Positions 1-64,000 of a stretch of 64,000 nucleotides of DNA are shown piece after piece. Made by a program: the position numbers and the translations under genes. Under the pieces are notes generated by a model. It was not told the origin of the DNA, made no database searches, and saw only the letters and a program-made list of their open reading frames with translations. Source of the stretch: Gracilariopsis chorda (taxonomy: Eukaryota; Rhodophyta; Florideophyceae; Gracilariales; Gracilariaceae). The stretch is from contig NBIV01000056.1 in the NCBI GenBank assembly GCA_003194525.1, positions 124,001-188,000 on the forward strand, read 5' to 3'. Numbering within the stretch: position 1 is the first letter of the stretch; the number at the start of each line of letters is the position of its first letter.

Positions 1-2220
1 TATGATAATAATATAGAATATAGACTACGGTCAGGATTGTGATATGGTCGGACTGGAAGTGGCTCTTGGATCTGGGGACAGGGCTCTGGAAGGGATTGCT
101 GGGAACAATGGGTTTAGGAAGTTGCAAGCTGGCCCGGACTTCTGGCTTCGTCCGAAGCAAGAGGTCTTTCATAGACCATCTTCATTGGAGTGGGGATTCT
201 ATATGCGATTTGGCATGCTAGTTTGTAACTAGTTTGCTCATTTCCCATAAAGCTGATCTACAATAACTTTCATTTATGTTCTTCACTGTCATATAATCTA
301 CGTCTGCGAACTAATTAAACCTTCTTTTACACTTCAAGTAGAAAATTACGTCAAATCAACAAGCCAAATAGCCTGTCTTGCATTGATACTGAAAGTATTT
401 TCCCAAAAAAGTGACCAGCACAGCACGTCCAGAAACCAACAAACGTTATATGGCTTTTTTATATACCAGTACAATGGCCACATGATCAATTTGATCATCT
501 GTTGGCGCCTGCATCTAGCAAGTATCGAAACACGTAGCGAACATTCAAACAAAACATTGAGCGGTAGCAAAAAAAAACGGGCAATTTGGATTTTGCAGCG
601 CATCCGGCGAAAAACGCATGAGAAGGTAGCCCATAAGAAGAGAACTTGGAGATGAAAAGATCTTTGACATGACCACTTGGAGGGGTGATTACGGCTTTCA
701 AGTTCCATGGAGTATCAGTGCATTATAACGAGATAATATGGTAACGCGGCATAAGGATATTGCTTATTTGAAATGAAAATTTTAAGTACCCCATGAAGGA
801 GTATACTTGAGATGCAGTGTACATCCACCCCTCACGACATGTTTCAAGGAAACATTCGACATGTACCTTATCGGCCCCTGTTCTTGGCAGAGAATGACAT
901 TCCTGACTTAAAGACATCACACAAAAGTATACTATTGCAACCAGACGAACCGGTGATGTGATTGAATCGAAAACGCTATATCTGGATCTCAATGATGATC
1001 AATAAAAGGCTGTGTATGGGATTCCGCCAAACCTGTATGATTTAAATCCACACTGTATAGTAGCGTCCTATTCAATTTTACTTTAGGGGGTCAAAAACCG
1101 ACAAGAGGCGAAGAGAAGTCATTTCGGGTTGGGTATACATACTGTATGCATTAAGGTTATTAATGCGGCACTGGTGGAGAGGTCGCGCATTATTGCTCCA
1201 ATTGCTTAATTATGTAGAGCCACGGTCTCGATGGTCTTCCATATTTGGTTCCAACCGCTACCACCACCGCCCGTCACCAATACAACCACCCAACCTTCCT
1301 TTTCAGCTTTTTTCCTTTCCGTTTTTCTTCTTTTTCCCTTCCATGAGCGGTGCACGTCAGTCTCGCGTTACGTTCTTCTTCTTATTCTGTCTCATGGGGT
1401 TTATGGGTTTCTTTCTATTGGACTTGCAGCCTTCCAGTTTGTGGTCAGTTTCCAATTATTGGGGGCCCGCCAGGGCGAGGTTGCAGGTTATGCGCTCCGT
1501 TCTAAAACCTCTCATTATTAAATCCCTTCGCTTTTATCATTGTTCCGCTTCGCCGGGAGTGATTGACACTTTGATTCTCCATGAAGTGCTGGATATCTGA
1601 AGGGGATAACTGTTGAACTGATTATTTTACCGAAAGGGTCGGCATTGGGCATTATTTGTGGTGCCCATACAAACTTTGGCCTACTGCCATTTTGATTTGG
1701 ACACGTAGAACATGGTAGAGTGCTTTGGAGGCTGGCTTCAGTTTTAGTTGTGACCTACACATTGTTGGATGACTTCTTGTTAGTTTTTCTTACTACATTC
1801 ACACCAATTGCTGGGATGGTTTGTACTCAGCGTGCCTACTCACTCGCCGCCACCCCCGTAAACCTTCCTCAACCAAGAGGTTATGGCTCTAGAGTTTGTG
1901 GCCTTCCCAATTTTTCTACTCCTCCAAGGGGAGATACTCCATTGCCCAAGGTTGTCTAACAACCTTTGCAAAACTAATGGGACCCATCATTGTGAGTGTT
2001 TTACGAACCATTGGATTTTAGCCCTTGTCCAAGGTGTGCCTCTAGCCTTACCGTTCTATGTTGTCACTCTCGTGACCCTCCCATCTCTAAAGGGGGGTGC
2101 ACTAATACTTGAACGGGACACTAATACTTGACCGCTGAAATTATATCCAACATTAAAGATTTCGCCATATTTGGTAAAGAGATTTTAGTTTTGAGCTACA
2201 ATTGCCAATAAGTCTTGAAA
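1..2220. other. no supportable gene
   Basis: Only short overlapping frames are present on both strands, with no domain, no long open frame and no convincing intron pattern. It may be decayed repeat or non-coding flank of the transposase copy that follows. I could not identify terminal inverted repeats here. Confidence 0.5.
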
Positions 2221-2224
2221 ACCT

Positions 2225-3703
2225 GTGGAAAAATTTAAAAACAAATCTCATTTCTGGACTCAGCACTATTTGAAACAGTATTGGCGCGCTTTCTGGCATT
2301 TACAAATGAGAAGCTGTGCAACTGGATGCAAATCACTGCCATTGAGGTGCATGCTCCACCGAGTGAGAGGTATTCCCGTTACAATCCGTCACGATACAAT
2401 GACACCCACACCGAAAAAGTCCATTGAGCAAGTTATTGAAGAGGCACTAGCCGCTTTGGACTCTGGTAAGCCGTATCGGATGATAGAAAAGCAGTGTGGC
2501 ATTTCGACAGCAACACTACACCACAGGAAACATCATTAACGAAACTAATAGCGTGGTAGACGTCGAGGACTCACAGACAGTGAGGAACAATGCATTGTAT
2601 CTTTCCTTTTACGCTTTGCCACTCGAAGCGTATCACTAAGCACGCATGATTTGCGTGCGGCAATCCAGATATTTTGCGGAAAGCTACCGCCTGAACGATT
2701 GCGATCAATACCGTTCAACTCGAAGCGCATCAGTGACAACTTTCTCCGGAACTTTCGTCAGTGCCACGCCGACAAAATAAGCGTTTGGCGTCCACTATTG
2801 CAAGAGAAAAAGCGGTTTAGAGCGGTTAGCGCCGAAACATTGACCAAACATTTCGCAACGGTGGCAAAATTGGTGGAGCAGAACGACATCGATGAATCTC
2901 GAATTTTTAATCTGGATGAAATTTGGATGACTCCCGAAAAAGAAGTCACTGTGGTGACGCCTCTCCGACGACTTTTTACCAAACGAAGGCCGCGAGATAT
3001 AATCAGGAATGGGTTCGGATACAAACACCAAGTCACAATGATGCCCGTGGTAAGCGCAGCGGGAGACACTGGCCCTCTTCTTGTTGTGCTGAAGGGTAAT
3101 CGTTTACCCTACCGCACTGTTCTCCGCAACGGTATGAAAGTACAAGAAACACCCTCTGTTAATTTTCCTCGGAGCACTGTGTTTGCTACCAGAGCTGATC
3201 ATGGTGGTGTTGATAGTGTTAACTTTTATTCATGGGCCCAGAAGTTTGTAGACTATGTCAGAGATTTGACTGCTAATGGCCGGAAAGTTCTTTTGGTGTA
3301 CGATGCATACAGGGCACATATATCTCTGGAAGTATTGGAACTCTTTTACGAGAACAGCATAATTGTTTACACGTTGCCCGCCCATACTTCACGAAAGATG
3401 CAACCTCTGGACGCTGTAACGTTTTCAGCTTTCAGATCACATTTGAATCGAGCCAGCACAGAGGTTACTATGAACAATTGTGATACTACTATTGACTTGT
3501 TTTCGTTTATGTCTATGATTCGTGAAGCCTACTACATTGAATTCAGTAGAGATGTAATTAAGGCGGGTTGTCGTCGCTCTGGATTGTGGCCTATTGCCCC
3601 AGACCGATTGCTAGCAGCGCCTCGTCCTGCAACCGCTGCAGTGAATACAATTTCTTCTGTGGAGGAGTTAGAGGTGCTATTTCCGGAAGGTTGGGCAGAA
3701 TAA
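2225..3703 (+). pseudogene. pogo/Tigger-like DDE transposase, broken
   Basis: This is a cut-and-paste DNA transposase of the pogo/Tigger/jerky group (DDE_1 superfamily). The upstream part (2400-2536) reads like a psq-type helix-turn-helix (IEQVIEEALAALDSGKPYRM). The downstream open frame from 2651 (350 residues) holds the catalytic core: first Asp in IFNLDEIWM (residue 89), second in LLVYDAYRAHIS (218), third in RKMQPLDAVTF (254). The 35-residue gap between the last two Asp is usual for the group. The two parts share one frame but are separated by three stops within 15 bases (2537, 2546, 2549), so the gene looks inactivated unless an unseen intron removes them. The catalytic triad itself is intact. 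Confidence 0.85.
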
Positions 3704-3826
3704 AAGGACAAAGTGTTGGGTTCTGATGCTAAATTATTGGACTGTGGCTACTTTGACACTACAAACGGCTGTGTGATGACATCGGACACAGCAATGGACA
3801 TGGTGCGGTCTAAATGAGCAGTAGAT

Positions 3827-4060
3827 GTGAAGAAACGCGCACAAGAACTGCGAAAGCAGTTACAGCGAACTCTTGCCGCGGATGAACGTTTACAAGTTCA
3901 CCTGCAGGGAGCAGAGCGATTCAATACTGAACGTTGTCGTGTTCGGGCTTTTTTATGTGGCACAAGCGTCCAGTTGTTCAAGGAAAGACAGCGTTCGATG
4001 TTTTTGAGGCGCGCAATAGCAAGACGTCGAGCCGCCGCAAGAAGGCAAACGTTTCCGTGA
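3827..4060 (+). other. basic ORF downstream of pogo transposase
   Basis: A 77-codon open frame rich in Arg, Gln and Glu, helical in character. It lies 120 bp after the transposase stop on the same strand. It may be the detached C-terminal tail of the transposase or a chance frame. No domain is recognised. Confidence 0.25.
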
Positions 4061-6446
4061 CGTTTCGAGGGCCTTTTCATTCAAATTAAGGACTTTCTGT
4101 TGGGCCAATGCGCCGTGGCTGTCTGATAAATTGCCGCCTTTTTATTTCCAGACAGACGAATTGGGTTTTCGGCTGTTTTCAATTTGTTTCTACGCCATTC
4201 GGTCTCATATTCCCATCCTAAAATGAGGGGATTTTAAGGCTTCTTTGGATATCAACAACTGATCTGAAGCCAGTCAGGTGGCGGAGATACGGCGTTCTCC
4301 TTGTATTTTGTCCAACTAATGCTTCCCCCCCCTTTACCTCTCGATATATGCTACACACGGCGCATCCACGCCTGTGCTTTCACATACCACGTCTTATGGA
4401 ACCAAGAACTCAAAGAGAAGGTCACACAACGCTCCACGTATACCCGTTTCTTCGCCCCACCTTCCTGCAGGGAGCAACGGGCTGGCATTGGTTTTATACT
4501 CGAATCCTTCGTGTCATCCCCAGAAGGGTTCTACCGCTGGGCTCCCTTCATTAGACGCAGATCCTAAGTGTCTTTGTGGTGTTCCAAGTCTTCGGGCCTT
4601 GCAATAAATTCCACTCCCCCTTTCGTTCTTTTTGCTCAGTGCGGTTTTGTGAAGAGACAATGGTGATTTCTCTCTTCTTGTGCGAGCCATTTCTTTTGAC
4701 ATTGTTTAAACCTTTTCATTTCTATTCATTTTGGTCTGCTATTTGGGATGTGTTTGGGATCTTTTTTAGTTTTGTCACCACCCCCTGCACTTTCTTACAA
4801 AATTGTTTTCACACTGCCCATTCCTATAATAATGCCTTTCCCTGTCTTCCACAAATTCGCCAATTTGACGTTCTCTGTCGCGCATATGACCCGTACCTTA
4901 TAAGCCATTTCACTTAGTCTCTTCCCGGTTCCAAACTAACGGACCGTTCGGCATGCACGTATTGCCAATTCCAACCGATAAATTGCGAACAAGTGGCATG
5001 CTGAGACTCAGCAGTCAGATAAACTGGAGGAAATTTCAGCAATAAATTTAGATGCTAAGGCCATCAGAAAGCATTCTTTCAGGGTAGGTGCAAGTTTTTC
5101 TTAGGACTCATGTGATCAGTATTCCAAAACTCGTACCTATTCGCTTCTGCACTTCTGCAGGGCATATATAATTGTAGCGCATTGCGCTACTTGACATACG
5201 AGCAGCTACTACCGCAGCTATTAGGAGGCAGTACCTGGAAGGAGGATTCCACCAGGCTCAGTATAGTTGGAATCCCGAGCTCAGTTCGATGCCTCCAACG
5301 AAAGTACGAGCACTGTGCGAAGTACACAGTGCACACAGTGCCAAGCGTGTAATAGAAGCACAACCAATGTGTGGGACTCTAAAAAACGACCTATCGGTCA
5401 ACTAGGAACGTTGCATTGTGACGAGAACATAGGCGCAGCCTCAAGATTGGACTAAGGACCGGACGAAAGCCTACATTTGCGTCGTGTACGATTGAACACC
5501 AAACGGGTGGTAACAGGAGAACAGGGTGTCCCTGAGATTTTCACAGCCCAAAAGACTATGTTTGCTGCAGCTGCGCCATCTTGCACGCAAAGTGATCGAT
5601 GCTGTCAAACCGGGGTTCGCATGCGCACCCAAGTGTTTGCCGTTGACGTGTTGACGCAATAGGCTTTCTACTTAGACGATAGGTTTTCCAATAGCCCAAT
5701 GCATTAGGCGACAACACAACGTGTACTACTTGTATCTGAAGGCCGGTTGCAATGAGGATTGACCGGGTGATACCTGGCAAATGTGGAACACGAGGTGAGC
5801 CTCGACCATACTTGCGCAAGCTACAGCCCGTATTGTCGGCGTCAACACGGGATTAAGTCCAGGAGAAATTTTGCCGCAATTCCCGAACTGGAGTCACCAA
5901 GGTGTCTACAGGACTTTACTTTGAAGCTGGATCGTAAGCTCGGCAGATTAGTACCGCTGCCACAGCTGTCCTTTAGTTAGTCTACAAAAAATAGTACATA
6001 ACTGTACAACAGTACACGTACCCGCATGCTGCAGTCTGCCAAAGGACATGCCACAAATGGACACGCCACGCCCGATGGGCGCCTAGTGCAGTGTGCCTGT
6101 GCTGCTAAAAACTAAAACTTTCAGAGCATCATCCGCTAAATTTACAGTGCGATGCACCGTAATTGCCAGGCCGCTGGGCTCTATATCCCTATTGCTGAAT
6201 AATAATGTACAGTAGAGTGTATATTAATTTCTTTTCAACGATAGGTTAGTCAGGATTGAAAATGTCGAGAACGTAAACAGTAGACAAAGCTGCTGATATT
6301 TTCCTGGTTCATTGAACTAGGTTTCATGGAAAACGGTCACCTATTTTTCCAGCTACGGCATTGCAAATTTCACCTTCCAGAGGGTGAAATTCTGCACAAT
6401 AAACCTCATTCTGTACACTATACTGTTTTGGGAAACTGATTGGACA
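4061..6446. other. no supportable gene
   Basis: Short frames only on both strands, with no domain seen. It is bounded on the left by the pogo copy and on the right by the 3' LTR of a minus-strand copia-like element. Confidence 0.45.
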
Positions 6447-6946
6447 TGATAGTTGGCGTACGCAGCGGAGGAGGGACCCTAGCCTACAGAGCAAGATGAG
6501 ACGGCACCAAGGCCAAAACGATTCTCCTGTTCTTCACCGCTATATCCTCTTCCCTTCTTCTATCTATCACTCAACTATTTGTCCGTTTATCCTACTTTGC
6601 GCCAGAGGCTTCCGTCCCCTCTTGCCTATTACTTCCCTGCACTTCCCGCTTCACCAATGGTCGACACGGTGGTGTTGGTATTGCAGCGGAAATTGCCTCT
6701 CCCCTTCTTGCATCTTGCCATCTCTGCTCCTCCGTCGCCTCCATGAAATGCCCGCCTCTTGGCTTTGCCTCTCCTAGTGTTAGTTTGCGTTCGCCCGCCT
6801 TGCGCTCGTTCGCTCTGGTGCACGTCTCTCCACCCATATCTGCATTCGTCCGCTTTCTTATACGATCTTCCATTCCATTACTGTATCCGTACGTGTTGTT
6901 AGTGTCCAGCCGACCCATTTGTCACACAGTCGACCCACTTGCCACA
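6447..6946 (-). repeat. 3' LTR of the copia-like element
   Basis: It aligns along its whole length with 11663-12163. It begins on the plus strand TGATAGTTGGCG (partner TGGTGGTTCGCG) and both end CGACCCACTTGCCACA, giving TG...CA ends. The long pyrimidine-rich body is shared. Edges are set by where the similarity stops, so they may be off by a few bases. Confidence 0.8.
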
Positions 6947-7050
6947 CACACCCCAGTCCAATGCGACTCGGCACGGATGGCAGTGGACTCGCATATTCCA
7001 ATTCGGGTCGTATTTCCCCCCCGCTCCATCCTTTTCTCTTTCTCTGCAGT

Positions 7051-8700
7051 TTACTTCCAAGTATCACTGTCTACAGTATATCCCCTTGAGAAGATGAAGT
7101 TCAGCCATCCCTCCACGCACATAGTGTTCAGCTTCTTGTATAAAGTTACGTTGCAGTCTGTTAGGGCGTTGGCTATATTTTCGCTACCCGGTATCCATCT
7201 CAACCCGTCCAAGTCCTCAGCCTCGAAACTGTTCCTTACTCGTTGCACAGTGTGCCTAGATCGAAATTCCATGCCTTCGTGGAGTGTAGTGGCTGTGTCC
7301 TGGACCGCTTTTGAGTCTACTGCGAGTTCGTGGCTAGTGTTCTTCATGGGAAACAATGATTTCAAAGCTTCCTTGAGAAAGTATTCCCGATCATCTGCGT
7401 ATGCTAGAATCTCAGCACCGTAGGACGAATAGCTTACCCTTTTTTGTCTATGGCTCGACCAGTCACTGAGGTGGAATACATCCTGCTCACTTCCACCTCC
7501 CTGCATAATCCTCATTCCACATATTATGCCGCTTTGCCCTTCGTCTCTGTCCCTCGGATGAGCTGCATCTGAAAAGCTACTTACGATCGCTTCCTCTATA
7601 TTCCTGGTTCTCAGGAACTTCAGCACGCGTTCCAAATCCAACAGTTCTGTTAGAATTCCGTTAGCTTCGATGAGGTGTCCTACCATGAGAGCTGAAATCT
7701 GTTGCTGAAGTATTGACGTCACAAATAAAGCCTGTGGCAGGACCGCATTGCCCAGGTATAGCAGCGTCCGAGCCAGACTTCTGTATTGCTTTTTCATCAA
7801 ATCACCTGACGGCTCCCTGACCTTCTCGCCTCCTCCGTTTCTTCAACGGTATCAGCTTCAGCCTTTAGACGTATATCTTCATCGACATGGTAATGTTCCC
7901 GTAGACGTCTTGGTGGATTTCACATCCATCATAATAGAAACTTTTGTCAATCAATGACCTTCCTACATCAAATGGTCGCCTCATCCTTTCAATGAATGTC
8001 TCAATCTTTACCTTATGTCTACCCATAAGGAAATCGTCCGTTACCTTAACTACCAGGAGCACCACCTTTCCGGCCAGGCTCCTCTTGATGAACAGTTGGC
8101 TGAGCCCGAACACTGTCTCCAGTCCTCCCTCAGTGAGCATCCCCTTTTCTATCGTCTTTTTCCGTTGTTTTCCAGCCTCGACTATCCCGTATGGGAGTTT
8201 AGTGAGCCTCCATAAACTTTCCATAGTATACCCCTTGCAACCTTCCATTCCTTTGGTGGCCGTAAGAAAATGTCTCTCTGAATTGGTCCGCTTTGCAGAT
8301 ACGCACCCTTTATGTCCGCAAATCCCAGTCTGAATCCAAGAATTGCAGTTAGCGACAGCAGAAGCCTAACGATGCATAATGGGTGCTGGCCGAGTCTTTC
8401 CTAAAATTACCCTTTTCCAAATCCCGATTTCTATGCGGGAAGATCCGTGTTTTGAGTTCCCTCTCTCCTTGCTCGTCAGTTTTAACCTTGTATACTACAT
8501 GTGATGTGATTATGTTCGAATTGCGCCGAACATCCTTCTCGGGAACAATCTCGTAGGCGTCTGACTAACTGCTTTCATGTTCCTTGTTCAAAGCCTGTTC
8601 CAAAACCCACCGTGGCGCGAAGGAGAGCTGCTCTCTACTTAGCTGTTGGCATCCAAGCACCTGTTGAATGTTTTCCAGGACTTTGGATTTGTCAGATAGT
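7051..8700 (-). pseudogene. copia-type reverse transcriptase and RNase H, broken
   Basis: Read on the minus strand, 8248-7865 carries the reverse transcriptase palm with LLVVKVTDDFLMG, the V-x-D-D form of the catalytic box. The frame shifts near 7865-7800, and 7800-7051 continues with RT thumb and Ty1-type RNase H: SSFSDAAH (first Asp), SSYGAEILAYADD, then LRWIPGSENIANALTD, the typical end of copia RNase H. RT sequence upstream toward 8700 is too broken to follow. The order after integrase fixes the element as copia-type. It is not expected to make an active enzyme. Confidence 0.8.
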
Positions 8701-9068
8701 AACGTTCCGGGGGTAGTTTGCGTATCGACCTCGATGTTGTTTGCGTACGATCCGATGTCATCCTCCGCTCCCCTGGGCCTTCATTCCTTTCTTAATGCCA
8801 TTAAACTGTGTGTAGAAAGATGCTCATCTTGCTATGATTGTTCATTCCCCCCTCTCTCATGTTTCTGACCGTCATAACCAAGCTCATGTTCGACGGAGCA
8901 TCATAGGAGTTCTTGCGTTAGAGCGCTTCGTGGTGCTTTATGGACTTCTTCATATACCGCGCGCATTGGTGGGACGTGGCTTGATCTGCAAGCAATCAGT
9001 TGGTACTGCTCTGGGCGAACTCCTGTTGCTTTGGTCCATTCCTTTTTCTCGTTTTGCTTAGTGGTCTT

Positions 9069-9935
9069 CTAAAATAGCCACACATCGTCTCTGGGTTGGA
9101 ACATATCTGGCGTGCGAGTGTCGTGATTTCTGGAGTGGGGCAGCCTTTGCAAAGCTCTCGTTGCTACTAGTTCCTTGTGCGCATCCAAGAGATCCAGTGT
9201 AACTTCGGTTCTGGGCACACCAAGGATCGATGGGCTGTAGCCACGGACTAGCTCCAAGGAGTCTAGCAGACGGGAGCCTGCAAACATATTGGATACGAAT
9301 GCGGCCCTTGCGACGGCGGTGTCACTTGTAGCTGTGCTGTTGTCTTTATAGAGTTGGCAGATGATTTCTTTCAATGTTCCCTTTTTGCCTTCGACCATCC
9401 CGACTTTTTTGTTTTGTCGGGCACGCCGCCTTCGAAGAAGGATTTCATGCACTGCCAAAAAATTTCTCAACATCTTTCGATTATATTCGTCGTCGGCCGA
9501 AACAGCGAGTGACGCCCCATGTGCGCAAATCCACATGGATTCCAGACATTCTATGATCGACACGATATTTTCACGCGACACTATGCAGGCTTCTGTGTAG
9601 CCGGTTCCAGTGTCTTTGGTCGCGATGAGCAGAAATTTATGGCCGCGGATGTCGCAGTAGGTGAAGTCCATTTGCAATTCGTGGTGGAAGGCGCTGTTCA
9701 CGTGAGTCAAGGAAATATTTTTGGAGGGCAGCTGGCGTCCATTCCGGACACATACTTCGCATGCCTCGCTAACCTTGTCGATTGCTTCGTCCAGGTCTTT
9801 GGAAAGGATACCGGCCTGTCCGCAGATGGCCTTCACTTCGCTCGGCGGTGCATGTGTGAACCTGTTTATATTTTTTGAGAGCAGAATCGGCGAACGGAGG
9901 GACTTGGGTTGCAATTTGGTCATAAGGGAGGACAA
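9069..9935 (-). pseudogene. copia-type integrase fragment
   Basis: A 288-codon open frame on the minus strand. Its N-terminal part has the end of a zinc-binding region (EACEVCVRNGRQLP). The core keeps candidates for all three catalytic acids: LQMDFTYCDIRG, a degenerate second motif SADDEYNR, and VGMVEGKKGTLKEI with the Glu. The C-terminal part (ELVRGYSPSILGVPRT) matches the copia integrase tail. The frame closes at 9069 and the polyprotein is broken beyond it. The downstream neighbour on the minus strand is the reverse transcriptase. Confidence 0.8.
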
Positions 9936-9947
9936 TTATGGTTGAAT

Positions 9948-11600
9948 CTAGACACTAACAAACAACCTGAGACGTCCGTCACTGTTATCAGCGGCTTCCG
10001 GGGCGATGTAAGTGTTCAAGAATTGTGGACTAAAGTCCGACGGGCGATTGATGATGAAAAGTTTCTCCTCTGAGAGGTTGAGAGTGTCCGTAAATTCCTT
10101 CACATACAGGCTGACGAGCAGTGGTGAATACCCTTCTACGAGTTGGAAGGATAGGGCTATGGGCTTGTTGTTGATGTCCATCACGTTGAGGGTCCAGGAT
10201 GCAATGACTGGTTTGGCATCGACACCATTTTGTCCCCATCCAAGGGACACAGTACTACTCGGGGGGGATAGCTCGAGCCGTATACCTAGCTTGTCACATA
10301 GATACGCAGCACTCTCAATACCACCCTAAGAAACTGGCGCTCCTTCATATAGTATCGGGTTGGCATCAGCGTGGAGCACAGCTAATCCCTTTATTGAAAA
10401 TACTGATGGCTAGGCTTGTCAACATTGGATCTCAACTTGTTGTTATCCAACCGAACGCGCTTGCCATGGCATTTTATCCTGCATTCGGGGTCACCCCTCT
10501 AGTGGCCACGTTTGCAGCAGTCAATGCACCGAGGGTTGCATTTCGGCCCGTTGTTAGCCGAGATGTGTGCCTTCGGCTGCTGTCTGTTATTGCCGTTAAC
10601 CTACTGCAGGCCCTCATTACGGTTCCGGAAGTCCACGTATCTGGTCATCATTGCCCCCCTACGTCCAGCGTCTTTGTCGTTGTGGTTCGACCCTGCCGTT
10701 GTATGAATATGGGCAGGGGTAGCAGTGTCTGCGAGCGGCATCGGAGTGTCGCCGATCAAGATATCTTGAGTCTTGATATCTTTTAATGTTGATACTGCGT
10801 CTTCCAAGTTGATTGTATATGCAACTCGCTCATGATTCTTCATACGATTCCTCCAGGGTTTGGTCTTATCGATGGAAATCGTATGGGCTTCTAAAGATGG
10901 ATTCACGTGTTCAATTGCGACTGTTGTTTGAGGGCCACTGGGCGCAGCATTCGGCGTACTATAGAGTTCCCAAGCTTGCATTACCTCCAGTAAGATATCT
11001 CGACTGCCGACAGATTGTCTTTCATGACATTAACCATTTCCATTTGTGGTTCAGCTTGGTCCTCGCGTTTGCTATGAAGATGCTTACGATACTATTGAAT
11101 GTAGATGTGGGCAGCCTCGCGTTTTCAAACAGTAACAATGCAAATTTTTGACTATGTTGGGTGGTATCCGTCGTATGGCAATGGTTCAGATACAGCTGAG
11201 CTGGTCCTCGGAAGTGCTCCGCGAATGTTTCGTATGTCTCGATTTTCTCACGTCTGCACGAATGGATGTTCTGGCTCATCTTGACTAGACGACGGACGCC
11301 GTCAGTAACTGAGTCTTTCGCAACGAGATTGATGATCTGGTCTACGACATCCTTCTGGTCTACGACGTTCTCGTCATCGTCATCGGCAAGGAGCTTAAGA
11401 TATCCTATAGCGATGGCAGTATCGACAAGCTGGACAAACGACTATTCCATTGCTGAGTACGGCTTTATTCTGAGACTGTTGGCCATGCCTTTGGCCTTGT
11501 TGTCTCCACCTCTGGCGAATGATCTGATCTTTTGCGTCCAAACCCTGACGGCCTGTCTCCATAGTAACTTTTCCGTCTTTGCCTGAAGTCTCGATGGCTC
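9948..11600 (-). pseudogene. copia-type gag and protease region, fragmented
   Basis: Several short minus-strand frames (10250-9948, 10981-10601, 11279-11022, 11725-11465) replace a continuous gag-protease frame. The 11279-11022 piece contains HSQKFALLLFENARLPTSTF, which resembles a second copy near 61.1 kb, and this supports it as the gag capsid region. No intact CCHC knuckle or protease DTG/DSG site could be read. Position between the 5' LTR and integrase is the other support. Confidence 0.55.
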
Positions 11601-11662
11601 TTACATGCCCTTGGGCAAGAGGTCCTTTCCTGGTCCCATACCCGTGGGAGCATGATCTGGCA

Positions 11663-12163
11663 TGGTGGTTCGCGTGCCCAGTGGAGGAGGGATCCTAGCA
11701 TACACTGCAAGATGAGACGGTACAAAGTTCGGAACGATTCTCCCGTTCTTCACCACTATATCCTCCGGCCTCCTTCTATGTATCACTCAACTATCTGCCC
11801 TTCCATCCTACTTTGCGACAGGGACTTCCGTCCCCTCTTTCCCATTACTTCCTTGCACTTCCCGCTTCACCAAGGGTCCACACGGTGGTGTCGGTATTGC
11901 AGCTGATATTGCCTCTCCCCGTCCTGCATATCGCCATCTCTGCTCCTCCGTTGGTTCTATGAAATGCCCGCCCCTTGCCCTTTCCTCTCCTAGTGTTAGT
12001 TCGCGTCCGCCTGCCTTATGCCTCTTAGCTCTCGTGCGCTTCTCCCCAGCATATCTGCATTTGTCCCCTTTTTATACGATCCCCTTGCATTCCAGTCCTG
12101 TATCCATACGTGTCGCTAGTGTCCACCCGACCCGCGTTTTACACGGCCGACCCACTTGCCACA
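11663..12163 (-). repeat. 5' LTR of the copia-like element
   Basis: Partner of 6447-6946. On the minus strand it begins TGTGGCAAGTGGGTCGGC and ends ACCACCA. The bases that follow on the minus strand (TGCCAGATCATGC) are where a primer-binding site would be, but they do not clearly match a tRNA 3' end. Confidence 0.8.
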
Positions 12164-12225
12164 TCTGTACACAACCACTCTGCTTTACACCTGTTCCTTC
12201 TAAAAAAGAGCGGTGCTATTCAAAT

Positions 12226-13647
12226 TCAAAACAAACGCTTGAAGTAGATGAAGTCACCCGCGAGCGGAGTTCGACGCCCTGGTGGCAGGTCCTGTATCCG
12301 GCTACCGGCAGTACGCCCACTCTGCTCTAGAGGAACCGAAGCCCAGTCAACCTGGTCGATGAAATCGAGGAGCCCCGCTAATTCGTCAGCGTTTGCCTCA
12401 CCACCTAGTGGGATTCGTAAGTCCAGCGCTTGGATGGCGGCACGGACCCGCAACGGGATGAACCACAGTCTGTACTGGTCATAAACTTCCCAGAGGATGA
12501 AAGCTGCTGTGCGGACGGCCCATTTGGTGACCACCATGGAAGAGAGCCCGGACTGAGGTTCTTCGATGAGGAATGAGCCGTAAAACGTGATCACGGGAGG
12601 CAACTCGATGTAGCAACCTCGGCACGCTTCGAGATGCGACCACCACGGTTGAATCGGAACGTACCGACCCCGTCGGTTGACCACGCGGATGCGTTCGACT
12701 TCTACGTTCTGAAACGGAATCAAATACCCGAATCGGGACCGTGCTCGCCACTCAAAGCGTATCATCGACAAGAAGTTGGCCCTCGCTAAGCGACGCATAT
12801 AGCGTAATTCAGCCCGAATGATCGGTCGTGTCCAGCACACCGCGTCTTGGCGCGCCGCGGGAATGCTTCTCCACAAGAGTGGTTCCAAACCCGCGAGGCG
12901 GTCGAGGTACCCCCTTTCACCTTGGGTGCGATACAATCCGATGTCGGAGCCCATACCATCGGGGATGGGATACTCAAAGGGAGCCCGGCGAAGCCGTTGA
13001 TGAGCGAGTAAGACCGACGCCGCGTGCGCGGAAGCTGCTGATTCCCGACCCCGTCGGATTACCTTGTGCACGGGTATCGCTACGCGATTGCGCCAATCCC
13101 ACGAAGTGGTCACGATTGCCGAAACGTCACTCGGGAGCATTCCGTTTCCATCGGTATACATCGTCAGAAGCGCATCATTGAACACCGCAGTCGGGTGGAA
13201 CCACGGCGCCAACCGGAGAGTCATCGCATGTTGCGAAGGCTATAGCCCGACCAGCATGTCGTACGACGGCCGCGCTGCCATTAGATACCCTCCCGTGGGA
13301 GCTGCACTCGCATTTGCGCCTGTTTGTTGCGACGGAGTCGAGAGACCACTCTGCCGTAGAGGCACGGAATGAAATCTGGAGAAGTACTGTAACGGTGTGT
13401 TGCTGCCGGCGTTGCTGTTGTTGTTGCCGTTGTTGTTGTTGTTGTTCATCGTAGATAAAGGAAGCCGAGTAATCGGAGAAGAAGGCCGCAAAAGCGTATG
13501 TGTTGTTGGAAGAACCAGGGAAGAGTTGGTCGCAGATTCGCTGTTCGCAGCTAGGTGCTCGTTACCCAGAGTGGGATGGAGAACCGGCGAACCGGACTTA
13601 CATTTAAGGACTTTGCCCGGTGCTTCCGTCGCCATCGTGGATGTCAT
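12226..13647 (-). pseudogene. antisense ORF of a Ty3/gypsy element, unknown function (copy 1)
   Basis: An open frame of about 470 codons on the minus strand, antisense to the gypsy element whose plus-strand 3' LTR begins at 13671. One in-frame TAG (13240-13242) interrupts it. The first ~130 residues are Ser/Thr/Asn-rich with an Asn run. The rest is a compact aromatic and Arg-rich region with TSWDWRNRVAIPV, a Cys-Tyr-Ile-Glu-Leu-Pro stretch and WAVRTAAFILWEVYDQY. The same protein, about half identical by eye, occurs at 51634-53452 in another gypsy element, so it is a real conserved gene and not a shadow frame. The homology stops at about 12247, where the sequence junction cuts off the acidic C-terminal third seen in copy 2. 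No known domain is recognised. Confidence 0.7.
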
Positions 13648-13670
13648 ATTCGCACCTCAGGAGGGGGATA

Positions 13671-14572
13671 TGAAGTGCTATCCTCAAGGAGGAAGACTCA
13701 GCGATGCCCTGTGGACTTGGTGTTTTTGCCGCTTTCGCGTGTTTATGATTACTACCGCTATTAGCGGGTGTCTCAGCCCTCAGCGGATCCGCGCTGTGCG
13801 CCAGGTGCACACCTTTGCATGCGCCGTGTGCCGCCCAAGGCGTGAGTGGACCACGTGTGACACCGATAGTCAAGAGGAGGTTGGCACCACGGTGTGGACA
13901 TTTAGTTAACTTATATTTATTATTTATTATTTATCTACGCTACAGTAGGGGGATTAATACACTATATAGTGGCTCAGCGACCCCGCCCTGACACTGAGTA
14001 AACTTCCCCAACCAGGGTTCTTGGCTCTAAGTCTTTTCCGCTTTCGCGAGTCTTCTACACTCCTCGAAGGTAAAGCCGCGTTACTAACGGTAGAACTATC
14101 CACCCTGCGTCACTAGGAGTATCACCGCCTTGGGCACTTGTCACTTAATTCACCACCACCGTGTTCTCGCCCCTGTATAGGGTTCCTTTGTACCTTTTTT
14201 CGTGGTCCCGTTGGCCCACACCCCCGTCGCCCCCAATCGGGCACCCCCCGTGTTTCCCTTACCCCACTCTCTTGGTTCCTACCCCTTTGTGTGGTTGCTC
14301 GTCATCGCTGACGCGTGTCTCTCGTGACGGTATCCCGTGACGTCTTCCCCCACTTACGTGGACTCGTACTCCTTGGAAGGGCTGTTTTCCTATTCGTGGT
14401 GATCCTAATCCTACCGTTTCAACTCTCCCCGCTTGGCGTGAGGGTGAGCCTCGGCTTTACAACCCGACTTCGTCGTGCTCATCCGGAGAGGCTCCGTTCG
14501 CTGTGTTACCCTCCAGAGGGGAAGATTACGAACGTCTTCGTGTGTTGTCCCGCTTGCGGGTATTGCACTACA
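13671..14572 (+). repeat. LTR (3' LTR of a truncated Ty3/gypsy element)
   Basis: It begins TGAAGTGCTATCC directly after a purine tract (CAGGAGGGGGATA), the same boundary found at 53509 for the related 42.9-54.3 kb element. It ends TATTGCACTACA, matching the end of that element's LTRs. Internal blocks such as TTCCCCAACCAGGG, GGCTCTA and CTTTCGCG are shared with those LTRs, but this copy is about 150 bp longer, so it belongs to a related subfamily. No 5' part of the element is visible to the left. Confidence 0.75.
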
Positions 14573-16049
14573 ATGACTTCTGATACGTCCAGGACTATGA
14601 GCGATAGCAACCTTCTGACTTCTAGCACTTTTCAAGAATAGCTTTTGAACCTGTCTTTTTGCTTCCTCAGCATCACCATGGAGCAGCTGGGCAAAAGAAA
14701 GTCCACATGAGGCATTTGCTAAGTTTATCGGTACATTGTACTGTCCTATGAAGTCTGATGTGTCATCTTTTCTGGCTCTCTGGCCCTTCTTTCGCGCTGC
14801 TTTGCGGGATTTGGTCTCGATTCTCTTCTAAATTGGTACGCTTTCGGTAGGTCATTGAGAAGACCCAGCTGAGGGTTGAGCAATTCTTTCGAAGCCATCT
14901 TTCGCGTCTATGGCGAAGAGCGATCCTTATTGCAAGGTACTGACCGGTCGGACTTCCCTGTGGCCAGTAGGTAGTTTCTAGAAAGTAAGGGCGGAAGATG
15001 GACTAGGTGATCCGAACCGTTTTAGTCAGGAGACGCCGGTCGAAGGCTACTGGACAGGACGGAAAATTGCGTCAGGCGTGGTGAGAGAACACGTGGAGTG
15101 CGTTGGCGGTCGAGTGCGGTTATTTATTTACCGTTCAGGATAGTTATATAGGCTACTTAACCGCCTGTAACGTAGACTAGAACAAGACACTATACCGTTT
15201 GGTTGGATAAAGACTGCCTTTACTCGCCGAATGAGTTGGTAAGCCCGCCAAGATAATTATGCCCGTCTGCCGCGGGGTTCACATCACCTAGTGTGTCCCC
15301 CGGGAGATACGGTTCAGTTGGGAGCCTGGGCGTGCGCGCACTATTTCTAAGAATTAATGAAAAGTCATTGAGGCGTGTGGTCATGTCTGCGCACAGCACT
15401 AGAATGCTTGCTAGCTCTCCCGTCTGGAAACGTGTGCTACACCCTGGAATCCCAGACCTTCTGTTTGCCATGCACAGTACTGCCAATTTTCAATCTTCAC
15501 ATATCTCCGTCGAAGCATCTTCCGCTTTTCTTCCGTACCTTACGTCCGTACGATCGTTCTACCAAGCCGTCTTTGGCTGGTTCGAAAGTGCCTTTCTCTC
15601 AGTACGCCTCCCTGTAACAGTGAAAGTCTCTTTTATTGCATTATTTTCAGTCATTATTGATGCTGTGTATTTCTCATTCTTTTTAGGCTCCTTCAGTTTT
15701 TACTCCTCCACTTTCATGCGTATGTCATTTTGCAGCGATAGAAGGCTCCAACACTCGCGGCGTTGTCCAACAAGCTATCAATTGTACCATCTTCCTACAT
15801 CATGAGCACCCTTTATTCCGGTGCAGATAATTTTCACAGCCATTTGCATCATGTCATGGCGTCTGACAGAATAAGGAAACCCGAAAAATACTTTCCTCTT
15901 TCGAAACTTCTATTTTGTTAAACAAGGGCCTGAGATCCTCTATCTGAAAGTGGGGTTCTTTGCATTGCATTACAATTATTCTAAGGGTTCAGAACAGCGG
16001 TGAATTCTTCATAGCGTAAAGTCGCTTGCTGTCGTCTTTCCTCTAAACA
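14573..16049. other. no supportable gene
   Basis: The stretch contains open frames up to 170 codons (15293-15805, plus) with no recognisable domain or start context, and it lies between two retroelement remnants. Nothing else was identified. Confidence 0.4.
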
Positions 16050-16339
16050 ATACAGGCCTGTGAAACTGGGATATTTTCTCTGTACACAGCTGTTCTTCTG
16101 ACCAGTCGATAACCTTCCTATTCTGAACCAAGGAAAGCAAGCTACCGCGTAATATACACTACTGGATTCCATACTTGCGACCTTTGCCCTACTCTGGTTT
16201 CTATAATTGCGACCGTTCTTTGGCTAAGCGCCCCTTTGCCGAATTCTCTCGCGTATTTTCAGCCCCAGCCAGAGTACCTATTGTCAGGCCCACACAGACC
16301 ATATACCTATTGTCAGCTACAAACGAGGTACCTGTTACA
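16050..16339 (-). repeat. 3' LTR of the 16-21 kb chromovirus
   Basis: It aligns with 20723-21003 from the block TTCTTCTGACC..TCGAT through CTACCGCGT, TTTGCCCTACTCTG and CAGCCCCAGCCAGAGTAC. The 16339 end is well set (TACA on the plus strand, TGTAAC on the minus strand). The 16050 edge is approximate. Confidence 0.7.
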
Positions 16340-16399
16340 CTATTTTACTCTGCGGGTATTGATTACCTCGTCAATGCAAATGTGTAACAAGATTCTTGT

Positions 16400-16763
16400 C
16401 CACTATATAATCTCGAAACGCTTTTGTAAGCATCCCGGCATCCACAAAAGCTCTGGTCGGCGGCCATTGTGCATCATGCGTATTAGAAGTTTGCATGAGG
16501 ATCAACCATTGATATCCTCGACCCCGTCGTCAATGAGCAAGAATACAGTCTACCTTGAACAGCGTGACAGAGGATGTAAAATCAACAGGTGAAGGATTAG
16601 GTCTACTAATCTGTGCGGAGTCTTGGGGCTGTTCGTAGTGTGGCCTAGAGTGCGATATATGAACGACAGGATGAATTTGGATATGATGAGGTAGCTTCAG
16701 ACGAACGGCATTTCTCCCAAAAAGTTGCTCAATGCGGAACGGGCCATACCTTCGTGCCGACAA
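16400..16763 (-). pseudogene. integrase C-terminus with chromodomain relic
   Basis: On the minus strand, 16763-16530 gives the integrase tail RRYGPFRIEQLFGRNAVRL, a GPY/F-type module, then a spacer and FKVDCILAH. After an in-frame TGA (16530) the same frame continues RRGRGYQWLILM, HDAQWPPTRAFVDAG and LTKAFRDYI. This matches the shape of a chromodomain: aromatic entry strand, Tyr-x-x-Leu-Ile, Trp-x-Pro, final helix. In chromoviruses this module is thought to guide integration to particular chromatin. Here it is inactivated by the stop. Confidence 0.65.
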
Positions 16764-16831
16764 CTGTGGAGACTGTTCTGCATTACTGTAGGAATCTCTG
16801 AACAGCTTAAACGAAATCCAAACACGATCAC

Positions 16832-17962
16832 CTATACTGTAGGAAGACTCTTAAAATGAACACTGGTTTCTGCGACTTTTTTCGCCTTAGCAAGCTTGTG
16901 AGCGTATTGAGCGTCTTCCAGCACCGCTTGTAGACGCTGAAAAAAGTCCGATAATGATTCCATCTGTTTCGAAGTTCCAAGAAGCATATCCAAAGGACCT
17001 CTCAGTTTCCATCCCAAATCTACGTCGAAATGCGAGAGACCAAGATCCTCTGACACTGCTGAGTTATAAGCAAACTTGTCGAAAGAATGAAAGAGATCCC
17101 AATCATCCTGTTCGTAATTACAAAAGCACCAAATGTAGTTCTCTACCATCTGATTCATTACTTCTGAAGCACGATCAGTTTGCAGATGTTTAGTCGAAGA
17201 CATGCGAACACTAACTCCACAGAGCCGCATAAGCTCCTCCCAAAGCTGAAAAGTGAACTTGGGGTCACGGTCGGATATGATATCATCAGGAAGGCCATGA
17301 TGCGGGAAAATGTGGTTGAAAAAGGAATATGCGACATCACGGGCCTGGTCGGTTTCCTTACAAGCAAGTAAACAAACTCTTCGAGACAAACGATCAACCC
17401 AAGTCGAAATAGCATCAAACCCCTGGTGGGTTTTGGGTAGCTTCACAATGAAGTCCGTTTCCCACGATCCCCACCTCCGTGTAGGAATAGGAAGCGCCGC
17501 CGGATCATTCAATAACTGGCCATAAAGATCTTTCTTTTGTTGACACACGAGGCATCCATCAAAATACTGACGAACATGCTCCGTCTTGTGTTTCCAATGA
17601 AATTCTCCGAGCCAAGCTAGGGTATTCGAAAACGCAAAATGGCCGACTAACTTTGAATCCTGAGCGAGGTCAAGAACAGCTTTTCTCGCCTGAGATGGCA
17701 TGCAAAGTATTCCTTTGTAAAATAGTTTCGAGTATCGTGTGGAGAAAGAAGGCAACAATTCTTCAATTCGTCGTTTCTGCTTCCGGTCTGAGCCATTCGC
17801 CAAGCAATGGAGCCACAATGGGCCCAAACTGTTCGTCTTGATCATAGCAACAAAGGAACTGCCCAACATCCAGCAGAGACGGAGTGCTGCACTCCACTTT
17901 CTGGATGGACAAACGATCTGGGATACGAGACAGGGAGTCCCCGACAACATGAATCTTACCAT
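16832..17962 (-). pseudogene. Ty3/gypsy integrase, mostly open
   Basis: A 376-codon frame on the minus strand. It has a zinc-binding H2C2-type N-terminus ending DGCLVCQQKK and a catalytic core with WETDFIVKLP (first Asp), DDIISDRDPKF (second Asp) and TDRASEVMNQ (Glu at the usual place). The triad is retained. The true start lies upstream in the RNase H frame, which overlaps 17962-17763 in another frame, so at least one frameshift separates RNase H from integrase. Confidence 0.85.
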
Positions 17963-18425
17963 GCGCGAGATTCATCTCCCGAATGTTAAACAGGGCAAGC
18001 GTATCTAACAAACTTAATTCACGCCTGTTAACCGACTTTTTCGTCAAAAAAGTCTTCACAAACTGAGTACCCGTCAACAAATCAAAAGTAGAGCCCTCAA
18101 CAAAGCACTTAAAACGATGGAGCGCGGAAATGAGGGCAAAAAGCTCTTGCTCGTTCACCTTATAATTCTCCTCAGCTACCGTGAGCTTCTTAGAAGTAAA
18201 CGCCACGGCTATATGATGGCCTGCAGGGTCCAATTGCGTCAGTGTAGCACCAACTGCGACCTGAGAATGATCAATATGAACACGGAACGGTTTCGAAAAG
18301 TCAGGGGGAACAAGAACCGGAGCCGTCACTAATGCCGACTTCAAGTCCATAAACGCAGCTTGCGCCCGCTCATCCCACTGGCAAATACCAGCGTGCTTCT
18401 GCAACAAAACGTACAGGCCGAGCAA
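17763..18425 (-). pseudogene. Ty3/gypsy RNase H region
   Basis: A 220-codon minus-strand frame: FRVHIDHSQVAVGATLTQL (Asp of the RNase H start region), YKVNEQELFALISALHRFK, and HVVGDSLSRIPD, the familiar ADALSR end of gypsy RNase H. It sits between the reverse transcriptase (18700-19274) and integrase (16832-17962). Confidence 0.8.
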
Positions 18426-18679
18426 GCCGAGAACGCACGAAAAAACTGGTGGAAAAACTGTAACAACCCAAGAAAACTCCGTAGATCAGTCAAGTGGATA
18501 GGTCAAAGGCAGTTTTGAAGGACCTGTACTTTATGAAGATGTAGGCGTATGCAGTGGCATCCGAAAAAAAGACCCAAGAACGCAGCATATTCATTCATAA
18601 AAGAGCACTTCTTTGGAGAGGCATAGAGTTCATGCTCCTGCAAATGGGTCTAAGCCGTGCGAAATATGTGCAAGATGTT

Positions 18680-19274
18680 CTGCCTGGGTGCCACTGTATA
18701 TGAGAGTATGGTCGATATATTAAACCAAGAAACGATCAATACAGTCGTGGAATCACGGTTCATCAAAAACTGAAAGGTTGCTGGCGCATTGCATAACTCC
18801 ATGGGCATCACCATGTACTCGAATTGTCCCTATTTGGATTTAAAAAGCCGTCTTCTCGATATCGGAGAGACGTAAGCGTATCTGATGGAAGCCCGTCTTT
18901 AGATCTAACTTGTATAAGAAACGGGCCTTCCCCAAATGGTCAAACATTTCATCACAGCGCGGCAAAAGTGAATCGTTCCGCTTGGTTACCCGATTTAAAC
19001 CCCGATAGTCAACAACACCCTGCAACGCCCGGCAAGGCTGCTTGACAAAAAACAAAAAGGAACCATATGGAGATCTGCTCGGGCGTAGTTTCCGAGAGAA
19101 TAGAAGCTTTTCGACATATTTGTGGGTTGCAACCAATTCAGCTGATGACAACTGATACAGTGTACAATGTGGCGATTGGCTGTCCTGTAGAATGTCAATA
19201 ACATGATCCACGTCACGCTCAGGTGGTAGTCCACCGGGGATTTCCTCCTGAAAAACATCTTCAAACTCGTTCAA
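18680..19274 (-). pseudogene. Ty3/gypsy reverse transcriptase, broken
   Basis: The minus-strand frame 19274-18840 gives the RT start: LLFSRKLRPSRSPYGS, QGVVDYRGLNRVT, FLYKLDLKTGFHQIRL. The frame then breaks. At about 18710-18740 the catalytic box reads YIDHTLIY, so the second Asp of Y-x-D-D is replaced by His and a stop stands just before the Tyr. The enzyme cannot be functional. Confidence 0.8.
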
Positions 19275-19544
19275 AAAAGTGCAAAGATCCGGATCATTTT
19301 CTCACACCCCGATAGACTTCAAAGCCCTGTTTTCCCCTCCGTAGCAGACGACCAAAGTTCTTCACCCCAATATTGGTGACCTGCAAGGCTGAACGACGCG
19401 ACACGGTACTAACTTCGAGAAAGTGACCCCCAACTGGAAGGGTTCGAGCACTGTACCAGCCTGTGGATTTTCCTCAGTGTGCCATGGCGTGCCAAGTAAA
19501 ATATCGTAGCGGCAGTCCGCTACAATCCAATATCCGGCGTAAGA

Positions 19545-19814
19545 TTAAGACCCAAGTGAGACAGTCCCATTTGCAACCATCTCAGTAGCAATGTCTTGAG
19601 CGCCTCGCTTGGAATGGCTCACATCAATCAAAACAGGCGTGAAAGAAAGCAAATGCCCATGAGAGGTAGCGAGTTCGTGCGATATAACATTTGAATTGCA
19701 GCCATCATCCTTCAACACCTGAGCAGGAATATCATTGAACGTTCCGTCCACTACCAATAATGGAATACACTGAACGTCGGCACATCCCGCATCAAAAACG
19801 TTCTGCAACGACAT
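19545..19814 (-). pseudogene. Ty3/gypsy aspartic protease region
   Basis: A 90-codon minus-strand frame with IPLLVVDGTFNDIPAQVL followed by KDDGCNSNVIS. The expected active site is D-T/S-G-A/C followed by a hydrophobic run, and here it reads DDGCNSNVIS, where the middle residue is Asp. Its place between gag and RT agrees with a protease. It is degenerate. Confidence 0.55.
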
Positions 19815-19859
19815 GTCACCATCAACACGTCCTTCTAACGTGCAATTGTTAATTCTAGA

Positions 19860-20710
19860 AGTACATTTTAGTTTTCCGAACTATTGGAATCTACACTATC
19901 ACGGTGCTCCTCTGACGCTACTGCCGCCTCAATATTGTCTACAGAAACATTACCAGCCCCACCTTTCTTACGGTGCATCTAAGGACGGCACCCTTGCTTA
20001 TGACAATAGAAGCATGCGCTTTTACGAATACCATCTAGACGTTGCTTTGACCGTGCAGGCTTCTGCAAACTTGAGTGTTTTCAGTTTCTATAAGGGTAGG
20101 TGGGGACCCATTGTCAACCACAGGTTTAGATCCGTTTGAAGAAGAAAGTAAAGAGACACCAGAGAAGGCAGCTTCTACGCGCATAGCGATTTTGGTGGCT
20201 TCTTCGAACTCTTGAAAATTGGTCTTGCGGACTTCAAACTTAATCTTTCACTGCGGCTCACTGACAAATTTGTCCCACTTCTCGCTGGAACTCATTTCCG
20301 GAATAGTGAGGACTAAGTTTCGAAACCTTGAAAAATACTTGGATACAGAGTCTATTTGCTTGCATGAAAGCAATGCATCGAGAGCACGTCTTTCATGGTC
20401 TTCAGGAACAATCTCCTTGTGAATGGCACTAAGGAAAGTCTACCATATTGTCGGGCTCGAACCAGCTTTAAGAAGCGTATACCACCAAAGTGCGGCAGTA
20501 TCCGAAGTAGGGTTTTGCATAAGAGATTCCATTCTTATCTGAAAAATTGACATTTTCCTTAGCAAGCTCTATAAGTTTGAAATACTGTTCAAATTTATAG
20601 AGCCATATGTTCAAAACAAGAACTTCTCGTGTGCCACTGAAGATCAGCAGCTTATTTGGCTTCAGACTGATCGACACAGAAGGATTAGATGTTGAATATG
20701 TGTTTTCCAT
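19860..20710 (-). pseudogene. Ty3/gypsy gag, broken
   Basis: The minus strand starts at ATG 20710 (MENTYSTSNPSVSISLKPNK), just inside the 5' LTR. After frame breaks, the capsid-type region reads LSCKQIDSVSKYFSRFRNLV, the familiar retrotransposon gag core, then a spacer and one degenerate knuckle starting CFYCHKQG. Several stops are present. Confidence 0.6.
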
Positions 20711-20722
20711 AGTGATTGCTAC

Positions 20723-21003
20723 CAGAGCAACTGGAATGTTTTCTCTTTACAAAACTGTTCTTCTGACCGGTCGATGAAAGTCCTATCCTGAACCAAGGCA
20801 AGGAAGCTACCGCGTTATATACGCTACTAGATTCCATATTTGGGACCTTTGCCCTACTCTGATTTCCATAATTGCGACCGTCCATTCGCTAAGCTCCCCT
20901 TTGCAGAATTCTCTCGCTTATTTTCAGCCCCAGCCAGAGTACTTATTTCAGGTTTTTACAGACCAGATATTTCTTGTCAGCCGTAGAAACGGTACCTGAT
21001 ACA
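20723..21003 (-). repeat. 5' LTR of the 16-21 kb chromovirus
   Basis: Partner of the LTR at 16050-16339. On the minus strand it starts TGTATCAGGTACCG. Downstream on the minus strand lies CTCTGGTAGCAATCACTATGG, in which TGGTAGCA could be the start of a primer-binding site complementary to an initiator-Met-like tRNA end. The inner edge is approximate. Confidence 0.65.
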
Positions 21004-21479
21004 GCTTGAATGATTCTGGGCAACAAACAGAGCCCTGAACCGTGCTTTTGAGTGATTTGTAGTGGTTTGTGCCTTTCAAAAAGACATTTTTGAGGCTCTC
21101 TCATATGGTCTATTACTATGTTTTTCTTTATTCTAAACTTTGCCTCATTAAAAAAGGTTGTTTAGACCAAAAATTTATGAACTTCAATGAACTGCTGGGT
21201 CTTGCAATTTTTGTATGTTTGAGTTCAGAATTTCTGATCTAATACTTGAGAAAGCTCTTGGATCATGGTTTGCTTTACTGTAGCATAGTTATAAGTTTAA
21301 TTGAACTTTTTATTGTGTGCAGAGATCTTATAAAAACTTTAAGCAAAATACCTGTCAAATACGGCAAGGATCTTGTTGCGTTTTAGACATAAGTATCATT
21401 TTTGGCTACAATATTGTTGAAGAAAAGAAAAGGGTTAGAAACATATCAGCCTGATTTTTTATGAAACGCAGTTGCTGGT

Positions 21480-21729
21480 GATCACAGAAGTTTTCTGAGA
21501 GAGAAGGCTTTGTTTGAGAGTTCTGTGAGATCAAGAGCGGTTCACGGTGGTTATTTTATGCGGACGTGGAGCAAACTGGCTAATATTTCTTTAGGAACTT
21601 TTATGAGATTGCCAGAGGTCCAATAAAGTACTTGATTAAAACTGAGGTGCCATATACGCCTGTAAATTTGTCTAGTGAAAGAGCCTTCAGCAAAGAGCTG
21701 GGTAAAAGAATTGAATCAGTATGGAATAG
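21480..21729 (+). pseudogene. interrupted unknown ORF, left part
   Basis: Two short plus-strand frames meet here. The second, ending LGKRIESVWN at 21729, is cut by the 5' LTR of the next element. The frame resumes across the target duplication at 29366 with SIEEACIRKLYRS and stops at 29464. A first piece (about 21480-21622) reads HRSFLREKALFESSVRSR and ends in a stop beside the second frame, which suggests an older shift or an intron. The protein is not recognised. It may be a gene or part of an older repeat. Confidence 0.35.
21725..21729 (+). repeat. target-site duplication AATAG (left)
   Basis: AATAG stands immediately before the 5' LTR start TGTGAAG and again immediately after the 3' LTR end TTCA at 29366-29370. 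Five bases is the standard Ty3/gypsy duplication. Confidence 0.85.
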
Positions 21730-22506
21730 TGTGAAGTGTGTTCAACGCGTGTCGTGCACACGTAAAGTTTACGGAAGACACTTTGCAACGTGTATGGGTG
21801 GGTCGCTGTTGGCAGCAAGGAGGGACTGCCTGTTGCCACTAATTAATATTGACTACGCCTACAGAACCGTCCAGTTGAACCTGGAGTGTTCTTCTGTACT
21901 CTATATTACTCTTACGGAACTCTTCACCGCTGTCGGGCATGATATTATTGCTTACCGCGGGTGCAATTGTTGGCTACAAAAAGGGCTTCCAACGTCAAGA
22001 GTTGTGGTTTGTGGTCGTAGCTAGATATCATGTCTATTCTTATGAGTAGAAATTATGCTTACGCTGTAGGCTAGACACGCAAGTATATGCGCTGCGTATG
22101 CGCGTGTAGTCTAGCCCTCCATATCTTGGTGTTTCTTGGCCTTGGTTTCTCCTTTTTTTCTTTAAGTTTTTATCTGTTTGATCCTGGAGAAGTGCCTTTG
22201 GATCGTTCATATTTATTTTTATAATTTGTTTTGGGCTGCTGTGTTCACCGAGAAAAGGATTCGTTGATCAAGCCATTCAGCGTGAGATTTATTGTGGATT
22301 AATCGCAGGTGTTGGACTTGGAATGGCTCTGACTCGTCCCATTAATCGGTTGTTGTTTACGTTTGTCTACTCCGGGGGTTTGAAGGCCCACAGTTGGTCA
22401 TTGTTGGTGGCTAGCGCTCCTTGTTTTGCTACGAAGAGGCTATTGTTTTTGTTTTATTTTGGCTTGTAATCGCCGCGCTGTTTTTGCTACCAAAATGGCG
22501 TCTTCA
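21730..22506 (+). repeat. 5' LTR
   Basis: It is 777 bp and starts TGTGAAGTGTG and ends GTCTTCA. It is collinear with 28589-29365 without visible gaps. It contains the Gag start codon at 22495, twelve bases before its end. The 3' copy has CTG at that codon. Confidence 0.95.
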
Positions 22507-23352
22507 TGGTACTGCCGCCGAGGGTCTGCTTCCCCGGAAGGGAGTGGGGTCTCTTTCGATGGGTGTTCAGTGGACATCCGGAAGTTTTTTTTCTACTACG
22601 GAAACGTCGTTACACCCGGCAAGTCGGACGAAGACCGCACCTTGGATGTACTTGGATACTTGGAAGGGGAAGAGTTCGAGTTCTATTATGACAATTTTGC
22701 TCTCGATGGAGAGCTCAGGGAAGAGGCTCGCGACTATGCCGTCGTTAGAGCCGTGTTTCTGGAGCGCTTCGGATCCGCTGAGGAACCCGAGGAGAATATC
22801 CGCCAGGCGGTATCTTCACGCTTAGACTACGGGGATCTTCTGGGATCACTGAAGCGTATGGATACCTGCTTTGAGAAGGTGGGATTCAATGAGAAGGCAA
22901 GGTTTGGACTTCCTCGCAACGCCGTGATGGCGTTTGGGGACCTGGCGCAATTCGTTGTCTTTCGGGGTGCGAGTGACTACGAATCCGTGAGGAAGCTAGT
23001 GCGCTCTTTCATCGCCGGAAGGAAAGTTTTGGGGTCTCATGGTGCCCTACATGTCCTCTCACCCCCAAAGAAGATCCTCTGCAGAGAAAACCGAGCAGAA
23101 GCTTCAGCCTCGGACGCTATAGGAAAACGAGTTGATCAAATCACCGATCAGATCGCTCAGCTCTCGTTATTGGTCAAAAAGAACCAGTCTTCTGTTCCAC
23201 GAAGCGACCAAGAACAGCTGTGCTTCTACTGCCAGCGCCCCGGACACTATGCGAGCCGGTGCAGCCTCAATCCTCACCGTGACACTCGGTGTGCGTACTG
23301 CGCAAAAGGTAGGGCACTCAGTGTCCACCTGTTGGAAAAAACCCTCTGGTGA
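22495..23352 (+). CDS. Gag polyprotein of the young Ty3/gypsy element
   Basis: A 285-residue structural protein that would form the virus-like particle and bind element RNA. I take ATG 22495 as the start: it is the first in-frame Met (MASSWYCRRG) with good context (AAAATGG), although it lies in the LTR. The middle part is a helical capsid-like region (EEFEFYYDNFALDGELREEA, YAVVRAVFLERFG). The C-terminal part has one complete CCHC knuckle, CFYCQRPGHYASRC. A second knuckle begins CAYCAK and is then lost in this frame. One base further on, the pol frame completes it (VGHSVSTC). The frame ends at 23352, shortly after that point. Confidence 0.85.
   Translation: MASSWYCRRGSASPEGSGVSFDGCSVDIRKFFFYYGNVVTPGKSDEDRTLDVLGYLEGEEFEFYYDNFALDGELREEARDYAVVRAVFLERFGSAEEPEENIRQAVSSRLDYGDLLGSLKRMDTCFEKVGFNEKARFGLPRNAVMAFGDLAQFVVFRGASDYESVRKLVRSFIAGRKVLGSHGALHVLSPPKKILCRENRAEASASDAIGKRVDQITDQIAQLSLLVKKNQSSVPRSDQEQLCFYCQRPGHYASRCSLNPHRDTRCAYCAKGRALSVHLLEKTLW
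22507..22523 (+). promoter_or_regulatory. primer-binding site
   Basis: TGGTACTGCCGCCGAGG follows the LTR with no gap and begins with the TGG expected opposite a tRNA CCA end. Which tRNA it matches cannot be told without the host tRNA set. It lies within the Gag coding frame (Trp-Tyr-Cys-Arg-Arg-Gly). Confidence 0.7.
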
Positions 23353-26300
23353 GGGCCGGTTGAAGAATGCCCTTGACAAATCCGGTGCTGAGCTTCATCT
23401 CAGGGCCTGTTCCGGTCAGCCTGCTCCCTCCAGCCAAGTGCCTGGCTCTAAGTTGAACCAGGTTGGAGTCGTTACGGTGCACCCGGGAGAAGGGGTTGAA
23501 GACCTCGTTGCTACCACAAAGCGTACGGCGGATGGCGCCCCAGTCGCCAAACAAGCTCGCACGTACGGGACAATGGACATGTCGGCGTTGCTACACCCAG
23601 ATGGTAGGCATCGAGATAACATAGAGGCCTTGAAGCCGACCAAGGCGCATCGCAAAACTGTCTCAAAAGCAAAGAAGCCCGTGAATCGGAAGCAGACTAG
23701 TAAGGTTCGACTTCAGGAGCACGCCGGAAAGTACAATGTCGTGGAGGAGCTTGCTAACGCCTCCACGGGCATCACATTTGGACAGCTCATCCGTGGAGAT
23801 GCAGATGACGCCAAGAAAGATATTAGACGCATCTTGTCGGGAAGGACGGGCCGGAAAGTAGCGGTGGCACAAACCCTACGACCCGTGAAGAGGCTGAAAG
23901 TAATACCGATCAAGGTCTATGGTACAGTGGCTCAAGCGCTTCTGGACTCGGGAGCAGTGCCAAACCTGATGTCGGCCGAACTGTGTCAGCGCCTCTCTCT
24001 GGAGCCTGCTCATACCCCAAAGAAGATCACTACGGCCGACGGCGTTTCTTCGAACGTCATAGGCGAACTACGGCAGATTCCATTCAAGTTTGGTCCTGTC
24101 CGAGTTCCTATAGACTTTCTCGTCGTAGATGGAACTCCCTTTGAAGTGATAATTGGGTTTCCAGCTCTCGAGACGATGCAGGCCCGACTGGAGCTGGGAA
24201 ACCAGGAGGTGACGTTGAACCTTGACGGAAAACCAGTCACCCTGGGTCTCGACTACGAACGCTCGGACCTGGAAGACCTCATCGCATGGTCAGACACGGA
24301 TAGCGACGATTTTACTTCAGACTCGGATGCGGCTCCAGACGAGTCGGAGTCTGACGAGGAGGACCTAATCGCTGCCTTCGCCAATGGCACCTATGTCACC
24401 TCTCCTTTCCCCGACGGTTACGAAGAGAAAAAGTACCTAAACATAGACGAGGCCGATAGTGAAGGAGGCGGAGTACATAATGTCCTGGTCGTTGAGATGA
24501 AGCGAGACAATACCGAGGGAGATGCCCAGCAGGATTCTCCTTCGCTTATCAACGGAGACGATGTTCCGGGATACATGCGATCTGAGAGGGTACAAGGAAA
24601 AGTAGTTTTCCGTGATCGGTGTACTAATCACGTCGGGAGCCATAGCATTCATGAGGAAGGTGGGAGCGAAGGTTAAAGGCGGTACGAGGATGCAGTGGAG
24701 GAAGACGACTCCACAGAATCGTCGGGTCATTCGGTTCCTCCCGACCCGACGTTATACATCCCCATCAGAGACGAAACAGTTTTGCTCCTGGACTCTGGGC
24801 CCGACCAGCCGAGTGAGAGCCTGAACATTCTGGTATATCGTCGCTTCCCACCGCTGCAGCCCGGAGATCCACTCCCGATTGATTCTAGTGCGCTACCAGT
24901 CGGGGGAAGATTTGTCATAATAAGAGATGAAAACAATGGACCTGTGCTTACATACAATGCCGACTCACAGGAGGAGCCGGTACCTGTACTGCTTCATAGG
25001 GGCCCTAGTCGAGGAGACGGGAGAAGAATGCACGACAACAGTGAAGATGGGAGCGGGCCAAACTCTTCGTCATTCCAGGCAGATGTATCAGAGAGGGATG
25101 GCGAGAATGGGGATCAAGGGGAAGAACTCGTGTATACGGACTCGGATGCTACCGCTGAAGAAGGTGGCGAAGAAGAGCTCCCTGATCTCCTGGTAGAGGA
25201 CATGAATAACCCTGAGTCAGAGTACGCCGAAGTGATACGAAAGGAAGAGGAAGGCCTCGAGCATGATGGGTGCATCCTGGACAGGTTAACCAACCTCCAC
25301 GCAACAGTGCAAGGAGAGATTGCAGATGCTCTCCAAGACTTAAGAGTAGTAGCGTGGTCCCTGGACGACCTGCATCCCTCGGATGTTCCTATCATGCACG
25401 AGTTTTTGCTGAGCAACGATGCGCCAATATCGTCATCAGTCCGCCGTCTTCCACCAATGCATGACAAGGTTGTCAAGCAGGAAGTGGAAAATATGTTGTC
25501 TGCAGGAATTATCACCCCCGCCCGCTCGGCGTAGTCATTCCCAGTCGTTATTGCCACAAAGAAAGATGGCCAGCCGCGGTTCTGTGTGGACTATCGTACT
25601 CTGAATAAGAGAATGAAAGCGGATAGGTGGCCACTCCCTCATATGGAACAGATCTTCGACGACCTCAGAGGAAATTCTTTCTTCACGACTCTGGACCTTT
25701 TCTCGGGGTACTGGCAGATTCGCATGTCCCCAGAATGCAAGGAAATGACTACATTCGTCTGCCGACAGGGAACCTTTCAATTCGAGGTAATGCCTTTCGG
25801 ACTTATGAATGCCCCAGCAACGTTCCAAAGAATGATGAACACCATCCTAGACGAGCATGAGTATGTCAGAGTCTATATCGACGATGTTGTCATCTTCTCG
25901 CGTACACTGGAGGAACGTATACAGCATATCACGAATGTGCTACAGACGATCGCCATACACAGACTTAAGCTGAAAATAGCTAAATGCAGCTTTGCGCAGT
26001 CCAGTATTTCATTGCTAGGGCACGTCGTGGACAGAGAAGGTGTATCGGTGGACCCGACCAAGGTAGAGGCCATACTCAAGGCACCAGAGCCGAGGACGGT
26101 GACTGAGCTGAGAAGTTTTCTCGGGCTCGCGGGGTATTACAGGCGCTTTATACGCAATTTTTCGGGAATTGCAGGCGTACTACATGCTGCAACCTCAAAA
26201 AAGAAGAAGTTTACCTTCACGGATGAAATGCTCGTGGCATTTCGGGCGCTTAAGGAAAAGCTCACCAGTCCGCCGGTATTGAGGTTCCCAGACTTCAGAG

Positions 26301-27922
26301 CGCTTTTCCGCGTCGAAACGGATGCCTCATCTGTTGCCGTAGGCGCGGTTCTGTCACAGAAGAAAGAAGATGGGATGCTCCATCCCGTTCAGTTCGCTAG
26401 CAGGACGATGAGCGAGGCCGAAAAGAGGTGCTCCGTATGTGAAAAGCAAGCTCTGGCGGTGGTTTTCGCCCTGAAGAAGTTTCGTATTTACCTACTCGGA
26501 GCCGCTCCGTTTCAGCTGGTTACTGATCACCAAGCACTGAGCTATGCGTTCAAGAAGAAAGACGTGCACGGCCGCCTGGCTCGCTGGCTCGACCTCTTTG
26601 CCGAGTACGAGTTGGACATCGTGTACAGGCCTGGCGCTCGGAACTCTGCTGCTGATTACCTCTCACGTTATGCTGACTGCAAAGAAGCCGCAGATCAGGC
26701 CGTTGAGGTGCTGAATGTGCAGTATGCAGGGTAAGTTCATGGGCTGGAGCCCTACTACGCCAACATTGCACGCCACATCAGCGGCATGCCTTTCGAAGAG
26801 CCCGACACCAAGTTGAGGATTGCAGTAAAGAGAAACTCAGGAAAACTTTTTGTCTGGGAAAGAAGATTGTTTCAAAAAACGCCTGATGGCTTGCGTGCCG
26901 TTCCATCCGTTGAGGAGCGTGAGCCATTGCTAAGGATGTTTCATGACGACATGGGACATTGGGACTTCGCGGCTACGGGAAAATTTGTCACGGATCGATT
27001 CTGGTGGCCTGGACTCATTGCAAAAATATCGAATTACGTCAAAAGCTGCAAGGAATGTCAACTATCAAAGCCTCTGACATCCTACCAGGCCGGGCAGCGT
27101 TTTCCGTTGACCGGAATATTTCATGTATTTTCTTTGGATTTTGCTGGCCCTTTCCCAGTCAAAATGGCCGGAAACAAGTTCATGCTCGTTGGGGTGGAGC
27201 ACCTGACTGGCTGGCCTATAGCCGTGGCCACCCCAAGCTCTACGGCTGCAGTGGTGCTGGATTTTATCAGGACCCAGATCATTGACCCCTTTGGCTTTCC
27301 CCGTGTAATCGTATCGGCCAATGCCACGTCGTTCATGGCAAAAGCGGTGCAGGAGTTCGTTGAGAGCAAGGGGATCCAATGGGAACCGACTCTTGCATAC
27401 GCCCCTATGTCGAACGGGCGTGCTGAGAGAATGGTCGGCACTATTAAACATTCATTGGCAAAGGTTGTCACAAGTGGAAATATGCAGTGGGATGAAGCGA
27501 TACCAAAAGTTTTGTACGGATATAGACGCCGCAAAATGAGAGAAGGGCATTCACCCTTTGAACTCCTTTACGGAACAATGCCACGCATGCATCCCTCCGA
27601 TCCGGTCACTTTGCTTCGTGTTTCTACTCCGCTTCATCGTCGGGTGGAAATTTTGGCGGCGTTAGCACACCGCGGTCAACGAGTTGTATCGCTACCAATC
27701 CGCGAAGATAACAAGAAGTACGGACACAGGGTTCGGGTAGGGGATCAGGTGTTGGTGATGCGTGGAAAGGCTCTGAACCCGAACGTGAAATGGCCTGCGT
27801 TCAGATCAAAGTATTACAGACCCTGCCGTGTAGTCAAAGCTAAACACCCACGCTACGAACTCATGTCAGAAGGAAACCACTTCACTCGGGAAGGAATTCA
27901 CGCACGCCGCCTGATGCTTTAA
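23309..27922 (+). pseudogene. Pol polyprotein (protease, RT, RNase H, integrase) with three stops
   Basis: One frame, +1 relative to gag, runs from the second zinc knuckle to 27922. It contains: protease with ALLDSGAVPNLMS near 23940 and the later VIIGFPALETM; an acidic spacer (about 24280-25400); RT with FCVDYRTLNKR, FTTLDLFSGYWQIRM, MPFGLMNAPATFQRM and an intact YIDDVVIFS; RNase H with FRVETDASSVAVGAVLSQ and RNSAADYLSRYA; integrase with a zinc-binding region ending SCKECQLSKP, then LDFAGPFPVKMAGNKFM and SNGRAERMVGTIK. In-frame stops stand at 24674 (TAA), 25532 (TAG, where relatives have Trp) and 26732 (TAA). The second integrase acid is lost: VIVSANATSF, where the family has S-D-N-G. Confidence 0.9.
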
Positions 27923-28000
27923 AACCCACGCCAACCTCACTCATCATCCTGCGTCGTCGTACATGGTCGGAAGTGCTGTACCGATACAGACAGGAAAAAC

Positions 28001-28522
28001 ATGCGCGTGAATATGGTGCTTCACCATGAGGAAGAGGAGTATATGGTAGATTTGGGATCCAACCCGATCGTATTACTGATGATGGTCAACTACGGCCTTT
28101 GCGACCAAGATGATAACCTGCAAATGCTTTTCGTTGCTGGAAGACCAATATCTGCCTGGCTCGCACCGCTTGGTGAACCCGGGCATGTTCGTGAGAAGGT
28201 TGTGTGGAACCTTCTGCATTTGTGTTTGTCAATCTACAAGCTTTATGGACTCTATCTCAGGCCGAAAACCTTTCAGACGCTTCTGTCGTTGATTGATCAT
28301 ATTCACACCGCCATTGGACAGGTTGTCGGTGTTGAGTTCGTAACTTATCTCTATCATTTTGTCGTGGGACAGGACGGACACTTACCGCCAGAAAAGACGT
28401 ACTCGCGTGAAACTACAGAATTCTTGGCGCAGTTAAGGAGTGGCCGTCAGTTCGTGCTAAGCTATGAGCCAGATCAAAACCACATGGACATACCATTCAC
28501 CTTCAGTTTTCGCCCTGTCTAG
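28001..28522 (+). CDS. third ORF of the young Ty3/gypsy element, unknown
   Basis: A 173-codon intact frame starting ATG 28001, 80 bp after pol and ending 66 bp before the 3' LTR. The protein has an acidic start (HHEEEEYMVDLGSNP), mixed hydrophobic-helical segments (VVWNLLHLCLSIYKLYGLYL, TFQTLLSLIDHIHTAIGQVV) and a hydrophilic C-terminus. No signal peptide or membrane anchor is obvious, so I do not call it env-like. It uses Lys/Arg and codons much as pol does. It stays open while pol has three stops. Function unknown. Confidence 0.6.
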   Translation: MRVNMVLHHEEEEYMVDLGSNPIVLLMMVNYGLCDQDDNLQMLFVAGRPISAWLAPLGEPGHVREKVVWNLLHLCLSIYKLYGLYLRPKTFQTLLSLIDHIHTAIGQVVGVEFVTYLYHFVVGQDGHLPPEKTYSRETTEFLAQLRSGRQFVLSYEPDQNHMDIPFTFSFRPV

Positions 28523-28588
28523 AAGCCACATTCGACGTCAGTCTATTGGTTCTTGGTCGCCCGGGGAAGCGACCGATAAGGAGGGGAG

Positions 28589-29365
28589 TTTGAAGTGTGT
28601 TTTACGCGTGTCGTGCACACGTAAATTTTACGGAAGACACTTTGCAACGTGTATGGGTGGGTCGCTGTTGGCAGCAAGGAGGGACTGCCTGTTGCCACTA
28701 ATTAATATTGACTACGCCTACAGAACCGTCCAGTTGAACCTGGAGTGTTCTTTTGTACTCTATATTACTCTTACGGAACTCTTCACCGCTGTCGGTCATG
28801 ATATTATTGCTTACCGCGGGTGCAATTGTTGGCTACAAAAAGGGCTTCCAACGTCAAGAGTTGTGGTTTGTGGTCGTAGCTGGATATCATGTCTATTCTT
28901 ATGAGTAGAAATTATGCTTACGCTGTAGGCTAGACACGCAAGTATATGCGCTGCGTATGCGCGTGTAGTCTAGCCCTCCATATCTTGGTGTTTCTTGGCC
29001 TTGGTTTCTCCTTTTTTTCTTTAAGTTTTTATCTGTTTGATCCTGGAGAAGTGCCTTTGGATCGTTCATATTTATTTTTATAATTTGTTTTGGGCTGCTG
29101 TGTTCACCGAGAAAAGGATTCGTTGATCAAGCCATTCAGCGTGAGATTTATTGTGGATTAATCGCAGGTGTTGGACTTGGAATGGCTCTGACTCGTCCCA
29201 TTAATCGGTTGTTGTTTACGTTTGTCTACTCCGGGGGTTTGAAGGCCCACAGTTGGTCATTGTTGGTGGCTAGCGCTCCTTGTTTTGCTACGAAGAGGCT
29301 ATTGTTTTTGTTTTATTTTGGCTTGTAATCGCCGCGCTGTTTTTGCCACCAAACTGGCGTCTTCA
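28589..29365 (+). repeat. 3' LTR
   Basis: It is 777 bp and collinear with 21730-22506. Visible differences include TT for CA near its start, T for G three times, C for T, G for A, and CTG for the ATG at the Gag start. The first two bases read TT instead of TG. Confidence 0.95.
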
Positions 29366-29370
29366 AATAG
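29366..29370 (+). repeat. target-site duplication AATAG (right)
   Basis: It matches 21725-21729 exactly and bounds the element on its right side. Confidence 0.85.
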
Positions 29371-29464
29371 TATCGAAGAAGCTTGTATAAGGAAGCTCTA
29401 CCGTTCTATCAATAACCGTCTACTGTGCTTTCTAGACGCCTATGGTGGGGCTACTGGCTATTAA
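29371..29464 (+). pseudogene. interrupted unknown ORF, right part
   Basis: It continues the frame cut at 21729: after removal of the element and one duplication, the reading goes on for about 30 codons (IEEACIRKLYRSINNRLLCF) to TAA at 29462-29464. See the left part for discussion. Confidence 0.35.
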
Positions 29465-29940
29465 TTGTGTTGTTTTGGCTAAGAAGTGGTTTTTGGACTT
29501 ATTGAAATCCGTGGATTTATGCTAAAATTCACTTGGTAAAGTCTATATTTGTTGTTATTTGAGTTTTATTTTGTTGCTTTGGTACTACCACTTTGAAAGC
29601 TACTCCACAGTTTCTGAGCTACTTCGACCTTGACCGGCGGTCTAATGGACATAATTGAATTTCGGGGAGTGTGTACTGATCAGAAAAAAATGGCATTAGG
29701 GACATAGGTCCCGGGTACACTTGCTCGGACTAGTTTACGAAGGCAAACTAGGGAAGTCTCGGGCGCAGCAACACTCGTGTGCCCCTGGGGCGCAGTGTGC
29801 GGTCCGATATTTTGCTGGTTTTTCCCTCGGTCTTTCTATAGCAGGGATCCCGGCCTCTGCGGTCCGTCGCGGTACGCAAACGACGGAAACAAATGCTTCA
29901 CGAATCGCCGAACGTGACGGAACATTGCGCTCCGTCAAGT
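29465..29940. other. upstream region of the three-exon gene
   Basis: No gene was recognised. An upstream in-frame ATG at 29893 could extend the next gene by 16 residues, but the ATG at 29941 has the better context (A at -3, G at +4). Confidence 0.4.
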
Positions 29941-31033
29941 ATGGAGCAAACGAAGCCCGTGAACCGAGATGTGGATTATGATCTCGTATGCAATTTCGTT
30001 TCGAGCCAGCTTGCGAAAGGTGAGGCCAAAGGCTTGATGTACAACAGAATCATCACCAGTAATCACCCAACACGAAGGCGGCGAGCCAGCGGTGAACCGG
30101 GATCGACGCATGGCATTGATCACGCGAACAAGTTGGTAGAGTGTCTCCCTCAAGGTATGGAATGAAACACGTGTTCATGTGGCTGAGAGCTTTCGGTGGC
30201 TGCAGGACATACATTTGCTAACTTATGACATCAGGAAACAGGTGCACGCGTGCCCCAAGAGAAGCGTTTATCAATCTTGCAAAGGCAGAGCAGGGAAGCG
30301 ATGGTAACGCAGTTGAAGTCATTCATAAGGGTAAGTTTTTCACACCGGAGCGCGCGAGTACAAAGTTCTGACGTGTCTGGTCTTCTCTCAATTCCCAGCG
30401 TTTTTGCTCGAGGAGTATACCATTCAACTTCTGCAGGAACAAGCGGGTGTGCCTCAAAACGACCAGTGCGAAACCGTAAGTCCATGGGCTTTGGCATGCA
30501 GCGGGATACACGGCAATCAGCTAAAACCCAGGGAGCATATGCTGTTGAAATCGAAGCGGACAGCTGCTCAATTGAGTTCGGCTCTTAACCAACTCAAAGT
30601 GCTCTGTAATGCGCCATCATCACACAGCAATTTGGGTATGCCCCAAGCCATTGCGGCCGACCTTCACGGGAGTGAGAAGCAAGCAAGCGAGAAGTCAGAT
30701 TCCCCTTTGAATCAAGTATGGCGGAGCCGACACGGCCCCGGCATACTTGATTCAATGACGAATCTTACGCAAGTGCGAAATCGGAGACGGCGCAAGAGGA
30801 AGCGGTCTGCACACCAGACGAACGAGGCAAAGGAAGAATCTGTACCATGTGCTGAGCGGTCAGAGGAGGACGGCGTCACGGAAGCGCATAAACGGTTTAA
30901 GCGGTCGACTTCCTCTGAGGAACACTGGTCAACTGATAATTATGACTCTGTGACATGCTCAGAGCACTCGGAAATGGAAGATGGTTGTGCAGATGTGTCG
31001 CCTGTAGAACGTGAGGATAGCGTCGTACAATAA
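29941..31033 (+). CDS. three-exon protein of unknown function, probably nuclear
   Basis: Model: exons 29941-30154, 30235-30330 and 30399-31033, 314 residues. Introns start GTATGG and GTAAGT and end CATCAG and TCCCAG. The first has a GCTAAC branch-type sequence just before its end. Three different frames join into one open frame, which supports the model. The N-terminal half looks helical (DYDLVCNFVSSQLAKGEAKG; after splicing PREAFINLAKAEQG and FLLEEYTIQLLQEQAGVP). The C-terminal half is polar, with a basic cluster RNRRRRKRKR that could be a nuclear localisation signal, then an acidic Ser-rich tail. An AATAAA overlaps the stop codon. No family is recognised. A transcription-adaptor or chromatin role is possible but not shown. 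It is convergent with the TMEM170-like gene. Confidence 0.6.
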
Positions 31034-31089
31034 AACACAAGTCCGGCTTAGAGACGGCAAACAGCAAAACCAGTGAGCAATACGGAACT

Positions 31090-31169
31090 AAACACACAAC
31101 ATACACAGTCAGCAGCGCAAAATGGGCGCCGGCCCATTTCGCGCTGCTTACTTTGTATGTTGTGTTCTT
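31090..31169. repeat. large imperfect palindrome between convergent genes
   Basis: Arms of 38 bp (31090-31127 and 31132-31169) with about five mismatches and a 4-base loop. The inner 17 bp of each arm match with one mismatch (AGCAGCGC.AAATGGGC). It occupies half of the 158-bp gap between two convergent stop codons (31033 and 31192). It could be a shared 3'-end hairpin or a tiny palindromic transposon remnant. Confidence 0.8.
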
Positions 31170-31191
31170 GCTATTGAAGATGGGCGGGCGG

Positions 31192-31518
31192 TCAAAGGAC
31201 TCTGTGCAAAATACCGGAGTTGAGCATTCCAATGGCGACGCCCTGCGCGGAGCCGAGAACGGCGGCTTCGACGGAACTCATGTCGGCTGGGATGGAGGAA
31301 TAGATGGCGGCGATGAGTAGCGAAGGCACGGCGGCAAGAAGTGCGGAGACGGCGAGGCCGATGAACGCAGAGAGAATGGTGACGAGGACGATGTGGGCGA
31401 GCTTGTTGAGGTGCAAGAGCGAGGCGACCAAGCCGACGATGATGAAGAGAAAGACAGGGAAGGCGAGGGTGTTGAGGAAAACTGCGCGCCACATGGAGAG
31501 CACGGTGTCGTAGGCCAT
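31192..31518 (-). CDS. TMEM170-like integral membrane protein
   Basis: 108 residues starting MAYDTVLSMWRAVFL. It has three hydrophobic membrane segments (roughly residues 13-34, 42-66 and 82-104). The pattern MW..VFL at the start, a short polar loop, then SSVEAAVLGSAQGVA near the end parallels animal TMEM170, which has MW.GVFL and PFEALTLGTGQ at equal places. In animals the family acts in ER membrane and nuclear envelope shaping; that role here is inferred from the family only. The frame is open a further 60 codons upstream, but that stretch is Pro-rich low complexity, so I chose the Met at 31518. It is divergent from SPT20. Confidence 0.7.
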   Translation of the reverse strand: MAYDTVLSMWRAVFLNTLAFPVFLFIIVGLVASLLHLNKLAHIVLVTILSAFIGLAVSALLAAVPSLLIAAIYSSIPADMSSVEAAVLGSAQGVAIGMLNSGILHRVL

Positions 31519-31750
31519 CGCGGGCGAGCCATGCCCATGCGGAGGGTGGGGCGGAAGGAGAAGCGGGCAGGGGACGAGCACGTCGACGGAAGGATGGGGA
31601 TGAGATGGCGGAACAGCGGTTTCGGTTGATGGGGGCGGAATAGTGCGCAATTCGGGCGGGCGAGGGGCGGATGGAGGGAGCACAGAATATGGCGCCAATT
31701 ACACGGCTGGACGATGTAAGCGTTTTTGAGCAAACAAGGCGAGCGTCGAC
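31519..31750. promoter_or_regulatory. shared promoter region of TMEM170-like gene and SPT20
   Basis: A short gap (232 bp, or 364 bp if SPT20 starts at 31883) separates two divergent start codons, so both promoters must lie within or overlap it. No TATA box is evident. The call rests on geometry. Confidence 0.4.
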
Positions 31751-34700
31751 ATGAAGCGCGCGCAGCGTGTGCGTGCGCTACGTTGTTATCCCCCCACCCA
31801 CGCCATCGCCTTCTCCACCAGCGCCCGCGACATTCGCCGCCCCCGTCGCCACCCCCCTCCGCGCCCTCCCCCTCCCCTTCCCATGGACGCCTCCCCCCCC
31901 CTCGCACTTCCGCTCCCCCTTCACCCCGACCCCCCCAACCATCGCAAGTGTCCCCCTCCCCCAACCCTGTTTTCCGCCAACCTCGACCACACCCACACTC
32001 CCCCCGACGCCTCCTCCCCCAATTCCACGACCTGCGCCCCCGATTCCTCCGCCTCCCCCACTCCCCCCAACCAACTCTCCGCAACTTCCCCCCTGCAGCG
32101 CCGCCACCGACTGCGTTCCATTGCCCGTCGCGCCTCCCGCCCCCGCAAGCGTCAGCGATGTGCGCCTCCAGTCGAAAACGGCTTTCTGCCACACAGCCAC
32201 CTCACCGACGCACACGCCTCCACAAAGCGCTCTCCCAACGCCCATTCCAGCCCCCAACCCATGCACCCCTGTCCCGCACCCCTTCTTCCCCCTGTACCCC
32301 CTCCCCCCAAGCTTGCTTTCGACGCGCACACCCTCAATGGCCCTTTTGATCACCTCGCTTCTCCGCACCGAAAGCAACTACACAATCGATCCCTCTGGAA
32401 ACAGCTTTCCACTGCTTATCACTACCTCAACGCTTGCCCGCGACCCGACCCTCGATTCGTGCCCAACAAGCGTCCTTTAGACTGCCTAGAGCACCTGCGC
32501 CCTTCCATATTCGTCACCCTCCTGCCAGACGGTTACTTGCGCCATGAATGCTCACCGAATGCCGCAGAACTGCCCCCGTCCTCTCCGATGGCAACCATGC
32601 AGTCTCCGTCCCCGGACGTTTCAGCGTCTTCGAGAAACCCATCTCCGTCGCCTAACAGACCAGCCAATTCTCCCAAGAACGCAACAATCAACGCAATGCC
32701 GCGCTATCCATATGATCGAAACAGCAAGCCTTTTTTGCGATGTCTAGACCTGGGAATCATACCCCCGCTGGAAGACTTGCCACAGCTCAGCCAGCGCCAT
32801 TACTACGATGGCTGTTTGATAGCAGAGATCAATGATTTGCGTAACGAACCACTGCCCATGTCAAAATCCCCCCGAGCAACCTTGTCCGCGTTTTGTTACG
32901 ACCCGACATGTCCAATTTGTATCAAGATCTCGAACAAGAAACTTCCAACCTCGAACCTGCCGTTGCACGCGCTGTCGAACGCATCATCGTGAGAGCTACA
33001 TCGCGACCGCTCAACTTACATCCTCGATTCAAACTTACTTCTTACACTCCAAGCGGGGCTGTACATACAATTAATCACCCCTTTAATGTCATTCGCAAGC
33101 CACGAAGACGAACCCTTCGTCGCCCACCGGGACCGCCACATGTGCCAACACTCTCAACTGCGGCGCTCCTGCTTATTTCCGCAGCAGAGAAGCAACAGCG
33201 TTTACATCGCAACATGTCGCTATCGATGCGAGCTATGGCGTCGGAGCTATCCACAGTCGCGACTAAGCAATCATCGTACATCGACTTTGTACCTAACGCC
33301 ACTGCATCTACTCCGAGCGCGCCAGCAATCCGACAAAAAGCTGAGCCACTTATGGCAAATGGTACAAAACCCGGCGAGCCATCCATGGGAATCAATAACA
33401 ATGCTAACAAGCGTTTGCAACCTAAGACTCCTCGTCCGCCCAAATTTTCTATTCCTTCAAAGGCACTTTTACAGAGCGCCAATCAACAAGCTCTCAAATC
33501 TGACAAGGCGTTCGGTCCGTCTTCGTTCGTAAGCACGCACCTACAGCACCTGAATCCGCTCGCAATTCACGACCGTGTACGCACCGTGCGTCTGACCATT
33601 CCGGAAGAGGACGCCGCTTTGGAATTCAAGCGAGCATGCGTAGCGTTAGAGTCTGCCAAGAAGCTTGGAGGTCACGCCCTAACAAAGGCAAAGGAGAAAT
33701 ACGCAGCGAGTGAGGCTAAGGTTACCAAACCTGGCCTTCCCGACCTGGTTGTTCAGATGCTGCGTTCCATAAATGGTTCTGTAGAAGTCTTCTTCGTCCG
33801 ATCAGCAACAGGCGACAAGGAGCACCGCGAGTTTTTCCGAATTGATGTCGCCAATGTGCAGGAAGGAAATAGTCTTATTGACCAAGTGAAGGCGGTAGTC
33901 TGCAAGGAAAGACATGTTTGCGTGGATGACCTCAGTCAAGAAGGCTTTCTTCGATTCCAACAACGGCGCCATCAAAACCGACAGGCAGCGATGAATGCAA
34001 TGAATGCACAAAACCGACAGATTCCGACTCCCCCGAATCCTCCGAACCACCTGCACAATCAGATTGCAAACGGGATGGCTGTTCCGACAGTCATAGAAAA
34101 GAAGAACAATGTTGCAGCTGAAGCACTCCAGAGTCAAAGTCGTGAAGCACAATTGCACGCGAAGTCTATTTCGGAACGCCAGAAGAAGCAGTTACAGCAC
34201 CAGCAGCAAATGCAGAAACGACAACAGTGGGCCGAAAAACACATTCGCCGACAACAGCAACAGCAAGTGCTGCGGGGTCAACTGCAGCGGCAGACTCAAA
34301 TCCATCCGATGCTACAACAACAGCAAGGTCTGAATCGTGGACGGCATCCGGTTGGGACTACAGCACGAATTGACAAGAACGGCATCAACATTCATCGCAC
34401 GTCTGCACCAACGGTCAACTCGAACAGGATGCATAATATAATTTCGAAGGGAATTCCTCAATCGGCAAATAGTGCACAAATCTCGCAAGGAATGATAGGT
34501 TCGGCTGGGATCCATAATCCAGTCGCTCCAAGCCTTGGTATTCCAACTACGCTGCCACATACCCGGATGTTCCCTGCACAGCTCCCTGCACAGCTTCCTG
34601 CACATCTGCAACAAATACAACAACAAATACAACAACAGCAGTTGCGGATGGATCAGCAACAGCGAGGGCTCTTAGGGCATGGTAATCCTGCTCAGTACGG

Positions 34701-34926
34701 TCGAGGTGGAAACATCAACGCTTTTGTTAACCCGGCCATGCAGACACGGACTATGCCTGGTGCGTGGATAAATCCGGGTGGGTTTCCCGGTGGACGGCCA
34801 GGAGACACAGGCCGTGGTGTTGCACCTGCAACGTTGGTTGGAGCAGATAGGGTAGCTCCGGGAGCCATACCGGCGCAGTTTGGCGGCGAGAACATCGAAG
34901 CTCAACCGCAACTGGGCAAACGGTAG
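31751..34926 (+). CDS. SPT20: SPT20, SAGA coactivator subunit (apparent frameshift)
   Basis: Subunit that holds together the SAGA histone acetyltransferase complex in the nucleus. The conserved SPT20 region reads SIFVTLLPDGYLRHE, YPYDRNSKPFLRCLDLGIIP and YYDGCLIAEINDLRN in one frame, then VRVLLRPDMSNLYQDLEQE in another. Relatives have C-x-I-A-E-I-x-D-Y-R followed within ~20 residues by H/V-I/L-L-L-R-P-T, so both frames belong to one protein. The shift falls near 32866-32890, beside a run of six C, where one more C would restore the frame; no intron of suitable length is obvious. The N-terminus is Pro-rich (start 31751, or 31883 in CCCATGG context). The C-terminal half is Gln-rich (34180-34290, 34590-34670), as is common in the family. 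About 1,050 residues. Confidence 0.8.
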
Positions 34927-35991
34927 ATGGGGGTTTTCACTCGATAAAGCTGATATTAGCAGTGATCGTCAAGATGTCAAAGAGCACTAAGCTTTAATCA
35001 CACAAGGTGTATCTGGAAGTTTCGGAGTATCTGGGTGGATTGCTTGCTTTCGAAAGCAAACTGATATGTGCACTGCAGGGGCAGAGTATATCCGGTCTTT
35101 GAGGGAAACCCGAATGAGCTGGCTTTCTGAGGCATGACTCCAACAGGACGTTTGTGTGAAGACAAGGTATGTATATCAGGTTCGGAAGTGAGAAGAGCGG
35201 CACCCTTTATCGCTAGGGTGCAGTCGAATAAAATATGTCATGTCGGTCGTTCGCGAGCGACAGGGACACTCGCTCATGTTGCGATGCACATGGCGCGTGG
35301 GCAAGTAATTCTCCGTCTCTTTGTGGGGCTGTTCTGTGACCGCGTCTCAATGTCGATCTGTGGTGCCACGTCACCACAGCACGCAGCCTTCATGCTTCTT
35401 CTACTGATGTCAGTAATAGTAGGGTTCCACGGGTTGCTTTACCACTGCGCAGCGATTATGTTTGCTCATTCGTGGGTCCCTTGCAGCGTCTCGAACTGCC
35501 TCGTGTGCCTCCACTTACACAAGCACGTGCCTTATCCTTCCTCCATGGCTGTACGTTACCCTCAGATGTGATAACGTCATTTGCAACCGGAGGGGTGATC
35601 AGAACCGAATTTTGGAGCACTGCTTTTTATTGATGCCTCGTCAATGGAAGCACCCGCAGTCATCTCAGCTCTATCTTCGTCAACCACCAATGATTAAATT
35701 CTATAACATGCATCAACCGTTAACCCCTGGTAAGATTACAGAAAACTGGGTGGCCGCCGCCTTTCATCGGTACTAATTTGAACGTTAATATATATCTTGC
35801 AAACTTCATGGCGTTCTCTATCGAACATCCAAAATAAACACACCACTCCATACGCAAGAAGGAACGCAGAAAGAGTTAGCATACAACCCGAAGTCATCGG
35901 AAAGCATTGATTGCCCTTCATATCTGTCCGACTACGTGCTTCTTGCGAAGTACCGAGGCTGGGATGTAGTGGCTGTGTCACCGATCAAAGG
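34927..35991. other. intergenic gap between convergent genes, nothing recognised
   Basis: SPT20 and the PLP enzyme converge here. A plus-strand frame 35134-35571 (145 codons) has no domain and poor start context, so it is not called as a gene. Confidence 0.4.
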
Positions 35992-37080
35992 CTATGGTCG
36001 CCAGGTGCGAGCAAGCGAACTGTCTAAATGCGGTTCGATACGACCATCGAATAACCCAAACACTCCACCTGTGTGAACAAAGAGAATTCTTCGGCTGCTC
36101 CTTAGCGGGCTCTTGCCCTTTTTCAACTCAGATATCATTCCGTAGATCGCCTTCAGTGTGTACACTGGGTCTAGCATGATGCCAGTGGATCGTGAAATCT
36201 GCAAACCCAACTCCAGCTCTTCTTCTGTACTTCGGGCATAACCAAGTCCTTTGGCTTCGGTAATGTGCAGGATGTCCTGTGCATCAACTTCTTGATCAAG
36301 GCCTAGTTTGGCAAGCATTTCGTTCAGATGGCCGTAGAAGTAAGCTGGGGTATCGCACACTGTCACCGCATGGACGCGAACGGGCCTTCCGGCGAGATAA
36401 TTGCCGATAGCAAGACCGCTTGCCGTACCACCTGATCCCACAGCTACAACTATATCTGTGAATTCCCTAACCCCTTGAGTTAGCAGTTCATTGAAAGCAT
36501 CAATATATCCCCACACGCCGATTTCGTTCGATCCGCCTATGCCAATCAGGTACGCGTTCTTTCCTTCTGCTGCAAGTTTCTCTTGCAGTAGTCTCATCTT
36601 GGGTAGCAAACCCGCCAGATAGGATACGGGTCGAACCAAATGCACTTGTACTCCGAGCATTCTGTGAAACAGAACATTGCCTTTTGATCCAAGTTTTTCG
36701 GGATGCTCATGCTCTCTAGTGCGCAGAAAGACATGAGCTTCGAGTCCAAGTTCCTTTGCTACAACCGCTGTTGCGCGGGCATGATTTGACTGCACACCCC
36801 CAGCGGTAATGACTGTATCGCATCCCTTGGAAATTGCATCAGCGATTAGAAACTCTAGCTTTCGAATCTTGTTCCCCGATGTTCCCGCACCGGTCATGTC
36901 ATCACGTTTGATGTAAAACTGTATATCGGGTGGGATATCGGGAACAGCACTGTGAAGGTTCCAGGTGTGGACTGGAGTTGGGCGCATGGACAGATTGATT
37001 TTAGTTGCGGGCGCAAAGTGTGCAATACGCTCTGCAAAGGGGGGCACCTTATAGGGAGACGGAGCTCTCGTGAAGTTCAT
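35992..37080 (-). CDS. D-cysteine desulfhydrase / ACC deaminase family PLP enzyme
   Basis: 362 residues, cytosolic-type, one exon. The family uses pyridoxal phosphate to deaminate small amino acids: D-cysteine to pyruvate, sulfide and ammonia, or ACC to 2-oxobutyrate. The sequence has FYIKRDDMTG, the PLP-lysine motif GAGTSGNKIRKLEFL, GGVQSNHARATAVVAKELGL, the phosphate-binding loop AVGSGGTASGLAIG, and LDPVYTLKAIYGM with FVHTGGVFGLF near the end. Length is close to the bacterial D-cysteine desulfhydrase (about 330), with a ~30-residue N-terminal extension. I chose the Met at 37080; an in-frame Met 16 codons earlier is possible. Choice between D-cysteine and ACC as substrate cannot be made from motifs alone. 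Divergent from NOL10. Confidence 0.9.
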   Translation of the reverse strand: MNFTRAPSPYKVPPFAERIAHFAPATKINLSMRPTPVHTWNLHSAVPDIPPDIQFYIKRDDMTGAGTSGNKIRKLEFLIADAISKGCDTVITAGGVQSNHARATAVVAKELGLEAHVFLRTREHEHPEKLGSKGNVLFHRMLGVQVHLVRPVSYLAGLLPKMRLLQEKLAAEGKNAYLIGIGGSNEIGVWGYIDAFNELLTQGVREFTDIVVAVGSGGTASGLAIGNYLAGRPVRVHAVTVCDTPAYFYGHLNEMLAKLGLDQEVDAQDILHITEAKGLGYARSTEEELELGLQISRSTGIMLDPVYTLKAIYGMISELKKGKSPLRSSRRILFVHTGGVFGLFDGRIEPHLDSSLARTWRP

Positions 37081-37701
37081 GGTTGGTCGTACAAATGCCG
37101 GTGCGCAATGGTTGGAAATCATGTACATAACTCGATTTGGGATATAGTAACATAGAGCACACTTGGACGAGCATTCGCTACCTTGGTGTGTTTGGTGCTT
37201 CGAGAGTCTCAGGTGCCTGCTTCAAATGTGGTCTTGAGATTGCAGGCTCCAGATCTGATGCGAAGAGTTTGAAGCCTAGTGACACCGAAATTCTATCTGT
37301 GGCTATGAAGAAAGCGCGAATATGATGTGGAACGGGCGAGCTTAGGAACGCACTTGAGCTCACGCCATTTCTAGAAGAGGCTGCATGACCGCCAATGCAA
37401 GGAAGCGGGGGACGTCGTCACTACTTTCAGAACAATAGCTCATACGAAGAAATGCCTTGTGAAATGTGCACAAAAATATCAAATAATCTGCAATTCGAAA
37501 AAGCACGAAATGATCCTATAGAACTTCATATCCTTTGCGGCGGCGTTGATGCACAATGTACGTGACACGGGCCGCTTTTTCAACAACGTCGTGCACCTTG
37601 TCCCGCAAGAAGCCTACTCTACAGTCAGTTTATTCGGCTTAATAGAAGGCTAAAAGAAGTCAAGAGGTTCATTCAAAGCTGCAGAAAACTGTGCTTGAAC
37701 C
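37081..37701. promoter_or_regulatory. 620-bp divergent intergenic region
   Basis: It separates the start codons of the PLP enzyme (minus) and NOL10 (plus). No gene is seen inside. It should contain both promoters. No specific element was recognised. Confidence 0.4.
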
Positions 37702-39801
37702 ATGGTGCGCCGGGCACCAGGGGCCTATGACGCCAAGGTTTATGACGTTTCAGGCCGACGTGCAGTCTCTCTCCAAGCAAACTTGTCAATAGGAGCACGC
37801 GCCACCGCCGCACAAAAGCGCGCACGCAGAAAGCTAGAACTCCAAGATACGAATACGGACTTGATTCAGGATTTTGCGTTCCCCACCGTTTCCCAGCGAA
37901 TTAAGGTCTCACCGGACGGGCAGTATGTTTTTGCGTCAGGAACATATCCGCCGCAAATACATGTCTATGACACCGAAGACCTCTCTCTCAAATTCAAACG
38001 CCATGTGAACACAGATATAGTGGACTTTCAAATACTGGAGTCAGACTGGCGCAAGTTTGCCTTGCTTACCGCCGACAGATATGTTGATTTACACTCACCT
38101 TTCGGAAGCCATTACAAAACGAGAGTTCCTCGATTCGGACGCGATCTCATGTTGCACAAAGGAACGTGTGATCTTTTCGTTTGTGGTGACGGTGCCGACG
38201 TTTGGCGATTAAATCTGGAACAAGGCCGTTTCCTGGCTCCAATTACTACCGTCTCTGGAGAGACAGGAGGGAACAATGTGTGTGGCATAAGCCCAGTTAA
38301 CTCACTGCTCGCCTTCGGCGGGGAAACGGCCATATTGGATGTATGGGACCCCCGAGCAATTGGAAATACACAGAAGCCTGCAGGTACTCTGGATGTGAGT
38401 GCGGCATTAAGGGAGCACGAACCGTATGCAAATGGTGATATGCAAATCACAAGTCTGCGATTTGATGAGTCTGATGGGGTGACACTAGCCGTGGGTTGTA
38501 GTACAGGATACACCTTACTCTTCGACCTACGCTCACCTCGTGCCATGCTTGCTAGGGACCAGGGGAATGGGCTTCCGGTTCATAGTATCCGACTGCACGA
38601 TGATGCAAAACACTGCTTGACGGCCGATGCACGAAGCGTAAAAGTGTGGAACAGACGAGATGGGATGAACATGGTGGCTATCGAGCCGGATGCAGACGTG
38701 AACCACTTGTGCGTGATAGGCAGTTCAGGAGTTTTGTGCACCGCTGTAGAAACGCAACGAGTGAAGACTTACTACATTCCAGCGCTTGGCACTGCGCCAA
38801 AGTGGTGCGCGTTCCTCGACACATTCACTGAAGAACTTGAAGACGGAAAGCGAATCACAGATTCGGACGCTCTAGATGGAGCGGATGTGGAGGAAGTTTA
38901 CGAAAACTACAAGTTCGTTGCACATGACGAACTGGAAGGGCTTGGACTTGGTCACCTGATTGGTACAGAGCTTCTAAAACCGTACATGCACGGATACTTT
39001 GTGCATCAAAAACTGCACAGACGGGCCGTTGAAGTGTCCGAACCATTTGCGTACGAACGGTATCGCAAGGAGAAGGCGAGGGAAAAGGTGGAGGCGGAGA
39101 GGGAAAACAGAATCGGCAAGTCGAAAGCGAGGAGACCAAAGAAGGTGGATGTTAATCAAAAGGTTGTGGAATCGTTATGGTCAGAGCGAAATGGAGCGAA
39201 GGCGGAGCGACGAATTTCAGTGTTGGAGGATGACCGATTCAAGGCAATGTTCACTAACAAGGATTATGCAGTGGATGAAGATGCAGAGAGATTCCAGTTC
39301 CTCAATCCAGCGGCTGCCGCGCGACGGGACAGCGTGTCAAAACAAGACGATGATAGTGATTCTGATGAGGAATATTTGCAGCAATTTGAACTAGTGGATG
39401 ATGGGCACGGTAATGAGAAGAACGCAAAGAATGGAAGAGCGCTTACGTTTGACGACGATGAAAGCGATGTTGACGATGATGACGATGATGGCGTTGCTGA
39501 CGAGGATGAGGGAGTTACGAATGACACAAATGCAAATGGCATCCGGTCCACGAAACGAAAGCGATCTGATTCCGGGCCCAAAATGTATGAGATTGGGACT
39601 GTCGGTGAAGTGACCGGACGCAAAGCTGTAGCGGAGTTACGAGGAGTGAACCGGGGAGTGACGAAGAAGATTCGCGAGGAAATCTCTCTCGGGACAAGAA
39701 TAAGCAGGTTGAGAGAAAAAGAAAAGCAAAACGAGGAGAAATCGGAGAGACGGGGCTCGAGAGGCGGTAGAACTCACAGAAGCAGAAAATCGAAGAGGTA
39801 G
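37702..39801 (+). CDS. NOL10: NOL10/Enp2, nucleolar ribosome-biogenesis WD protein
   Basis: 699 residues, one exon, start in ACCATGG context. Nucleolar component of the small-subunit processome needed for 18S rRNA maturation. The N-terminal propeller is collinear with human NOL10: VYDVSGRR, LIQDFAFPTVSQRIKVSPDG, YDTEDLSLKFKRH, HYKTRVPRFGRD, CDLFVCGDGADVWRLNLEQG and WDPRAIGN. The middle has the family-specific LGLGHLIGTELLKPYMHGYF and HQKLHRRAVEVSEPFAYERY. A NUC153-type motif DDRFKAMFTNKDYAVDEDAE follows at about residues 511-530. The C-terminus alternates an acidic stretch (about 590-615) with basic clusters (KRKRSD; RTHRSRKSKR), typical of nucleolar proteins. Length fits the family (about 690-710). 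AATAAA occurs nine bases after the stop. Confidence 0.97.
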   Translation: MVRRAPGAYDAKVYDVSGRRAVSLQANLSIGARATAAQKRARRKLELQDTNTDLIQDFAFPTVSQRIKVSPDGQYVFASGTYPPQIHVYDTEDLSLKFKRHVNTDIVDFQILESDWRKFALLTADRYVDLHSPFGSHYKTRVPRFGRDLMLHKGTCDLFVCGDGADVWRLNLEQGRFLAPITTVSGETGGNNVCGISPVNSLLAFGGETAILDVWDPRAIGNTQKPAGTLDVSAALREHEPYANGDMQITSLRFDESDGVTLAVGCSTGYTLLFDLRSPRAMLARDQGNGLPVHSIRLHDDAKHCLTADARSVKVWNRRDGMNMVAIEPDADVNHLCVIGSSGVLCTAVETQRVKTYYIPALGTAPKWCAFLDTFTEELEDGKRITDSDALDGADVEEVYENYKFVAHDELEGLGLGHLIGTELLKPYMHGYFVHQKLHRRAVEVSEPFAYERYRKEKAREKVEAERENRIGKSKARRPKKVDVNQKVVESLWSERNGAKAERRISVLEDDRFKAMFTNKDYAVDEDAERFQFLNPAAAARRDSVSKQDDDSDSDEEYLQQFELVDDGHGNEKNAKNGRALTFDDDESDVDDDDDDGVADEDEGVTNDTNANGIRSTKRKRSDSGPKMYEIGTVGEVTGRKAVAELRGVNRGVTKKIREEISLGTRISRLREKEKQNEEKSERRGSRGGRTHRSRKSKR

Positions 39802-40151
39802 TGGACAAGAATAAAGCGAGTGAGACAGGTTTATTTGTCAAGGTACGGCAGATGAGAACAGTGAGTGTGAAGGGGCTGGCGGTGCTGCCGTTGGGATTGG
39901 ATACGACATTTTAGTGTTTGCAGGTGGAGAGCGGTTGCTACAAGATGAAAGTGCGCTTCGAATGTCTTTGAGGTTTGTTTGAAAAAGGTAAAACGCGACA
40001 ACGCTGCAAGACAAGCTGAGCCAAACCCGATAGCAGACTGACACTGGACATAAGCTCGACAGTTGGCAGGGCATTTTGTGGTGCACGCATCTGTCAGGCC
40101 GAAAAGCAAGCGGAGTGCGCATTGTATACGGGCGGATATGCATGATGTGAA
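39802..40151. other. gap between convergent NOL10 and Hc1-like genes
   Basis: 350 bp with no gene seen. A short inverted repeat with AATAAA on both strands (about 39805-39839) may serve 3'-end formation in both directions. Confidence 0.3.
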
Positions 40152-40421
40152 TCAAAATCCAACGTGGGCGGGACCTTGGTCGTCGTAGGCATGATTGGGG
40201 TCGACGGCAACGTCATGCTCGGGTTTGAGGGCCTGCGCCTGGCGGGTGTTCTCGTTCTTGGTGTCCTGAATGAGCACTCGAAGGTCTTGAGCGAGTTGTT
40301 TGAGTTCCTGAAGATGCTTCCTTGCTCGAGTGCCAGCCGCCTTATTGCCGTTAACGAAAAACTTGCTGGCGTCGCGCTCAATGTTCTCGACGCATCTGGC
40401 CAGCTCGCTGTACTTTTCCAT
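40152..40421 (-). CDS. Hc1-like (bacterial histone H1-like) small basic protein
   Basis: 89 residues, start Met 40421 (MEKYSELARCVENIERDASK). Residues 18-53 hold the signature of bacterial Hc1-type proteins (PF07432): KFF..GNKAAGTRARKHLQEL followed by KQLAQDLRVLIQ. Bacteroidetes and Chlamydia relatives have a Lys-Phe-Tyr, Gly-Asn-x-Ala-Ala-Gly-Thr-Arg, Arg-Lys, Leu-x-Leu-Ala-Gln-Glu-Ile-Arg pattern at the same places. In Chlamydia Hc1 condenses DNA; a DNA- or RNA-binding role here is inference. The C-terminal 30 residues are acidic/polar and unlike bacterial tails. The frame stays open 27 codons upstream in Pro-rich sequence, which I exclude. A G/C homopolymer stretch precedes the gene. Convergent with NOL10. 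Confidence 0.65.
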   Translation of the reverse strand: MEKYSELARCVENIERDASKFFVNGNKAAGTRARKHLQELKQLAQDLRVLIQDTKNENTRQAQALKPEHDVAVDPNHAYDDQGPAHVGF

Positions 40422-40882
40422 AGCGAGGGGGTACGGACGGGGGGGAAGGGAAAAGGGGAAAAGGGGGGGGGGGGTAGTAAGAACGGTGACGAAACGGGGC
40501 AACGGGGGGCACAGAAGGCGCAGAGGGCAGTGGCTCAGCGACCGAGGCGACGCAGGTGGGACGGAATGGGAGTTTTTTTTGCGGACTCACGAGACGGCGG
40601 TTGAGAAGGCAGGCTGGGGTAGCTTGTTCGCGTCACGGACGATATGAGTGTGAGGGCGCCAGACAGCTGCTGCGCGCGGCGACGCGCGCCTTTTTTACCG
40701 CCAGGCGCAGCGTCTCGCGCGCGCGCGCGCAATTTCACGTATTCAAAAATTTCGGCCTTTTCAAAAAACGCAACCACCGTGGGCAATCTGGCCATGTGTC
40801 CACGTGGGGCCTACCCATTGCTTCGGCTGGTGCAACGGAAACTGTCGCTCTTATCTAGTACAAGTGGAGTGGAGTCGCAAGT

Positions 40883-40933
40883 TGCCATGCGTGGTGACGC
40901 GTTGCGACTAGCAACGCGTCACCACGCATGGCA
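40883..40933. repeat. perfect 23-bp inverted repeat
   Basis: Arms 40883-40905 and 40911-40933 are exact reverse complements with a 5-base loop GACTA. The core is ATGCGTGGTGACGCG. It lies about 460 bp upstream of the Hc1-like start codon. Confidence 0.95.
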
Positions 40934-41730
40934 GGACTTCTGTCACCCTCTACGTGTAAACAGTCGACGACTATTGCGCCTTACTAGCCGCTCATAACCT
41001 TATTGGTCAAACAATTCCCGGATAATCAAATGCGTTCGAATAAAGAGACGAAAGACGTAAAAGCTTGTCAAGCAGGGCCAACTTTGCAGCACTTAGAAGC
41101 TCACACTATCGGTACTAATGCGTGAAATTTGTAGCGCAAAACGTAAACGACGTCAATGTATTTTGACTATAATAAGGTATCTTAAAAAACATCCCGTTCA
41201 AAAGATCTGTTTTAATTTCAACTTGTGCATAGCACGCGCTTTAACAAATATTTGCTCAAGACTTACGTCTTTTGCATACAAACAATGATTTTCTTGCAAT
41301 TCATTGGCTCAAATGTATTTGCTCATAAAAAATATATATATTTTTCCAGCTGTCGCCAGCAACACCAGTGTAAAACGATCTGAAGTTTTCTTGCTTCTTG
41401 CACACTGTGCTGTTGTGAAGAGATCGTAATTAGCCATTTGGTAGGACTGGATACAGTTGGCAGGAATCTACTCTACAGGCGAAATAAAGAGCACAGGTGC
41501 TCGCAGAGGTCACTTCTTCTCTGCCCTCTTTTTTTGCTCTAGCTCCTCAAATATTTATACCTATCGCATCTAACTACGCTTCCTTTGCCGGTATGGATTC
41601 AACAAGCTATTGTGTTGCATCTTCGGTTCGGGGTTCCGTCTATCCCGATTTGGTATCGTGGATAGGCGGATGTTGCAGCGTAGCTATGCCTCACATTAAG
41701 TCGTCATGGAGCTTGTCGCTGATAACGACT

Positions 41731-41875
41731 GGTGGTTGCGACGTGCTGGTGGTTGTGGCGTGCTGGTGTTTGCGACGTGCTTATCATTGCGACGTGCTCA
41801 TGGTTGCGGCTTGCTGATGATCGCGGTGTGCTTATGGTTGCGTTGTGCCGATGGTTGTGGACGTGCTTTTGCTGT
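41731..41875. repeat. imperfect 17-bp tandem repeat, about 8 copies
   Basis: Units like TTGCGACGTGCTGGTGG recur every 17 bases with several substitutions per copy. No coding role is evident. Confidence 0.7.
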
Positions 41876-42889
41876 GTTTGCTTTGCTATTGCTCAATGTC
41901 AATTGCTGAATTGCCTTTCTTTACTTAGTTCGCGTATTCGCTATTATCTGCTTATTAGCATCGCTTAAGCTATTTTAAACATTTTCACAGCTGTACAACA
42001 TTAAATCGTATCTCATATGACTCATATTACATAAATTAGCAAGTCAAGGACTATAAAACTTTCAAAAATAGATTAAGCGGAGATGAAGACACGAAGCTTT
42101 TAATTCTTTCGCCCAACTTCACTCAATGCAGAGAACGTTCTGCTTCTAAGCCATGTAAATAGTGGTGCAATTTTCATTCTTTTTAAAAAAACACTTTTGA
42201 CAACAATTACATTATATTATAAGCTCTAAACCTGCAGAAGCGTTAATATGCTGTTTTTGTTCTTTATGGGCATACATTGACTAAATGCAATGCTGTGGTA
42301 GAACTTATCGTAATTCATTCTCAATATCTCAACAACTGAAGTAAATCGCTGGATAATCCTCATGAATGACAAGTTCTCGCTACTCCGTTACACCATTGTT
42401 AACTACCAACTCAAATATTGTTAATAGCTGTTGCATGCTCCTACCCTGCATTAGCCGTTTTGCGCTCACAAAATGAGATTCCAAGATGTAGTAGAATGGT
42501 GTAAAACGTTTACGGAGAGATCCGAATGTATAATCCATTTCGGTCTGGCGCGTGTCTCATTTCTCAGGCTTTGCTCTGCTAGCCCTTCCTCAACCCCAGA
42601 GAACGCTGAGTAGCTGGTACACAACAACAAAGCGGATTCCATGTAACACTTTTGCGCCATCCAGAAGATCTGGTTACATCTCACCCTCCCCGTGTTCTTT
42701 ATTTTTGGTGATAAAGGACGGTAAGAGCGAGCTGGGGCCCGTTTGTGTTGTAGATCTCAGCGTACTTCAAGAAAACCCCTGTGAAACCATTCAGATCCTT
42801 TTACAGGCGGTGTTGCTGCTTCCTAAAATTCCTGGTTTCCGATGAAAACCCAGTGTAGTTTCACCACAGATTTTGTGGGAACCTCCATA

Positions 42890-43653
42890 GGAAGTGGAAT
42901 GCACACAGAGAGGAATTTTTGGTACTTGGTTGATTTCCGGAATGTTTCGGTAATGTAGCCATTGCATGAACTAAGGCCAATAATAGTGGATTTCATACAT
43001 GGGAAACGGAAGAGTCAATTGGCGGTGGGCCACAGTAGTGGGCATGAACCACCAAAGTGGACTAATTTAGTTACTTCTATTTATTATTTTTACACCCATT
43101 TCTGGGATGCTTAGTACTTAGGCGCCGGCAGGTTGCCGTCGCACCAGTAACCCTTCCCCAAGAAGGGACCCCAACCTGGGGAATTGGCTCTAGACCTCAC
43201 CGCCTTCGCGTGTTCTCTACTCCTCTTTGGAGGGAAGCACCGTCGCATACGGGAAGTCTAACCCCCTTGCCTATCTAAAGGACCCGAATATTCAGATTGT
43301 TATTCCAGCTGCCTTGTTGTTCGCCTTGTATAAGGTTTATTTACTGGCACTGCCGTTAGTCTTCGTCACGACACTCGTGACTCAGCTCCCCCTTATTTTT
43401 CCCTTTACAGGGTGGCATTCCCGTTACCCACGGCTCAAGTTCTCTAGAAAACGAACACCCCCATACACTGCTCCTGCGGAGACTCGCTTCTTGCCTCAAT
43501 CTCCCTGCGCAAGTCGCGACGGGTTGCCTCGGCCTTACAACCCAACATAGTTGTGCCACTTCTGGGAGGGCCCTAGCCAACTGGGCTCACCTCTAACGAG
43601 GAAAGATCCCGAACATCTTTCGGTGCACTCCCACTTCCGGGCATTGGAATACA
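42890..43653 (+). repeat. 5' LTR of the 11.4-kb chromovirus
   Basis: It aligns with 53509-54253 through blocks such as TTGGTACT.GGTTGATTTCC, GTGGGCATGAACCA, AGGCGCCGGC and CACTCCCACTTCCGGGCATTG. It starts GGAAGTGG where the 3' copy has TGAAGTGC, so the terminal T has probably mutated. It ends TACA. Confidence 0.85.
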
Positions 43654-43656
43654 AAG

Positions 43657-43673
43657 TGGTCTCCCGACCTAGA
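43657..43673 (+). promoter_or_regulatory. primer-binding site
   Basis: TGGTCTCCCGACCTAGA lies three bases after the LTR end and begins with TGG as required opposite a tRNA CCA end. The tRNA is not identified. Confidence 0.5.
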
Positions 43674-43790
43674 ATCGTTTTTGGTGTTTGGTTCCCTCTT
43701 TCGAGGTTTTGTTTCTTTTGTTTGTTTTCCGGAAGTTCCGTTATTTTCCCGTCGTAACTTTTGGCCCTCTAGTCAAGGAGACCCTCCTCT

Positions 43791-45478
43791 GTGGAGCCTG
43801 CAACTACGCGCAGTCGCTCCCACAATGGTGGAGATAACCCCGAAGTTCGGTTCGTTTCTCGGATCTCGACTAGGGCTAAATCCAGCCATGCTGGGGATGC
43901 TTCGTCTAAGACTCCAAACCCACCCCGAGAACCCCGGAACTTCACGTCGACCCCGTTATTGAATGCCGTGGATGGTGCTCATCCGGCTCCAGCCGTAGCT
44001 GCCGCCGCACCTGAACCCCGTCTGACGGGCGATAACACCCCCAAAGGGAATTCCCTGGAATCTCAGGTTCACGCTTTGTGGACCGCCCACGATACCCTTG
44101 TCGGGGAATTACAAACCCTCCGTGAGGTGGTGATGGACACATCTACAAAGGTGGTCGCAGAGGATCTCCGTATCTTATAGTCCGATGTCAACTCTATTTT
44201 AGAGAGTTTTGGGCAACCCGCCGCCTTCATAGAAGGAGTTGACTCTCGATTTGATCTAGTTCGTGCCCGTCTGGAGACGTTAGGGCTGTTTATCCTCATG
44301 GATAAACCGTCCCCGGATGATCCGGCTCCAGCTGCTTCACACCACGACCAGCATGCTGGAAGAAAAAAAGCCGCTATAAGCGTAAACACAAACGAGATCA
44401 CTCGGATTCTGATTCTGCATCATCATCGGATTCATCCCGAAACGGTTCAGATGGTTCTAGCTCCTCGGACTCCGATTCGAAGGGCGAGAAATGAGGCCGT
44501 TCTTCCCGCTCTAAGCGGTCATCCACCACCCAAGGTGGGATTCGCACCCGCAGCAAGGGGAGAAGACACCCTGGCCTCAGGGAACTAAAACCGACGAACC
44601 CGTTATATCGGAAACTATTGTCCTACCGGTACTATCGGCTCGAAGATTCCTCTTTAGGACGTACACCCCGTGGTATGGGTAAATTGAAAGAGTGCATAAA
44701 ACGTATGCAACTCTCACTGCGTAACCAGTATTTTACTGGAGAAGACCCAATTAAGGTGTTGGACTTTCTTTCCCGCTTTGTAGCGGAAGCCGATATCCTC
44801 GGAATGAATGAGGGACAAGCCTATTTGGCAGTACCGTATTTCTTAACGGGAGTGGCAGAGGACCAGTACACCTCTGTCAGAGGATCATCTCGTGCCGCGG
44901 AGGGAGGAGTAACCAGCTTGCCGGAGGCGGTTTTATATTTATTGCGCTCCTATGCCACCAATACCGCATTCAGGAGGCAACCCTCGCTTTGCGAGATACT
45001 CGTCAGCGCTCAGGCGATATTGAAACCGATTACTCGGTACGCCTTAACAAGGCCTTCCACCTTTGTGGGAATGTATAACCCGCAGGGGAACGTTGTACCA
45101 TGTTCATCGATGGCCTTGACCCGGCAATCCGGAGTCTTGTTACTCGTTACCGGGAGGACAAGCGGAGGTTCACCTACCTCTAGCTTGTTCAACATGCTCG
45201 AGTGGAAGGGAAAGCACTTCGTGCAAGAACTCCGAACCCTCTGTCTAGGCCCACCAAGGCGTTGGGGCTGGAGAGTGACTCCTCATCGCCCTCTCTTTTT
45301 GCGGACAGAATCCCCCAACAGGGATACGACACTGTGCATTTTGCACAGGGAGATGGTGTGTCTATACCAACCACGGACTTACCGTCAACAACGGAGTACA
45401 CGTTCTAAACGGCGCAACACAACCCCGTATTGTACGTGGGGATCAATCGCGTTCAGTCGCAACGAGTCCTGTTTATGA
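43791..45478 (+). pseudogene. gag of the 11.4-kb chromovirus, broken
   Basis: Starting near 43791, one plus-strand frame passes a TAG (44178) and continues through helical sequence (VHALWTAHDTLVGELQTL; FGQPAAFIEGVDSRFDLVRA). A basic then Ser/Asp-rich stretch follows (KHKRDHSDSDSASSSDSS) after a shift. The capsid core at 44618-44990 includes QYFTGEDPIKVLDFLSRFVA and AYLAVPYFLTGVAEDQY, a typical retrotransposon gag fold segment. No clean CCHC knuckle was read. It is interrupted and non-functional as it stands. Confidence 0.7.
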
Positions 45479-45938
45479 ACGGCCAATCCCGTTATCAACG
45501 GCCTTGATGGAATGACACCCGCCCGGCAGTACGCTTTTCCGATGCTCGGGATGCTAACCGGCGCGTCGCCGTGTTGGCTCTAATTTGCCACCTTTACTAG
45601 ATCCATGGCCATAAATCCCCTCATTGTCTTTGCTCACTGACGGATATGGCCAAGGTGGTGGCAAATTACGAGACCCTCACTCCAGAGGAGAAAAGTTCCG
45701 TTCCGACAGCTTCCTACCTCCGTGCTAAAACGGACTTCTCGCATGCCTTGCCACATATCCCGCGTGCGCGGCTAGCTTCAATTAACCCGAGTCGGGAAGT
45801 CGCGCAAACGTCTGAGGCAACCACTGCATATGCAGATAAAAACCCCGGCCCCCGGAACGAAGCTCTCGTGGTCGAGGATCCTGGACTATTGCCTACGGCG
45901 GGAACCTCCCAGGAAAACTAACTGAGAGAGTCTCCGCT

Positions 45939-46691
45939 TTGGGAGAGGCGTCTTCAGAGATGAGCCTGTTGACACCCGAGGCGTCGCCGCCTCGCTCCCC
46001 TGTGAAAATCTTTTCAAGGAAGGACACAGCCGACGCAGACTCTGCACACCTTTCTGTGCTGCGTCGCCCGTGGATACGGAGTAAAAACCCCAGGATCCCG
46101 GATAGAGTTTTGGTCATAGCCAAGTGCAACTACAAGGTTTACGCCGACCTTGGCCTTGACATCCCTTTTATGGTGAGGTTTCTTACAGTCCTGGACACAG
46201 ATGCAGGCCCCAACTGAATCGTGGAGTCATTGCTATCCCCGCAGGTGCGGTCTTGTATCTGTTCCGAAACGTTTCTCGACGTCGCAGATGCAAACAACAA
46301 TCCGTTAAAAACGGTGTGTACCGTCGACTTAGTCGTGCGGTTGGGCACCTCCATGGTGAAGCTTGACTTTATAGTTTGTCCGTCATTACCCGCTCCAGTC
46401 ATACTGGGATGTGATTACTGCGACAGATTTGTCGACGCAATCAGGCCCCGCCTTAGGCGTGTGCAACTCGACGACGGATCCTCAATCCCTATTGTCCGTC
46501 GCCCGCTGAAGCGTGCTTCGCAGAAGCAAGTCCCACTACCTGCTGCGCAGGAAGCACCGCCCGCGTCTCGCGAATCCATCAAACTTCGAATCGCAGCCTC
46601 GGTTTCTATACCGCCTGAGTCCCAAATCTGGGCGCAAGTCAATTGCCATCAACACGGTATTCGCGTTATTCAACCTCTGTCCTCGCTATAA
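45939..46691 (+). pseudogene. aspartic protease region of the 11.4-kb chromovirus
   Basis: One frame with a single TGA at 46215-46217. The active-site segment reads RFLTVLDTDAGPN, where gypsy proteases have D-T-G-A, so the catalytic Gly is Asp here. Downstream are LGTSMVKLDFIVCPSLP and VILGCDYCDRF, corresponding to the family's second conserved region (I-L-G-x-D/F). Degenerate. Confidence 0.75.
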
Positions 46692-47016
46692 GATAAATAC
46701 CAGCTCGCGCTGGCAAACGGAATTTTTCACGTTACCCCGGATGCTCCTTTCCGGATACTCGTTGCCAATCTTGGCCAACGCCCCCAGTATCTGGTAAAGA
46801 ACCAAGTAATTGGAAGCGTCACTCCACACCCCCATGGGGTGCTCCCGACGAAGATGACGACCGCCGATGTTCTCATAATTGCCACCTCTTCTGAGGAAGC
46901 CACCCCCACCACTGACAAACTATCGTCAAAGGAGGGAGAGGAAACCGTTGTTTTAACGTCGAACACCCCGAATAACTCGGAACCGACGGCCACACCTGTA
47001 TAACAGGGACAATTTT

Positions 47017-48480
47017 ACAGCGCGTTCTGACCGAGTGGACACCATAAAGGCACTCGAACATATAGACCCCGGCCATGTGCCGGAGTCACACCGCGACAAA
47101 CTCCGTGCAATGAAACGGGAATTTACCACGATGTGAGATGGCTCGCTCGGCGAGATTAATGCTACGGAACACCGGATAGATTTGTTACCGGGTGCACGTC
47201 CGATGTCACAACCGCCTTACAGGGCAAGACCGAACGCTCGAGAAGAGGAGCAGTCCCAAGTGGACAAAATGCTCCGCGCAGGTGTGATAGAGCCCGCTCA
47301 ATCACCCTGGGCATCCCCAGTTGTACTGGTTTGGAAGGGTGACGGAACCTGGAGGTTCTGTGTCGACTATCGCCGGCTCAATGCCGTTCCGGCTAGTGAC
47401 ACATATCCCATCCCTCGTATGGACGAGTGCATCGACTCCCTTGGAGACACTACCGTGTTCACGGCTTTGGACGCCAATTGGGGTTATTGGCAGTTCCTTT
47501 TTAGACAGCAGGATCGCGATAAGACCACGTTAACCTGCCACGCAGGTTCGTACCGCTTCAAGCGGATGCCTTTTGGTTTGACCAACGCTCTCGCTACCTT
47601 TCGACGTGCAATAGATATTCTATTGAACCGCTTCAAGTGGTAGAGCTGCCTGGTCTACCTGGATGATATTATCATCTTCTCCAATAATATGGACGACCAT
47701 CTCACCCCTGTCAGGGACGTTCTGACCGTGCTCCGTGATGCGGGAATCACCCTCAAGTTGAGTATCTGGGACATATCATCCGTCTGGGACGGTTAATGAT
47801 CGAGAAGGCTCGAGTCAATTCCCTCCTTGGGGCTAAGCAACCCCGCACTCAAACGGAACTCCGCACCTTTTTAGAGCTGGTCAACGTCTACCGACGGGTT
47901 ATCCCGAATTTTTCGGATATCTCGGCACCTTTGAACGCGTTGTTACGCAAAGAAAATCCCCCACAATTGGGACAATTCACGCCCGAGCAATTGGAAGCGT
48001 TTAACTCCTTAAAGAAGGCTGTCACGTCAGCACCTATCTTATCTTTACCCAAACTGGGATTCCCGTACTCCGTGGACACTGACTCGAGCGACTACCAAGT
48101 TGGTTGTGCTCTTTTCGAAGCCACCCCAAAGGGGGACCGAAGGCCAATTGGTTATTGGTCACGCTTGCTCAATGTCCACTAGCGAAATTACTCTGTGTCG
48201 GAGAAAAAGTGTCTTGCCGTCATGTGGGAGCTTTCCATCCTACGCCCCTATCTTATGGGAGTTCATTTTACTGTATACATGGATCATTCCTCTTTGAGGT
48301 TGTTAATGAACATGTCCGATCCCTCTGGCCGCCTTATGCGCTGGAGACTCCGCTTTGCGGGATATGACTTCCAAGTCATATATAAAATGGGGGCGCTCAA
48401 CACCCAGGCCGACGCTTTGTCACGTTTACCCACAAATGGGGAAGCATTCCCAACGGAGGATGACGACATTCCATGTTTCA
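47017..48480 (+). pseudogene. reverse transcriptase and RNase H of the 11.4-kb chromovirus
   Basis: RT: SPWASPVVLVWKGDG, RFCVDYRRLNAVP, FTALDANWGYWQF, YRFKRMPFGLTNALATF and, after a TAG at 47641, an intact LVYLDDIIIFS catalytic box. After a shift near 47760 the frame continues with the thumb (AKQPRTQTELRTFLELVNVY) and RNase H (YSVDTDSSDYQVGCALFEAT, then a TAG at 48180, then KKCLAVMWELSI and NTQADALSRLP). Similarity to plant and fungal chromovirus RT is very clear. Confidence 0.9.
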
Positions 48481-48622
48481 TGGCTAAAGAACCGGATAGT
48501 GGAAGTTCGAGGAATGGCCTGAAGACTAAGATGAAGATGCTGACTTTTACAGCTTACTCGCATCCCGCAAGACCCCTGAGAACCCCTTACTGGGTAGTTT
48601 TGTACGGGATTCACCGGAGGAA

Positions 48623-49769
48623 TTGATCCGAGAACAACTCGGTGACCCTTTCTGTATGAGTATTCGTGCCCGTTTAAACGGTAGCGAAGACCTCTCGTTC
48701 GAGGTGAACGATAAAAGCTACCTCGTTCGGTTGGTAGAAGCTCGCCCACAGATTGTGGTACCTCATTCCCTGCAGTCGCGGGTGTTACATCTCTCGCACT
48801 ATGCGAAGCTCGGTGGCCACGTAGGTAAGAGCAAGCTCCACCTCACCCTGCGAAGGGCTTTTTACTGGCCCGCCATGGCGGTTGATTGCTAGGCAGCTGT
48901 GTGGGTTTGTACCGAATGCTCGAGGAACCGGGTGAAGCTACATAGGAACGCGAAGAAAATGAAGTAATTCCATGCTAGAGCGCCACTCGAGTTTATCGCA
49001 ATCGATACTCTCGGACCTCTCCTCACTACAAAGAGAGGCAACAAGTTCTTACTTGTGATCACCGATCGCTTTTCAAAGCTTGTTCGGACTGTCCTTTTTC
49101 GGAGGATAACCGCTTTCACGGTGGCCCAGGCTCTGGTAACGCACTGGATGTTTGTCTACGGTCCTCCTGTGGAGGTGATCTCCGATAACGGACGGCAGTT
49201 CGCGTCCGAGTTCTTTCAGACGTGAAGAATTTGTTCACGATTACCTACCATCCCAGTGTAATGGGCAAGTCGAACGGTTCAACCAGACTTTGTTGGCCTC
49301 TCTCCATTCCTACGTTGCTGATCACCCCAAAACTTGGGAATTGTATGCAGATGCTCTAACATTTGCATACAATACACAAGTTCACCGGACTACAGGAGTG
49401 TCACCGTTCGAATTGGTTCTATCTCGTTCACCCCCGCCTGTGGCGTTAGAATCCCAAGCCACCTCGGACAATTTCCCATCTGTGGGTCGCTACCGTCAGG
49501 AATGGAAGCAATGGCTTGCTGAACTGGTCTCCTCAGCGCGGAAGTCTATGGAACGCGCGCAAGCCGCGTATAAACAGGATTTCGACGCTCGTTTACTAGA
49601 TAACGCTCCCCACATACGGGCTAATACCTACGTCTTTATACGTAATGAATATTATAACCCGGAACGGGAGAAGCGTCACAAGCTTTCGCCTGTGGCGGAT
49701 GGACTGTTTAAAGTGGTATCCGTTAACTCCGACACTGTGGTAGTGGAAATTGGCAAGGCACACAAGTGA
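48623..49769 (+). pseudogene. integrase of the 11.4-kb chromovirus, broken
   Basis: Zinc-binding region: HLSHYAKLGGHVGKSKLHLT then, after a TAG at 48889, VWVCTECSRNRVKLH. Catalytic core: EFIAIDTLGPLLTTKRGNKF (first Asp), VEVISDNGRQFASEF (second Asp), and after a shift near 49250 NGQVERFNQTLLASLHS (Glu). The triad is retained. The tail has the GPY/F-type module with HKLSPVADGLFKVVSV. The frame then meets a TGA at 49767 and continues into the long tail. Confidence 0.85.
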
Positions 49770-51440
49770 ATTTCCCGCGATCGTGTTGTACCTGCCCCTC
49801 CACCCTCATCTGAGGTCGTCCTGGAAACAGGGAAACCCGTCTCGACGGACTCAGCAACGCCGGAAACCCCGGGACTAAATAGACCGACTATTCTGCCACA
49901 CCCTACTCGAGGCTTCTCAGATTTACCGACTTTGACGGAACCCCCGGCTCGGCCGGATCGTTCAGGTCCAAACGAACCTTGCTCTACTCCTAACACTACC
50001 GCCCCTTCGGCGCGCATTTACACCCGCCATGCGGGATATCCTACTATTACTCCCCTTGCTCCATGTAAGGAGGGGGAGGGTACCTATCGCCACGCTGGAA
50101 ATTTATTACCGTCGTAATGGGGTTTGAGCCGTGAAACACGGAAGGTCGATGAAGAATTGCAATCCCCCACACAGGGTTCCGGAACGACGCAGTTACACTG
50201 TATGATACGGGAGAGTGGACCGACATCGCAGTCCGTACTCCTGAACCAGGGCAGTTCCCTGAATCAGGATAGCGATATCGTTTCGCAGACCCCTCACCAG
50301 GTTGTAGTCGCAAAACCGTTGTCGACGGAATTTCCCGCCAAAACGGATTCGTCAGCACCATTCACACCGCTGGTAGCAGGCAACTCACGCCTTGGAAAAC
50401 CAGCAACGCTGGAAAGTGAAAAGACTCTCTTGAGGGAGGAAGGCAGGAATGCACATCTTGCAACTCAAGTCCCTGGCTCTACAGCCCCGGAGTTGAGAAC
50501 CGTTCATAACGGGAATGTTGTCCGAACCTCGGAGACCGAAGTGCCGAAGTCTCCGCGCAATCGCGGTAATATACCGAGCGTCTCGGAAAGATCTGGCGTC
50601 GTTGCCAATGGTAAACCGGTCGTCCCAGATAAAGCACCTCTTGAGGTAGACATCACACCTCAATTAAAAGCAAAGTCCCCGAACAGGGTGTCCACGGTGC
50701 CAGCCGTACACGCCCCATCACGGAGTTTGAGGCAACACACCGGAGCACCGGAAATAACCGCCGGATACTGGGTGCCAACACAGCAGTGCCCGGCTCAGCG
50801 GGACAGTGTAAGGCCCAATCCAAGGGAGGCGGAACGCAAGGAGACGGTTCAGAGCCACATGCCGTGGGAGTCACGTGAACGCACGCAGATTGTGCGCCCT
50901 TCACCAATCACCGCGCGACGCGGAAAGCCCCACCAGGGAGTGACCTCCACAACTCCGCCAAAGCGGCAAGATGTCCGCAAGCTCATGGTTCGACCGGACC
51001 ACGGTCAACATGGGACGGAGGACCCCTGCAAACTAGCGGTATGACCCAATTACCGCAGTACGTGGAAACCGTTCCACGAAGACACCCTCTTGAGTCATAT
51101 TATTCCGCACTCTGCGCCGCATCCTCCAAGCGAAGCCGGCACGTTGCATCCTGACGCCCCCCTGAGGAGAAATATCCTGTCCATCGGGCAACTCCTGAAA
51201 AGCGAGGTCACCATAACACGGCAAGGCCAGCAGGTATACAAACAAGAGTTTGTGATTGACCGAATCGTCAGGAACACCTGGAATCAGGAATGCATTCTAA
51301 GATAATGCTTCCGTTGGTATGGATATGACCCAAGCTGGGACACCATGGAACCCATCCAACACCTCCCTCGTTCGAAGGTGGTCCAATATCACCGCAGCGC
51401 GGATACCGCAGAGCCAGCTACGCTGTGCAACGACCAAGTG
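49770..51440 (+). pseudogene. long integrase tail ending in a chromodomain
   Basis: The integrase frame continues without a shift from 49290 to about 51440, broken by stops at 49767, 50115, 51042 and 51303. Roughly 490 residues of Pro/Ser/Thr-rich, poorly ordered sequence follow integrase. Then comes a chromodomain: KQEFVIDRIVRNTWNQECIL and, after the 51303 stop, CFRWYGYDPSWDTMEPIQHL and PRSKVVQYHR. This has the Tyr/Phe-Val-x-x-Ile entry, the W-Y-G-Y-D-P-x-x-D-T-x-E-P core and the final helix. The chromodomain is thought to direct integration. The length of the spacer is unusual. Confidence 0.75.
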
Positions 51441-51633
51441 GGATAAAAACGCCACGAAGCCCGGGAAGTTAGGAAAGAAGGAGTACACCCTCTTTTGTAT
51501 GGACTCTGTCAAGGACGGGAATGAAAGAGAAAACGCCGTTCTAAACGGGAAAGTTTACTCAGGAGCCTCGCACCCCTGTAGGATGCTAAGCTACATTACT
51601 GGCTAAGCCAGGGAAAGAGACCAGGACACTGGA

Positions 51634-53452
51634 TTAGAGGTTCGACCCCTCCCCATCGTCCGGGTCGTGACCATTCGCAAGGCGGTAAGCCAAGGAATCC
51701 GCCATGGCGGTGACGTCACCCAAAACCTCGGCAGCGCTTAAACCCCCTCCGCGGAGGAAGCTAGCAATGATATCTTTTTCATTGACTAAACCCCCGCTGG
51801 GGAGTGAAGTCCCGGCGCTCGCCGTGGAAGGACTGGGAACCGGAGGCACCCCCTCGGGGGATTCGTCTACGACCATGTCGGCAACGTCTAGTTCCATGTT
51901 CCCCGGCTCTTCGGGATCTTTATCGACCATCGGGTCATCCCCGCTATACGCGCGGTAGTACTCATCGGAATCGACGTACCCAATTGGGTGGTCGTCCGGC
52001 ACGTGCCACTGTGCGTCGTGGTGTTCCCTCGCCTCCCCGAAGGAAATCTCCTGGAACTCCCAGGGATCGAAGTAGATGAAGTCCCCTGCAAGGGGTGTTT
52101 TTACCAAGACCCAGACCACCGGTACCGCCGCCGTCAAGGCAACCGCTCTGTTCCAGCGAGACCTCGCGCCAGTCAATACTGTCGATCAAACCTAGTAAAT
52201 GGAGAACTTTTTCATTATTGGCAATACCCCCAAGGGGGACTCTGAGGTCCCGATTTTGAATAGCGGCCCGCACATGCGGTTGGATGAACTAAAATGGATA
52301 CTGGTCATAAACCTCCGCGAGGATATACGCCGCAGGGCGGGCAGCCCACTTGGTTACAATTACCGACCAAAGCCCCGACCGGGGTTCCTGAATCAGAAAG
52401 GAACTGAGGTACGTGAGTGCCGCCGGGAGTTCAACGTAGCAACCCTGGCAGGCTTCATGGAACCTCCACCACTCGGGGAGTGCGACGTACCGACCGTGTC
52501 GGTGAGGCGGAGCAATCCGCTCAATCTCCACGTTTTGATACGGGACAAAGTATCGGAATCGGGATCGCCAGCGCCATTCATGAAAGATGAAGTTTTGGAG
52601 GAAGTTGGACCGGACCTGCCGGGAAAGGTACTAGAATTCAGCCTGAAGTATCGGTCGTTCCCAACACAGGGGTTCTTGCCGTGCAGCGGAGAGGTTCCTC
52701 CACGCGAGGGTTTCGAGGCTGGCCAGGCGTTCGCCGTAACCGATTTCACCGCGCGTGCGGAATAGGCTGACGTCGAAGCCAAAGCCAGTAAACACCGGGC
52801 ATTCGAAAGGCGCCCAGCTCTACCGTTGATATGCACTCTGCACCAGCGCTGCATGAGCCGCAATCGCGGATTCCCCCGAGTTTCTTCGGGTGTGGTGCAC
52901 CGGGATGGCGATTCGATGCCGCCAGTCCCACGACGAGGTGACTAGGCTGGGTAGATCCCTGGGCAAAGTACCGGAACCATCCGCGTAGGCCGTAACCAAA
53001 TCCTCGTTGAGGGCAGCGATGGGATGGAACCACGGCGCAAGCCGGAGCCGAGAGGTGTGACTCTGATTCATCGGATCTAACCTTACAAGGGCGTTATAAG
53101 AAGGCCAAGTCGCCGCCGGGATCAGTCCGGAAGGAGCCACCGCTGGTGGAAGTTGGAACACATGCTGAGACGCCGCGCCAATGTTGGACGGCTGTGCAGG
53201 AGTTCGTCTACCTTGTGGCAAGGGTACCGACCGAAAACCGGTTGTGGAGTTCCCGAAGGGAGTCAGTCTTGGAGGCTGGTTGTTGTTGTTGTTCATATTT
53301 CCCTTCAAAAGGCCTTGATCTGACTGAGTTGAGCAGAAAGAGGAGGAGCGTGCACTTGTGGAAGGCTGGTTCGCTGCTTTTGCAGGAGGTTGTTTCTCTG
53401 ATGCAGAGGCTTGACACGGTGACCCGGAGAAGTTTTGGATTTTATCACCCAT
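51634..53452 (-). pseudogene. conserved antisense gene of the chromovirus, unknown function (copy 2)
   Basis: Read on the minus strand from Met 53452 (MGDKIQNFSGSPCQ), 57 bp inside the 3' LTR. One frame runs to about 52150 with only three in-frame TAGs (near 52820, 52655 and 52289), then one shift, then an acidic C-terminus ending at 51634; about 600 residues. Parts: Ser/Gln/Asn-rich N-terminus (MNNNNNQPPRL), then a core with RLRLAPWFHP, SSWDWRHRIAIPVHH, SRFRYFVPYQNVEIERI, ACQGCYVELPAALTYLSSFL, VTKWAARPAAYILAEVYDQY and SLEQSG, then the tail PLAGDFIYFDPWEFQEIS and an Asp/Glu-rich region. It is collinear with 12226-13647 over the whole core. It is convergent with pol and does not overlap the chromodomain. 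Plant Tat-lineage elements such as Grande and Retand carry antisense ORFs at the same site, but I see no similarity to a known protein. Confidence 0.75.
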
Positions 53453-53508
53453 TTTCCGCTGGTATTCGCCCTCGTTCACGGTTGCTTTCCCGACTAAGGA
53501 GGGGGATA

Positions 53509-54253
53509 TGAAGTGCAATGCCATCAGAGAGGGATTCTTGGTACTCGGTTGATTTCCCGAATGTTTTGGTAATGTAGTCATTGCATGAAATACGACCACT
53601 AATGGTGGATTTCACACGTGGGACACGGAAGAGTCAATTGGCGGGTGGCAACAGTAGTGGGCATGAACCAACAAAGTGGAGTAATTTAGTTTATTATTTT
53701 TATTATTTTTACACCCATTTCTGGTATGGTTAGTATCTAGGCGCCGGCGAGTTGCCGTCGCACCAGTAAACCTTCCCCAAGAAGGGACCCCAACCTGGGG
53801 AATTGGCTCTAGACCTCACCGCCTTCGCGTGTTCTCTACTCCTCTTTGGAGGGAAGCACCGTCGCATAAGGGAAGTCTAACCCCTTTTTCTATCTAAAGG
53901 ACCCGAGTATTCGGATTGTTATTCCAGCTGTCTTGTTGTTCGCCTTGTATAAGGTTTATTTACTGGCACTGCCGTTAGCCTTCGTCACGACACTCGTGAC
54001 TCAGCTCCCCCTTACTATTCCTGTTACCCACGGCTCGTGTTCTCTAGAATACGAACACCCCCATACACTGCTCCTGCAGATACCCGATTCTTGCCTCAAT
54101 CTCCCTGCGTAATTCGCGACGGGTGGCCTTGGCCTTACAACCCGACATAATCGTGCCACTTCTGGGAGGGCTCTACCCAACTGGGCTCACCTCTAACGAG
54201 GAAAGCTTCCGAACCTCTTTCGGTGCACTCCCACTTCCGGGCATTGCACTACA
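53509..54253 (+). repeat. 3' LTR of the 11.4-kb chromovirus
   Basis: It starts TGAAGTGCAATG after the purine tract and ends GCACTACA. It is the partner of 42890-43653, with scattered substitutions and small gaps, so the insertion is considerably older than the 21.7-29.4 kb one. Confidence 0.85.
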
Positions 54254-57200
54254 TCATGATCCCTCTTGGAAACGTTAGAGAAAAATTGGTAGGATCGACA
54301 GGGTTGCACGTGCCTCGTTCCTTCTGTTTCGTACAGATACGTGAGTGTCGTTTTACAACGCTACCACCCAGGTCTTCGGTCTGTCGGTGCGCTTACTGCC
54401 GGGGCCATTTTACGGACATCCGGGGTCTGTTGAGGCGATCAGTCTGCCAATCGCCTGGACGAGTTTAAAGACCTCCCGGGTCAAAGCCTTAGTATGACCG
54501 CTATCTTTTGTTTTCATCTTGACTGTTACAGCTTTTGGGTCCGTTTTTCTTATCTATTGAAGCCCAAACGTAGCTCTCTAAGGAACTTCATTATGTCTTC
54601 CAATTTTTTCGCAAAGACCGGTAACCTTGATTGTCCGAGATTCGAAATGAAATCGACCATGTGTTCCAAATACTGAAATTCTAGACACCGATGTATCAAG
54701 ATCTGCTTCTATTTTTAGGCACAGCAACTCAAAAACCCACCTTTCCGGACAAATCGAGTTTCATCAAATGCCTGAATGAGCGTTTTGATCCAAATAAGTT
54801 TTGAACCTTGATGCGAATTGTGGCTTCATACTACAAGAAGACAGTACAGTTTCGAACGAAGTTAGACTGTTGTCGAACATTTCGTGGGGCTGTCATCGTA
54901 TTTGTAGCACAGATGTGAAGACTTGTTCAGCACAAAGCTGGACTGCGTTGATACGTCCTGCCGCTGCCGTTCTCTCCTTACTTGACCCAAGGCTGGGCCT
55001 CGTCTATTCATTCTGCTGTGACCTCTGGCAAGGGCTTTCTTACTGACACTTACATTCGGGCAGCAGCGCCCTTTCATCATTGTATTAGGCAAAACAATGT
55101 CATGGTAATTAGAGCAGAGCACTCTTCAATCATCATTTGTATTAGGCAATAACAAATCTTTGTATTCAGCGTATAAAATTCTTCTAATGCTGTCTTCACT
55201 CGTTCTTTATCTCGTAACAGTCGAGTAGTTTGATAATATAAGACGTTTTTGCAAGAAAAGTGGCGATGATATTTCTTTTAGCCATGCAATTGCTAAATAT
55301 TGTCTCTACCTAATGAAATAGCTCAATATGAGTGATCGCCTCACTTGGCTTTCATTACATAAAAAAACCTGTATTCCAATTAGCAGAAGATGCTTTCATC
55401 AGTTCCAGAGAATGGTTTGTGGTATGGGTTGCAAACGGGAATTAGGTCATAAAAACGTTCGTAGTTGCCGCTCTCAGTTTTGCATTAGCGCGTCAGCGTT
55501 CTCGAAAATACAATGTGAGTTGTAAGAGCGGTTTCCTTTGTGAGCATGAGTGCCATCAGCTTGAGTAGATCTCTTGGTCCGTTTTCCTTTCTCAGTTCAT
55601 GAATGAAGTTCCCTGTATGTGCTATTTTCCAAACGTATTTCTTCTCGCTTCTGGTGAGAATCTTTCTGAATGACGCGTTCAACTTATCAGTGTTGAGTAC
55701 AGGACTCCGCCCTCTTATAATAGACTTTTTTACCAATACGTTTAGAATTGCTATGAACCTCCATATATTCTCCAGTGTATCAGCAGCAACGCAGTTGTAC
55801 TTTACTCTCTGAACTTATTGATACTTCAATCTATAGCCTCTGCGAACAGCCTGAGCCGTTTATTGGATGGCTTTCCGCAATTTCATGTTCCTCATGGTCA
55901 AACAACATCCTTGGACTGCTTTGGAGGTTCGTCTTAAGATATATCTGTCCGGCGGAACTGGGTATGCAATGGTGGCTCACGCCGCGCTATTTGATGTATG
56001 CGCTTTGTATGCCGTACCACGGTATTCCGTATTCTCCGGACAATTGATGGTTGGACCGACCTTGTGTGAATCGTAGGAAAACATCTTGCTGATAGCAATC
56101 ATGGAGAACAAACAAACGGGAGGAAGGAGCCATTTTGGTGGGCCGTAATTTGAGAGCAGCCACCGGAAAACTGCCACAGAAGGTTGGCCATTTTTGCTTT
56201 CTGATTGCTTTTAGGCTTAGAGAAGAACTAATTATAGGTAGCACATGCTATGGCAAAATCGTATATCAGGGGGGATGAGGGAAAATAGCCTCGATGAGGT
56301 TGAGCGCGACGGATGGTTTTGTAAAGCTTCTTGGCTGATAGATAAAAAAATTGAAATGCAGCTTTCCAAGTCGGTGAAAAGTAACCGTGAAGGTATAAGT
56401 GGCGCATGCCAATTTGGAATTGGAGAAAGGAAGTCACAAAGAGCGGGGAGATTCCCAGTCCAAAAAAAGTGACCGCTACTCGGCTGTAAGGGTTATGTCC
56501 ATCTTTCGCGCTTACTAGGTAGAGAACTACGGTGAGTTTGGAGGGTGATTAATATCGGGCTAATAAATCAATACCAAGAAGATGGGGAAAATCTACTGGG
56601 ACGACATGAGTGGGGCTTTTAATCGTGCTGCCGTGCGGGTTAGGAAATGGAGGTTGGTAAAACGCAAAATTTTCTCGCGTCCATCACCGAGCGTGAAGGT
56701 CATTACCTGTCTTTTTAGACCAAAGAACTTGTTCAATAAGTTCTTGATTAGCGCTAGGTGTGATTTTCTGATGACAATCAGAGATGTGCCAGAATTAACG
56801 CTCGCTCCTTTGGAAGTGCATGAAACACAGAACTCATAGCCAAAAAATCACGCTGCGGCATGGAAACCATTGCTAAAGCAATACATGTGGAAGAGCTTGG
56901 AGGTCTGAATACTTTGCAACGTAGGTAGCGTTAGAGTGGATTGGGGGCATAGCATTGACTGTCATGATGCCAGAGCAGCGCGCAGTCGTTGAAGCTGCTG
57001 CAATCGAATTGGAAAGGGCAACTCGAAGGGAATGAAATCAAGAAGAACGGGAGGGCCGAGTGTCGGAGCTGAAGGTGTGAAATACGGGATTGGGTGTACT
57101 AGAGGTTCCGGAATGGCTGGGAAGTATTTGTAGTGTGCAGAATTGCCGTAGTATCCGAGATTGACGGCAAATATGGTGACTTAGACGGGCGCGTCAGATG

Positions 57201-60200
57201 GCGAATTTGAAGGCCATTTAAAAGCCTGAGTTCTTGGGATCAGATAAGAAAATTGGAGCATGGGAGTGAGCACCAAATTCCAGTTTGCACATGTGGAGAA
57301 TAGGAACGTACAGATTCTCTTCGAGAATCGCATCACGTGCACGTGCGAGTGTGGATTTTGGAAAGAATGCGGGTGCGTCCAAAACCTTCGACTGAAGGTT
57401 GGCCTGGTTAACAGTTGGCGGATTGGCCAATCTTTGATCTTCAAGTCTAAGTCGTCTCAGGCGAAGTGTTTTCATTTCATCCTAAAACACGTAATGGATG
57501 TTGTGACGCTAGTTCTTTTAGTTTTGTACTGTATTTTGGGGAGCGGTACAGATAGCGGATGACCTATTCATTCTGGAAACGAATAGGACAATACTTAATC
57601 AGATGATCCAAGGAATGTCATCGAAAGCAACATAGTGGTGCCTTTGAATTTGACGAATGCTTGCGTCCTTGCGAATGTGGAGTTTTGTGAGAATGCAAAG
57701 CATGCTTGGCTGAGTTGCCCTTTGCCGGACACGGTGGGGACACGAAGAAGACGTTCCACCAAACTAGTGGTTTGCATACAGTTTTCTTACGCATGCGAGA
57801 ATGGAATAGAATTCCTTTCTGCTAGGATAGATCGATGTGCTTCTGTAAAACTGAGCCCAGTGCAGATGCTGCTGAGGAGTAATTGAGAAAATTTTCTATG
57901 GAGCAGTGCAGAGTCTGTGTTGCCAATCAGTAGTCTTTAACGGCAGGAGCGAGAATTCAACGGTTGTTGTGATCAATGTCGAGTACTGCTGGTAGTCTTG
58001 GAACCAGGTCTTGGATGCAAGATGGTAGTACTCAAAATTAGTCGTTGAGCGATTTTGCGGGGGTTGTGTATTCATTGAAGCAGAGGGACTCCAGTTCTGA
58101 CAGGATGGGTGCTCTTCGGTACTTTCGTTATGGAAACTGGTTTTAATGGCTGAAAGGGACTGCAGAAACCCCATTACTGTACTTCGCTTCAGATGTGATC
58201 CCGCTAAATTAGTCGTGCTTTTTTTTGTGAACCTTGTACAGTGGAAATTGATAGCTTCATCTTGGCAAACGTGGCATAGATTGATGACATCCTTGACGTT
58301 AGTGCGCTTTTCAATCCATTAGTCTTCAATACACCTACCCTGCTTTTGTTTATTAACGAAATGCAGAGGCAGAGGAATCGGGTTGCTTCACAGTGCGGTC
58401 GAACTTGTTCTGTTCATATACTTCTGGACTTGTATGATTTGATGAAGCTGTATGTCGAGCATCCCGTCGGCTTGCTATTGAGAATCATTTTTTCTGTATA
58501 GTTCCTGGCTGGTTTGGATAACAAGGACGCTGGAAAAATGCTGAAAGGTCACGTTGGTGAGGAGGGGGTGCTCTGCCTCCTCTTTTTGGAACGCTAGGCT
58601 GGGTTGGACAGGCTGCCGCAAATCAGCAGTCTTCCGACGGAACCTCGCTTTAGAGGATAGAATCCTGACACATGTATTCAACAGGACTTGAAACGTTCGT
58701 GGTAGCATAGCTGAAGGGGTTCGTAATGCCGCGCTGTAGAATAGAAGTAAGGCCGCCCACGGTACTTTGGTAGTCGTGAAGTGGGGAAAAGAAAGCACTG
58801 GATTCGCTGGTAGGACGAGATGCCTCATTGGACGAGAGAGGCTGATCGTCGCAGAAGGATCTGGAGTGAGGCGGCTTTGCATAATGTTGTAAACGAAGTC
58901 ACATCCTTGGCGATACTCTGGACCGTACTAAATTATGTTCGCGATGCGTATTGTGTTGAAATTTTAGATCCGGCTTTCCGCATCTCTAACACTTTCCTTT
59001 CTTACGAAAGGGCCTTCGTATCTGGTGGTATCCTGATGTCTGGAAGTGTGGAGCAACGCGTCTGCGTGAAAATCCGTGGCGATGCAACTAATAAGAGTTA
59101 CACGTATTCGCTGCAATGGCTCTACGGTATATTAGTTGGACTCACGTGGAGTGGCACCAAGCGCATGGTTTAGTGTGTGTAAGTTCACCTAGGAAGGTAG
59201 GAATGTGGAATAGATTACAGAATAATGGACGCATGTGCGCTTGTGCTACAGCGCCATGCTTTGATCTTATGTATTACTTGGAACGACCCCTCAGGGTGCC
59301 TGAAACTGGTCTAGCAACGTTTGTGTACCTGAAGAGGTGTGTACTATTTTAGTTAGCTATTATTATTTATTTCTGTATTTAATTCATATCTATCACCTTT
59401 TGATTTTAGATATTCTTTTTTGGGCGCGAGTGCTAAGCAAAGTGAACCTGAGTCTTCGGTCGCACAAAAGTGTTCCGTTTGACCTGAAAATTCTGGCTCT
59501 GGATTGTTTTGACTTGGGAGCGTGCATTACTCCACCCGGAGGGTCACCGCAGTCGTTTTGTACTATTTACCCACTCGGTACGACTACAGATATACTGTGT
59601 TCAATAATCGTCGTCTTACTTGTGTTGCAATGCCCCAAGGCGGGCGCTGGCACGCAAAGGTGTTCGACGTCCTCCTCCATAGGGTAGCACAGCGATAAAG
59701 CCACCTATGGTGAGCGCACGAAGCTGGTTTTAAAGCCAGGACTCACTGTCACGATAGGGGTACAGGTGTAAGAACGAAGAAGATCGAGAAGTCGGAAGCG
59801 GGGAATTGTGGCGACACACGAGTTGTGGCAGACACACAAGGGCGGAACGGTATCCACACGAGTGGGGCGGTGATGAACGAGGCAACGGTAATCATCACTA
59901 CTCGCCGTACAGCAACACCTGTGTACGGGTACACGCAGCATTAGCCGCGGTAAAAGCGCACACAAAAACAAACACAATAGTAAGAAAGTGCTGAAAACTC
60001 TACAACGTGGGTAACTAGACCTGCACTAGGTGGCGTCTCTTCAGACGGAGTAAAACACTGACCAGGTGTCCTGAGTCATGGTCGACACTCGCTTGCCGCG
60101 TTTACTTCCACCCGGGCGACCTGAGCTCACCCATATAAGTAGTGGTGGTCGGCTGCCTGACAGTACAATGAAAGTAGCTAGTAATATCCCTGAGGGGGCG

Positions 60201-60738
60201 TCTAATACTACACACGTGTGATACAAGCCAGAAATGCTGAGCACTACACCTGCAACCCAAATTGGGGCCCTTCCAACTGAAACTGAATACCGGTGCATTA
60301 CTCGTACTTCAAAGTCGGGAAGTGGGCATCGCCATAGCGGAATATAAAACCAAGTAGTGCTGATACCACTAAAAGCGTTGCACTTCATGACTTCTATTTT
60401 CTCTTTGTTACAGATCTCGACCCTGTATTGGGTATTCTCTTGTTGTTTTCTGTTGCTTTTGCGCCCACCTTCGGGTTGGTTCCCGCTGTCTGCACGACTC
60501 GTCTGGTGGTTCCCTTTCGTCATCGGATAGTCCCCTTTTCTGGGTTGGCACTGGTCCACAGTACGCGTGTTCCACCGTTTCCTGGCTTTACCGTTCCTCT
60601 TTACCTCCGTGATATTTACGAACTACCGTCAGTCTTACACCCAAAACCCGGGTAGACGGAGGGCTCAACCGTTCAGTCTACCTCGCAAGAGGGCAGGGAC
60701 TCGAAAATCCTTGAGTTTCACCCATTCCTCGGTTTGCA
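54254..60738. other. no supportable gene
   Basis: 6.5 kb with many short frames and no intact domain. A stretch at about 59540-59690 (plus) reads YRYTVFNNRRLTCVAMPQGG, which could be a worn reverse transcriptase palm segment, but nothing around it confirms this. A CA-repeat-like stretch lies at 59950-59985. Confidence 0.4.
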
Positions 60739-61300
60739 CTACAGGACGTTCCTTCCTGTCATCATGGTCTTCCTAAATTTAACGTTTTGCAGTGTGCCAG
60801 ATTTCATTTTGATATTTTCTTGGGTCTCGGTCTGCAGGTCTTTGATCGCCATCACGGCATCTTTCAGGCGTATGAAGCAACCCTCTGATTTCTCTGTCAT
60901 GACACACCTGCTTGGGTTTAGTTTATTTTCGATGTCTTTATGACATTCTTTAACCTGTTGAGTATTTAAATTGGTCATAGAGGTTTCTGATTTTGCATTC
61001 GCTTCCTCGGTGCGCTGACCCATTCGTGAAGTCCATGAATTTGGTTAAGATTCCAATCAAGACGCTAAGCTTGGTTCAAGATATCTGTTGATATTTTTCT
61101 GTAGAGGTGGGGTTTATTCTTGCTGCCGTGACCAGGGTAGATACTACATTGTTGAAGGTAATAATTGATAGGTGCGCGTTCTCCAAAAGTACCATCGCAA
61201 AAGCTTGACTGTCCTGCCCGTCTTCTCTTCCCAATGATAGACTCAGATAGGCTTGTGTGTGCCCGTAAAATCAATCGGCGTATCTGCTATAACATTCGTT
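60739..61300 (-). pseudogene. relic of a second copia-like gag
   Basis: The minus strand around 61075-61205 reads DSQAFAMVLLENAHLSIITF and NNVVSTLVTAARINP, which lines up with HSQKFALLLFENARLPTSTF and NSIVSIFIANART in the 6.4-12.2 kb copia-like element. A further frame, 61023-60739 (IRLKDAVMAIKDLQTETQE), resembles the LEDAVSTLKDIKTQD piece of the same gag. It is therefore a second, badly decayed copy of the same family, of which only gag is visible. Confidence 0.6.
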
Positions 61301-63250
61301 GTCTCCTTTCATACAAATGTGTATCGCTCGGATCATTTAAACTTTGCATCTGACAGACTCTGATAATGAATCGGTAGCGATAGTGCTTATGGTCTTTTAC
61401 AATTCTTCATGTCATTCGCCATTCGTCTTATTGATGCTCGTACGTAAGCATAATTCTCTAGCATCTACTGATCTGCTCAAAAGCTGCTGGTTTCCATAAG
61501 TCATACATGAAATAGCGTCAACCTTAGGGTATTAGCTACGCCCTTGGCACGATTGTCTCATCCTTCAGCGTAGTCCAGCACTCTTTTTGCCCGTATTTTG
61601 AAGCTTTGTCTACATATGTATTTATCGGTAGTTGATTCAAGCATTTGTGGTTCGAGAGGGTTTGTTGATGATGGTTGCTCTAGTTGTATAACTGTGGTTT
61701 GAAAAGATTCCATCTCAATTACTGGAACTACAATGTAATCTTGGAATACAACAGCAAGCAGTGTTGCCCGGAGTCCGCCCTCTTTGTCCTTGGCCCTCTC
61801 CTTTGCTTACTCTCAGCATCTTTGCTGCTCTTATAACACTTGCAGGCGCCCATTCTTTCTTTGTATACATATGTTCTGACCTTTCTCCTTTGTCACCTTT
61901 CTAAGTGTACTACGCTCGATTTGGTCGCGCACCTGCGTTCAATTACAATAGTCAATATCAATTCGACACGTATGTTTCTCATCACAGTAGACCTATCAGG
62001 GGGTGGTAAATGGAAAAGAACTACACAGCAGAACGTATGGGCTCAACGCCATGGCACGTGTTCGCTGACTCTGCAGTCTTATTGGTGCGTACACGCTGAC
62101 TCGCCTATATCAAATAACTGTTCGACATAAAACCCGTCTTCTTAACTGTAATTCGTCGTTTCATATCAAAACAGTACTAAATGTTTTGCAGAAAACGAAC
62201 GTTTGGAGCGCCAGTCTCTGAACGCTCAGAAGCCCACCCCTCCAAGAATCCGTTATCATTCCCCTCTAAACCTCGTTAACAAGCTTTAGGAGCTTCGCAC
62301 AATCTCACAAGCTTTCAGCGTACGCAATTTGATGAGAGGAAGTAGGTTTACCAAGCACACGAACAATAAGTTTCCCGCAAAACGAACGATAAAAGACACC
62401 AAAGCTCGAAACCAGTCAACGCAAACGCAAGGGCTATTTCACATAAATTGGGTGTTTAGTACCTGGGGTACACGTTCAAGCACGGTTGTGGTCATTTGAA
62501 GGATATGACCTTCACTTGGCGGAAGTGATGTAGATTTGTGATTGATTTTGAAGCTATCGGCACGCAGCCAACACGCTCGACGAATTTCATTGATATTGGA
62601 AAATGGCCTGGTCTGACGATGTCCATTGTTTCTGTTCTCTCTTTTAAAGTACTGCGCTGTCCGCTACGAAACTTTCAAACCTTGTAATCTGGTCAACTAC
62701 CAATCTTAAAAAGCATTCAAAACCGTATATAAACAACTAAAAGCTGGGTTGTGGATTCTGAGATTCCTGCATGCCACAAAATGGAGTTCATCCGACGAAT
62801 TTCATGTTGGATAGTTACGTCGAGTATTTTAGCTCTTTCTCCGTGGTTCTGCTTTGTCTGAGATCTCAGAGTTTCCATCAACCTGCGAAGACGGAATGGT
62901 GGTTTTTGCCGTTACGGGATATTGCGTACTTTAGCCGCCTGAAACAGTATAGTAGTAGCCACCACGGTTAAAGCTCCTCCAATTGCTCGCTTGGGATATC
63001 AAGCATAGAATGAGCTACTTAATGCGAGATATTACACATTTGAAGAATGTCAAATGTTGCAAACGTGCAAAAGATCGTCGCCGATAAGATCCTGCCACAC
63101 AACTCTTGGACAGATCGTAGTAAACGTGACGTTATGTGCAGCCTTTCCTCGTCTCTTTCGTTCTACGGCTCCACTTTCATATAACTGTCCACATATATGA
63201 ATCTAAGTAACAATGACTCAGACGAAGTCGCAGAAAACTAAAACGATTCA
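61301..63250. other. no supportable gene
   Basis: Short frames only. Part of it may be the 5' LTR or leader of the copia gag relic, or the upstream end of the Harbinger element, but no boundary could be set. Confidence 0.4.
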
Positions 63251-64000
63251 ATGTTGGAATCTTCTCGTGATGAGGCTCAACAACTACAAGTCAGTGCCAT
63301 GCAGAACTTTTACACTGCTAGCACAATGTTCTTTCAGTTTATGATGAAAGCAGTTGCGTCACTTCTAAGCGCACTTCTAACCCGCAGAAAACCTCGTCTC
63401 TCCCTTTTTCCTATTACCAAACCGTGGTTTGAAGGTGTCATATCCATCTTTTCAGACAGAGATTTTGAGAGAGCCTTTCGGATGAGTCGAAAAGCATTTG
63501 ACCAGCTTGAAGCCATTCTTACAACAAGCGTTTACTTATGGCGTCACTTGGTGTGCCAAGAAAGACGTATTTCTCTCCGCGTTAAGATCGCTATTGTAAT
63601 TGGAATGATGGCAGGTGCAAGTTTTTACGATCTTATGCTGCTCTATGAAGTAAGTGGAACCAGCATAAGACGTTGTTTTAATCAGTTTGTAAATGTTTTT
63701 CTTGACGTCATGTCGCTTCCGGGCCTACCAAAAGACGAACAAGGTTTGTAGCAAATAGCCATGGGGTTTATGACTTCTCAAATATCTCCAAACCCTTTTT
63801 CAGGCTGTATTGGAGCCATTGATGGGCTTTCCGTGAAAATAAGGAAGCCACCGAATGATGAAAACCGAAGTTCTTTCTACTGCAGAAAAGGGTACTATTC
63901 GATTCCAGGGCAAGCTCTTGTAGACTCTAATTATCGCTTCTTGGACTTCTTTGCACTTGCAGTCGGATTTACTAACGATGCTCTTGCGTTTGCAATATCC
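63251..64000 (+). pseudogene. Harbinger/PIF-type DDE transposase, cut by window end
   Basis: The nuclease of a Harbinger/PIF DNA transposon (DDE_Tnp_4). The first part (MLESSRDEAQQL to LPGLPKDEQGL) has the helical N-terminal region with DFERAFRMSRKAFDQL and ISLRVKIAIVIGMMAGASFY. After an in-frame TAG at 63749 the same frame continues with FSGCIGAIDGLSVKIRKP (first catalytic Asp), FYCRKGYYSIPGQALVDSNY (second Asp) and FLDFFALAVGFTNDALAF. The third acid lies beyond the window. The single stop suggests a recently disabled copy, unless the stop is part of an intron boundary. Confidence 0.85.

Follow-up and report, generated by a model that had tools for sequence, protein, structure and literature searches.

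The antisense gene in the window

The window, that is, the whole 64-kb stretch of DNA analysed here, carries two ORFs that are damaged copies of one gene of ~600 codons (aORF), which lies antisense between pol and the 3' LTR of its element (Table 1). The first-pass annotation, made from the letters alone, had proposed two antisense ORFs beside pol, at 51634-53452 and at 12.2-13.6 kb, with a shared protein, and this was confirmed: open copies of the two main families are 55-56% identical to each other. As for the two window ORFs being genes, the gene is real and opens at the ATG at 53452, but neither copy in the window is intact, and of element 1 only a fragment is left. The host was rightly suspected to be a red alga, as BWQ96_03215 of the florideophyte Gracilariopsis chorda is 100% identical over residues 1-491 to a protein of the searched genome, from which that genome is taken to be G. 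chorda's.

In element 2, the protein encoded from the ATG at 53452 matches open relatives starting at residue 1. The reading frame meets its first stop at TAG 52822-52820, followed by two more in-frame stops and a frameshift between 52145 and 52101. The LTR pair of this element is 88.9-89.2% identical, and its reverse transcriptase shares 86.5% identity with that of family B (tblastn). In both window copies the aORF starts ~36-54 bp inside the element, counted from the edge of the 3' LTR and outside the LTR itself, rather than 25-60 bp inside the LTR as initially described. At the LTR edge of element 2 lies a purine-rich tract, AGGAGGGGGATA, probably the polypurine tract, a name given from its sequence; a tract resembling it, with differences, precedes the aORF in nine other copies and is most altered in L042.

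Element 1 is a fragment consisting of one LTR and part of an aORF. The aORF is cut off at 12239, where it adjoins another LTR-bearing element, copia-type as judged by eye from its ORFs, and a search within the 64-kb window found no gag-pol match for element 1. Elsewhere in the window, the young Ty3-type element at 21.7-29.4 kb leaves ~660 bp between its integrase ORF and 3' LTR, too short for an aORF, and this integrase ORF has no chromodomain match in Pfam.

Table 1 Features of the 64-kb window
Feature	Position	Strand	Remarks
aORF of element 2 (family C)	51634..53452	-	Degraded; 3 in-frame stops and 1 frameshift; open relative L042:1156-2982
5' LTR of element 2	42887..43653	+	Pairs with 53506-54253
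3' LTR of element 2	53506..54253	+	aORF start ~54 bp from LTR edge, reading away from LTR
Purine-rich tract AGGAGGGGGATA	53497..53508	+	Edge of 3' LTR of element 2, strand opposite aORF leader
pol of element 2	46152..51443	+	Broken; convergent with aORF (tblastn)
Part of gag region, element 2	44504..45224	+	70.9% DNA match to family A L010, which has a gag frame
aORF of element 1 (family A)	12239..13635	-	Residues 1-466 of ~607; ATG at 13635; one TAG at 13242-13240
Sole LTR of element 1	13671..14572	+	902 bp; 96.7% to a family A LTR
Neighbouring LTR element	6437..12163	-	LTRs 6437-6946 and 11653-12163 (83.1% identical); element 1 ends beside it
Ty3-type element	21728..29365	+	Young; LTRs 98.8% identical; 173-aa sense ORF after pol
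DDE_1 endonuclease match	2651..3703	+	Pfam 43.8 bits; probably a DNA transposon remnant
NOL10-like nucleolar protein	37702..39801	+	Probable host gene
Pyridoxal-phosphate enzyme	35992..37128	-	Probable host gene

Families, lineage and protein of the aORF

We searched the 91.3-Mb genome with the 332-aa open piece of the 51634-53452 ORF and scored the best 121 of 1512 candidates, a sample biased toward whole copies and not random. Within it, the matched stretch was free of stops in 36 of 62 family-A-like copies and in 56 of 59 others. The aORF is present in at least six families (A-F) of one lineage in this one genome, with open frames of 595-638 codons in families A-E and 643 codons from stop to stop in F. 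One family-D copy (L040) has ACG in place of the ATG that the other (L035) retains.

The elements were read in pieces. In family B (C50, C23 and C110; L016-L019, L022-L023), the LTR pairs are 99.5-99.9% identical and pol is a single frame of 1792-1794 codons; ~190 bp off, a convergent 595-codon antisense ORF adjoins the 3' LTR. The 728-codon gag frame is open in L019, while L017 carries a stop in it and L023 a break of the frame. Family A is built alike: its LTR pairs measure 902-905 bp and are 97.8-99.0% identical, and its pol, interrupted in L009, L013 and L014, has an open frame of 1789 codons in L011. The aORF also occurs in families C (L042), D (L040, L035), E (L041) and F (L020/L021), where the copies of C, E and F that were read, together with D L040, have a broken pol. 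The aORF is open in elements outside the window whose LTR pairs are up to 99.9% identical. Several family-B copies, some beside an open aORF, share recurring short pol frames (298, 234 and 142 codons), which suggests amplified pol-defective sublineages. At L051 (C41:9000-11750), an aORF of a different family (49% to A) shares its strand with the neighbouring family-A pol end, perhaps through a nested insertion.

The pol of these elements (L018, L022, L011) shows the Pfam order RVT_1, RT_RNaseH, Integrase_H2C2, rve. Consistent with the chromodomain of the first-pass annotation, PF00385 was found at the C-terminal end of pol in two family-B elements (39.7 and 38.3 bits, cut-off 25.1); it scored under the cut-off in A (19.4) and E (24.3), and Pfam gave no match in one D ORF fragment. 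Across RT-RNaseH, the aORF families are 68-85% identical to one another, lowest on average for F (68-76%), whereas two other Ty3-type elements in the window reach 36-41% and 25-27% to them. Judged by these identities, which are taken within the window and genome, the aORF families are one chromodomain-bearing Ty3/gypsy lineage in gracilariacean red algae. Between integrase and chromodomain, pol includes ~400 residues that evolve fast between families and have no Pfam match (residues ~1290-1690 in L018:4620-9998, minus strand).

The two family-B elements L018 and L022 are 91-100% identical over most of the compared stretch and 70-87% over L018 5500-7750. Given that L018 is 92-98% like family D L040 over ~6160-7500, families B and D have exchanged sequence, as would be expected if both were active together.

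The aORF protein has ~600 residues. Comparing B with the other G. chorda families, the N-terminal 100 residues are variable and of low complexity (24-56% identity); next come a ~370-residue core (57-77%), a linker that varies and, at the C-terminus, a helical module of ~40 residues (48-86%). Seven proteins were scanned for further features: none has a strong transmembrane stretch (top 19-residue hydropathy 0.9-1.7), and three have one nuclear-localisation-like motif each, none of these three being from G. chorda. Homologues were found in G. chorda (BWQ96_03215, BWQ96_05177), in Gracilaria domingensis (FGB62_50g12) and among further protein sequences, at 31-60% identity to B, among the matches scored in searches of ~5.8 billion proteins with ~8000 candidates scored each time. 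None of 33 pattern matches in viral contigs (IMG/VR) was confirmed as a relative.

In line with the initial failure to recognise a domain, searches of Pfam, NCBIfam and PHROGs returned no known domain, the PDB no sequence match, and neither Foldseek against PDB and BFVD nor VIA-align a fold match. The best Foldseek match (E-value 0.14) was dismissed, as were weak Pfam matches to Ral (E 0.03), DUF6127 and DUF6220, far under the cut-off. We also considered and rejected a duplication of gag. For the family-B protein, AlphaFold gave a partial model (mean pLDDT 60.5) that is reliable in just some segments, among them residues 102-199 and 350-420, and a run on the core only was worse (58.3). Considering this low confidence, we claim no fold.

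Selection on the aORF and copies that have lost it

The first-pass annotation had proposed that the protein was under selection, and codon comparisons agree. Pairwise dN/dS between families is 0.15-0.34 where dS is unsaturated, with high synonymous differences (pS 0.53-0.76). The corresponding values for the RNaseH-integrase segment of pol are 0.07-0.15; among them is the comparison of B L018 with D (0.149), part of which falls in the recombinant tract. A GY codon model on 8 aORF sequences (543 codons) gave an omega of 0.215 (lnL -8587.0), and the model with omega set to 1 and kappa to 2 (lnL -8896.4) was 309 log-likelihood units worse; on 7 pol segments omega was 0.123. Within families omega was 0.35-0.97, on few changes. 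Across 12 copies, each of the five alternative frames has 5-27 stops, leaving only that of the aORF open, and substitutions between the family-B copy L016 and the family-C copy L042 fall on codon positions 1, 2 and 3 in numbers of 106, 81 and 257. At the level of codons, these data show that the aORF is under purifying selection between families.

A putative antisense promoter would lie in or near the 3' LTR. CACGTG occurs ~165-250 bp upstream of the aORF start in 9 of 10 stretches, with AT-rich tracts slightly further up. As these boxes and tracts sit in the LTR, they may serve the sense promoter instead. Within 165 bp past the aORF, families A, B and F have an AATAAA or ATTAAA, a poly(A)-like signal that C, D and E lack there.

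Many copies have nevertheless lost the gene. Absence of the ORF from intact members, which had been expected to speak against a selected protein, was found for a sizeable minority of family B. Out of 150 family-B pol ends listed of 1989 candidates, 21 have a frame of at least 1800 codons. Twelve of these adjoin a listed aORF and seven have an internally deleted one (C96, C299, C167, C32, C159 and C64 by reading, C23:8389 by its junction), the remaining two being C704 and C149. Because selection between families shows that the aORF matters, its loss argues for a trans or accessory role and not for lack of function.

Six deletion loci (L043-L048), picked for their absence from the aORF lists and thus not a random sample, revealed four different deletions within the aORF region. 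Two of the four retain just the first 92-122 bp of the region (~12-22 aORF codons) and sequence past its stop, and the other two retain more at both ends. The junctions show a 5-6 bp overlap in one locus pair and ~21-24 bp of unmatched filler in another, as template switching might leave. Genome-wide pattern counts for family B, allowing up to 3 mismatches (reversed-pattern controls gave 0), found the intergenic site 536 times, the aORF core 322 times, junction one 127 times and junction two 24 times; 322 and 536 are separate pattern counts rather than paired sites, and both miss diverged old copies.

Two of the deletion copies, C32 and C64, have LTR pairs that are 99.88% and 99.13% identical, each with what appears to be a 5-bp target duplication (GATAC and CTTTG, respectively). 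In the gag stretch read in each (345 and 351 residues), no stop occurs. These copies moved about as recently as full copies. Since aORF-deleted elements with an open pol transposed recently and repeatedly, the aORF is not needed in cis.

In family A, a listed aORF lies within 2.5 kb of 58 of 83 pol ends, a lower bound given the incomplete aORF list; of three family-A loci apparently without it, one had a match to the whole region, one an internal deletion and one lay beside an aORF of a different family on the other strand. A DNA search with a stretch across the aORF and the pol end gave spanning matches for all of the best 40 copies, the ones scored out of 850, and is uninformative on losses.

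Possible roles of the aORF and comparison with known antisense genes

The combination of long-term selection and dispensability in cis fits a trans-acting accessory protein. That the aORF is a selected accessory gene dispensable in cis is very probable. The best explanation overall, which we hold with moderate confidence, would be a protein-coding accessory gene whose product acts in trans and is used by deletion derivatives. In this mechanism, an antisense transcript initiated in the 3' LTR or close to it would serve for translation of the aORF, and the product, a soluble and probably nuclear factor, would aid the expression or replication of the element, e.g., by countering silencing or handling RNA; deletion derivatives would thereby live off full copies. 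That helping in trans is the right mechanism we regard as plausible, somewhat short of probable. More tentative still is the complete picture, in which the aORF would found a new protein family, the trans-acting helper of a red-algal chromovirus lineage with two tiers: full elements that produce the factor and, living off it, deletion derivatives that have been amplified and in part retain an open pol.

The deletion derivatives may simply mean that the protein is not needed. They also bear on a self-limiting role, in which the aORF protein would inhibit its own element; copy-number control in other retrotransposons follows a comparable logic. Four different aORF deletions in six chosen loci, two of them amplified, suggest that loss is tolerated or favoured, which speaks for an inhibitor. 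However, an inhibitor acting in trans would restrain the deletion copies too, so that losing the gene gives no release while full copies exist, and by LTR identity both full and deletion forms include very young insertions. We consider an inhibitor unlikely, and a helper is our first choice over a restrainer, two roles that sequence alone does not separate. An env-like gene, with which full elements would pass between cells while copies without the aORF spread inside the genome, would occupy the same site as the aORF. Yet the aORF is antisense, and its proteins have neither a strong transmembrane stretch nor a Pfam envelope match, which makes this reading quite improbable.

The pattern of substitution weighs on two further readings, each of which we rate as highly improbable. 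Regulatory antisense RNAs are known in retrotransposons, according to the portions of PMC7264820 available, and pairing of an antisense RNA with element RNA could be the important product, the ORF being incidental; a function of the RNA would however not predict changes mostly at third codon positions or an omega far below 1. Alternatively, a host gene might have been captured once and carried passively, as the first-pass annotation had allowed. Among the candidates scored, protein searches found relatives only in G. chorda, Gracilaria domingensis and other protein sequences, which fits such a capture, but passive carriage would not hold omega at ~0.2 across families whose synonymous sites are nearly saturated. 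A host gene is possible as the origin of the aORF. The preferred reading remains that of a selected accessory gene, which may help in trans.

In one genome, ~322 aORF-core sites thus stand beside 151 sites of two deletion junctions of the same family, some with an open pol. Such a mix offers a natural experiment for asking if the element depends on the protein, if the protein works in trans, or if it holds the element back. A similar case is that of env-less derivatives of endogenous retroviruses, whose copies lose a 3'-side accessory gene and amplify with the other genes open; the gene lost here differs in being antisense and without envelope features. HBZ of HTLV-1 is a bZIP protein, whereas the aORF proteins, known here from sequence, have no Pfam match above cut-off, and Pfam gave none to bZIP for P0001 and P0002. 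HBZ and other retroviral antisense proteins are likewise encoded by antisense genes of LTR elements (PMC11963269, in part), and the excerpts of PMC7264820 place an antisense promoter of HTLV inside the 3' LTR.

Antisense extra ORFs at this site are already known. Elements of the Tat lineage, according to the excerpted accounts, carry an additional ORF, antisense and placed between pol and the 3' LTR, that most copies of a family have and that recurs across species (gene23 of Grande, RIRE2, TRP28 of Retand; PMC11963269, PMC7264820); the site is the same in aORF elements. The first-pass annotation had treated this as a plant Tat feature, yet Boty of the fungus Botrytis has an antisense ORF there too (PMC7264820, in part). 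Of the Boty gene brtn, known from Botrytis cinerea and also Sclerotinia, the extracts of PMC8365987 note that the latest B05.10 annotation lacks it; like the aORF, it is an antisense extra ORF, a likeness of site and orientation. The role of antisense genes in LTR retrotransposons is described as unknown in the parts of PMC11963269 and PMC7264820 available.

Several differences set the aORF apart. Retand belongs to a non-chromovirus lineage while aORF elements have a chromodomain, and the aORF proteins P0001 and P0002 lack a match to Transposase_28 (PF04195; Pfam, E up to 1), in contrast to TRP28. The host here is a red alga, and the survey in PMC11963269, as excerpted, covers Viridiplantae, as does that in PMC6317226, whose available text describes OTA (non-chromovirus) and SIRE elements as often having extra ORFs. 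An antisense ORF in a chromodomain element of a red alga had been thought undescribed, and no paper on one in a red-algal element was found among the matches listed in the open-licence PMC literature. Chromoviruses themselves, however, were already reported from red algae (PMC3605345, in part), and Rhodophyta are mentioned in the literature excerpts for a different accessory domain. From what we looked at, the protein family, the host group and the deletion lineages appear to be new. With the aORF, antisense genes of this kind extend to red algae and to elements with a chromodomain, a distribution that suggests independent acquisition.
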